Source: Flavobacteriales bacterium (GTDB taxonomy: Bacteria > Bacteroidota > Bacteroidia > Flavobacteriales_D > Parvicellaceae). From it: DNA of 47,602 nt. The DNA lies in the NCBI GenBank assembly GCA_029244805.1, contig JAQWQH010000104.1:1-47602 (forward strand). The letters run 5' to 3'. Below, piece after piece: positions 1-47,602 of the stretch. The position numbers and the translations under genes are program-made. Below the pieces are notes generated by a model. That model saw nothing but the letters and a program-made list of their open reading frames with translations, had not been told where the DNA came from and searched no databases. Positions within the stretch are counted from its first letter, which is position 1, and every line of letters begins with the position of its first letter.

Positions 1-2322
1 TGTCTTTAAGGTTGTGGTGTAGTCTGCTAAGTCCATTAAAGTAGTGTTTTTATTGTCAAGTCTTCCGTATACTCCTTTAAAAGTAACAACCTCTCGCCAT
101 TTTAATTTTCTAAGCAGAGGAAGTTTATTTAATAAAATACCCCCAAAGTGTTGATGTGCATTAAAACTGATATATTCATCACTTACAAATTCATTGATGT
201 TCATTAGGTTATAAGAATCTTCGTTGTACCCCCATGTTTCATTTCCTGGATGTATTTCTAGTAAAGGATAAGGAAGGTCACCCCAGACTTTTCCAATTGA
301 AAACTGATACTTTGTGGTTCCAATAATGGGTAACGAAAACTTATGTTTATAACCTATAACAAGCTTGTGGTATTCATATTCGCTGTTAAATAAATTTGGA
401 ATTCCATATGTGTAAAATACAGTAAAAATAGGGTGTTTAGTTCCTAGAGAAACTCTGTCAAACTCTCCAGAAACATGTTTTTCATGGTGGGCATACCGGA
501 CCAAAAATGAAGCTTCAGAAGTTCTAATGTTTGGTATTGAATCTTGCGTGGAAGTTTCGGGGTTTGTCTTTATAAAAGGCGTAATTCCTAAAGGTGAAAT
601 TGAAGCGTTTCGAAGCATTAGAGTACTTTGTAAGCCAGCCGTCCATTCCCTCTCGAAAGAGGCCCGGTATTCAGTATTAAAAACCAATTTGTTTAGTGGA
701 TTTCTTCTAGCAATTGAAGATACAGCATTTGCAGAATTAAATCCATTTGAACTTAACCCAACTTGTTCTACATCATTTTTGTACACCAATTGGACTAGTC
801 TTCTTGGCTTTTTAGTAATAAAGAATCGTGTTCCACCTCCATATTTAAATTCTTCGTCTAGTAATCCATATGCTGCGTAACCAGATATTTCTATAGATTT
901 ACTAAAGTCGTTGCTGGTTCTTCCTCCCATACTAAAACGATGTCCTTCAACAGGATTCCAGCTGTATAAAGAATATATTGGTCCAAACTCAAATTTACCT
1001 AATATTTTGTAGCCTGTCGCAACCGTTTTAATAATATCCGTATAACTTCTAATTATAGGTAAACGGCTTAATGTGTCAATCATGTCGTAAACACCTTGCT
1101 CTTTTTCTGTTAAGGTGTCTTGTCTGTGTTGATTCCAATACTCATTGCTTTTTAGCTGCACGCTATCTTCGACAAAAATATTGTTTAACCCTTTGTAGAA
1201 TGCATCCGATTTAGGCTTATTTATGACAAATTCTGAGTAATAAGTTGCTTTTCTTCCGTAAAAACCAGTTTTATTTTTTGCTAGGGAAAAAGAGATAAAT
1301 AGCTCATCTTTTGTCAGCATCCAGACTTCATCTTCTACCTGCCGAAAGGTTTGTGTTATGGATAAGTCCTCAACTAAGTTAAGGTTAGCGTCTTTTGCTA
1401 TATTACCTTGAATTTTTTTAACAGCATAAGTCGTATCGTGAATCCATATGGTTCCATCTAGCGTTAATTCTCCTTTCCTCTTAGGCATGTATTTTAATTC
1501 ATAACACCAGTAGCCATCTATATTCATGCTATCTATTAAGTAATACTTGTAGTAACTCAATCCATAATTTGCTATTGGGCTAATAAAGTCTCTTCCCAAT
1601 AGCTTTAGGTTGTTTTCATATACATTAATTTGCTGGTACATATCTCCTGTAAATTGAGATACACTTTGATTATCAACACCAGAAACTCTTGTAGCTTTAA
1701 TTGTTTCTTTATGAGATTTTGGGTTTTTTCGATAATAGTATTGCGAAATGGATTCTGAAATTAAGATAGGTAAATAAGGTTTTCCATCCGTTGAATCAAT
1801 ATTGTCGAATATAAAGTCAAATTTTTTGAAAACTTTACTTTTTTGCAATTTATTGGAGAGGTTGTTAATGTCAAATTCCATCTTATTATATACCTCGTAC
1901 TCATAAGATTCCAGTTTTTCTCTATTGTTAATAGGTTTGTTTTGAATTACTTTTTCGAGAATAGGGTGTGCTGGGTTTGTATTGCTCGGAATTATGATTA
2001 ATTCAGGCAAATCTGTAGATGCTTCAGAAAGCTGAAAATCTATTCTTTGAGAAATATCTTTGTTAATAGCAATGGACAATCTTGTGTATCCAACAAAAGA
2101 AGCTGAAAGAGAATCTGTACTATAATAAGATTCTAATTCATAATATCCATCTAAATCTGTTGTTGTTCCAATTTTAGATCCTTGAAAAGTGACATTAACA
2201 AAAGGAAGTGGCTCTTTAGTTTCAACATCTGTTACGGTCCCATAAACTTTTGTTTTTTGACTAAAGCCATTTATGGTTAATAGCAAAATGATGCAAATTA
2301 ATATGTGGTTCGTTTTAATCAA
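1..2322 (-). CDS. DUF5686 / carboxypeptidase-regulatory-like domain outer-membrane protein (partial, 3' end outside window)
   Basis: Reverse-strand frame open from a TTG start at 2322 to the window edge. N-terminus reads MIKTNHILICIILLLTINGFSQKTKVYGTVTDVETKEPLPFVNVTFQGSKIGTTTDLDGYYEL, a signal peptide plus CarboxypepD_reg-like domain, then the DUF5686-like NPAHPILEKVIQNKPINNREKLESYEYEVYNKMEFDI. Not in the ORF track because it runs off the window. Confidence 0.8.
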   Translation of the reverse strand, partial: MIKTNHILICIILLLTINGFSQKTKVYGTVTDVETKEPLPFVNVTFQGSKIGTTTDLDGYYELESYYSTDSLSASFVGYTRLSIAINKDISQRIDFQLSEASTDLPELIIIPSNTNPAHPILEKVIQNKPINNREKLESYEYEVYNKMEFDINNLSNKLQKSKVFKKFDFIFDNIDSTDGKPYLPILISESISQYYYRKNPKSHKETIKATRVSGVDNQSVSQFTGDMYQQINVYENNLKLLGRDFISPIANYGLSYYKYYLIDSMNIDGYWCYELKYMPKRKGELTLDGTIWIHDTTYAVKKIQGNIAKDANLNLVEDLSITQTFRQVEDEVWMLTKDELFISFSLAKNKTGFYGRKATYYSEFVINKPKSDAFYKGLNNIFVEDSVQLKSNEYWNQHRQDTLTEKEQGVYDMIDTLSRLPIIRSYTDIIKTVATGYKILGKFEFGPIYSLYSWNPVEGHRFSMGGRTSNDFSKSIEISGYAAYGLLDEEFKYGGGTRFFITKKPRRLVQLVYKNDVEQVGLSSNGFNSANAVSSIARRNPLNKLVFNTEYRASFEREWTAGLQSTLMLRNASISPLGITPFIKTNPETSTQDSIPNIRTSEASFLVRYAHHEKHVSGEFDRVSLGTKHPIFTVFYTYGIPNLFNSEYEYHKLVIGYKHKFSLPIIGTTKYQFSIGKVWGDLPYPLLEIHPGNETWGYNEDSYNLMNINEFVSDEYISFNAHQHFGGILLNKLPLLRKLKWREVVTFKGVYGRLDNKNTTLMDLADYTTTLKT

Positions 2323-2337
2323 TTGATTTGAAAAAAA

Positions 2338-3147
2338 TTATTTTGGTTTTTTGACCACTCTTTTTGAGGCTATAATCCCTATTTCATAAAGAATTAATAT
2401 GGGAAAAGAGACTAATACTTGACTTATAATATCCGGAGGTGTTATTATTGCTGAGAGTACCAATATGGCAACTAAAGCATGTTTTCTATACTTTATCAGG
2501 AGTGCCGGAGAAATAATGCCTAGCTTGGTAAGTAGATAAATAATTATTGGCAATTCAAAAAAGAGTCCACTGAAAAGAGTTGTTGTGGTTATCATTGTCA
2601 TATAACTGTTGATGGTGAAGTTATTTTGAATTTCTGCAGTAAGTTTATAAGAGCCGAAAAACTGAACACATAATGGACTGACTAAAAAGTAGCCGAATGC
2701 TACTCCGAAAAAGAAGAGTAGAGAGCCATAAAACACAATTCCTTTTGTTACGTAGACTTCTTTATCTTTAAGACCAGGCTTTACAAAACTCCATATTTGA
2801 TGAAATATAAATGGAAAGCACATTAAAAATCCTCCCACTATAGCAAAGTACATGTTGGTAGCAAATTGCTGTGTCATTTCAATTGATTGAATATCAATAG
2901 GGATTTCTGTTCCGCATAATGTGTCTTCTAACCCAAGTGATTGGGACATCCAACAAAAGAACCGGTAGGTAGGAAACTCCATTTCTGACATGGCTAAATA
3001 CACATGTTTAATAATGGGATCGGTATAAATAAATAATACCGTTGCTATAATTAAAATAGCAATGGAAGACTTTACCAAACGCCATCTCAATTCCTCGAGA
3101 TGTTTTAAGAAAGGCATTTTTTTATCGTCTTTTTCTTCTTTAGTCAT
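2338..3147 (-). CDS. tatC: Sec-independent protein translocase TatC
   Basis: MPFLKHLEELRWRLVKS N-terminus, multiple TM segments, SPLCVQFF and ITPPDIISQVLVSFPILILYEIGI, typical of TatC. Confidence 0.95.
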   Translation of the reverse strand: MTKEEKDDKKMPFLKHLEELRWRLVKSSIAILIIATVLFIYTDPIIKHVYLAMSEMEFPTYRFFCWMSQSLGLEDTLCGTEIPIDIQSIEMTQQFATNMYFAIVGGFLMCFPFIFHQIWSFVKPGLKDKEVYVTKGIVFYGSLLFFFGVAFGYFLVSPLCVQFFGSYKLTAEIQNNFTINSYMTMITTTTLFSGLFFELPIIIYLLTKLGIISPALLIKYRKHALVAILVLSAIITPPDIISQVLVSFPILILYEIGIIASKRVVKKPK

Positions 3148-3260
3148 TTTATTAAAGCATATCCAATGATAAGGGCAGCGAAAATACGGAATATCGTTAA
3201 ATTAATCGTGTATGTGGCGCTATATGTTGTCTCTAAAATAACTAGTCGTGATTGTAATTC

Positions 3261-3281
3261 GAAGTTGAGCTACTCAACTTC
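3261..3281. repeat. Perfect inverted repeat GAAGTTGAG-CTA-CTCAACTTC in divergent intergenic region
   Basis: 9-bp perfect stem with 3-nt loop, followed by a second short dyad CTTCG-ctcagaa-CGAAG around 3293-3310. Confidence 0.6.
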
Positions 3282-3383
3282 CCATTCTTTAACTTCGCTC
3301 AGAACGAAGAATTTCACTCTTTAATAATTAGAATATTCTCTTCTTCTGCCTATTTTTGTGAATCACATAAATATAAAGGTAGG

Positions 3384-4163
3384 TTGACTGCACAAGTTTT
3401 AAAATATATTTCATACAGGATAAAAGCTGTTTCAAAACACAAGGTACATTCACCGTTTGTATATGACTTAATAATCGATGTTTTTGAAAATGACAATAGT
3501 TACTATGCCTTCCCTGCGGTGGAGTTTATTCGTAAAAAACTATTATTATCCAAACGTGTTCTCACGGTTGATGATTTGGGAGCTGGCTCCCGCGTTTTTA
3601 ATTCGAATCAACGAAAAATAAAGAGTATAGCAAAGCACTCTTCAAAGAATCCGAAATATGCACAGCTATTATTTCGAATGGTTAATTACTATCACCCCAA
3701 TACTATTTTAGAGCTAGGTACGTCTTTAGGCCTGACAACAGCTTATTTGGCGAAAGCAAGGAAAAAAGCTAAAGTGTATACTCTTGAGGGAAGTCCAGAA
3801 ATATGTAAAGTAGCTAAAAATACTTTTAAATCTTTACGCCTCGATAACGTGCAAATGGTACAAGGGAATTTTAGCGATACCTTAGCTGAAATTCTTCCTA
3901 AAATTACTGTTTTGGACTTTGTTTTTTTTGATGGTAACCATCAAAAGAAACCGACTCTTGATTATTTTAATCAGTGTTTAGAGAAAGCAAATGAAAATAG
4001 TGTGTTTGTTTTTGACGATATTCATTGGTCGGATGAAATGACAGAAGCTTGGGAAGAGATTAAAAACCATCCCAAAGTAACTCTTACGGTCGATATTTTC
4101 CAATTTGGCATTGTTTACTTTCGCACAGGAATAGAGAAACAGCATTTTGTGTTGAGGTATTAG
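3384..4163 (+). CDS. Class I SAM-dependent (O-)methyltransferase
   Basis: TTG start; motif I ILELGTSLGLTTAYLA, VYTLEGSPEICKVAKNTF, DFVFFDGNHQKKPTLDYF. Confidence 0.8.
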   Translation: MTAQVLKYISYRIKAVSKHKVHSPFVYDLIIDVFENDNSYYAFPAVEFIRKKLLLSKRVLTVDDLGAGSRVFNSNQRKIKSIAKHSSKNPKYAQLLFRMVNYYHPNTILELGTSLGLTTAYLAKARKKAKVYTLEGSPEICKVAKNTFKSLRLDNVQMVQGNFSDTLAEILPKITVLDFVFFDGNHQKKPTLDYFNQCLEKANENSVFVFDDIHWSDEMTEAWEEIKNHPKVTLTVDIFQFGIVYFRTGIEKQHFVLRY

Positions 4164-4348
4164 CTATGTTTAGCTTTCCAAGCAACACTTCATTGCGAGT
4201 TCCTATTTAATTGGTGTAGTAATCTCATTATAGAATTCTATTTTTTTAGGTAATTGATGTTAGTCTCCATTCCTCCGAAACCTTAGTCCATTAAGTCCAT
4301 TTGATTCACCTAATAACTTCTTTAGTTTAAAATTCCTATATTTCTAAA

Positions 4349-4843
4349 ATGAAATTAAGTAGTTACATCTTGCAGTTTGCAGTATTCGTTTGTATTGTTT
4401 TATTATTTACAGAGTGCAGAAATAATGCAAAATTTGAACGAGACGTAAATACGTTTTTTGCAACATTATTCTTTCTTATTGTTATGATTATTGGAGGCAT
4501 ACCTTCCATTGTTTTTAGTGCAATAAGCACTAGATCTGCTAAATCATCAATGCGCGTTATTGCAATCGTGTTTGTTTCTGTTTTTGCTTTATGTTCTCTA
4601 ATTTCAATACCATTATTTGAGTCATTTTGGAAAAAAGGAGCAAAAGATTGGATAGCCTTTATTGCTATTGTTCAATATGGGTCCTTGGTACTCTCGATAA
4701 TATTAGTTGTTGTGGGAGTTAACAATAGAAACAAAAGAATTCAGAATAGTTCACATTTTGCCAATACAATAGAACAAGACAAAGTTAAAGACATTAATTC
4801 GGATGACGAAATAGATTATCTGGATGAGATCTTAAATGATTAA
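4349..4843 (+). CDS. Hypothetical membrane protein (several TM helices)
   Basis: 164-aa ORF with hydrophobic segments and an acidic C-terminal tail; no recognised family. Confidence 0.6.
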   Translation: MKLSSYILQFAVFVCIVLLFTECRNNAKFERDVNTFFATLFFLIVMIIGGIPSIVFSAISTRSAKSSMRVIAIVFVSVFALCSLISIPLFESFWKKGAKDWIAFIAIVQYGSLVLSIILVVVGVNNRNKRIQNSSHFANTIEQDKVKDINSDDEIDYLDEILND

Positions 4844-4844
4844 A

Positions 4845-5816
4845 CTATTCCATTGATTGGGTTGGTTTGGAAGATAGCTCAATTACTTTTTCGTATTCTT
4901 CAGGAGATAAATCATTGAAGAAGAAGTTAACCGGATTGATTGGTTTTCCGTTTTTTCTTACTTCGTAATGTAAATGCGCACCAACAGAAGCACCTGTATT
5001 CCCTACATAGGCAATTACATCACCTCTTTTTACTTTTTGTCCTTTTTTCACATTGTATTTACTGCAATGCGCATATCTTGTTTTATAACCAAATCCATGG
5101 TCAATAATCACAATTTGACCGTAACCACTCATCCAATTAGCTTTTTCTACGACACCATCACCGGTAACGTATATTTCTGTTCCACTTTTGGCTGTAAAGT
5201 CCATCCCGGCATGAAGTTTCATTATTTTGTAAATAGGGTGCATGCGCATTCCATAACCAGATGCCAAGCGAGTTAGATCAGCATTGTTAATCGGCTGAAT
5301 AGAAGGTATTGAGTGTAGGATTTCTCCCTTGGTTTTAATCAATTCAATAACTTCATCATAGGACCTAGATTGAGCAACTAATTGTTTTTCTATTTTTTCT
5401 ATTTTTTTCGCTATCTCTATAACTAATTCGCGGTGGGCAATATTATTATATTTATCGTATTTAATTGGGTTCCCCCCAGTGCCTAATCCTCTTTTGTGCT
5501 GTGGGTAAGGATCCGCTTCAAAAATAGCTCTATAGATATTGTCATCTCGGCTCTGCGATTCTTCTAAGACTAATTCAATTTCTTCTAATTCTTTCATAAA
5601 GCTAATTAGCTCTTCCTTGGTTGAATCAATATCTACTTGAGCTTCCTTAACTCCTTGGTTTTTAATGTAAGGGTAGAGTAAGGCAACTATTATTGATGCA
5701 AAAACAATGGTAGAAATGATGAAGTAAGAAAACTTTCGAACATAACTTTTCCATCCAAGTTGCACTTCTTCGTAATTTAAACTCTCAGGATTGTATTTGA
5801 ATTTGGTTTTTGACAA
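4845..5816 (-). CDS. M23 family metallopeptidase (membrane-anchored)
   Basis: N-terminal TM; GYGMRMHPIYKIMKLHAGMDFTAKSGTEIYVTGDGVV...GYGQIVIIDHGFGYKTRYAH...VGNTGASVGAHLHYEV (HxxxD and HxH LytM motifs). Confidence 0.9.
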   Translation of the reverse strand: MSKTKFKYNPESLNYEEVQLGWKSYVRKFSYFIISTIVFASIIVALLYPYIKNQGVKEAQVDIDSTKEELISFMKELEEIELVLEESQSRDDNIYRAIFEADPYPQHKRGLGTGGNPIKYDKYNNIAHRELVIEIAKKIEKIEKQLVAQSRSYDEVIELIKTKGEILHSIPSIQPINNADLTRLASGYGMRMHPIYKIMKLHAGMDFTAKSGTEIYVTGDGVVEKANWMSGYGQIVIIDHGFGYKTRYAHCSKYNVKKGQKVKRGDVIAYVGNTGASVGAHLHYEVRKNGKPINPVNFFFNDLSPEEYEKVIELSSKPTQSME

Positions 5817-5856
5817 AATAGGTTTCGTTGTGAGCGTGAAATTAGGCTAAAATCGC

Positions 5857-5864
5857 TAAATTTG
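5857..5864 (+). promoter_or_regulatory. Candidate Bacteroidota -7 box (TAAATTTG) upstream of alaS
   Basis: Exact TAnnTTTG match 56 nt upstream of the alaS ATG; no well-spaced -33 TTTG. Confidence 0.4.
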
Positions 5865-5919
5865 CAACCTTCTTATCTAGCGTAAGATTTAAGGCATTGA
5901 TATAATAAAAATTAACGGA

Positions 5920-6570
5920 ATGACATCTAAGGAAATACGTCAAAAATTTCTCGACTTTTTTGCTTCAAAAAATCACACGATAGTTGATTCGGCACCTATG
6001 GTGGTGAAAGATGATCCTACGCTTATGTTTAACAATGCTGGGATGAATCAATTTAAGGATATATTCTTGGGTAATTCTACTCCCAAAGATGTTCGTGTTG
6101 CGAACTCTCAAAAATGTTTGCGCGTATCGGGAAAACACAATGATTTAGAAGAAGTAGGTGTAGATACATATCACCATACAATGTTCGAGATGTTAGGGAA
6201 TTGGTCTTTTGGAGATTATTTTAAAAAGGAGTCGATCGAATGGGCATGGGAATTATTGACGGCGGTATACGGTTTGGATAAGGATAGATTGTATATCACC
6301 GTTTTTAAAGGCGATAACGAAGATGGAACGGAGAAAGATCAGGAAGCTTATGATATCTGGAGATCAATAATTCCTGACGAGCATATTTTAGCATGTGACA
6401 AAAAAGATAACTTTTGGGAAATGGGAGATACTGGTCCGTGTGGTCCTTGCTCCGAGATTCATATTGATTTAAGGACGGATGCTGAACGAATAAAAGTGCC
6501 CGGTACTGAATTGGTAAATATGGATCACCCACAAGTGATTGAAATTTGGAATTTGGTTTTTATGCAATAA
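5920..6570 (+). CDS. alaS: Alanyl-tRNA synthetase, N-terminal fragment (ends at in-frame TAA)
   Basis: [51 protein letters not shown]...[21 protein letters not shown]...[11 protein letters not shown]; continues in the same frame after the stop. Confidence 0.9.
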
Positions 6571-6576
6571 AACCGA

Positions 6577-8559
6577 ATGGCGGATAGAAGTTTGGTTCCG
6601 CTTAAGAACAATCATATTGACACTGGAATGGGCTTTGAGCGTTTAGCGGTTGCATTACAGGGAAAAACGAGTAATTACGATACAGATGTCTTTTCTCCAT
6701 TATTAAACAAGATAGAAGATTTATCAGGGTTAAAATACCGTCCTGAAAATGAAGAAAAGCATAAACAAGCATTGATGGTAAACATTGCCATGCGGGTTAT
6801 TTCTGATCATGTCAGAGCAATTTCTTTTTCAATAGCAGACGGCCAATTACCCTCAAATACTGGAGCGGGCTATGTAATCCGAAGGATTCTAAGAAGAGCA
6901 GTTCGTTATGGTTATCAATCTCTAGAATTGAAAGAGCCATTTATGTACCGGCTAGTTCCGGTATTGGCCAATCAAATGGGTAATGCTTTTCCGGAATTAG
7001 CAACGCAAAAAGTATTGATTGAAAAGGTAATAAAAGAAGAAGAAACTTCTTTTTTTAGAACGCTTGAACTTGGTTTAAAAAGAATCGATCAGATTTGTAT
7101 AAAATTAAATTCTGACAAGAAGAATGTTGTTCCCGGTAAGGAGGTATTTGAATTGTATGATACATTTGGTTTTCCAGTCGACTTAACTAATCTAATTGCC
7201 GAAGGTTATAGAATGACTATTGATGAAGGAAGTTTTAATGAGGAATTGCAAAAACAAAAAAATCGTTCTCGTAAAGATGCTCAAACGGAAACAAGCGATT
7301 GGATTATATTAAAAGAAGATGACCAGGAAGAGTTTGTTGGTTATGACTTCGCAGAGTCTGATGTATATATAACAAGATATAGAAAGGTAATTGTTAAAGG
7401 AAAAGAATTGTACCAGCTTGTTTTTAATTTTACGCCATTTTATGCCGAAGGTGGCGGGCAGGTTGGAGATAGAGGTTATATTGAAGCGAATGGTGCAAAA
7501 ACATCAATTTTCGATACTAAAAAAGAGAATAATTTAATAATTCATTTTGCGAACGAATTGCCTCTAGATACAAACCTTAACTTTAAGGCGGTAGTTGACA
7601 TCGATAAAAGAACACTTACTGCCAATAATCATACTGCTACGCATTTAATGCATGAAGCTTTAAGAGAAGTTTTAGGAGCACATGTTGAGCAAAAAGGTTC
7701 TTTGGTAAATGAAAAATATTTGCGCTTCGATTTTTCTCATTTTGGTAAAGTAACTGACGAAGAATTAGCTAAAGTTGAAACTTTAGTAAATCAGCGCATA
7801 AGGCAAAGCATTGATTTGGAAGAACAAAGAATGGTTCCTGTTAATAAGGCAAAAGAGATGGGTGCGATGATGTTGTTTGGAGAAAAATATGGAGATGTGG
7901 TTCGCGTTATTAAGTTTGGCTCGAGCATAGAACTTTGCGGAGGAATACATGCTGAAAAGACTTCTCAAATAGGATCTTTTAAAATAACTGCTGAAAGCTC
8001 AATTGCCTCTGGAATACGGCGAATTGAAGCTATAACTTCAGTTGCAGCAGATAAACATTTGCAATCTCAATTGAACTTGCTTCATGAGGTAAGGGATTTA
8101 TTGAAGGGTCCAAAAGACATAAAAAAGGCCATTTCTGATTTATTAGGTCAAAACTCAAAACTAAACAAAGAAATAGCTTTACTTAAAAAAGACAAAGCAG
8201 GTGATGTTAAAAAGGAATTATTGGATGCAATAGAGCCTATTAATGGAGTTAATTTTTTAGCGAAAAAAGTAGATTTAGATAGCGGAGCAATTAAAGATTT
8301 GGCATTTCAATTAAAGGGGGAGGTCGATGATTTGTTTATGATATTGGGAGCAGAAACAGATGGAAAGGTTATTATCTCAATTGCTCTTTCCGATAGCTTA
8401 GTTAAAGGAAAGGATCTACATGCAGGAAATATGATTCGTGAGCTAGCTAAGGAAATAGGTGGAGGTGGAGGTGGACAGCCAACCTTTGCAACTGCTGGAG
8501 GAAAAAATGCTAGCGGAATTTCAATTGCATTGGCTAAAGCAAAGGATTATTTAGCTTAG
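6577..8559 (+). CDS. alaS: Alanyl-tRNA synthetase, C-terminal fragment (rest of catalytic, tRNA-binding, editing and C-Ala domains)
   Basis: MADRSLVPLKNNHIDTGMGFERLAVALQGKTSNYDTDVF (motif 3), editing-domain HTATHLMHEALREVLGAHVEQKGS and CGGIHAEKTSQIGSFKI, C-terminal GGGGGGQPTFATAGGKN. Same frame as the upstream fragment. Confidence 0.9.
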   Translation: MADRSLVPLKNNHIDTGMGFERLAVALQGKTSNYDTDVFSPLLNKIEDLSGLKYRPENEEKHKQALMVNIAMRVISDHVRAISFSIADGQLPSNTGAGYVIRRILRRAVRYGYQSLELKEPFMYRLVPVLANQMGNAFPELATQKVLIEKVIKEEETSFFRTLELGLKRIDQICIKLNSDKKNVVPGKEVFELYDTFGFPVDLTNLIAEGYRMTIDEGSFNEELQKQKNRSRKDAQTETSDWIILKEDDQEEFVGYDFAESDVYITRYRKVIVKGKELYQLVFNFTPFYAEGGGQVGDRGYIEANGAKTSIFDTKKENNLIIHFANELPLDTNLNFKAVVDIDKRTLTANNHTATHLMHEALREVLGAHVEQKGSLVNEKYLRFDFSHFGKVTDEELAKVETLVNQRIRQSIDLEEQRMVPVNKAKEMGAMMLFGEKYGDVVRVIKFGSSIELCGGIHAEKTSQIGSFKITAESSIASGIRRIEAITSVAADKHLQSQLNLLHEVRDLLKGPKDIKKAISDLLGQNSKLNKEIALLKKDKAGDVKKELLDAIEPINGVNFLAKKVDLDSGAIKDLAFQLKGEVDDLFMILGAETDGKVIISIALSDSLVKGKDLHAGNMIRELAKEIGGGGGGQPTFATAGGKNASGISIALAKAKDYLA

Positions 8560-8560
8560 G

Positions 8561-8576
8561 CAAAAGTTGACTTTTG
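8561..8576. terminator. Possible bidirectional terminator between convergent alaS and regulator gene
   Basis: CAAAAG-TTGA-CTTTTG dyad in the 41-bp gap between convergent genes. Confidence 0.35.
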
Positions 8577-8600
8577 ATTGAAATTTCAGAGGTGTTTCTA

Positions 8601-9770
8601 TTATCCTTTTGGATTAGCGTATAGGTTTACATCGTTACCAATAATTGTGTCTCCACACAGTATTACTAATCTTTCAATAATATTTCTTAACTCGCGAATA
8701 TTGCCCGTCCAATTCACATTCTTTAAAGCTGTTATGCCACTTTCATCAATTTCTTTTAAAGGTAAACCTTGGTCTTCACAAATTATTGCAAGAAAATGAT
8801 TAGCCAATAAAGGAATATCATCCTTTCTGTCATTTAATGAAGGCACATGGATTGGAATTACATTTAGTCTATGATATAAATCCTCTCTAAAATTACCCGC
8901 TTCTATTTCTTGACGCAAGTTTTTATTTGTTGCGGCTAATACCCTAACGTTAACTTTTATTTCTTTCTCGCCTCCAACACGCGTGATTTTATTTTCTTGC
9001 AAAGCTCGCAAGACTTTAGCTTGAGCCGAGGAGCTCATATCTCCAATTTCATCTAAAAAAATGGTTCCACCATTAGCTGTTTCAAATTTTCCTGGCCGTT
9101 GTTTATGAGCCGAGGTAAAAGCCCCTTTTTCGTGTCCGAATAGCTCACTTTCAATTAATTCTGATGGTATGGCGGCACAGTTAACTTCAACAAAAGGAGC
9201 TTTCTCTCGATTACTTTTTTCATGTAATTGTCTTGCAACTAGTTCTTTTCCAGATCCATTCCCTCCTGTTATTAATACTCTCGCATCAGAAGGAGCTACC
9301 TTTTCAATCATTTCTTTAATTGCGGTAACAGCTTGAGATTCCCCAATGATATCAGTTACTTTTCCCTTACTAACTTTTCGCTTTAGTTTTTTTACTTCCT
9401 GAACCACCTCCTTATTGTCGAGTGCATTTCTTAAAGTAACGAGAGTTCGGTTTAAGTCTAGCGGTTTTTGAATAAAGTCATAAGCCCCTTTTTTTATTGC
9501 TTCTACTGCAGTTTCTACATTTCCATGACCAGAAATCATTACCACAGGAGTTTCAATATTATTTTCTGTGATTTTGTCCAAGACCTCCATTCCGTCCATT
9601 TTCGGCATTTTAATGTCGCAAAGAATAAGGTCATATTTATTTTTTAAAATTAAATTCAACCCTGCTTTTCCATCTTCAGCAGTTTCAACAGAAAACTTTT
9701 CAAATTCTAAAATCTCCTTAAGCGTGCTTCTAATTGGCCTTTCGTCGTCTATTACTAATATTTTTGTCAT
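8601..9770 (-). CDS. Sigma-54-type response regulator (receiver + AAA+ domain, no apparent C-terminal HTH)
   Basis: MTKILVIDDERPIRSTLKEIL receiver, PKMDGMEVL, Walker A GGNGSGKE, ELFGHEKGAFTSA, FLDEIGDMSSSAQAKVLRALQE, GNIRELRNIIERLVIL; protein ends about 20 aa later. Track ORF extends to 9794; MTKILVIDDE at 9770 is the likelier start. Confidence 0.85.
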   Translation of the reverse strand: MTKILVIDDERPIRSTLKEILEFEKFSVETAEDGKAGLNLILKNKYDLILCDIKMPKMDGMEVLDKITENNIETPVVMISGHGNVETAVEAIKKGAYDFIQKPLDLNRTLVTLRNALDNKEVVQEVKKLKRKVSKGKVTDIIGESQAVTAIKEMIEKVAPSDARVLITGGNGSGKELVARQLHEKSNREKAPFVEVNCAAIPSELIESELFGHEKGAFTSAHKQRPGKFETANGGTIFLDEIGDMSSSAQAKVLRALQENKITRVGGEKEIKVNVRVLAATNKNLRQEIEAGNFREDLYHRLNVIPIHVPSLNDRKDDIPLLANHFLAIICEDQGLPLKEIDESGITALKNVNWTGNIRELRNIIERLVILCGDTIIGNDVNLYANPKG

Positions 9771-9821
9771 GGTGTATTTTTTGTAGGTGCTCAAATGAAA
9801 AAATTGTGCCGTTTATTATCT

Positions 9822-11168
9822 CTACTTATGTCTAAGCCATTTAAACATTTCTTTGTAAGAAGCTTTTTTCCCGTACATGAGTATTCCGGTTCTATAAATA
9901 CGACCAGCAACCCAAGTAGTACCTACAAAAGTTCCAATTAATAAAACCATGGAGGTTATTATTTCCAGGGCTAAACCTTCTGCGCCCATGGAAACTCTCA
10001 CTAACATAACAATTGGAGAGGTGAATGGAATTTGACTACACCATTCTACTGCAACACTATTTGGATTGTCTATCGCCATAGCTGCTACGATATATCCAAA
10101 GATTAAAGGAGCGGTAATTGGCAAAATAAACTGTTGCGTATCTGTTTCGCTGTCCACTGCGGCACCAACAGCTGCCATTAGCGATCCATAGAGTAAGTAC
10201 CCTCCAATAAAATAGAAAATAAATAAGCCTATCATTAACCCCCAAGGAATTTGATTAAAGATTAAATCTTGAAATTCTTTTCCAACATCTTCCGCTTCAG
10301 AATTAACGGGTTCTATTTCTATTCCAACAGCAACTTGTTCCATTTGTGCTGTTTCTGCCATTTTTTGAGGGCTCATCATATCGGGAAATACGGCAAGGCT
10401 TAAGGTTGTTGTTAGCGTAAGGGAGAGTATTACCCAAATAATAAATTGTGTTAGGCCAACAAACATGATTCCAATAATTTTACCCATCATTAATTCGAAT
10501 GGTTTTACAGAGGAAACAATAACTTCTACTATTCGATTTGATTTTTCCTCTATCACTCCTTTCATGACTTGTATGCCATACATGAAAATAAACATGTAAA
10601 TCATTAGTCCAAATATAAAACCAACACCAGCGCGCATACCTACATTTTTTTCCTCATTCGAAACAACATCAATGGTATGTAGTTGAACTTTATTTTTTAA
10701 TCGAGAATAATCCTCGTTGCTAATATTGAGTTCTTTTAACCTTAAGCGTTCAATCGAACCATCAACAATATTTTCTAAGTGCCTTTGAACATTAGAGCTA
10801 GGAGCGTCTTTGTAGAATAATTTTCCAACACTCGTATTTCCAGAAACAATGTTTCCGGGTAAATAAAGAAAGATGTCATATTGGTCATTTTTTTTAAGGA
10901 AAGTTTTTCCATCATCAATATTTTCTATCCCCTCATCTTGACTGGAGGTAAGATGATATTTTTCCGACTGTAACAAGGTGTTACTTAAAACATAGGTGTC
11001 ATCTAGGACTAAAATGTTTAAATCTTTTTCTTCTTGTTGCCCCAACCAAATTGCCCCAACCAAGAATCCAACTATTAATATGGGCCCTAAAATAGTCATT
11101 AAGAGGAAAGATTTTTTCTTAACCCTTGTTGTATATTCTCGTTTTATTATTAAACCAATCTTACCCAT
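9822..11168 (-). CDS. ABC-2 type transporter permease (NatB-like)
   Basis: N-terminal MGKIGLIIKREYTTRVKKKSFLLMTILGPIL, large extracytoplasmic region, TM cluster with GVIEEKSNRIVEVIVSSVKPFELMMGKIIGI. Confidence 0.85.
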   Translation of the reverse strand: MGKIGLIIKREYTTRVKKKSFLLMTILGPILIVGFLVGAIWLGQQEEKDLNILVLDDTYVLSNTLLQSEKYHLTSSQDEGIENIDDGKTFLKKNDQYDIFLYLPGNIVSGNTSVGKLFYKDAPSSNVQRHLENIVDGSIERLRLKELNISNEDYSRLKNKVQLHTIDVVSNEEKNVGMRAGVGFIFGLMIYMFIFMYGIQVMKGVIEEKSNRIVEVIVSSVKPFELMMGKIIGIMFVGLTQFIIWVILSLTLTTTLSLAVFPDMMSPQKMAETAQMEQVAVGIEIEPVNSEAEDVGKEFQDLIFNQIPWGLMIGLFIFYFIGGYLLYGSLMAAVGAAVDSETDTQQFILPITAPLIFGYIVAAMAIDNPNSVAVEWCSQIPFTSPIVMLVRVSMGAEGLALEIITSMVLLIGTFVGTTWVAGRIYRTGILMYGKKASYKEMFKWLRHK

Positions 11169-12138
11169 CTTGATTTGTATTTTCGTTTGTCACTTCTTTT
11201 TTAGAGTTAGATTCGTTTTCGACTGCTCTAATAAATATTTCATTCATACTAGGAATAACTTTATTTACACTTTCAATTTCCACAGCATTAATAATTCCTT
11301 TGAGGAAGTCATTTAATTGAGTTCCTCCTGTTAGTTTGATAGTTGCTTTAGCATGATTTTTCCCCAGTTGCTCGTTGTTCACCATTTCCCATCCTCCCCA
11401 AATAGCGTTGGCAAAAGCTACGCCTGTACCTTTAAATTCAATAATGTACTTTTCTTCAGAAAATTGTTGTTTTACGTCATTTACTTTTCCGCCTAATATC
11501 TTTTTTGAATTATTAATGAGAGCAATGTTGTCGCATATTTCCTCGACTGAACCCATGTTGTGGGTAGATAATATTATAGTAGCACCTTCATCCCTGAGCT
11601 TAAGTATTTCGCTCTTCACTAGGTTTGTGTTGATTGGGTCAAATCCACTAAAGGGTTCGTCTAATATTAAAAGTTGAGGTCTATGCACAACCGTGGTAAT
11701 AAACTGTATTTTCTGTGCCATCCCTTTCGAGAGTTCATCAACTGTTTTATTCCACCATGTGTCTATTTCAAATTTTTTAAACCAAAGCATTAATTCTTGT
11801 TTGGCCTGTTTCTTTGACATGCCTTTTAATTGGGCCAAGTATACTGCTTGTTCACCAATTTTCATTTTCTTATAAAGCCCCCTCTCTTCAGGAAGATAGC
11901 CTATCTGCTTTACATGTTCTCTTTGCAAAGGTTTACCGTCAATCAGTATTTTGCCTGAATCAGGTGCAGTAATTTGATTGATTATTCGAATTAAGGATGT
12001 TTTTCCTGCTCCATTAGGCCCGAGTAAACCAAATATACTTTGTTTAGGAACTTTGATACAGACATTGTCTAATGCTCGATGTCCTGAGTATTCTTTAATA
12101 ATGTTTTTCGCTTCGAAAATTGGTGTTTCGTTGGTCAT
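11161..12138 (-). CDS. ABC transporter ATP-binding protein (NatA-like)
   Basis: Walker A GLLGPNGAGKTSL, signature ELSKGMAQKIQF, Walker B LLILDEPFSGFDP; overlaps the downstream permease by 8 nt. Confidence 0.92.
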   Translation of the reverse strand: MTNETPIFEAKNIIKEYSGHRALDNVCIKVPKQSIFGLLGPNGAGKTSLIRIINQITAPDSGKILIDGKPLQREHVKQIGYLPEERGLYKKMKIGEQAVYLAQLKGMSKKQAKQELMLWFKKFEIDTWWNKTVDELSKGMAQKIQFITTVVHRPQLLILDEPFSGFDPINTNLVKSEILKLRDEGATIILSTHNMGSVEEICDNIALINNSKKILGGKVNDVKQQFSEEKYIIEFKGTGVAFANAIWGGWEMVNNEQLGKNHAKATIKLTGGTQLNDFLKGIINAVEIESVNKVIPSMNEIFIRAVENESNSKKEVTNENTNQDG

Positions 12139-12158
12139 GTAGTAAATCTACTAAAAAA

Positions 12159-12188
12159 ATGTAAAAAGGGGAATACAAGATTCCCCTT
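12159..12188 (-). terminator. Rho-independent terminator for grpE-dnaJ transcription
   Basis: On the minus strand AAGGGGAAT-CTTGT-ATTCCCCTT (perfect 9-bp stem, 5-nt loop) followed by TTTAC, just after the dnaJ stop. Confidence 0.75.
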
Positions 12189-12213
12189 CAATAGTTAAGA
12201 TATGTAATAAGTT

Positions 12214-13314
12214 TTATCCAAATGGGTTTTTCACTCGGTCAAAAAAACTTTTGGTCTTTCCAGGCGTTGGGTTAAAGTTTTCACTTTCCTTTAATCCTTC
12301 TAAAGTTTGCCTTTCTTCTTTGGTTAGTTTTTGAGGGGTCCAGACTAGTACATTAATTAATATGTCTCCTCTACCGTAACCATTTAATTCTGGTATTCCT
12401 TTGTTTCTTAATCTGAGAACTTTACCGCTTTGTGTTCCGGGCGCAATTTTAATTTTTGCTTTACCATCGACTAAAGGAACTTCAACCTGAGAGCCCATTG
12501 CCGCGTCGACAAAACTGATGTGTAAATCGTAATGAAGGTCACTTCCATCTCTGTATAATGTATCATGCTCTTCTTCAGTGATAACAATTATTAAATCACC
12601 TGGGACTCCGCCTCCAGGAGCATCGTTTCCACTCCCTTGCATGTTTAATTGCATACCATCTTCAACACCAGCAGGAATGTTAATTGGAACAACAACAGGT
12701 TTCTTTTCTAATCCACTGGAATCGACTCCAGGTGGTCTTTTCCCAACAGTTTGACCAGCTCCTCCACAACTTGGACAAGTTGATGCAGTTTGCATGGCAC
12801 CTAAAATTGTGTTGGTTACTCTAGTTACTTGGCCAGAACCACCGCATGTAGAACAAGAATTGAATTCAACACCCTCGGCATTCACCATTTTGTTGACTTT
12901 AATCTTTTTCTCTACGCCGTTTACTATTTCCTCTAGCGTTAATGTCAATTTAACACGAAGATTAGAGCCTTTTCTTCTTCTAGGACCTCTACTTCTGCCT
13001 CCTCCGAAACCGCCACCACCTCCAAAGATGTCGCCAAACTGCGAGAATATGTCATCCATATTCATGCCGCCACCACCAAATCCTTGCTGCCCCATTCCAG
13101 CATGACCGAATTGGTCATATTGTTGTCTTTTTTGGGCATCTCCTAAAACCTCATAAGCCTCTGCCGCCTCTTTGAATTTAGATTCTGCACTTGTGTCATC
13201 CGGATTTTTGTCTGGATGAAATTTGATTGCCATCTTTCGATACGCTTTTTTTATCTCACCTTCAGAAGCGCCTTTTGAAAGGCCTAGTATGTCGTAATAA
13301 TCTCTTTTACTCAT
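12214..13314 (-). CDS. dnaJ: Chaperone DnaJ
   Basis: J domain [40 protein letters not shown] (HPD), G/F region, two CxxCxGxG motifs ([16 protein letters not shown]), [16 protein letters not shown]. Confidence 0.95.
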
Positions 13315-13319
13315 GGGTT

Positions 13320-13895
13320 TTAGTTTCCAACAACAACTTTAGCAAATCGAATTACTTTGTCGCCTAATAAATATCCTGGTTCGATTACATCTAATACGGT
13401 TCCTTTTTTCTTTTTGGAAGGAGCTGGTATTTGCGTTAAAGCTTCATGCTTGTCCACATCAAATACTTCTCCTAAGGAATCCATAGATTTTAATCCTTTT
13501 GTTTCTAAAGTGTGCGAAAATTTATGCTGTATCAGTTTAAAACCTTCTTTCACAGCTTCGATGTCTTCACTTTTGTTATTGTTGTCAATAGCTCTTTGAA
13601 AATCGTCCAACACAGGAAGGAGATCTTTAATAATATCTTGTCCAGCAGTCTTAGTAAGAGTGATTTTTTCTTTTGCCGTTCTTCTTCTAAAATTATCAAA
13701 TTCAGAATATAGACGAAGAAATTTTTCGTTCGCTGCTGAAATTTCTGCTTCTTTTTGTTCTAACTCAGAAAGTTCTGGAACTTCTTCCATTTCTCCCTCT
13801 TCTTTTTCAGGTTTAACCTCTTCATTAGCTTCTTCTTCATTGTTAATCACCTCTTGGTTTTCAACGTTTTCCTCCGTATTTTCTTTGTTACTCAT
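13320..13895 (-). CDS. grpE: Nucleotide exchange factor GrpE
   Basis: Acidic N-terminus, [56 protein letters not shown]. Confidence 0.95.
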
Positions 13896-13925
13896 TCCTT
13901 CATCTTTTAAGTAGGAATCCTTTTT

Positions 13926-13941
13926 ATCAAAAACGTGCCAA
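13926..13941 (-). promoter_or_regulatory. Candidate promoter element TTGGCACGTTTTTGAT upstream of grpE
   Basis: Minus-strand TTGGCACG-TTT-TTGAT 31 nt upstream of grpE, resembling a sigma-54 -24 element with an off-spaced -12-like box. Confidence 0.35.
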
Positions 13942-14036
13942 TTAATCTGTTAGGTCAAAGTGGCAGAATATTGAGCTTCTCGTAGCGATTACTGCTAAGA
14001 TTGACAGATTTAGTGATCGATGTGTCAGTTTTGGAG

Positions 14037-14085
14037 CATAAAAAAAACCAGTTAAATAAACAGGGTTCTATTGGTTGTTAACAAT
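14037..14085 (-). terminator. Possible terminator downstream of the TlpA-like gene
   Basis: Minus strand AACCA...TGGTT followed by a T8 tract (TGGTTTTTTTTATG); short stem, long loop. Confidence 0.35.
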
Positions 14086-14092
14086 TAATTGA

Positions 14093-14665
14093 CTAGAGTT
14101 TTTCAACCAATTTATCTAAGTCTTGATGCAGTTGAATACCTCTTAAATTTTTTGCAATTATTTTACCATTTTCATCAATTAAAAAACTCATAGGTATGGA
14201 GTTTACATGATATAGCGCGGCTGCTTTGCTGTTCCAATACAATAAATCACTGACATGATACTTCCATATCAACCCATCTTTTGCAATTGCGCTTTTCCAT
14301 GGGCCAATACTTTTGTCTAAGGAAACACTGAAAATTTCGAATCCTTTGGCGTTTTTAAACTTAGCTTTACCGTACTTGTTATAGGCCTTTACAACATTTG
14401 GATTTTCTCTTCTACATGGTCCGCACCAAGACGCCCAAAAATCAATCAAAACTACTTTGCCGCGTAAATCAGATAAATTCATTTCCTTTCCATCAGGGCT
14501 TTTTAATTTAATATTAGGCGCAATGTCTCCTATGTTTGTCCCCGTCTGATTTACTATAATATGTGTTTTGTTCTTTTTACTTTTTTTCTTTTTAGGAGGC
14601 CAAGCAAAATTGGAAGCAGTTAACACTACGAGTGAAAGTATGATGATTAATTTAAATTGTTTCAT
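14093..14665 (-). CDS. TlpA-like thioredoxin-family protein (secreted)
   Basis: Signal peptide, GDIAPNIKLKSPDGKEMNLSDLRGKVVLIDFWASWCGPCRRENPNVVKAY with WCGPC active site. Confidence 0.9.
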   Translation of the reverse strand: MKQFKLIIILSLVVLTASNFAWPPKKKKSKKNKTHIIVNQTGTNIGDIAPNIKLKSPDGKEMNLSDLRGKVVLIDFWASWCGPCRRENPNVVKAYNKYGKAKFKNAKGFEIFSVSLDKSIGPWKSAIAKDGLIWKYHVSDLLYWNSKAAALYHVNSIPMSFLIDENGKIIAKNLRGIQLHQDLDKLVEKL

Positions 14666-14758
14666 TGTGTTTTAAGAAATTTAATTTTTTGAACTAAACT
14701 ATTTAAGTAGCAATTATTATTCCAAATATCTGTGGATAGTAGACTAAAGTTATTGATT

Positions 14759-16063
14759 TCAAATTCTTTTTATATCTGCCCCTAAATTATTCAACCTTAA
14801 TTCAATACCTTGATAACCTCTATCAATTTGTTCAATATTTTTTATTACGCTTTTACCTTCAGCTGATAAAGCTGCTATTAATAAAGATACCCCGGCTCTG
14901 ATGTCTGGAGATGTCATCGTGATTCCTCGAAGTGGTGATTTTCTATTCAGTCCAATAACATTAGCTCTGTGGGGATCACAAAGAATAATTTGAGCCCCCA
15001 TGTCGATTAATTTATCTGTAAAAAATAAGCGGCTTTCAAACATTTTTTGATGTATTAAAACACTTCCTTTTGCTTGCGTTGCAACGACTAAAATGATACT
15101 TAAAAGGTCAGGTGTAAATCCTGGCCATGGTGCATCTGAAATGGTTAAAATTGAACCATCAATATACGAATCAATCTCATAATTATCTTGAGCGGGAATG
15201 TAAATGTCATCTCCTTTTCTTTCTAGTTTAATTCCTAATTTCTTGAAAACTCCAGGAATTTGTCCTAGGTTATCGTAAGAAACATCTTTAATCGTAATTT
15301 CTGATTGAGTCATTGCTGCTAAACCTATGAAGCTGCCTATTTCAATCATATCAGGAAGAATTCGATGTTCGCAGCCACCTAGTTTTTCAACCCCTTCAAT
15401 ACTTAACATATTCGAGCCTAATCCGGTAATATTTGCGCCCATGCTATTGAGCATTTTACAGAGTTGCTGGATATATGGTTCGCAAGCTGCGTTGTATATA
15501 GTAGTTTTTCCTTCAGCCAAAACAGCAGCCATAATAATATTCGCTGTACCTGTTACAGATGCCTCGTCAAGGAGCATATAACAGCCTTTTAACCTTTTGG
15601 CCTCAGCTTTATAGAAGTTTGTTTTTGCGTCATAATTAAAATTAGCGCCTAGTCTTTCAAATCCAATGAAATGCGTGTCAATTCTTCTTCTTCCAATTTT
15701 GTCTCCGCCAGGTTTCGGTATATATCCTTTGCCAAACCTAGCCAATAATGGACCCACAACCATAATTGATCCCCTGAGACCTCCACCTTTTTCTTTGAAT
15801 TCTTCCGTCATCATGAAGTCAACATCTACTTCATCTGATTGAAAACTGTATTTTCCTTTGTCTAGTTTTTCAATTTTTACACCTAAAGCTTGTAATAGAT
15901 TTATTAGTTTATTGACATCAATAATGTCAGGAACGTTATCTATGATAACCTTTTCGGGAGTTAATAAAACAGCATTTATTACTTGCAATGCTTCGTTTTT
16001 CGCACCTTGAGGGATTAAATCTCCTTTTAATTTATTACCTCCATGAATTTCAAAAGCTCCCAT
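14759..16063 (-). CDS. murA: UDP-N-acetylglucosamine 1-carboxyvinyltransferase MurA
   Basis: MGAFEIHGGNKLKGDLIPQGAKNEALQVINAVLLT, RPGGDKIGRRRIDTHF-like region, DIRAGVSLLIAALSAEGKSVIKNIEQIDRGYQGIELRLNNLGADIKRI. Confidence 0.92.
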   Translation of the reverse strand: MGAFEIHGGNKLKGDLIPQGAKNEALQVINAVLLTPEKVIIDNVPDIIDVNKLINLLQALGVKIEKLDKGKYSFQSDEVDVDFMMTEEFKEKGGGLRGSIMVVGPLLARFGKGYIPKPGGDKIGRRRIDTHFIGFERLGANFNYDAKTNFYKAEAKRLKGCYMLLDEASVTGTANIIMAAVLAEGKTTIYNAACEPYIQQLCKMLNSMGANITGLGSNMLSIEGVEKLGGCEHRILPDMIEIGSFIGLAAMTQSEITIKDVSYDNLGQIPGVFKKLGIKLERKGDDIYIPAQDNYEIDSYIDGSILTISDAPWPGFTPDLLSIILVVATQAKGSVLIHQKMFESRLFFTDKLIDMGAQIILCDPHRANVIGLNRKSPLRGITMTSPDIRAGVSLLIAALSAEGKSVIKNIEQIDRGYQGIELRLNNLGADIKRI

Positions 16064-16077
16064 TCTTTGACTATGTT

Positions 16078-16770
16078 TTATCTGTTATTCCTTTTATGAT
16101 TTTTATGTCTCCCTTTATTGTTGCTATTACTTTTGGACCTATTGTTATTTGATTTTTTTGGTTTTGAAAATGAGGCGTCTTTTGGAACAGACTTACTTCT
16201 CATGGTACGTAATATTTCGGCAGTATCTTGAAGGTCTGCAACGTCAACTGTTAGTTTACCTCCCGATAATTCTTCTAATTGCTTAATAATTGTGTTGTCG
16301 TTTACAGTGTCTCTATTCCAAAGCAGATATGATGTTTTTAGCAGATTTGCTATACGAATAGTTAGGTACTTTTTTTCCTCCCCTTCTGGATATTTTACTG
16401 CGGCAGAAATCATTTCTTCTAAAACTTTACCGTAATGGCCGTACTTAATTTTTTTGTGCGGATAATCGACTTTTTCTGGCTTTGACTTAAATGATTCTTC
16501 GCTTGGTATTGGATATGGAGAATCAACATCCAATTTAAAATCTGCCATAATAAATAGATGTGCCCATAATTTATGCGTGAAATCTTCTACATCTCTAAGC
16601 TGAGGTTTTAATTGCCCCATAACTTTGATTATTGCTTGTGCACACTTATTCCTTTCTTCTTTGTCTGCAATTGAAACACAGTGATGAATCATGTTTTGAA
16701 CGTTTCTTCCGTATTCTGGAATAATCATTTTTTCACGACTGGTGTTGTAATCTAATTCTAATGTTTTTAA
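16078..16770 (-). CDS. DUF4290 domain-containing protein
   Basis: MLKTLELDYNTSREKMIIPEYGRNVQNMIHHCVSIADKEERNKCAQAIIKVMGQLKP...KLWAHLFIMADFKLDVDSPYPIP, typical DUF4290 next to murA. Track ORF begins at 16830; the internal ATG at 16770 is preferred. Confidence 0.85.
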   Translation of the reverse strand, partial: LKTLELDYNTSREKMIIPEYGRNVQNMIHHCVSIADKEERNKCAQAIIKVMGQLKPQLRDVEDFTHKLWAHLFIMADFKLDVDSPYPIPSEESFKSKPEKVDYPHKKIKYGHYGKVLEEMISAAVKYPEGEEKKYLTIRIANLLKTSYLLWNRDTVNDNTIIKQLEELSGGKLTVDVADLQDTAEILRTMRSKSVPKDASFSKPKKSNNNRSKSNSNNKGRHKNHKRNNR

Positions 16771-16858
16771 CATGATTTGTATTAATGTTCTTTTATTTAA
16801 ATTGTTTCCGACGGCAATAAAATGGAACAATTACAGCTTTACATCTACTTGATGTTTC

Positions 16859-16891
16859 CAAAAGTAGTAATAATATTATTAAAACTCCAAA
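16859..16891 (-). promoter_or_regulatory. Bacteroidota-type promoter TTTG-N21-TACTTTTG for the DUF4290-murA operon
   Basis: Minus strand: TTTG (16891-16888), 21-nt spacer, TACTTTTG (16866-16859), matching TTTG / TAnnTTTG. Confidence 0.65.
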
Positions 16892-16991
16892 TCAGGTGAA
16901 TGATTCTATATAGAATGCTGATTTTATATGCGATTCATGAATTTATTCATTAAATACATTTTTATTTCATTTGTGGAAATTCTGTTAATTT

Positions 16992-19322
16992 TTATCCGAT
17001 TACATTGAGTTTAGCATATTTAAGTAAAAGTTGTTTTTGCCCTTTCTCAGGAAAGAAAACTGTTGCTTTGACATTTGGTGGAGTTCCTTCAATGTTTATT
17101 ACTTTTCCTTTTCCAAATCTTTCATGAGACACTTTTGCACCAACTACAATTCTTTTTACATCAACTTCCGACCCTTCTTTATTTTCAACACTTTCAATAC
17201 GCTTTAGATTTTTCTTATTATATGTGCTGGATGTAGTTATTGTGGGCATAGCTTTCTTGGTTTTATAGGTGTTAGTTCCTTTTTTTGAACTAAAGCCAGA
17301 ACTGTTGTTTGCTGGCATTCCAAATGGCAAGTCATTCTTTTCTTCATTTCTTGAAAATACACGCTCCATATTGAGAAACCTGCTGTCAACTTCTTCAATG
17401 AATCTGCTCATTTCACATTGAACCAATTGTCCCCATCGATAGCGACTTGTGGCAAATGATAAAGTTGCTTTTTTCTTGGCTCGCGTTATTGCTACATAAA
17501 ACAATCTTCTTTCCTCTTCCAGTTCCGAACGGGTGTTTAATGCCATTTGAGACGGGAATAAGTTTTCCTCTAGTCCCACAACATAAACATATTGGAATTC
17601 AAGCCCTTTTGCAGCATGAACAGTCATTAGACTTATTTTGTTTTTATCATCAGGATCGTCATTATCGGCATCAGTCAGTAGGGCTACGTCTATTAGAAAA
17701 TCCGGAAGTGTTACAATCTGTTCTTCACTTGTTTTCTGTGTTTCAACAAATCCTTTTATTCCATTTAACAACTCCTGAATGTTATCGTACTTAGCTACTC
17801 CCTCAGGAGTTTTGTCAGTATAAAGTTCCTTCAGTATTCCGCTGTTTACTGCTATTTCGTTGCATAAATCAAAAGCAGAGTCTGACGAGATTTTAGTAGC
17901 AAAACTTTTTATCATAGTGACAAATTCTCCTATTTTATTCTGAGTCCCGGTATTTAATTTCAGTCCATTTTCAACAGGATTTTCCAAAACCTCCCATAGG
18001 CTTTTGTCATTTTCGTTAGCGCAAACTCTTGCTTTGTCAATTGTTGTAAGGCCAATTCCTCTTTTTGGGTAATTGATTACTCTCTTTAAAGCCTCTTCAT
18101 CGTTATGATTGGCAGTTAATCGAAAGTATGCCAATGTGTCTTTGATTTCTTTTCGTTGATAAAAAGATAATCCACCAAAAATTCTGTAAGGAATATTAAG
18201 TTTTCTTAAAGATTCTTCAAAGGAACGGGACTGAGCATTTGTTCTATACAATATAGCGAAATCAGAGTTTAAAGCCTGCTCGCTATTTTTTATGTCAAAA
18301 ATGTCATTTGAGATTAATTTCCCTTCCTCATTATCAGAATAAGTTTTTAAGACCTTTATTTTTTCTCCTTCACTATTAGAAGTCCAGACATTTTTCTTTA
18401 TCTGGTTTTTGTTGTTGGATATAATACTATTTGCGGCGTCTACAATTACTTTTGTTGATCTATAGTTTTGCTCTAATTTGTACAAATTATAATCAGGATA
18501 GTCTTTTTTAAAATTTAATATGTTTTGAATATTGGCACCCCTGAATGCATAGATGCTTTGCGCATCATCTCCAACAACACAAATGTTTTCATGTCTTGCT
18601 GCTAATCTTTTAACAATAAGATATTGCGAGTAATTAGTATCCTGGTACTCATCTACTAAAATGTATTTAAATTTCTCCTGATATTTTAGTAAAACATCAG
18701 GATGGTTTTTTAGTAAAATATTTGTTTTGAAAAGCAGATCGTCAAAATCCATTGCATGAGCTTTGAAACATCTTTTTTCATATTCAATGTATACTTCATG
18801 CAATCGCGGTCTTCCGGTAGACCTATCATCAGCCATAATGCCTGTGTCATCCATGTAGGCGCGTGCAGAAATAAGGTTGTTTTTTGCCGACGAGATTCTA
18901 GAATATACAATACCTGGTTTATAAAGCTTATCGTCCAAGCCAAGTTCTTTCACTATTGTCTTTATTAAGCTTTTGGTGTCTTGTGTGTCGTAAATTGTAA
19001 AGTTATTTGGATATCCAATCTTTTCACTTTCCACTCTTAGTATTCTTGCAAAAACAGAGTGGAATGTTCCCATCCAAATACTTCTTCCACTATCGGAACC
19101 AATAATTGTAGAAATACGTTCTTTCATTTCCTTGGCAGCTTTATTGGTAAAAGTAAGTGCCAAAATATTAAATGAATCAACTCCATTATCTATTAAATGA
19201 GCAATTCGATAGGTTAAAACCCTCGTTTTTCCAGATCCTGCGCCCGCAATAACCATTAATGGTCCCTGTAAATGCGTGGTGGCAACTCTCTGTGCTTCAT
19301 TTAATTCTTTCAAATATTCCAT
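16992..19322 (-). CDS. UvrD/PcrA-family ATP-dependent DNA helicase
   Basis: MEYLKELNEAQRVATTHLQGPLMVIAGAGSGKTRVLTYRIAHLI, FKYILVDEYQDTNYSQYLIVKRLA, VVGDDAQSIYAFRGANIQNIL, LMTVHAAKGLEFQYVYVVGLEENLFPS. Track start at 19367 is upstream of the likelier ATG at 19322. Confidence 0.93.
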   Translation of the reverse strand: MEYLKELNEAQRVATTHLQGPLMVIAGAGSGKTRVLTYRIAHLIDNGVDSFNILALTFTNKAAKEMKERISTIIGSDSGRSIWMGTFHSVFARILRVESEKIGYPNNFTIYDTQDTKSLIKTIVKELGLDDKLYKPGIVYSRISSAKNNLISARAYMDDTGIMADDRSTGRPRLHEVYIEYEKRCFKAHAMDFDDLLFKTNILLKNHPDVLLKYQEKFKYILVDEYQDTNYSQYLIVKRLAARHENICVVGDDAQSIYAFRGANIQNILNFKKDYPDYNLYKLEQNYRSTKVIVDAANSIISNNKNQIKKNVWTSNSEGEKIKVLKTYSDNEEGKLISNDIFDIKNSEQALNSDFAILYRTNAQSRSFEESLRKLNIPYRIFGGLSFYQRKEIKDTLAYFRLTANHNDEEALKRVINYPKRGIGLTTIDKARVCANENDKSLWEVLENPVENGLKLNTGTQNKIGEFVTMIKSFATKISSDSAFDLCNEIAVNSGILKELYTDKTPEGVAKYDNIQELLNGIKGFVETQKTSEEQIVTLPDFLIDVALLTDADNDDPDDKNKISLMTVHAAKGLEFQYVYVVGLEENLFPSQMALNTRSELEEERRLFYVAITRAKKKATLSFATSRYRWGQLVQCEMSRFIEEVDSRFLNMERVFSRNEEKNDLPFGMPANNSSGFSSKKGTNTYKTKKAMPTITTSSTYNKKNLKRIESVENKEGSEVDVKRIVVGAKVSHERFGKGKVINIEGTPPNVKATVFFPEKGQKQLLLKYAKLNVIG

Positions 19323-19448
19323 GCTGCAAAAGTAACAAAATGATAGGTTTGAGTTTAATAAATTCAAATTGAATCATTAATTATTCTACAAACGGCAATT
19401 ATTAGCACCTCAATAAGATTGCATTACTGTTTATATTCCTATTTTTAT

Positions 19449-21986
19449 GGCATGCATGCTAAAAGGCAAAAGAACAAAGTAAAGTCTTCGAGCTCGAAGA
19501 AAAAATGGCTTCCAATTATTGCGCTAATAATTATTGTCTTTTTGTACTATGGAGACACTTTGAACAATGGATACTCTCTTGATGATGATTTAGTAACTTC
19601 TACTGATAATAGTGTTCATGAAAGGGTTGAAAAAGGTGTTTCAGCTATTCCTGAAATTTTCACTACTCATTATGTCCAGACTGATAGGCAACAGTATGAA
19701 TATAGGCCCATGGTTACATCCAGTTTTGCTGTTGAATATCAATTCTTCGGGGATAAATCAATTAAGGAAAGAGCTTCAATCAGTCATTTAATTAATGTAA
19801 TGCTTTATGCGTTATTAATTGTGCTGATTTACTTATTGCTTTTCAAGCTTTTTCCGGATAAAGACTGGATTTTCCCTTTTACTGTGGCATTGCTTTTCCT
19901 GATTCATCCAGTACATTCCGAGGTAGTTAATAATATCAAATGTAGAGACGAATTATTTGTTTTGATTTTTGGTTTGCTTGGTGTATTCTCGTTTTTAAAA
20001 TATGTGGATTCAGGCTACAAAAAATGGATGCATTTGGTATTAGGCATCCTAATGCTTATGCTGGGTATTTTGTCTAAAAAAGTCGGAATTACATTTATTG
20101 TTCTTATTCCATTGATTTTATATTTTTTTAGAGACGTTAAAATCAAAAAATTTGCAGTTCTTTTTAGTTTAATGTTAATAGGTTTTTTTGTTTTCTTTTT
20201 ACTAAAAAAAGTAGCAGTTTCAGATGGCGTCAGTAGAGAGGTAATGTTTTTTGAAAACCCGCTTTATTTTGCAGAATCTAATTTGGCAAGAATACCAATG
20301 TTTTTTTATAGTATTCTGTATTATCTTAAGATGATGATTTTTCCAGCTCCCTTAGTTTATTATTACGGCTATGATCAAATTGAAATAGTCGGATGGAGTA
20401 ATCCATTTGTCTGGGTTGGAGTGGTGTTTGTTTTTTCCGGAGTGTTTTTTGCTATCAAGCGAATTAAGAAAAAGGAAATGTGGGCATTTGGATTTCTCTT
20501 TTTTATGTTTGGTGTTGGTGGTGGAGCTAATTTGTTGTTTCCCGCTGCAGGGATTGTTGCAGAAAGGTTTGTATTTACTGGTTCCTTTGGTTTAATATTC
20601 CTCTTGGGATATTACGGGTTAGAATTATTTGAAAAGCAGAAGTTAAGTAAGTTTAAACTTGCTTTTTATGGAATATCAGCAGGGCTTACTCTTTTGTCTT
20701 TTTCTCAAATAACAACACGAAATAAAGACTGGAATAGTCGATTTTCACTTTACAAGAATGATATTAAAAAACTGCCAAATTCAGCAAAGGCCCACAGTTT
20801 GTTGGGAACTGAATATGTTGCAAAGGCAGATTCTATTTCTCGAGTGCCTGGCTCTTCTCATGTTTTGTATATGGGTTATATTGATTCCGCTATCTTAGAG
20901 TTTGAATCCGGAATAAGGGTTTATGATGGATATTTTAATTGTGCAAATAATGCAGGAGCTCTATTATTTTCAAGAAAGAAAGATTATGTAAGAGCCAAAC
21001 CATTTTTTTTAAAGGCTCTTCAATACAAGCCAACGTATGTCGAAGCTCTTTTTAACTACGGAAGTTGTTTGGAAAGTGACTATAAAGGTATTGTTGAATT
21101 GCAACAAATATTGAGTGTGATTAAATTGGATTCCCTTGCTGAGTTTGATGTTTCCAATTCAAAGGACATATCTAATTATCAAAATGAAATAAAGGCAGCT
21201 TATTGCATTGACGCGATAAGTGTTGAAATACGACAAGTATTGAGTAAAATGAAGTTAAATAATCCTAATTGGGCCAGAATTGTGGTTGCTCAAATAATGA
21301 GGATTATTGATTCTTATGTAAAAGTAGAAACTGAAATTTTGGGTAAAGGGTTTGAACGAGAAGAATATTTAAAAAGGATAACCTTACATTGTGACAATGC
21401 CAAGGTAGGAAACCCACAGTTGAATTTGGAGAAAATGGTGGCGTATTCTGAAAGTTATTTTAAAAGCCTAATTAAAAAACACCTTTTCGGAAATTCGTCG
21501 AGTGATAGTAATTTTATGTTGCAATTGAAGTTTGATTTAGAAGCAATAAAATATAATGTTTTCGACTCAATTGAACATTATTGGTTTGCCGCCTTAGAGG
21601 AAAATCCGCAATATTACATAAGTTATAAATCATTATTAAATTTAGCTTTAAGAGAAAACAATTATGAAAAAGCAAATTCCATTTGCGATTTAGCTATTGC
21701 AAAGGCAGGATTCCAAGATAATACGGAGTGGCATGTAACTAAAGGTAATATTTTTAATACTCAAGGTGAGTATAATAATGCTATAGCTAATATGAAAAAA
21801 GCAGTTAATGAAATAGATAAACTCTATGCGTCCCAATTTAATGGGGAAGAAGATAATAGGCAAGTTGGATTAGCTAGCTTATTGAATCGTAAGAAACAGA
21901 TTCTAGGCTTTATTTCAAATATTTATTATGCTGCAGGGGATCAGAAGAGTGCATATAGGTATCAGGAGTTGTCGAAGGGTCTGTAA
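19449..21986 (+). CDS. Polytopic membrane protein with C-terminal TPR-like region (TMTC/GT-C-like)
   Basis: Multiple TM segments, loop acidic motif NGYSLDDDLVTS, HPVHSEVVNNIKCRDELF (resembles TMTC HPVHTEAV..GRAELL), C-terminal TPR-like helices. ATG at 19449 preferred over the track start at 19419. Confidence 0.7.
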   Translation, partial: GMHAKRQKNKVKSSSSKKKWLPIIALIIIVFLYYGDTLNNGYSLDDDLVTSTDNSVHERVEKGVSAIPEIFTTHYVQTDRQQYEYRPMVTSSFAVEYQFFGDKSIKERASISHLINVMLYALLIVLIYLLLFKLFPDKDWIFPFTVALLFLIHPVHSEVVNNIKCRDELFVLIFGLLGVFSFLKYVDSGYKKWMHLVLGILMLMLGILSKKVGITFIVLIPLILYFFRDVKIKKFAVLFSLMLIGFFVFFLLKKVAVSDGVSREVMFFENPLYFAESNLARIPMFFYSILYYLKMMIFPAPLVYYYGYDQIEIVGWSNPFVWVGVVFVFSGVFFAIKRIKKKEMWAFGFLFFMFGVGGGANLLFPAAGIVAERFVFTGSFGLIFLLGYYGLELFEKQKLSKFKLAFYGISAGLTLLSFSQITTRNKDWNSRFSLYKNDIKKLPNSAKAHSLLGTEYVAKADSISRVPGSSHVLYMGYIDSAILEFESGIRVYDGYFNCANNAGALLFSRKKDYVRAKPFFLKALQYKPTYVEALFNYGSCLESDYKGIVELQQILSVIKLDSLAEFDVSNSKDISNYQNEIKAAYCIDAISVEIRQVLSKMKLNNPNWARIVVAQIMRIIDSYVKVETEILGKGFEREEYLKRITLHCDNAKVGNPQLNLEKMVAYSESYFKSLIKKHLFGNSSSDSNFMLQLKFDLEAIKYNVFDSIEHYWFAALEENPQYYISYKSLLNLALRENNYEKANSICDLAIAKAGFQDNTEWHVTKGNIFNTQGEYNNAIANMKKAVNEIDKLYASQFNGEEDNRQVGLASLLNRKKQILGFISNIYYAAGDQKSAYRYQELSKGL

Positions 21987-22030
21987 GTTGATTTTATTGG
22001 GTTTGTTGACGGTTAAATATTGACTGCGCT

Positions 22031-22942
22031 TTAATAACCTGCTAGTTTGTCTTGAATTAAAAGAGATGTTTGGATTCCGCCTGTTTTATTTAAATGGTGG
22101 GAGTCGAAAAAATATTCGTTGTGTTTTAAAAATGCCTGTGAAAGGTCTAGCATTTCAAAACCTGCTTTTTTTATTAAAGTATCTGATTCATGAAAATAGT
22201 CACCGAATTTCTCAATTTCAATTTGCAAAGCTGCTGAGTGCGGGTACTTTATAAATATTGCTTTTTTATTGTATTTTTTTATTAATTGAAGAGTCATCTT
22301 AAGGTAGTTAATTGCAAGAGGAGAGTATATCTCCAACACCTGCTTGATCCCATGCTCTTGATTGATGTAGTTGTGTGCACTCAATGCCCTTTTTTGTTTT
22401 GTTAAAAGTGAAAAATTTATTCTCTCTTTTTCTTTTCTTTTCTTCTGGGATTGTAGCATATACCTGAGACTGATATACGGCAAGTACTTATGATAATATG
22501 ATTCTTTCATACTTTTATATCTAGATCCGGAAAGTGTTCCATATTCATGAAAATCGAAAAACCGCTTGTAAAAAAACATTTTATCAAGGTTCCCCGAAAA
22601 TCGCTTTGAGTAGTATCCAAAGTCATTTGGGAAGCAGATATATTCAAAGCTGTCTGAATAATTCTCTAGTAAATGTTTTAACAAGTAATATGCGTTAATG
22701 TTATTTTGTCCAAAAAAAGCCATGGAACAAGACGATTGTATTATCAGGGTGTCAATAGCTCTTTTTGTATGTGAAGTACCTAAGAATAAAAATTTTTGGA
22801 ATTCAGGATTTATCTCATATCGATCAAAATTGGCAACTATTTCATTCTTTATCTCAACTTTTTTATAAACGTATAACAAAGAAAAATGGAAAGCAAAAAG
22901 CAGTACTAAACAGAAGATGATATTTTTAAGTATTCTACTCAT
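22031..22942 (-). CDS. SGNH-hydrolase-like (DltD/AlgX-type) membrane-anchored protein
   Basis: N-terminal TM, FLFLGTSHTKRAID (GxS), C-terminal FFDSHHLNKTGG (DxxH); adjacent to MBOAT gene. Confidence 0.6.
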   Translation of the reverse strand: MSRILKNIIFCLVLLFAFHFSLLYVYKKVEIKNEIVANFDRYEINPEFQKFLFLGTSHTKRAIDTLIIQSSCSMAFFGQNNINAYYLLKHLLENYSDSFEYICFPNDFGYYSKRFSGNLDKMFFYKRFFDFHEYGTLSGSRYKSMKESYYHKYLPYISLRYMLQSQKKRKEKERINFSLLTKQKRALSAHNYINQEHGIKQVLEIYSPLAINYLKMTLQLIKKYNKKAIFIKYPHSAALQIEIEKFGDYFHESDTLIKKAGFEMLDLSQAFLKHNEYFFDSHHLNKTGGIQTSLLIQDKLAGY

Positions 22943-24361
22943 TTAAAATTGATAATAAATAAATGTGACTTCATCGTTGTAGCTATATAGCATAATCATA
23001 ACAATAAGAATAACATAAATCGTAAGTCGGATATAATTATGTTTTATAATTTCAACGGGAGTTGAGAGGTAGTTTTTTCTTAAATAATCTGCTGTCATTC
23101 CAATTAACATTAACATTATTATGTATGAAACAGTCCAGATATTAGTATTGCCAAAACTGAAGTTTCCAATGCGCGTTAATATGTCGATGCCTTGATCAAA
23201 AGTATCTGTTTTAAACCATATTGACGAGAAGGACAATATTGTAAGAGAATAAAAAATCAATACTAAATTGAAGAAGAAGGAAAGATTTCTTTTCTTATGG
23301 CGTTGTCGAATTTTCCTAGCAAATTTTGTTTTTCGTTCGATAATAATTGCTATGCCGTTTACAAGTCCAAACAACACAAAATTCCAGCTAGCTCCGTGCC
23401 ATAATCCGCTAATGAAAAAGACAATTAGTATGGCAGCGCTATTCCATTTACGGAACAATCTTCCTGATTTTATTAAAGGACGAAAAATATAACTAGTAAA
23501 GAAATTCATTAATGTTATGTGCCATTTAGTCCATAGCTCGGTCAATGTTCGGGAAGTTAAGGGGTTATTAAAGTTCATGCTCAAATCAATCCCGAATATT
23601 TTTGCTGATCCAATTGCTATATTGGTATAACCAGAAAAATCGAAATAAACTTGAAAAGCAAAAGCATAAACAGAAAGTGCTATTTCTAATGAGTTGTATT
23701 CGCTTGTGTTGGAAAAAACATAATTAACGAATGTTCCAATTGTGTCGGCGATTACAATTTTTTTAAATAATCCCCAAATAATTAATTTCCCCCCTTGAAT
23801 CAAATAATTAAATGCAGGAGTTACCTTTTTTTTAAGTTGGGGGATTAAATATTCTGAGCGTTCGATTGGTCCGGCTACTAGTTGAGGGAAAAAGGAAATA
23901 TACAGGGCATAATATCCAAAGTGCCGTTCAGGTTCTCTTTTTCGCTTATATACATCAATGGTATAGCTTAAGGATTGGAAAGTGTAAAATGAAATTCCAA
24001 TTGGTAAAATAATATTCTGTGTAATTGAATAGTTGGTGTCAAAATCGGATCCAAATAACAGATTGACATTTTCTAAAAAAAAACCAAAGTATTTGAAAAA
24101 GAAAAGTAATGATAAATCGGTTAATATTCCGATGCAAAAAAATAAAATGCTCCAATTTTTAAAGCGATACATCATGATGGCTGTAAAATATGCAATCACT
24201 GTAGAGGTTAGCATTACTATTGAATATTCGATGTGGATACTAGCATAAAATAAGTAGCTAGCAAATAATAAGATTACCCATCTAAACTTTATTCTGATTG
24301 CATAAGTTAATAGAACTACAAAAAGTAGAAAAATGTAATACTCTATCGTAATGAAGCTCAT
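22943..24361 (-). CDS. MBOAT family O-acyltransferase (AlgI/DltB-like)
   Basis: LPIGISFYTFQSLSYTIDVYKRKREPERHFGYYALYISFFPQLVAGPIERSEYLIPQLK, ELWTKWHITLMNFFTSYIFRPL, ISGLWHGASWNFVLFGLVNG. Confidence 0.93.
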   Translation of the reverse strand: MSFITIEYYIFLLFVVLLTYAIRIKFRWVILLFASYLFYASIHIEYSIVMLTSTVIAYFTAIMMYRFKNWSILFFCIGILTDLSLLFFFKYFGFFLENVNLLFGSDFDTNYSITQNIILPIGISFYTFQSLSYTIDVYKRKREPERHFGYYALYISFFPQLVAGPIERSEYLIPQLKKKVTPAFNYLIQGGKLIIWGLFKKIVIADTIGTFVNYVFSNTSEYNSLEIALSVYAFAFQVYFDFSGYTNIAIGSAKIFGIDLSMNFNNPLTSRTLTELWTKWHITLMNFFTSYIFRPLIKSGRLFRKWNSAAILIVFFISGLWHGASWNFVLFGLVNGIAIIIERKTKFARKIRQRHKKRNLSFFFNLVLIFYSLTILSFSSIWFKTDTFDQGIDILTRIGNFSFGNTNIWTVSYIIMLMLIGMTADYLRKNYLSTPVEIIKHNYIRLTIYVILIVMIMLYSYNDEVTFIYYQF

Positions 24362-24504
24362 TAACTTGTTTTCCTAAAAAATTTAATCACTTTATGTATT
24401 ATACTCAACAATTGACAACGAATATACTTAAACTCAAAGTATAATTAAAGATGGAAGCAAAATAGGTGTAATTAAATAGGAGAGTTATAGTCTAGCGAGT
24501 TCTT

Positions 24505-24537
24505 ATTGAGTAGTAGGAAAAAAGAATTGTTACATTT
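24505..24537 (+). promoter_or_regulatory. Candidate Bacteroidota promoter TTG-N22-TACATTTG upstream of the KASIII operon
   Basis: TTG at 24505-24507, 22-nt spacer, TACATTTG at 24530-24537, 33 nt before the GTG start. Confidence 0.6.
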
Positions 24538-24570
24538 GTGTGATTACCAAAATAAACGATAAATAAATTT

Positions 24571-25584
24571 GTGCCCTATCTTGATTCCAAAATAAGTTAT
24601 TGTCTTTCCTCTAAAGCTGTTACCAATAAAGATTTGGCCAATGAGTTTAAGGAAACTTCAGCAGGTGCTATCTTCGCAAAAACAGGTATTTCAACTCGTT
24701 TTCAGGCAGAAGGAGATGTTGTAGCATCAGATTTAGGTTTTCTGGCCGCTGAAAAATTATGCAAAGAACATAATATTCAAAAGGAAAAAATTGACTTTAT
24801 AATCTTCGTCTCATCGTGTCTTGATTATAAGTCTCCAACTACAGCATGCGTTCTTCAAGATCGATTAGGGTTAAACACCAATATTGGAGCGATTGATATT
24901 TTACATGGTTGTACAGGTTTTATTTATGGGTTAAGTGCAGCGAAAGGATTAATTGCAACAGGTGAAGCAGAAAAAATATTATTAATTACGGCTGATTCGC
25001 CCACCAAACTGGTACATCCAGAAGACTTGGAGTTGCTGTCAATATTTAGTGACGGGGCAGCTGCTACCTTAGTAACCAATCAAAGCGCAAAGGCTTCAGG
25101 TAAAATAGGGAAGTTTGTTTTTGGTACGGATGGCCTTGGAGCAAAAAACTTGATGAGTACTCGCTCTGGAATGAGAAATCCTACAGATGCAAATTGGTTT
25201 AAAGAGAATAAAAAAGTTCCGTCAGGTTTAAAATGGGGAAAGCTTGAAATGAATGGTTCGCAAATATTTATCTTTTCAATTCGGACAGTTCCTAAATTAG
25301 TGAATACTATTTTGAATAAAGAAAATTTGGCAATGGAAGAGATAGATTTATTTGTGTTTCATCAAGCCAATGGCGTGATGTTAGATTTTTTAAGAAGCAA
25401 ATTGAGAATACCGAAAAAAAAGTTTTACCTTAACATTGAAAACAAAGGAAATACCGTTTCAGCAACAATTCCTATCGCTTTAAAAGATGCATTTTCAGAA
25501 GGACTAATTACGAAAGGATGTAGGGTCTTAGTTGCAGGTTTTGGGATTGGTTATTCATGGGGTGGAACTGTCATTAGATATTAA
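24571..25584 (+). CDS. 3-oxoacyl-ACP synthase III (KASIII/FabH-like), copy 1
   Basis: GTG start; Cys in ILHGCTGFIYGL, His in LFVFHQANGVMLDFL, Asn in ENKGNTVSATIPIAL; GFGIGYSWGGTVIRY C-terminus. Confidence 0.9.
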   Translation: MPYLDSKISYCLSSKAVTNKDLANEFKETSAGAIFAKTGISTRFQAEGDVVASDLGFLAAEKLCKEHNIQKEKIDFIIFVSSCLDYKSPTTACVLQDRLGLNTNIGAIDILHGCTGFIYGLSAAKGLIATGEAEKILLITADSPTKLVHPEDLELLSIFSDGAAATLVTNQSAKASGKIGKFVFGTDGLGAKNLMSTRSGMRNPTDANWFKENKKVPSGLKWGKLEMNGSQIFIFSIRTVPKLVNTILNKENLAMEEIDLFVFHQANGVMLDFLRSKLRIPKKKFYLNIENKGNTVSATIPIALKDAFSEGLITKGCRVLVAGFGIGYSWGGTVIRY

Positions 25585-25586
25585 AT

Positions 25587-25823
25587 ATGGAAATTGAGGT
25601 TTTTTTAGGGAAAATTAAAGCAGAATTTAATGAAGATTACGACACAGGAGATCTTGGGCTTGATGACAACATCAAGAATATGGAATGGTGGAGCTCAATG
25701 CACGCACTTGTTATAATAGCATTAATAGATACAGAATATGATGTAATGTTGGAGCCTTCTCAAATGAAAAGTGCAAACACGGTACGTGAATTATTTACTT
25801 TGATAAACAACATTAAAGGCTAG
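25587..25823 (+). CDS. Acyl carrier protein-like protein
   Basis: 78 aa, acidic, DDNIKNMEWWSSMHALVIIALIDTEYDVMLEPSQMKSANTVRELFTLI; candidate phosphopantetheine Ser in WSSMHAL; between two KASIII genes. Confidence 0.75.
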   Translation: MEIEVFLGKIKAEFNEDYDTGDLGLDDNIKNMEWWSSMHALVIIALIDTEYDVMLEPSQMKSANTVRELFTLINNIKG

Positions 25824-25825
25824 AT

Positions 25826-26878
25826 ATGGCTTTGATGGATATAAGGAATTGGAAAATTTCTGGAATTGCTGCTGCAGTGCCCAGGAATGTTATTGAGAAC
25901 TCAGATTATTCGGTATTGTCTGCATTAGAGAAAAAATTACTTATTAAAACAACAGGAATAGAGCGAAAGCACGTAGCAGAAAAAAATCAAACAACTTCAG
26001 ATTTATGCGAGGTTGCAGCGAATAAGCTTTTGGATAGATTGTCCTGGAATAGAGAGGATATTGATTTGATAGTTTTTGTAAGTCAATCTCCTGATTATTA
26101 TCTTCCAGCAACAGCCATAATATTACAGAACAAATTAAATCTTTCATCTAATTGTCTTGCTTTTGATGTTGGACTGGGTTGCTCAGGATATGTCTATGGT
26201 TTATCGATTGTTGCAAGCATGATTTCTGCCGGACATTTGAAAAAAGCATTATTATTAGTCGGAGACGTTTCGTCTTCTACGGTGTCCTTATTCGATAAAA
26301 GTACTTATCCTCTTTTTGGGGATGCAGGAACAGCTACTGCAATTGAATTTTCTGAAAATAGTTCTGGGCAATTTAACATGATGAGTGATGGGGGAGGTTT
26401 TGAAACCATAATTATTAGAGATGGAGGAATTCGAAATAAAGTATCGAAAGAATCATTTGATCTTAAGGAAATCGGCGAAGGTATAAGCAGACGTGATCTT
26501 GATCTAGAGCTAGATGGATTGGAAGTTTACAGCTTCTCAGTTTCAAAAGTGCCACCGTTAATTAAAGTGCTTTTGAAAGAAACTAACACTATGCCGGAGG
26601 ATTATCATTATTTTGTAATGCATCAAGCAAATCGTTTAATGAATGAAACTATTCGTAAAAAATTAAAATTCACAAAAGAACAATCACCATATTCTTTAAA
26701 GGATTACGGTAACACTAGCTCAGCATCTATCCCTCTCACAATTTGTTCAGAATTGAGTGGAAAAGTTGAGACTGAAAATCAAAAAGTCCTTCTGTGTGGA
26801 TTTGGAGTGGGTCTTTCGTGGGGAGCAGTTACGTTGAATTTGGATAAAATTACATGCTTGCCAATAATTGAAGTTTAA
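25826..26878 (+). CDS. 3-oxoacyl-ACP synthase III (KASIII/FabH-like), copy 2
   Basis: Cys in GLGCSGYVYGL, His in YFVMHQANRLMNETI, Asn in KDYGNTSSASIPLTI. Confidence 0.9.
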   Translation: MALMDIRNWKISGIAAAVPRNVIENSDYSVLSALEKKLLIKTTGIERKHVAEKNQTTSDLCEVAANKLLDRLSWNREDIDLIVFVSQSPDYYLPATAIILQNKLNLSSNCLAFDVGLGCSGYVYGLSIVASMISAGHLKKALLLVGDVSSSTVSLFDKSTYPLFGDAGTATAIEFSENSSGQFNMMSDGGGFETIIIRDGGIRNKVSKESFDLKEIGEGISRRDLDLELDGLEVYSFSVSKVPPLIKVLLKETNTMPEDYHYFVMHQANRLMNETIRKKLKFTKEQSPYSLKDYGNTSSASIPLTICSELSGKVETENQKVLLCGFGVGLSWGAVTLNLDKITCLPIIEV

Positions 26879-26879
26879 T

Positions 26880-27626
26880 ATGGAGTTTTTAGGGTTAAGA
26901 AATAAAAAAATATTAGTAACCGGAGCTTCCTCTGGCATAGGAAAAGAGACATGTCAACTTTTGTCAAGCATTGGAGCTGATATTTATATTACGGGACGCA
27001 ATATGGAAAGGTTGGAAGAATTGAGGGATAACTGTAAAAATGTTAAGCAACTAATAGCCGCCGATTTAACAGATGATGATTCTATAGAAAGCCTAGTGGA
27101 TAGTATTCCTATGTTGGACGGTGTTGTAAATTGCGCGGGAATAATATTTCCTTTTCCAGTTAAATTTATTGGGGAGAAGCATATCTCTAGTGTATTTAGA
27201 ATTAATTTTAATTCGCAGGTCATCTTAAATTCAATGTTGTTTAGAAAAAAGAAAATACAAAAAAGTGCCTCTATTGTTTTTGTGTCTTCCGTGTCTAGTC
27301 AGTTCCCATACGAAGGAGGGGCCTTATATACAAGTTCAAAAGCAGCAATCGAAGCATATTCAAGAGCTACTGCATTGGAATATGCTAAGTATTCAATTCG
27401 GTCAAATGTGGTGTCTCCAGGTTTGGTGAAAACAAAAATATTTGAGAAGACAATGGAGGCCTCTAGTAAAGAAGAATTAGAAAACTATGAGAAAAACTAT
27501 CCATTAGGATACGGTGACCCTATAGATGTAGCTAATTCAATAGTTTTTTTATTATCAGCTAGATCAAGGTGGATAACAGGGCAAAATATAATATTAGATG
27601 GAGGATTAACATTAGGAAGTAAATGA
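26880..27626 (+). CDS. SDR family oxidoreductase (FabG-like)
   Basis: VTGASSGIGKETCQLL, NCAGIIFP, FVSSVSSQFPYEGGALYTSSKAAIEAYSRATALEYA (YxxxK), SRWITGQNIILDGGLTLGSK. Confidence 0.93.
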   Translation: MEFLGLRNKKILVTGASSGIGKETCQLLSSIGADIYITGRNMERLEELRDNCKNVKQLIAADLTDDDSIESLVDSIPMLDGVVNCAGIIFPFPVKFIGEKHISSVFRINFNSQVILNSMLFRKKKIQKSASIVFVSSVSSQFPYEGGALYTSSKAAIEAYSRATALEYAKYSIRSNVVSPGLVKTKIFEKTMEASSKEELENYEKNYPLGYGDPIDVANSIVFLLSARSRWITGQNIILDGGLTLGSK

Positions 27627-28558
27627 GTCAAGATAAATTAGATATTTCAGTGGTTATTCCGGTCTTTAATGCGGAAAAGTCACTTGTAGAGTTGAATCAT
27701 CAGTTGATTAGTTTCTTGAATGGAAAAAACATATTATTTGAGATAATTTATGTTGATGATCATTCGTCTGATAGCTCATGGGAAATTCTTCAAGATTTGC
27801 AGCTTAACAATACAGGCATTGTTAAGGTTATTCGCTTAGTAAAAAATGTTGGGCAACATGAGTCACTTATGTGTGGGCTGAATTTTTCAAAAGGTAAAAG
27901 TATTATTACCATGGATGATGATTTGGAGCATTCACCTGCGGATATAGAAATTTTATTGGAGGCTAAAAAAACCACCGGTTCTAATATTTTATATGGGATG
28001 TATCCAATCGACAAGTCACAAAGAGTTAGAAGGATGTTAAAGCGTTTCTATCGTTTTCTCTCAAAATCGGAAGGAATTAATAAGGCAAAAGGTTCTAGCT
28101 TCCGCTTATTAGATACCTCTATTGTCAGTAATATTAAAAAGCATGAATACAGCTTTATTTGGTTAGATGAAATGTTTTTATGGTATAACCCAAGCCCCGA
28201 GTTTGTCCAATTGGACAGGGTTGAAAATTCCTCGAATAAAGCTTCGCGGTATAGCTTGTTCAAGTTGATTGGATTAACTTTTAATGTAATGCTCTACACC
28301 ACAACTATTCCTCTTAGGTTATTTATTTATGTTGGATTTAGCTTGTCTGTTGTTAATTTTCTCATTGGAACATTTTATATTATCAAAAAGCTAGTTCTTG
28401 GTACTCAACAACTTGGATATACCTCATTGATAGTTTCTATTTTATTTACCTCAGGAATTATGTTGATAGGTGTAGGTATAATAGGTATTTATTTATCTCG
28501 TCTTTATAGCTTAATGAATAAAGAGCCGCGCTACACAATTGAAGAAAAAAAATGCTGA
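27623..28558 (+). CDS. Glycosyltransferase family 2, GtrB/ArnC-like polyprenyl-phosphate sugar transferase
   Basis: VVIPVFNAEKSLVELNHQLISFL, IIYVDDHSSDSSWEIL, ITMDDDLEHSP, two C-terminal TM helices LFIYVGFSLSVVNFLIGTFYI and LIGVGIIGIYLSRLYSLMNKEPRYTIEE; starts in an ATGA overlap with the SDR stop. Confidence 0.9.
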   Translation: MSQDKLDISVVIPVFNAEKSLVELNHQLISFLNGKNILFEIIYVDDHSSDSSWEILQDLQLNNTGIVKVIRLVKNVGQHESLMCGLNFSKGKSIITMDDDLEHSPADIEILLEAKKTTGSNILYGMYPIDKSQRVRRMLKRFYRFLSKSEGINKAKGSSFRLLDTSIVSNIKKHEYSFIWLDEMFLWYNPSPEFVQLDRVENSSNKASRYSLFKLIGLTFNVMLYTTTIPLRLFIYVGFSLSVVNFLIGTFYIIKKLVLGTQQLGYTSLIVSILFTSGIMLIGVGIIGIYLSRLYSLMNKEPRYTIEEKKC

Positions 28559-29163
28559 CTCTCTATCAATATGGTGTAACCTTAAAGAGGCTCGAGATTA
28601 ACGATATAGAGGAAGTTAGGAGTTGGAGGAATTTTCATTATATCCAGAACAAAATGCAGTTTACAGAAGATATTTCTTCTGAAATGCAATTGATTTGGTT
28701 TAATTCTATAAATAACAAACTCAATTATTACTTTATAATAATTGATCAAAATGGTAAAAGGGTAGGGTTAATAAACTCCAAAAATGTTGATTTAAAAAAT
28801 AAAAATGGAGAAGGGGGAATTTTTATAAGTGATAGGGCTGTTTGGAATACTATTACTCCGGCGGTTGCTAGTGTTATATTACTGAATTTTTCTTTATGTT
28901 GCTTACAGTCATTTGATCGGTCCTTGATAACAATAATAAAGTCGAATACCTCAGCAATTAATTATAATAATAAGTTGGGATACTCTGTAGTTGATGAAGA
29001 TGATTTTGCAGTTAGGATGGAACTTACAAAAGAATCCTATGTGCATAGTGCAAAAACGTATTTAAAAGCACTAGATAAACTTTACCCTAATGATAAAGAA
29101 TTAATAATTTCAGGGTCAGTTTCGGATATCAATATTCAAGAAATAAACGACCTTTTAAAATAA
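28552..29163 (+). CDS. GNAT-like N-acyltransferase
   Basis: VTLKRLEINDIEEVRSWRNFHYIQNKMQF...YYFIIIDQNGKRVGLINSKNVD...IKSNTSAINYNNKLGYSVVDEDDFAVRMELTKESY, GNAT-type fold signature (PseH/FdtC-like); overlaps the GT2 stop. Confidence 0.75.
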   Translation: MLTLYQYGVTLKRLEINDIEEVRSWRNFHYIQNKMQFTEDISSEMQLIWFNSINNKLNYYFIIIDQNGKRVGLINSKNVDLKNKNGEGGIFISDRAVWNTITPAVASVILLNFSLCCLQSFDRSLITIIKSNTSAINYNNKLGYSVVDEDDFAVRMELTKESYVHSAKTYLKALDKLYPNDKELIISGSVSDINIQEINDLLK

Positions 29164-29168
29164 AGGTT

Positions 29169-29855
29169 CTACTGATTTAAACTTTCTTCTGGAAATATTC
29201 CTTTTTCCAGCCATTTCAACCAAGTTTTTTTGTCAGCAATATTTAATAGAAAAGGATCATCTATGTTTTCTATTTTATAGCGATTAATTTGTTCAGCATT
29301 ATATTTTCCTTCTGGATTGGCAACGTCGATCATTAAAACGATTCGTCTTTTATCTGAAAGGTTCCATGCTTCATGCATTTTTGAGTCATCAAATGTCATT
29401 ACCTCACCCTCTGTCCAGGAAGTTTCTTCATCCTCTACTTTTATTTTACAAAGATTTTGTGAGGGTATTTCCAGAGCTAAATGACTTCGTAAGACCATTC
29501 TAGAGTATCCCGAATGCGGTTCTACTATGGTTTTTGGACTAAGAACAGAAAATTGAGCAGTTACTAAATCCGGAATTTTTTGTAATAAAGCATATGTTTT
29601 TGGGCAGTTTAAACAGTGGTTTATTTGTTTGATTCCAAAAAAATAGAATTCATAAGTTTTCCAAGCTTCTTTGTTCTTTGAGTTGACGTAATGTGGGTGA
29701 GCCAAAAACCATCTATTTTTATAGGTTAAAACATCCGATTGGTCCAAAGCCAATTGCATTTCTGCTTTTATATCTTTCCAGTTATCTTCCAGCAAAGAGG
29801 ACCAAGAAAATTTATTCCGCATAAAATAAGAAGTTTCGCTATTGGTTGATTGCAT
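29169..29855 (-). CDS. Aspartyl/asparaginyl beta-hydroxylase family (AspH/LpxO-like) protein, copy 1
   Basis: VEPHSGYSRMVLRSHLALEIP...CKIKVEDEETSWTEGEVMTFDDSKMHEAWNLSDKRRIVLMIDVANPE; two putative Fe-ligand His conserved. Confidence 0.88.
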   Translation of the reverse strand: MQSTNSETSYFMRNKFSWSSLLEDNWKDIKAEMQLALDQSDVLTYKNRWFLAHPHYVNSKNKEAWKTYEFYFFGIKQINHCLNCPKTYALLQKIPDLVTAQFSVLSPKTIVEPHSGYSRMVLRSHLALEIPSQNLCKIKVEDEETSWTEGEVMTFDDSKMHEAWNLSDKRRIVLMIDVANPEGKYNAEQINRYKIENIDDPFLLNIADKKTWLKWLEKGIFPEESLNQ

Positions 29856-29964
29856 CAGAGTGTTATTTAGTTTAAGGAGTTTTTAGCAAAATGCTTTAAA
29901 GCAGCTAAGAAACATATTCCCATTATAGTTCAAATTTAGTTAACTTTGAATTAAATAACTTGAT

Positions 29965-30726
29965 TTGGAACAGAAAGCTAAAATGTGGTTTGCGTATTTC
30001 ACTTCTTCCAGTTATCAGGATGAAGAGAATTTTATTCCCTCGGAAAGACTGGGTTGGAGTTTGCAAATACTTTCAAAGGCAAACGAGATTTGTGCCGAAG
30101 TAGAAACGCTTTTGGCTAGTAAGGGTTTTACGCCAAAAGGGTATTTTATTGAAGGGCTATCAAAGGATAATGGGTGGCAAACCTATAGTCTTAAGACTTG
30201 GGGTGTAGAGGTGAAAAAAGCACTGAAAACCATGCCAATTCTTAATAATATAATAAAGAGAAATTCAAATATTGTTTCAGTATCAATAAATGTACTTAAT
30301 CCAGATGGCGAAATTAAAGGGCATTATGGTGATTCGAATACTTTTCACCGAAGTCATTTTGGTGTCCAAATTCCCGAAGGATTGCCTAATTGTGGCTTCA
30401 AGGTTAATGACGAATCTAAGGCATGGGAACTAGGAAAGTTACTCACTTTTTCGGATAGCAACTATCATTCAGCCTGGAATTATTCTACTGAAAAACGCGT
30501 AATTGTGGTTTTTGATGTTATAAAAAGCCAATATGAGTCGCGTCGAAGATATATTTGTTTTAGAGTTAGGTCCTTTCTGATATTGCAATTATTCTTTGAA
30601 AAGTCCCATACAATAAGAAAATTACCCAAATGGATCCATAAAATAATGGGAGCTTTTATAGCATCAATATTGTTTTGTATTTATCCATTACAAAAAATTA
30701 CAGGTACCATAAAAAAACACAATTGA
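29965..30726 (+). CDS. Aspartyl/asparaginyl beta-hydroxylase family (AspH/LpxO-like) protein, copy 2
   Basis: TTG start; IKGHYGDSNTFHRSHFGVQIPEGLPNCGFKVNDESKAWELGKLLTFSDSNYHSAWNYSTEKRVIVVFDVIKSQ; hydrophobic C-terminal extension. Confidence 0.87.
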   Translation: MEQKAKMWFAYFTSSSYQDEENFIPSERLGWSLQILSKANEICAEVETLLASKGFTPKGYFIEGLSKDNGWQTYSLKTWGVEVKKALKTMPILNNIIKRNSNIVSVSINVLNPDGEIKGHYGDSNTFHRSHFGVQIPEGLPNCGFKVNDESKAWELGKLLTFSDSNYHSAWNYSTEKRVIVVFDVIKSQYESRRRYICFRVRSFLILQLFFEKSHTIRKLPKWIHKIMGAFIASILFCIYPLQKITGTIKKHN

Positions 30727-31481
30727 AAAAACAAGAGGTTAAAATATGGCATTCGTTTGCGGAGAAGGGCGAGTATCAAGGTGCGGATCCTTCATATTTT
30801 GATATTTCCTCGTTTGATTGGTATTCTATTTTAAAGAATAGCACTGATGTTTTTAAAAAGGAAGTGTTGGAGGCCCAGGGAGAAATATTTATTCCTTATT
30901 ACAATCGTACGTTTTCAAATACCCCGGAAAGTTGGAAGATTATACCGTTGTTCAGTTGGTTAAAACGTTTTGATACCAATTTAGCAAAAATGCCAAAATC
31001 TAAAAACATACTAAGTCAAATTCCTTTTTTAGTATCTGCTGCTTACAGTCGGTTGGATAATTCCTCCTTAATAAAGGAGCACATAGGAGATTCCAATGCA
31101 ATTTACAGGGTGCATATCCCTTTAGTTATTCCTGCTGGGCTGCCAGAATGTGGAATTGAGGTGCGTAAAGAAAGGAGAGAGTGGGTGGTTGGGGTGCCCT
31201 TTGCCTTTTGTGATGCTCATAAACATAGTGCATGGAATAAAACAAGCGAAAAAAGAATAGTGTTGCTTCTTGATATTATTAGGCCAGAATTCGCGTCCAA
31301 AACAAAGTGGATTTGCGCTCAAATGAGGTCTTCCTTGATGCTTCAGTTTCTTTTTCAAAAAACAGAGTTAATTCACAAATTACCTCGATTTATGAGAGTT
31401 TTACTGATGAATTTTGGCGCAGGGATAATTTATCCTTTTCTCTTGAGTCAGCGAACAAAAACAGGTAAGTATTTGAGTTAG
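30723..31481 (+). CDS. Aspartyl/asparaginyl beta-hydroxylase family (AspH/LpxO-like) protein, copy 3
   Basis: IKEHIGDSNAIYRVHIPLVIPAGLPECGIEVRKERREWVVGVPFAFCDAHKHSAWNKTSEKRIVLLLDIIRPEF. TTG at 30723 overlaps the upstream TGA stop (TTGA); track ORF extends to 30675. Confidence 0.85.
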   Translation: MKKQEVKIWHSFAEKGEYQGADPSYFDISSFDWYSILKNSTDVFKKEVLEAQGEIFIPYYNRTFSNTPESWKIIPLFSWLKRFDTNLAKMPKSKNILSQIPFLVSAAYSRLDNSSLIKEHIGDSNAIYRVHIPLVIPAGLPECGIEVRKERREWVVGVPFAFCDAHKHSAWNKTSEKRIVLLLDIIRPEFASKTKWICAQMRSSLMLQFLFQKTELIHKLPRFMRVLLMNFGAGIIYPFLLSQRTKTGKYLS

Positions 31482-32503
31482 TATTTTCTATTTTTAAAAA
31501 TTTTTATTTTCATTTTTAGCGGTAGTTTATAGTAGATTATATTTTGTACAAATAGATAGGAATAATAGAATAATCGAAAAGGTATACTTAGCCCTTGTAT
31601 AAGTAGCTTGTGGGATAAATTGTATTCTTTTTCCTGAGAGTGGCCAAGTTTTAGAGAGGTGTTTCGGCAAATAACGTCACATATCAAAATCTCTCTTTTT
31701 CTTAAATGTTGGCTCCAAACATTAATCCGCTCCGTAGAAATGGGTTTCTCAAGGTTACTGTGCATCGATTGCACCTTTGTTTTTTGTCCTTCTGTTAGTG
31801 ATGAATCCTGAATTTTCTTCTCTAGATTAACTTTGGTGTAATAATTCAATACTTCCTCCTCATATTCAAGACCAATAAACTGAAACATGTCCTTTAGTTT
31901 GGCGGTTGGATTTTCTACCAGGCTTTCATAGCGAACATGGAAAATATTCTTTTTCGAAATCATTTTTAAAATCCGCTTATTGTAATGATTCCATGAGAGA
32001 GCCAAGATAAAAACAGAAACTCTTTTACTAGATGAGAATTTTTTTCTAGAAGAAATATTGTCGCGATAATTTCTCGAAATCGCTAAGAATTTTGCATTTG
32101 AGCATGTTTTCTCAAGTTGTTTTAAATGTAAGGTATATTCGGGGTTTTTATCAAAAATTAGTTGAACATTCTTTTCTTCAATTTTAATGGAAGAACTTAA
32201 ATAGATCTGTCGGATAATATCTTCCTTCGTGAAAGACTCTTGTTTTAAGTCAATAGATCCTTTCCAGACACTCATAGTAGTATTTGTGTTAAGGCCTAGA
32301 GAGGTGTTTATTAGGTCAATGTCTTTTCCTGAGAATGTTGTTTTTTTATTTAAATATGAAGCTATAAAAAGTAAAAAGTTGTTTTCAGGACTAGCGTATA
32401 TTTTAGAATGTGAATTTAGAATGCTTGTTAACAAGGAGGTACCTGATCTTCCCATTCCAATAATGAAATTAAAAGAGGGGTTAAAATTTGTGCTTTTGTT
32501 CAA
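31478..32503 (-). CDS. Sulfotransferase family protein, copy 1
   Basis: N-terminal FIIGMGRSGTSLLTSILNSHSKIYASPENNFLLF (5'-phosphosulfate-binding-type loop), FLAISRNYRDNISSRKKFS, VRYESLVENPTAKLKDMFQFIGLEYEEE. Confidence 0.85.
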   Translation of the reverse strand: MNKSTNFNPSFNFIIGMGRSGTSLLTSILNSHSKIYASPENNFLLFIASYLNKKTTFSGKDIDLINTSLGLNTNTTMSVWKGSIDLKQESFTKEDIIRQIYLSSSIKIEEKNVQLIFDKNPEYTLHLKQLEKTCSNAKFLAISRNYRDNISSRKKFSSSKRVSVFILALSWNHYNKRILKMISKKNIFHVRYESLVENPTAKLKDMFQFIGLEYEEEVLNYYTKVNLEKKIQDSSLTEGQKTKVQSMHSNLEKPISTERINVWSQHLRKREILICDVICRNTSLKLGHSQEKEYNLSHKLLIQGLSIPFRLFYYSYLFVQNIIYYKLPLKMKIKIFKNRKY

Positions 32504-32515
32504 AATTAAAAAATG

Positions 32516-33565
32516 TTAAGTTATTTTTGAAACAATATTCTTGAGTCTTTTCAATTTAATCGCGTAAGGCAATTTAAATAATATTTTTTGTTTAGTGATA
32601 GATAACCTGCCTTTTATATATGATCGAGAGCATTTGAATATAATCGGTTTGTTAAATGGTTTGAATTTTTTATAACCAAAATTGTTTCCAAACCGGGAGC
32701 AGATAATATCACAGTTTTTGATTTCTTCTTCGCTTAATGCAGTTTTCCATTTGTCTATGCGAGATGTGTAAATTGGGCTGTTGACTGATTTGATTTTTGT
32801 TTCAAGAATTTTAATTTGAACAGGACTAAGGTGCTTGTATTTTTCTGTCAAATTGTTTTTTTGTTGTTCTTCTCTTGTGGAAAGGAGCTCCTTTGAATAT
32901 GGAATACTTAGAAATGAGAATATTTTCTTGACTGTTTTGTCTTGATTGGTCACCAGGTCCTCGTACTTGATAAATAGAACTTTATTCGGGTTTTTAGATT
33001 TGAACTTTAACAAAGACTGATTGAATTTTAGCCAACGGATAGCGTTGTAGACTGTCTCAGGAGTTCTCCAGTGTGTTTTTTCCTTTCTAGAAAGAATATT
33101 TGCTCTATAATCCCTTATCATTACTATGGCTTTAGAGTTTTCATTTAATTGAAGCAATTGCTCTCCAAAAAGACTATTTCCAGGGTTTTTTTCTACAATA
33201 TGCCGAATTTCCTGCTTATCATGATTTGGAAACTTAAATTGTAAGTGAATTAAGTTGATTAGATCGTCAAATGTTATTTCTAATGGGTACTTAATTGATT
33301 TGAAGTAAGAATATTCGAATCTCCAATTTATAAAAGGGGATAATTTTTCGTTTGTAGCTATATAGTCTAGTATTGCTGTAATATCTTTTTCAGTATATAC
33401 CGTTTTGTTTTTGAAGCTAGAAAAAAAAAACTGAGTAAAAACACTTTCTGGTGTTGCTAAGACATTTTTATGCCGATTAAAAATATTGACCAAGAGTGTT
33501 GTTCCAGATCTTCCAATACCGAGTATGTAGTGTCTTGTTATAGGTTGTTTATTTTGATTCGTCAT
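32516..33565 (-). CDS. Sulfotransferase family protein, copy 2
   Basis: YILGIGRSGTTLLVNIFNRHKNVLATPES, AIVMIRDYRANILSRKE, IKYEDLVTNQDKTVKKIFSFLSIPY; tandem paralog of copy 1. Confidence 0.85.
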   Translation of the reverse strand: MTNQNKQPITRHYILGIGRSGTTLLVNIFNRHKNVLATPESVFTQFFFSSFKNKTVYTEKDITAILDYIATNEKLSPFINWRFEYSYFKSIKYPLEITFDDLINLIHLQFKFPNHDKQEIRHIVEKNPGNSLFGEQLLQLNENSKAIVMIRDYRANILSRKEKTHWRTPETVYNAIRWLKFNQSLLKFKSKNPNKVLFIKYEDLVTNQDKTVKKIFSFLSIPYSKELLSTREEQQKNNLTEKYKHLSPVQIKILETKIKSVNSPIYTSRIDKWKTALSEEEIKNCDIICSRFGNNFGYKKFKPFNKPIIFKCSRSYIKGRLSITKQKILFKLPYAIKLKRLKNIVSKIT

Positions 33566-33824
33566 TTAGTTTTATCCTATTACACAAGTTTACGTATTAT
33601 TATTTTATTTGTAATCGAAAAGTCTAGGTTAGATTGCGTTATTGGTGATAAAACCTATTTTTATTTGTGTGATTTTAAGTGTATTCAATTTACCGTTCAT
33701 AAAGTTTTTACAAATTTAATTCAAAAGGGCAACCTATTTTACACTTCCTTCGTCTAAATTGCGATATTTACAATCCAAATGAGGATTATTTACGTTAAAA
33801 TTCATTCTTGACAATATAAATAAC

Positions 33825-34190
33825 ATGAAAAAACCTATATTATTTTGCCTGTTTTTGGCTAGCTTTTCGATTACTCAAAATGTTAGTGCTCAGAAAATTG
33901 AAACTTTAGAATCTCCAGAATATAAGAGGGAAAGACCTGTCAGGGTTGAAGCGCTGCCGCAGTATATTCCCTTGTATGTTATTTCCGATAAAGAGTTGCC
34001 TACGTATTTTGTTTCTGGAGAAATTCCTGAATCATTTCCGAAATACGATCCGAATATAAAAAAAGCAGCAAATAAAAAAATTGCGATGGAATGGTGTATT
34101 GTTCCATCAAATCGAGTTTTGCTTACAGAAGATGCAAAAGTTCGGGTTGATGCAAAGCTGGAAAAACTAAAAGCTAAATCAAACAAATAA
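33825..34190 (+). CDS. Small secreted hypothetical protein
   Basis: Signal peptide MKKPILFCLFLASFSITQNVSAQ, 121 aa; 39 nt upstream of the giant repeat protein. Confidence 0.65.
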   Translation: MKKPILFCLFLASFSITQNVSAQKIETLESPEYKRERPVRVEALPQYIPLYVISDKELPTYFVSGEIPESFPKYDPNIKKAANKKIAMEWCIVPSNRVLLTEDAKVRVDAKLEKLKAKSNK

Positions 34191-34229
34191 TTATTTACCC
34201 CCTCCTTTCTAATAATATTATTTTATAGT

Positions 34230-37200
34230 ATGAGATATATATATTACTCTTTAATATTGCCATTCTTTTTGGGAATTTCAAATGATGTTTTATCACAAGG
34301 AACAACATGTGCTGATGCTGATCCCTTTTGTACAGGAACTACCTATAGCTTTCCAAATAATACAGGGACTTCTGCTCAATCTGGTCCTGATTATGGGTGT
34401 TTAATCAGTCAGCCTAATCCTGCTTGGTATTATCTACAGATTGATCAATCTGGAACTATTCAAATGGATATTTCACAAGTCAATGCTAGTGGTTCTGGTA
34501 TTGATGTAGATTTCATTGCTTACGGTCCCTTTGGGTCTGCTGCTGCAGGATGTGGGGCACTAACTTCTGCAAATACCGTCGACTGCAGCTATTCTTCATC
34601 TGCGAATGAAACAGCAACAATAACAGGAGCCGTTTCAGGGGAGTATTATATTGTGTTAATAACTAATTTTTCAAATCAATCAGGTAACATTTCTTTTTCG
34701 CAGACCGGAGGTACGGGAACTACTGATTGTTCAATTGTTGCACCAACATGCCCAACTGTAGGGTTTCATGTTGAAAGCGTTGGTGTTCCGAATGCAGGTG
34801 CTGTTATTGATTTGCCGATTTCGGTGGATTGTGATGTTGATGGTTGGGTGTTTTTGCGTCATGACGACGTTGCTACGGCCGGTGGCTTGCTAACTCCAAC
34901 TGCAACGGTAAATATTACAACCAACGGAGAGACTGCAGGAAATAATATTTATGGTTATGAGAATAATGGAGGAACCTGGAATAGCTATTGGAGTTCACAA
35001 AATATTCCTTCGAATACAAATTTTTCCTTTACAATGTATGAAATGGATAATGTTACGGCGACTTCATTTGGAGTTGAAATGTGTGATGTTAATTCTGGTT
35101 CTGACATGAGTTATACAATTGTTGACGATAATTGTGGAACAACAATAGCAACAGGAACGTGGGGTGCCAGTGATGGTTCGAATTCAGGGTCTGCAGGGCC
35201 TAATGGAAACCCAACTAGTGGAGGCTGTTCATTTGTATCTTTTGCACCAGGACAAGTGAGCGGTTCAGCTGTATATACTTGCCCTACTTGTCCAGCTGGT
35301 TCATTTGTTACAACCGACTACGGGTTTGCTTATTTTAATCCTGCACAAGCAGGGCCTGGTACTTACGATATTACTTATTGTTTTGATAATGGATGTGGAT
35401 GTTCCGGATGTCAAACTGAGCAAATAACGGTGGTTAACCCATATGATGCTTCTTTTACATATTCAGCTTCTTCGTATTGTCAATATGATGCTGATCCAAC
35501 TGCCTCTATCACAGGGGATGTAGGAGGGTCATTTACTTCTACCCCTGGTGGCTTGTCTTTGAATAGTGCTTCTGGAGCAATTGATGTTTCCGCTAGCACA
35601 CCCGGAACCTATACGGTTTCATATACGGTAGGATCTGGCGCTATAGATTATTCAGGTAGTTGTAATGATGTAGTTGATGCTACCGTTATAATTGGAGCAA
35701 CTCCCACAGCAAATGCTGGTTCCAATGCAGTTGTTAGTTGTGCTAATCCAACCACTACATTAACTGGTGCTGGTGGTGGAACATATTCATGGGTTGCTTC
35801 GGGTGGAGGTAATATAACCTCGGGGTCAGGCAATGCAACACCAACCGTTGATGCAGCAGGAACATATACATTAACTGTAACCAATGCTGATGGGTGTATA
35901 GACTCGGATATAGTTACGGTTTCAGAGGATGTTACACCGCCAACAGCTGGATCAAGTGCTGCTGGAATAATTGATTGTAACAATACGACTACAACTGTAA
36001 CTGGATCAGGTGGAGGAACGTATGCATGGGTCGCTTCAGGTGGTGGAAATATTACTTCTGGTGCTGGATCCGCAACTGCAACCGTTGATGCAGCTGGAAC
36101 TTATACAGTTACCGTAACAGGAGCAAATGGATGTGTAGATACAGATGTAACTGTGGTTTCTGATGATTTGACCACTCCAACAGCGAATGCGGGACCTGCA
36201 GGCGTTATAGATTGTAATAATGCTACTTTGAATCTTTCCGGTTCAGGTGGAGGTGCTTATTCATGGGTTGCCTCTAATGGTGGAAATATTACCTCTGGTG
36301 CAAGCTCCGCTAACCCTTCAATAAATGCTGCTGGAACTTATACAGTTACGGTAACAGGGTCTAATGGCTGTGCGGATACGGATGTTACTACTGTAGCAAC
36401 GGATCTAACGCCACCAACTGCAGATGCTGGATCAGATGGAGCAATTGATTGTACTGTGTCTGCAGCTGATTTAACCGCAACTGGTGGCGGAACATATTCA
36501 TGGGTTGCCTCTTCCGGTGGAAATATAACAAGTGGTGCAAATTCAGCTACGATGACTGGAAATGCTGCTGGAACCTATACAGTTACCGTGACAGGAGCAA
36601 ATGGATGTACAGACACGGATTTAGCTGTTATAACTTCGAATGTTACCGTTCCTACTGCTGACGCTGGTTTGGATCAAACATTGGATTGTAATAATGCAAC
36701 AGTTAATATGACTGCTACAGGTGGAGGGACATATGCATGGGTGGCTACAGGTGGAGGTAATATTACTTCAGGGGCTGGTTCAGCAACGGTTACTGCGGAT
36801 GCAAATGGGACTTATACAGTTACAGTTACAGCAACAAGTGGATGTACATCCACTGATGCTGTGCAAGTAACAACTAGCCCAACTCCAACTGCTTCGATCA
36901 GTGGAGGAGGTACAATCTGTGCAGGCGAGGTTATACCCGATGTAACAATTAACTTGACCGGTTCTTCTCCTTGGACAGTCACTTATAATGATGGAAGTTC
37001 CAATATAACAATTAACCCAGCAACATCTCCAGTTACAATTTCTGGAGGAATTGATGGAGTATATACTATTGTTAATGCTTCAGATGCTACAACTTGCCCA
37101 GCAACAATAAGTGGTTCTGCAGTTATTACCACAAACCCCTTGCCAGTTGCTGTTCTAACAGGAGGCGGTACAATTTGCGCAACTGATCCAATTCCAGATG

Positions 37201-40200
37201 TTACAATTACGCTAACCGGAACAGCTCCATGGAATATTACTTACGAATTGGATGGAACACCTACTAGTGTTGTGTCTAATATTTCACCATATACAATCTC
37301 GGGAGGGGCTGATGGAGATTATGTGATAACTTCGGTTTCTGATGCAAATTGTGCAGGCGGAAGCAATGGGATAGCTAATATTACTACTAATCCTTTGCCT
37401 ACTGCCACTATAAGCGGTGGTGGAACAATTTGCGCTGGTGATCCAATTCCAGATGTTACTATTGTTCTAACGGGAACAGGACCTTGGTCTGGTAATTACT
37501 TTGATGGAACCAACACGATACCATTTTCTACGAACACAAGTACTTTTATAATTCAAAATGGTGCTGACGGAACTTATACAGTCTCAAATGTTTCAGATGT
37601 AAACTGCGTTGGTGTAGCAATCGATGTTGCTGCGATCACAACTAGTCCATTGCCAACAGCCGATGTATCAGGAGGGGGGACGATTTGCGCAGGCGATCCG
37701 ATACAAGATGTTATATTTACCCTAACAGGCACAGGGCCATGGTCGTTAACATACACTGATGGAGTTACTCCATCAACAATAGTTGTTAATAGTTCTCCGT
37801 TTATTTTATCAAACGCATCGGATGGAGTCTATAGTGTTAGCGCTTTATCAGATGCCACAGCATGTTCAGGAACATCTTTTAATGGTTCTGCAACAGTATT
37901 GACAAACCCATTACCTACAGCTACTGTCTCTGGAGGCGGAACTATATGTGCCGGAGCTGCTATTCCAGATATTACAATTACATTGACTGGAGCAGGCCCT
38001 TGGGACTTGACATATACGGATGGAGTTACACCAGTAACTGTTACCGCGAATACGAATCCATATATTATTACCAATGGAGTAGATGGTACTTATTCGGTTA
38101 CTGCAATTAATGATGTAAATTGTATTGGAACCGCTAGTGGAAGCGCAACTATACTCTCCAATTCGGTCCCATTAGCACCCGTTTCTGGAACGAGTGCAAT
38201 ATATTGTTTCGGAGACCCAATTATTGATTTATTTGCTGTAGGAACTGGGGGGACATTAACTTGGTATAGTGATTTAGGATTTACTGATATAGGTACAGGG
38301 AATTCATATACACCAACAAATGCTGTTGGGGTATATACATTCTATGTTTCTGAGGAATCCAATGGATGTACAGGCCCTTTATCTTCAATCGATGTTGTGA
38401 TAAATGATGTGCCAGTTATTGATTCTGAAATTGCAGTTGATGTTTCGGGATGCAACATTACTGATGGCACAATAACTATAATAGCTTCTGGGGGTACGCC
38501 GCCTTATAATTATTCGATAGATGGAGGAGTAACATTCACAAATACAACGGGAATTTTTACAGGTTTGGATGTGAACTCTTATCAAGTTGTTGTATCCGAT
38601 GTAAATTGTGAAACAGTTGGAAGTTTATTGGTTGTTTCTGGGCCTGGAATACCAGTAGCTCCGGTTGCTGGAACAGATGCAACGTATTGTGATGGAGATG
38701 CTGTTTTAGATTTAACAGCAACTGCAGCCTCAGGTGGAGCCTTAGCTTGGTACGATGATGCCGCTTTAACTAACTTCTTGGGTAGTAATCCAATATTTAC
38801 TCCGTCTTCCACGGTCGGAACTACGACTTATTATGTGACGGAAACTGTCACAAATTGTCAAAGCCCATCAACACAAATTACGGTTATCATTAATCCAACA
38901 CCTGCAGCTCCAAGTGCTTCAGGTGGAAATACATATTGCGAGGGAGATTTGATTGCGGACCTTACAGCTATCCCAACCATTGGGGGGGCTATGAATTGGT
39001 ACGATGATGCCGGATTAACTAATTTGGTCGGAACGGGATTGGTGTTTACGCCGGTTAATGCTGTTGGAACCTTCGCGTATTATGTCAATGAATCTTTAAA
39101 TGGTTGTTCAGGTCCAGCTACTCAAATAAATGTAATCATTCGTCCTACTCCATTGTTTACTGTGTTTGATGCCAACCCAAGCACTTGTGGTGGTTCAGAT
39201 GGAGAATTATTGATTGCTGGATTAGTTGCAGGTAATACATATACTATCACTTACAGTGAAAATGGAACGCCAGTTACTCCTGTAACTTCAACTGCAGATG
39301 TAAATGGAGAGATATTGATTAGCAATTTAATGGCTGGGATATTTACATTTGTAACAGTTGAATTAAACGGATGTTCATCAACAGATATCAATACATTTAA
39401 TTTAATCGATCCACCAACCCCAAATTTCACAGTTGTTGCAAATAACCCTACAACATGCGGTGGTTTTGAAGGAAATCTTGTTTTATCTGGTTTAGATCCA
39501 AATACAAGTTATAATATTAACTACAATGATGATGGAGCGCCAATATCAGGATCTATGACATCAGATGGTTCAGGAGAAATTATTATAAGTGGTTTGGATG
39601 CAGGAGTTTTTGCAGATGTTTCTTTAACATTGAGCGGTTGTGCTGCAACTCTAGCAGGTCCGTATAATTTAATTGATCCGAACGCACCACTATTTTCAAT
39701 AGGAACTACAGTTAATCCATCAGGGTGTGGGATTTCGGATGCTTCTATAACAATTAATGGTTTGGACCCAAGTACAACCTATAATCTTACTTATAATTTA
39801 AATGGGCTGCCAGTTGGTCCAGTGTCTGTTACTTCCGATAGCAATGGTGATTATGTGATTTCCGGCATACCCGGAGGAACATATGATGGAATTACAATTG
39901 AATTGTCAGGATGTACATCAACTGATTTATATTCAGGAATTTTGGCACCGATTTATCCTACTGCACCAATTGCCTTTGCAGATTCAACTTATTGCGAAGG
40001 TGATCCCATTGCAGATTTAAATGGAATTTCTGCTTTTGGAGGAACAATGACATGGTATGATGATGCCGGTCTTACTAGTCAAGTTGGTGCGGGGTCTTTT
40101 TATACGGTTTTGGATACTGCTCCTGGAATATATACTTATTATGTTACGGAAACATTGAGTAATTGTGAGGGCCCATCTTCATTGGTTACAGTAGTGATTT

Positions 40201-40973
40201 CTCCAATACCGGCTGCACCAGTTGCAAGTGGAGATGTAGAATATTGTGATGGTGATGCTATTGCTAATTTGTCAGTAACTCCTCAGGGAGCTGGAACAGT
40301 TACTTGGTATTCTGATGCATTATTAACCGATTCAATTGGTACGGGCTCAACTTTTACTCCCGCTGCAGGAATTGACACGGTTACTTACTATGTTGTTGAA
40401 ACAGTAAATAATTGTGTAAGCTCTATTTCTAACATTACAGTAACTATATATCCTAATCCAGTTGCTGGATTTGAGCCAACTCCAAGTTCGGGTAATATAC
40501 CTCTAGATGTTTATTTTGACAATACATCCGCAGGGGCAGATACTTACGCCTGGGATTTTGGAGATGGAACTACTTCGACGGAATTTGATCCATCAAATAT
40601 TTTCACAGAGACGGGTGATTTTAGTATTTCATTATATATAGCTGATGTGAATGGATGTATTGATAGTGCTTCCGTAGATATTCTGGTTGAAGGATTGTCA
40701 ACTTTAATTATTCCAAATATTTTTACTCCCAATGGTGATGGAAGTAATGATGTGTTTAATTTGACTGGAACGAATATAATAGAGATAAAAGGAACGGTTA
40801 TGAATAGGTGGGGTCAAATAGTTTATCAATTTAATACACTAGAGGCAGGTTGGACAGGTAGAACAGTTTCTGGAATTGAAGCTGCAGAAGGCACTTATTA
40901 TTATTTTATTGATGCTGTTGGGGCGGATGGTCAAGAATATAATTACCAAGGACCCTTTGAGTTAATTAGATAA
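34230..40973 (+). CDS. Giant modular secreted repeat protein with PKD domain and T9SS type-B (gliding-motility-associated) C-terminal domain
   Basis: 2247 aa; signal peptide; at least four repeat families; PKD GADTYAWDFGDGTTSTEFDPSNIFTETGDFSISLYIADVNGC; C-terminal IIPNIFTPNGDGSNDVFNLTG...IKGTVMNRWGQIVYQFN...GWTGRTVSGIEAAEGTYYYFIDAVGADGQEYNYQGPFELIR. Confidence 0.92.
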   Translation: MRYIYYSLILPFFLGISNDVLSQGTTCADADPFCTGTTYSFPNNTGTSAQSGPDYGCLISQPNPAWYYLQIDQSGTIQMDISQVNASGSGIDVDFIAYGPFGSAAAGCGALTSANTVDCSYSSSANETATITGAVSGEYYIVLITNFSNQSGNISFSQTGGTGTTDCSIVAPTCPTVGFHVESVGVPNAGAVIDLPISVDCDVDGWVFLRHDDVATAGGLLTPTATVNITTNGETAGNNIYGYENNGGTWNSYWSSQNIPSNTNFSFTMYEMDNVTATSFGVEMCDVNSGSDMSYTIVDDNCGTTIATGTWGASDGSNSGSAGPNGNPTSGGCSFVSFAPGQVSGSAVYTCPTCPAGSFVTTDYGFAYFNPAQAGPGTYDITYCFDNGCGCSGCQTEQITVVNPYDASFTYSASSYCQYDADPTASITGDVGGSFTSTPGGLSLNSASGAIDVSASTPGTYTVSYTVGSGAIDYSGSCNDVVDATVIIGATPTANAGSNAVVSCANPTTTLTGAGGGTYSWVASGGGNITSGSGNATPTVDAAGTYTLTVTNADGCIDSDIVTVSEDVTPPTAGSSAAGIIDCNNTTTTVTGSGGGTYAWVASGGGNITSGAGSATATVDAAGTYTVTVTGANGCVDTDVTVVSDDLTTPTANAGPAGVIDCNNATLNLSGSGGGAYSWVASNGGNITSGASSANPSINAAGTYTVTVTGSNGCADTDVTTVATDLTPPTADAGSDGAIDCTVSAADLTATGGGTYSWVASSGGNITSGANSATMTGNAAGTYTVTVTGANGCTDTDLAVITSNVTVPTADAGLDQTLDCNNATVNMTATGGGTYAWVATGGGNITSGAGSATVTADANGTYTVTVTATSGCTSTDAVQVTTSPTPTASISGGGTICAGEVIPDVTINLTGSSPWTVTYNDGSSNITINPATSPVTISGGIDGVYTIVNASDATTCPATISGSAVITTNPLPVAVLTGGGTICATDPIPDVTITLTGTAPWNITYELDGTPTSVVSNISPYTISGGADGDYVITSVSDANCAGGSNGIANITTNPLPTATISGGGTICAGDPIPDVTIVLTGTGPWSGNYFDGTNTIPFSTNTSTFIIQNGADGTYTVSNVSDVNCVGVAIDVAAITTSPLPTADVSGGGTICAGDPIQDVIFTLTGTGPWSLTYTDGVTPSTIVVNSSPFILSNASDGVYSVSALSDATACSGTSFNGSATVLTNPLPTATVSGGGTICAGAAIPDITITLTGAGPWDLTYTDGVTPVTVTANTNPYIITNGVDGTYSVTAINDVNCIGTASGSATILSNSVPLAPVSGTSAIYCFGDPIIDLFAVGTGGTLTWYSDLGFTDIGTGNSYTPTNAVGVYTFYVSEESNGCTGPLSSIDVVINDVPVIDSEIAVDVSGCNITDGTITIIASGGTPPYNYSIDGGVTFTNTTGIFTGLDVNSYQVVVSDVNCETVGSLLVVSGPGIPVAPVAGTDATYCDGDAVLDLTATAASGGALAWYDDAALTNFLGSNPIFTPSSTVGTTTYYVTETVTNCQSPSTQITVIINPTPAAPSASGGNTYCEGDLIADLTAIPTIGGAMNWYDDAGLTNLVGTGLVFTPVNAVGTFAYYVNESLNGCSGPATQINVIIRPTPLFTVFDANPSTCGGSDGELLIAGLVAGNTYTITYSENGTPVTPVTSTADVNGEILISNLMAGIFTFVTVELNGCSSTDINTFNLIDPPTPNFTVVANNPTTCGGFEGNLVLSGLDPNTSYNINYNDDGAPISGSMTSDGSGEIIISGLDAGVFADVSLTLSGCAATLAGPYNLIDPNAPLFSIGTTVNPSGCGISDASITINGLDPSTTYNLTYNLNGLPVGPVSVTSDSNGDYVISGIPGGTYDGITIELSGCTSTDLYSGILAPIYPTAPIAFADSTYCEGDPIADLNGISAFGGTMTWYDDAGLTSQVGAGSFYTVLDTAPGIYTYYVTETLSNCEGPSSLVTVVISPIPAAPVASGDVEYCDGDAIANLSVTPQGAGTVTWYSDALLTDSIGTGSTFTPAAGIDTVTYYVVETVNNCVSSISNITVTIYPNPVAGFEPTPSSGNIPLDVYFDNTSAGADTYAWDFGDGTTSTEFDPSNIFTETGDFSISLYIADVNGCIDSASVDILVEGLSTLIIPNIFTPNGDGSNDVFNLTGTNIIEIKGTVMNRWGQIVYQFNTLEAGWTGRTVSGIEAAEGTYYYFIDAVGADGQEYNYQGPFELIR
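35698..36885 (+). repeat. Repeat family A: five tandem ~240-bp (~79-80 aa) modules
   Basis: Recurring DCNNATxxLTGSGGGTYSWVASGGGNITSGAGSATxTVDAAGTYTVTVTGANGCxDTDVT, starting near 35698, 35936, 36176, 36413 and 36650. Confidence 0.9.
36886..38165 (+). repeat. Repeat family B: five tandem ~255-bp (~85 aa) modules
   Basis: SGGGTICAGDPIPDVTIxLTGTGPW...DGTYTVxxxSDxxC, starting near 36886, 37142, 37395, 37650 and 37911. Confidence 0.9.
38166..40460 (+). repeat. Repeat families C (YCxGDxIxDLxA...TWYDDAxLTxxVGTG...YYVTETxNxCxGP, five copies) and D (TCGGxxGxLxIxGLxxxTxYxITY..., three copies), interspersed
   Basis: C copies near 38170, 38650, 38900, 39960 and 40212; D copies near 39153, 39423 and 39690; a single unrelated module near 38405-38645. 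Confidence 0.85.
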
Positions 40974-41006
40974 TGAATTTTTAGCATACAATTTTTAAAC
41001 GGAAGT

Positions 41007-41030
41007 TCTATAAGATATTCCTCTTATAGA
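41007..41030. terminator. Probable terminator hairpin downstream of the giant repeat gene
   Basis: TCTATAAGA-TATTCC-TCTTATAGA perfect 9-bp stem followed by TATTTTC, 34 nt after the stop. Confidence 0.45.
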
Positions 41031-41299
41031 TATTTTCATCAGTCACAGTTTAGCAATTAAATTGTTTATAATTGAATTATGAACAGTTAGCAATGTTTTT
41101 TTCCAGACGGAGAGGTGTTTAACTGCTGTGTGTATTTAGGTTATTGGATATTAAAAATAATAATTACTCTGCGTATTACAAGACATTGTATGTATCCTTT
41201 GTGCTTCATTTTTTTTTATCCTGTTCAACTACAATATGGTCTATCTAAAATAAAATATTAAAATATTTGTAGGGGAGTAGGATAATTAAATAATTCGAT

Positions 41300-41307
41300 T
41301 ACCTTTG
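41300..41307 (+). promoter_or_regulatory. Candidate -7 box (TACCTTTG) for the rpsL operon
   Basis: Exact TAnnTTTG match 49 nt upstream of the rpsL ATG; no clear -33 TTG at normal spacing. Confidence 0.5.
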
Positions 41308-41356
41308 CAAACCCGAAAAAAGAAGATTAAGGGAAAATAATAGAAAAGAAGACAGT

Positions 41357-41731
41357 ATGCCTACGATTCAACAATTGGTTAGAAAAGGAAGAAAGACAAT
41401 GACTAAGGTTAGTAAATCAGCTGCTTTAGATTCTTGTCCGCAACGAAGAGGTGTTTGTGTAAGAGTTTACACGACTACACCAAAAAAACCTAACTCAGCT
41501 ATGAGAAAGGTTGCAAGGGTGAGATTGACAAATGGGAAAGAAGTAAATGCTTATATAGGTGGTGAAGGACACAACTTGCAAGAACACAGTATTGTTTTAG
41601 TAAGAGGTGGTAGAGTTAAAGATTTACCTGGAGTCAGATATCACGTGGTTAGAGGAGCTTTAGATACTGCTGGTGTTGAAGGAAGAACGCAAAGAAGATC
41701 AAAATACGGGACTAAACGACCTAAGAAATAA
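41357..41731 (+). CDS. rpsL: 30S ribosomal protein S12
   Basis: [63 protein letters not shown]. Confidence 0.99.
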
Positions 41732-41752
41732 TAATATTTAAGACGTAAAGTC

Positions 41753-42226
41753 ATGAGAAGAAGAAAAGCGAAACAGCATATTATATTACCGGATCCGAAG
41801 TTTAAGGATGTTCAGGTAACAAAGTTTGTGAACAATTTAATGCTTGCAGGAAAGAAGAGTACTGCCTTTAGTATTTTTTATGATGCAATTGGTATTGTCG
41901 ATGAAAAATCGGGAGAAGAAGCAAACGGATTGGATGTATTTAAGAAAGCTTTGGTTAATGTAACTCCAGGTGTTGAGGTAAAGAGTAGAAGAGTGGGTGG
42001 GGCAACTTATCAAATACCAACTCCGGTAAGAGATAGTAGAAAAGATTCAATGGCTATGAAGTGGTTGATTGGATTTGCTCGTAAGAGAAACGAAAAGACA
42101 ATGAGTGAGAAGTTAGCTGCTGAGATATTAGCTGCATTTAAAGAAGAAGGAGCTGCTTACAAGAAAAAAGAGGATACACACAGAATGGCGGAAGCTAACA
42201 AGGCATTTTCTCATTTTAGATTTTAA
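41753..42226 (+). CDS. rpsG: 30S ribosomal protein S7
   Basis: [45 protein letters not shown]...[28 protein letters not shown]. Confidence 0.99.
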
Positions 42227-42243
42227 TAGGATATACGTTAGAA

Positions 42244-44349
42244 ATGGCAAAAAGAGATTTAACATATACTAGGAATATTGGAATTATGGCCCACGTTGAT
42301 GCTGGTAAGACAACAACAACTGAGCGTGTTCTATATTATACGGGAGTTTCTCATAAGATTGGAGAAGTACATGACGGTGCTGCGACAATGGATTGGATGG
42401 AGCAAGAGCAAGAAAGAGGTATTACCATTACTTCTGCCGCTACTACGGTGTTTTGGAATTACAATGAGGAAGAGTACAAGATTAATATTATTGATACTCC
42501 TGGTCACGTTGATTTTACCGTTGAGGTAGAACGTTCATTGCGTGTATTGGATGGTGCAGTAGCATTGTTTTGTGCTTCTAGTGGTGTAGAGCCGCAATCT
42601 GAAACTGTTTGGAGACAAGCTGATAAGTATAGAGTTCCAAGAATTGGATTCATTAATAAAATGGATAGAATTGGAGCTGATTTTTTCGGATGTATTGCGC
42701 AAATTGAAGAAAGATTAGGTGCTAGACCTATTCCAGTAACCATTCCTATAGGAGCTGAGGATGATTTCAAAGGTGTAGTTGATTTGATAAAAATGAAAGC
42801 TATCGTTTGGAATGATGAAACCAACGGTATGGATTTCGATGTTTTGGATATCCCTGCTGATTTAGTCGATGAGGCAAATGAATGGAAGGAGAAGTTAGTT
42901 GAAGCAGTTGCTGAAAGTAACGACACTTTAATGGAGAAGTTTTTCGAAGATCCAGATTCTATTACGGAAAGAGAGATGTTAGATGCTATTCGTGTAGCAA
43001 CTATCAATATGAGTATCAATCCAATTATTTGTGGGTCAGCTTTCAAAAATAAAGGTGTTCAAACTTTATTGGATTATTCTATGGAGTTTTTACCATCTCC
43101 CTTAGATATTGGTGCTATTGAAGGTACAGATATTTACGGAGAAGAGGTTTTGAAAAGAGAGCCGAATATTCAAGAGCCAATGTCTGCATTAGCATTCAAA
43201 ATTGCTACGGATCCATTTATTGGACGTTTATGTTTTTTCAGAATGTATTCAGGAAAACTAGATGCAGGGTCTTACATATACAACGCTAGAACTGCAAAAA
43301 AAGAAAGAATTTCACGTATTTTCCAAATGCACTCTAACAAACAGAATTCAATTCCTTGTATTGAAGCAGGTGACATAGGTGCGGGTGTTGGATTTAAAGA
43401 CATTAGAACTGGGGATACTTTATGTGATGAGAAGCATCAAATCATCTTGGAATCAATGACATTTCCAGATCCAGTTATTGGCATCGCTATTGAGCCTAAG
43501 ACAAAGGCAGATGTTGATAAGATGGGAATAGGTCTTGGGAAGTTATCTGAAGAGGATCCTACTTTTACAATTAAAACGGATGAGGAGTCTGGGCAAACGA
43601 TTATCTCAGGTATGGGGGAATTGCACCTAGAAGTTCTTATTGATCGTTTAAAAAGAGAATTTAGTGTAGAGGTAAATGAGGGTGCTCCTCAAGTTTCTTA
43701 TAAAGAAGCTATTTCCTCAGAAACAAACCACAGAGAAACTTACAAGAAGCAATCTGGTGGTCGTGGTAAATTTGGTGATATTGTTGTGAATATTATGCCT
43801 GCTGACGAAGGTAAGCCAGGATTGGAATTTATAAACAAGATTAAAGGTGGTAATGTTCCCAAAGAGTATATTCCATCTATTCAAAAAGGGTTCGAGCAAT
43901 CTATGAAGAACGGTGTTTTAGCTGGATACCCAATGGATAGCATGAAAGTAGAATTATTAGATGGTTCTTTCCATGCAGTGGATTCCGATGCTCTTTCGTT
44001 TGAGATTTGTGCTAAAATGGCATATAGAAACGCAGTTCCTAAGTGTGGTGCTCAATTGTTAGAGCCAATCATGAAATTGGAAGTTGTTACTCCAGAGGCG
44101 AATATGGGTGATGTTGTTGGTGATTTGAATAGAAGGAGAGGTCAAATTGAAGGGATGGATGACAGAAACGGAGCTAAGGTTGTTAAGGCGTTAGTGCCAT
44201 TATCTGAAATGTTTGGATATGTAACTCAGTTGAGAACAATTTCTTCTGGTCGTGCATCTTCTACAATGGAGTTCGGTCATTATTCTCAGTGTCCAAAGAA
44301 CACAGCTGACGAAGTAATTGCAAAAGCAAAAGGTAAAGTAGAAGCATAA
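42244..44349 (+). CDS. fusA: Elongation factor G
   Basis: [67 protein letters not shown]. Confidence 0.99.
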
Positions 44350-44365
44350 TTGATATAATTGAAAG

Positions 44366-44671
44366 ATGAATCAAAAGATTAGAATAAAATTAAAATCATA
44401 CGATCACAACTTAGTAGATAAATCTGCTGAGAAGATTGTGAAGACTGTTAAGACAACCGGAGCTGTTGTTAGTGGACCTATTCCATTGCCAACGCACAAG
44501 AGAATTTATACAGTTTTGAGGTCGCCACACGTAAATAAAAAAGCACGTGAGCAATTTCAATTGTGTTCATACAAAAGATTGATGGATATTTATAGTTCAT
44601 CAGCAAAAACAATAGATGCACTAATGAAGCTTGAATTGCCGAGTGGTGTAGAAGTAGAAATTAAAGTTTAA
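44366..44671 (+). CDS. rpsJ: 30S ribosomal protein S10
   Basis: [62 protein letters not shown]. Confidence 0.99.
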
Positions 44672-44689
44672 TATTAAGCAGTAAGAATT

Positions 44690-45304
44690 ATGGCTGGTAT
44701 CATTGGAAAAAAGATAGGGATGACTAGCGTTTATAGTGCCGAGGGTAAAAATTTACCATGCACCTTAATCGAAGCTTCACCTTGTGTGGTTACACAAATC
44801 AAGACCGAAGAAAAGTACGGATATAATGCCGTTCAACTTGGGTACGGAGAGCGTAAAGACAAACACACTACAAATGCGCTTAAAGGGCATTTTAAAAAGG
44901 CGGGTGTCTCTCCAAAGAGAAAATTAATTGAATTCAGTGGTTTTGAAGACAAAAACCTTGGAGATTCAGTAACGATAGAAATATTCGAAGAAGGGGAATT
45001 TGTAGATGTTGTTGGAACGTCAAAAGGTAAAGGTTTTCAAGGGGTTGTTAAGCGTCATGGATTTCATGGGGTTGGGGATGCAACGCATGGACAACACAAT
45101 AGAATGAGAGCTCCTGGATCTATCGGCGCAGCTTCTTATCCTGCAAGAGTATTTAAAGGAATGAGAATGGCGGGTCGAACAGGAAACGATCGTGTTAAAC
45201 AAGGGAACTTGCAAGTACTCAAAGTACTAACAGACAAAAACATTTTGATTGTTAAAGGTTCTGTTCCTGGTGCAAAGGGTTCATACGTAATAGTTGAGAA
45301 ATAA
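44690..45304 (+). CDS. rplC: 50S ribosomal protein L3
   Basis: [39 protein letters not shown]...[33 protein letters not shown]. Confidence 0.99.
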
Positions 45305-45930
45305 TGGAATTAGCAGTATATAACAAAAGCGGAAAAGCTACATCTAAAAAGGTTAGCTTGAGTAAAGAGATTTATGCTATTGAGCCTAATGATCATGCCA
45401 TTTACATGGATGTGAAACTTTACTTAGCGAACCAAAGACAAGGTACGCACAAAGCGAAAGAAAGAGCGGAAATTACGGGAAGTACTCGTAAGATTAAAAA
45501 GCAAAAGGGAACAGGTACAGCTCGTGCGGGCAGTATTAAGAATCCTCTTTTTAAAGGTGGAGGAAGAGTATTCGGACCAAGGCCAAGAAATTATAGCTTT
45601 AGCTTAAACAAGAAATTAAGAAAATTAGCGCGTAAATCAGCATTGACTTATAAAGCTAATGATAAGGAAATTACAATTTTGGAAGATTTAAAATTTGATC
45701 AACCAAAAACAAAGGATTTCCTAAGCTTAATGGAAAACTTGAAAATGACAGATGGTAAAACATTATTTGTTATTTCAGATAACGACAAGAATGTTTATTT
45801 ATCTGCAAGAAATATCCAAGCAGCTAGAATAATGCCAGCAAATCAACTAACAACTTACGATATTTTAAAAGCACAAAGGTTAGTTATTGCGGAAGGGGCA
45901 ATCGAAAAAATTGAAAACCTTTTTAACTAA
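45304..45930 (+). CDS. rplD: 50S ribosomal protein L4
   Basis: KQKGTGTARAGSIKNPLFKGGGRVFGPRPRNYSFSLNKKLRKLARKSAL. Confidence 0.98.
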   Translation: MELAVYNKSGKATSKKVSLSKEIYAIEPNDHAIYMDVKLYLANQRQGTHKAKERAEITGSTRKIKKQKGTGTARAGSIKNPLFKGGGRVFGPRPRNYSFSLNKKLRKLARKSALTYKANDKEITILEDLKFDQPKTKDFLSLMENLKMTDGKTLFVISDNDKNVYLSARNIQAARIMPANQLTTYDILKAQRLVIAEGAIEKIENLFN

Positions 45931-45936
45931 AAGAGA

Positions 45937-46233
45937 ATGAAAAGGATTATAGAAAAGCCAATCTTAACGGAAAAAATGACTGCTCAAAGCGAAAAGTTAA
46001 ATCGCTACGGTTTTGTGGTTAGTAAAGACGCAAATAAGATTGAAATAAAAAACGCTGTCGAGAAGTTGTACGGAGTAGCAGTTGACTCGGTTAATACAAT
46101 GAATTATGGTGGCGGTAAAAAGAAAATGAAGCATACGAACAAAGGTGTTATCTACCAAAGGAACAAGGCGTATAAGAAAGCCATCGTTACTTTAGCCCAA
46201 GGTGATATTATTGACTTGTATGAAAACATTTAA
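45937..46233 (+). CDS. rplW: 50S ribosomal protein L23
   Basis: MKRIIEKPILTEKMTAQSEKLNRYGFVVSKDANKIEIKNAVEKLYGVAVDSVNTM. Confidence 0.98.
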   Translation: MKRIIEKPILTEKMTAQSEKLNRYGFVVSKDANKIEIKNAVEKLYGVAVDSVNTMNYGGGKKKMKHTNKGVIYQRNKAYKKAIVTLAQGDIIDLYENI

Positions 46234-46245
46234 GAAAAACTGAAA

Positions 46246-47076
46246 ATGGGATTAAGAAAGTTAAAACCGACAACACCTGGACAACGACACAAAGTAGCAA
46301 ATGATTTTGCGCCGTTGACAACTACTGCTAATAAGCCGGAGAAAAGCCTAGTAATAGGAAGGAAAAAGAACGGTGGTAGAAACAACACGGGTAAGATGAC
46401 GATGCGTAATATAGGCGGTGGTCATAAGCAAAAAATTAGAATTGTTGATTTCAAAAGAAATAAACATGGAATTCCTGCTACTGTTAAAACATTGGAATAC
46501 GATCCAGGACGAACTGCTTTTATTGCACTTATAGTGTATGCAGATGGTGAAAAAAGATATATGTTGGCACCAGAAGGTTTGGAGGTAGGACAGAAAGTAT
46601 TATCTGGAAAAGATGCAACTCCTGAAGTTGGGAATACAATGTTTTTGTCTGATATTCCTTTAGGAACAATAATACATAACATTGAAATGCAGCCAGGTAA
46701 AGGTGGTGCAATTGCAAGAAGTGCTGGTGCTTATGCGCAGTTAAATGCAAGGGATGGTAAATATGCTATTATCAAGCTTCCATCAGGTGAAGTAAGAATG
46801 ATATTGATTACGTGTACTGCTACTATTGGTTCTGTATCTAATCAAGAACATAGTCTTACTCGATCGGGAAAAGCTGGTCGCACAAGATGGCAAGGTAGAA
46901 GACCAAGAGTTAGAGGTGTTGCGATGAATCCAGTTGATCACCCAATGGGAGGTGGTGAAGGAAAGTCATCAGGTGGTCACCCTAGATCAAGAACAGGATT
47001 GCCTGCAAAAGGATTTAAAACTAGAAGTAAAACAAAAGCTTCAAATCGATTTATTATCGATAGAAGAAAGAAATAA
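46246..47076 (+). CDS. rplB: 50S ribosomal protein L2
   Basis: [21 protein letters not shown]...[46 protein letters not shown]. Confidence 0.99.
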
Positions 47077-47083
47077 TTGACAA

Positions 47084-47359
47084 ATGGCTAGATCACTAAA
47101 AAAACCTCCATTTATTCATTACAAACTCCTGAAGAGAGTTGATGAAGCACAGGAAAAAGGTAACAAATCTGTAATCAAGACTTGGTCGAGAGCTTCGACT
47201 ATCACTCCTGATTTTGTTGGATTAACAATTGCAGTTTACAACGGGAAGAAATTTATTCCTGTGTATGTTACTGAAAACATGGTAGGACATAAGTTAGGTG
47301 AATTTTCACCAACACGTAACTACAGAGGACATGGAGGTAAAAAAGATAAAAAACGCTAG
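47084..47359 (+). CDS. rpsS: 30S ribosomal protein S19
   Basis: [19 protein letters not shown]...[60 protein letters not shown]. Confidence 0.99.
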
Positions 47360-47380
47360 TAGCGGTAAATAACTTTAGAC

Positions 47381-47602
47381 ATGGGCGCTAGAAAAAGAAA
47401 TACAGCAGAAAAGAGAAATGAGGCAAAGAGTACAGTTGCAATTGCGAAACTGAACAACGTACCGACATCTCCAAGAAAAATGAGATTACTTGCTGATCTT
47501 GTTCGAGGAGAAAATATTTATTCTGCATTGAATATGTTGAAGTTTAATCCTAAGGAGGCTTCAAGAAATATGGAAAAGCTTTTGCTTTCAGCAATTAACA
47601 AC
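47381..47602 (+). CDS. rplV: 50S ribosomal protein L22 (partial, runs off window)
   Basis: ATG GGC GCT AGA AAA AGA AAT ... [52 protein letters not shown]. Confidence 0.95.

Follow-up and report, generated by a model that had tools for sequence, protein, structure and literature searches.

The 3,5-dihydroxyhexanoyl amide of the Flavobacterium psychrophilum O-polysaccharide is a chemically known structure, and Cisar et al. (2019) proposed that wfpC-D-E-F-G, encoding a ketoacyl synthase (KAS), an acyl carrier protein (ACP), a second KAS, a ketoreductase, and an acyltransferase, make its acyl group (PMC6519341). By the same description, the wfp acyltransferase is PglD-type and the genes belong to a Wzx/Wzy locus that also carries genes for Qui2NAc4N; the idea of such an acyl pathway is hence already published and not new (PMC6519341). 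In Pseudomonas syringae, the viosamine island vioS/vioR/acp/vioB makes 3-hydroxybutyryl-viosamine, which serves protein glycosylation in the flagellin glycan and is lost upon vioR deletion (PMC3927599). Structurally, FdhC (5kta, 5ktc) is a GNAT-superfamily sugar N-3-hydroxybutanoyltransferase that was solved with a 3-(R)-3-hydroxybutanoylamino-sugar.

Here, we analyzed a 47,602-nt stretch of DNA ("the window") from a Flavobacteriales bacterium (GCA_029244805.1, contig JAQWQH010000104.1, positions 1-47,602, forward strand). Like wfp, known here by description, it combines a pair of ketoacyl synthases with an ACP, a ketoreductase, and a putative N-acyltransferase (PMC6519341). Unlike wfp, it has no local sugar genes and encodes a GtrB-like GT2, an FdhC-like GNAT, and a TMTC-like GT-C. 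Because PglD and local Qui2NAc4N genes are absent, the window class is not simply a wfp O-antigen locus, and the originally predicted fit to the F. psychrophilum Qui2NAc4N O-antigen stands only for the KAS-ACP-KAS-ketoreductase set. The viosamine island likewise employs a KASIII, an ACP, a ketoreductase, and an acyltransferase for a hydroxyacyl amide on a nucleotide amino sugar but has a single KASIII, the transferase VioT, and a local VioA, and neither a GtrB-like GT2 nor a GT-C, both part of the window system, is reported there (PMC3927599). Beyond the wfp proposal, we describe a TMTC-like seventh member, an AMP-ligase swap for the first KASIII, and divergent alleles at one site; no earlier description of this GT2-GNAT-TMTC class was found in the open-access papers searched.

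Operon layout and core enzymes

Six co-directional ORFs on the + strand (24571-29163) encode KASIII-1 (K1), an ACP, KASIII-2 (K2), an SDR, a GtrB/ArnC-like GT2, and a GNAT (Table 1). The tight packing claimed for them is borne out, with gaps of 2 nt (K1/ACP), 2 nt (ACP/K2), and 1 nt (K2/SDR) and overlaps of 4 nt (SDR/GT2, ATGA) and 7 nt (GT2/GNAT). K1 opens with GTG at the same position as its homologues, and the SDR with an ATG at 26880, the mechanical ORF beginning at 26868. A TAnnTTTG promoter had also been suggested, but the motif's occurrences at 24531 and 24564 carry no weight, because it is rarer in the window than in shuffled sequence (47 observed vs 69 expected). A plasmid search returned no match.

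Table 1. Features of the window discussed in the text
Feature	Position	Strand	Remarks
TMTC-like GT-C membrane glycosyltransferase with TPR tail	19419-21986	+	855 aa
MBOAT partner protein	22031-22942	-	8 loci have homologues; itself without family match
MBOAT O-acyltransferase	22943-24361	-	between TMTC-like gene and K1; recurrent (9 loci), optional
KASIII-1 (K1)	24571-25584	+	337 aa; ketosynthase, Cys-His-Asn kept, lacks FabH Trp32, Arg151, Lys214, Arg249
Dedicated acyl carrier protein (ACP)	25587-25823	+	78 aa; attachment Ser within W-S-S-M-H-A-L
KASIII-2 (K2)	25826-26878	+	350 aa; ketosynthase, clade apart from K1 and FabH
SDR, FabG-like ketoreductase	26880-27626	+	248 aa from ATG; TGASSGIG, YTSSK
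GT2, GtrB/ArnC-like polyprenyl-phosphate sugar transferase	27623-28558	+	DDD motif, hydrophobic C-terminal part
GNAT, candidate FdhC-like sugar N-acyltransferase	28552-29163	+	203 aa
AspH-family oxygenase 1 (aspartyl/asparaginyl beta-hydroxylase, LpxO/OlsC-like)	29169-29855	-	recurrent, optional
AspH-family oxygenase 2	29965-30726	+	recurrent, optional
AspH-family oxygenase 3	30675-31481	+	recurrent, optional
PF13469 sulfotransferase 1	31478-32503	-	recurrent, optional; sulfotransferases in 40 loci
PF13469 sulfotransferase 2	32516-33565	-	recurrent, optional
Ig-like repeat surface protein	34230-40973	+	2247 aa; type IX (CHU_C) sorting domain; 25% Ser+Thr

The catalytic motifs named in the original prediction are in place, i.e., TGxxxGIG and YxxxK in the SDR (as TGASSGIG and YTSSK) and Cys-His-Asn in both KASIIIs, the triad being kept in the window proteins and in 68/68 K1 and K2 sequences (28/28 and 40/40, respectively). 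Also as claimed, the operon has neither a dehydratase nor an enoyl reductase, and the scanned flanking genes include none either. The ACP matches PF00550 (E 0.0065 for the window protein alone; E<=0.01 in 23/30 homologues), its attachment serine is invariant in 87/87 homologues, and judged by sequence it is a real acyl carrier protein.

Both KASIIIs carry PF08545 and PF08541 domains and stay below the TIGR00747 cut-off. A grouping of the pair with primary FabH enzymes would have contradicted the predicted pathway; in our KASIII tree K1, K2, and FabH form three separate clades, each in 100% of bootstrap trees. Trp32, Arg151, Lys214, and Arg249, kept in 15/15 FabH, are missing from the K1 and K2 residues listed, except for Arg151 in 2 K2, and Arg36, a FabH CoA/ACP docking residue, occurs in 4/28 K1 and in none of the K2 listed. 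Since Trp32 and Arg151, and mostly Arg36, are lost, priming by acetyl-CoA in the FabH manner is doubtful for both enzymes and the starter uncertain.

For the GNAT, the best PDB match by single-sequence phmmer (5kta, E 3e-5), by profile (E 4e-12), and by Foldseek (5ktc, TM 0.70, from a predicted model with pLDDT 94.7) is FdhC, with SpeG and PseH scoring close behind. Such a nearest solved relative, by sequence and by fold, agrees with the amino-sugar acylating type predicted for this protein, a candidate FdhC-like sugar N-acyltransferase, although identity is ~20% and the FdhC product complex holds CoA, whereas we assume that the window GNAT takes acyl-ACP instead. Family and profile searches gave no match to OlsB-type N-acyltransferases. 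The predicted GtrB/ArnC likeness of the GT2 extends over nearly its full length, C-terminal membrane part included, against GtrB (5ekp/sll0501, E 4e-40, query 5-307) and ArnC (9bhc, E 7e-31, query 8-308), but its score against the curated ArnC model PRK10714 (118 bits) is under the cut-off.

Spread of the cassette and its seventh member

The six-gene arrangement is beyond chance, because exactly the same order recurs in 29 of the 91 Bacteroidota loci examined; of these loci, 72 have GT2 and 63 have GNAT, and the two genes mostly adjoin each other. An AMP-ligase occurs in 16/31 loci without K1 vs 1/37 with it (Fisher p 2.5e-6, a statistic that ignores relatedness), and this apparent replacement suggests that K1 makes the acyl starter. 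Within the genus, genomes carry divergent cassette alleles at one site, an allele replacement that resembles a serotype locus. In the comparison with flavobacterial O-antigen loci that had been proposed as a check, L109 and L124, O-antigen-type loci of Flavobacterium, hold KAS-ACP-KAS-SDR genes whose KASIIIs belong to this same family, and in L109, L124, L115, and L121, all with PglD-type neighbors, the KASIIIs fall in the same clades.

The TMTC-like gene at 19419-21986, which the original prediction overlooked, belongs to the system as a seventh member, since a strong homologue (E<1e-40) accompanies the cassette in 11/11 relatives that carry it and occurs in 0/49 that do not. It directly adjoins K1 in one genome of the same genus (G002), and another (G003) has neither cassette nor TMTC-like gene. 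In a draw of genomes across the phylum, the sole K2-positive genome with a GNAT is the only other K2-positive genome with a TMTC-like gene, ~1.5 kb from K2. Among the loci examined, 0/8 without GNAT have one. Mesonia aquimarina, Aequorivita viscosa, and Haloflavibacter putidus are cultured carriers of the cassette, with linked TMTC-like genes at L048 (Aequorivita) and L049 (Haloflavibacter). The window protein appears to share with TMTC protein O-mannosyltransferases a membrane part (residues 26-440) with DD, YRP, and HPxHxE, invariant in the TMTC-like family, followed by TPR repeats, but it lies under the PF08409 cut-off (E 9e-4) and its expected donor is an acylated amino sugar. PF08409 matches 14/30 and PMT_2 12/30 homologues; a fold search with the whole model, which TPRs dominate, returned TPR proteins only. 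As in three-component glycosylation, GT2 and GT-C are genetically linked. No dedicated flippase was recognized in the cassette, Wzx-like genes lying only near 12 other loci, and in the open-access papers searched no bacterial TMTC-like protein had a characterized donor or acceptor.

Regarding sugar supply, the window genes scanned include no amino-sugar biosynthesis genes, as stated earlier, and no wzx, wzy, PglD, pglE, or pglF. A WecE orthologue was found neither in the host genome (88% complete) nor in an operon-bearing relative (G004, 99% complete), and hence we leave the sugar unspecified. WecE/DegT aminotransferases lie close to K2 in several GNAT-class loci; we rejected WecE as a universal sugar source, as its presence does not track the cassette among relatives.

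Proposed route and competing readings

From the computed gene identities, catalytic residues, order conservation, TMTC-like co-occurrence, and allele replacement, we infer the reactions, sugar, acyl length, and acceptor, and the acyl-sugar reading of the operon is supported on that footing. We consider it somewhat probable that the cassette serves surface glycosylation of the three-component type, with a donor sugar bearing a KASIII-built hydroxyacyl amide. K1, ACP, K2, and SDR would make up a small and dedicated ketide line of type II that skips dehydration: K1 would provide a 3-oxoacyl-ACP starter for reduction by the SDR, and K2 would add a second unit, again reduced. The product would be a short-chain acyl-ACP, either 3-hydroxy or 3,5-dihydroxy (analogy points to 3,5-dihydroxyhexanoyl). 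The FdhC-like GNAT would then acylate a nucleotide amino sugar at its amine, and the GT2 would load the acylated sugar onto polyprenyl phosphate. Once the sugar is flipped, the TMTC-like GT-C would hand it to an acceptor beyond the inner membrane, either protein or another glycan; nearby hydroxylases, sulfotransferases, and MBOAT may diversify the product. The ketide-to-amino-sugar route first predicted is partly supported, by the gene identities, non-FabH KASIIIs, and FdhC-like GNAT, but lacked this transfer step.

Glycan modification by GtrB/GT-C pairs is well established. It is possible, though rather doubtful, that GT2 and GT-C put a single acylated sugar on LPS or another polysaccharide and not on protein, which is the preferred explanation in every step but with the acceptor fixed: such a Gtr/ArnC-ArnT-like role would suit those pairs, the nearest GT2 relatives (GtrB sll0501 and ArnC), and variable alleles as in serotype conversion, whereas the GT-C matches no Gtr or ArnT family and carries a TMTC signature and a TPR tail as in eukaryotic protein O-mannosyltransferases. 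We regard as unlikely a wfp-type O-antigen R-group cassette whose sugar enters a Wzx/Wzy repeat, the TMTC-like gene being a mere neighbor or acting elsewhere; the KAS-ACP-KAS-SDR logic shared with wfp, same-clade KASIIIs in Flavobacterium loci with PglD-type neighbors, and one-site allele replacement favor it, but GNAT and GtrB-like GT2 replace PglD and phosphoglycosyl transferase, wzx, wzy, and nucleotide-sugar genes are absent from the stretch scanned, and the TMTC-like gene follows the cassette (11/11 vs 0/49; 0/8 without GNAT). Still less probable is a route to a small lipid or natural product, e.g., a sulfated lipid or an N-acyl amino acid, with a non-sugar amine as the GNAT substrate and sugar genes that play no part: the SpeG polyamine acetyltransferases, which are FdhC-related GNATs, reach similar fold scores, and LpxO/OlsC-like hydroxylases and sulfotransferases recur nearby, but GT2 (72/91 loci) and GNAT (63/91) mostly stand side by side, WecE-type aminotransferases lie near, and the GNAT has no OlsB-type match. 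It is highly improbable that K1 and K2 are an extra FabH set serving primary fatty-acid synthesis, for although they are the only KASIIIs found in the assembly, we ascribe this to its incompleteness (88%), since cassette-bearing relatives have an additional normal FabH-like protein elsewhere in the genome, and the separate clades and lost docking residues led us to reject a FabH duplicate.

Bacteroidetes such as P. gingivalis, Tannerella, and Bacteroides have the glycosylation motif D-S/T-x. CHU_C proteins are generally common across Bacteroidota, and the surface protein at 34230-40973 contains just 5 copies of that motif; for both reasons, its role as a glycosylation acceptor stays speculative.

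Returning to the three-component reading, the wfp idea, put forward for a single fish pathogen, extends to a family of cassettes across Bacteroidota. Starter enzymes (ketosynthase or AMP-ligase) and tailoring enzymes are interchangeable in this family, so that its surface sugars would be expected to be serotype-like and diverse in chemistry. The near-obligatory genetic partnership with an acyl-sugar cassette also gives bacterial TMTC-like proteins a testable donor pathway. Finally, and with low probability, this may be a Bacteroidota protein O-glycosylation in which a TMTC homologue puts a sugar with a ketide-built polyhydroxyacyl amide, hydroxylated further and sulfated, on type-IX-secreted proteins; if so, the nearby 2247-aa Ig-repeat protein would be an example target, and the acyl module would be exchanged between strains like a serotype gene.

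A conserved six-gene cassette and its TMTC-like partner

The cassette is real and conserved. An ORF check recovered all six genes where the original prediction had placed them, with an SDR start most likely 1 base past the KASIII-2 (K2) stop and, of the remaining junctions, two with gaps of 2 nt and two with overlaps, one of 4 nt (ATGA) and one of 7 nt. The TAnnTTTG motif previously noted as its candidate promoter is no commoner than chance in the window. Domain searches found ACP_syn_III in both KASIII-1 (K1) and K2, adh_short in the SDR, Glycos_transf_2 in the GT2, and Acetyltransf_4 in the GNAT. The 78-aa protein by itself gave only a sub-threshold PP-binding match; by sequence it is assigned as an ACP because PF00550 is matched by 23 of 30 homologues (E<=0.01) and 87/87 carry a W-x-S-[MILV] motif with its Ser.

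Coordinates of features in the window and in compared genomes (G) and cassette loci (L)
Feature	Sequence	Positions	Strand
Cassette, K1-ACP-K2-SDR-GT2-GNAT	window	24571-29163	+
Most likely SDR start (ATG)	window	26880	+
TMTC-like gene	window	19419-21986	
Alanyl-tRNA synthetase gene	window	5920-8559	
In-frame TAA within it	window	near 6568-6570	
Small putative secreted protein gene	window	33825-34190	
Ig-repeat protein gene (2247 aa, type IX sorting domain)	window	34230-40973	
TMTC-like gene riddled with stops	G001:C7	193033-194343	
Cupin_8/JmjC-like oxygenase, with tandem genes resembling it	L047	13369-16032	
Tandem genes resembling it	L058	5220-9417	

Searching bacterial genomes with a K2 profile gave at least 547 related places, 80 of which were retrieved and, with 12 neighbourhoods from relatives (one a duplicate), form a set of 91 compared loci, nearly all from Bacteroidota plus a few MAG bins with other labels. 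The exact gene order occurs in 29 of them. In an even draw of the phylum, 10 of 147 high-quality genomes carry a K2 homologue; because only one of these ten also has the GNAT, the K2 family serves multiple contexts, the window's cassette class being rarer.

The original prediction was right about its six genes but overlooked a partner, a TPR-tailed membrane protein with multiple helices. Its homologues keep DD, YRP, and HPxHxE motifs (14/30 match PF08409 (TMTC) and 12/30 PMT_2); "TMTC-like" is the proper name, because the window's protein scores under the PF08409 cut-off and its whole-model fold search returned TPR matches only. A strong homologue (E<1e-40) occurs in 11/11 cassette-bearing relatives versus 0/49 others, including the cassette-less, same-genus G003; a weaker one is present in G059, carrier of cassette variant L046. 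In same-genus G002, the gene leads directly into K1. Further, of the ten K2-bearing draw genomes, a TMTC-like gene occurs solely in the GNAT-carrying one, ~1.5 kb from K2; five K2-less draw genomes have such genes too. The GtrB/ArnC-like GT2 and the TMTC-like protein look like the donor-loading and transfer steps, respectively, of a three-component-type system. Separately, in same-genus G001 the TMTC-like gene is riddled with stops and the cassette is rearranged, with GT2 inverted and separated, possibly reflecting ongoing decay.

Ketosynthases and the starter step

K1, K2, and housekeeping FabH form three groups, each in 100% of bootstrap trees (ML tree, 84 proteins), setting the KASIII pair apart from primary FabH as originally supposed. 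All 68 K1 and K2 proteins retain the Cys-His-Asn catalytic triad, and both enzymes should be active. Trp32, Arg151, Lys214, and Arg249, the CoA and ACP contacts of E. coli FabH, are invariant in 15/15 Bacteroidota FabH and all replaced in the window's K1 and K2; in the homologues they do not figure among the five commonest residues per position, except for Arg at 151 in two K2. Arg36 is kept in only 4/28 K1, and gating Phe87 becomes a small residue in most K1 and Leu, Ile, or Met in K2. Primer or carrier contact should differ from FabH's. The acetyl-CoA-primed first step proposed earlier is possible, but the lost contact residues give it no support.

AMP-ligases can put a ready-made acid onto an ACP. 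Among loci with >=5 kb upstream, they occur in 16 of 31 lacking K1 versus 1 of 37 bearing it (Fisher p 2.5e-6, kinship ignored). Because ligase and K1 exchange between loci, we infer that K1 (or the ligase) would provide the starter, with K2 acting next.

The GNAT, its putative sugar substrate, and cassette variation

The GNAT (ACYLTRANSFERASE) has FdhC as its best solved relative by single-sequence (E 3e-5) and profile search (E 4e-12), and its predicted model (pLDDT 94.7) best matches FdhC 5ktc (TM 0.70), which contains CoA and 3-[(R)-3-hydroxybutanoylamino]-3,6-dideoxy-D-galactose. An FdhC-like substrate class is suggested rather than proven, since SpeG and PseH score close behind. WecE/DegT-type aminotransferases lie within ~10 kb in 18 loci; the first scanned exceeds WecE cut-offs, and 15/15 scanned match WecE models to some degree, with certain of them belonging to other DegT types. 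No WecE orthologue was found in the window genome's 88%-complete assembly, which by sequence inspection carries a PglF-like dehydratase and two DegT aminotransferases, one WbpE-like within a wbp-like locus and the other adjoining a flippase-like gene.

Same-genus cassettes show allele replacement, as at serotype loci. Flanking housekeeping genes of G002 share 91-98% identity with those of the window genome, whereas same-site identity is 51% for K1, 51% for ACP, 57% for K2, 39% for SDR, 37% for GT2, and 35% for GNAT, and K1 of G000, G001, and G002 fall at three separate places in the K1 clade. Recurrent neighbours include sulfotransferases (40 loci), B12-radical SAM proteins (21), AspH-family hydroxylases (15; 12/37 K1-bearing versus 0/31 K1-less loci), Wzx-like flippases (12), and MBOAT pairs (9).

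Several variants were also observed. Bacteroidales-type loci L060-L102 form a second, K1-less class with AMP-ligases, sulfotransferases, and clustered B12-radical SAM genes (43 in 21 loci). Flavobacterium L115, L116, L121, and L123 have an extra gene between SDR and K1 (Rieske ring-hydroxylase-like in L115) and a PglD-like gene 3' of K1, a candidate further oxygenated acyl variant. The L047 oxygenase directly follows GNAT, the AspH position elsewhere, as do tandem genes resembling it in L047 and L058.

Elsewhere in the window, the alanyl-tRNA synthetase gene stays open in frame downstream of its TAA, which is either an assembly error or a real break. The small putative secreted protein gene precedes that of the Ig-repeat protein; it is found in G001 and G002, not in G003, and several other loci have comparable pairs of small protein and CHU_C protein close to the cassette.

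Relation to earlier proposals

In the Flavobacterium psychrophilum O-polysaccharide, wfpC and wfpE (ketoacyl synthases), wfpD (ACP), wfpF (ketoreductase), and wfpG (PglD-like acyltransferase) were assigned to a 3,5-dihydroxyhexanoyl group on Qui2NAc4N (Cisar et al. 2019, PMC6519341). The structure named in the original prediction is correct, and a pathway for this group had already been proposed. Flavobacterium L109 and L124 share a wfp-like layout beside PglD (wfp compared by description), with KASIIIs inside the K2 group. A genetically tested relative with one KASIII is the P. syringae viosamine island, where vioR deletion abolishes the modified sugar (PMC3927599). Together, though we infer every cassette function from sequence, the cassette is probably a hydroxyacyl-sugar pathway, an idea partly anticipated, with the GT2-GNAT-TMTC class as its new part.
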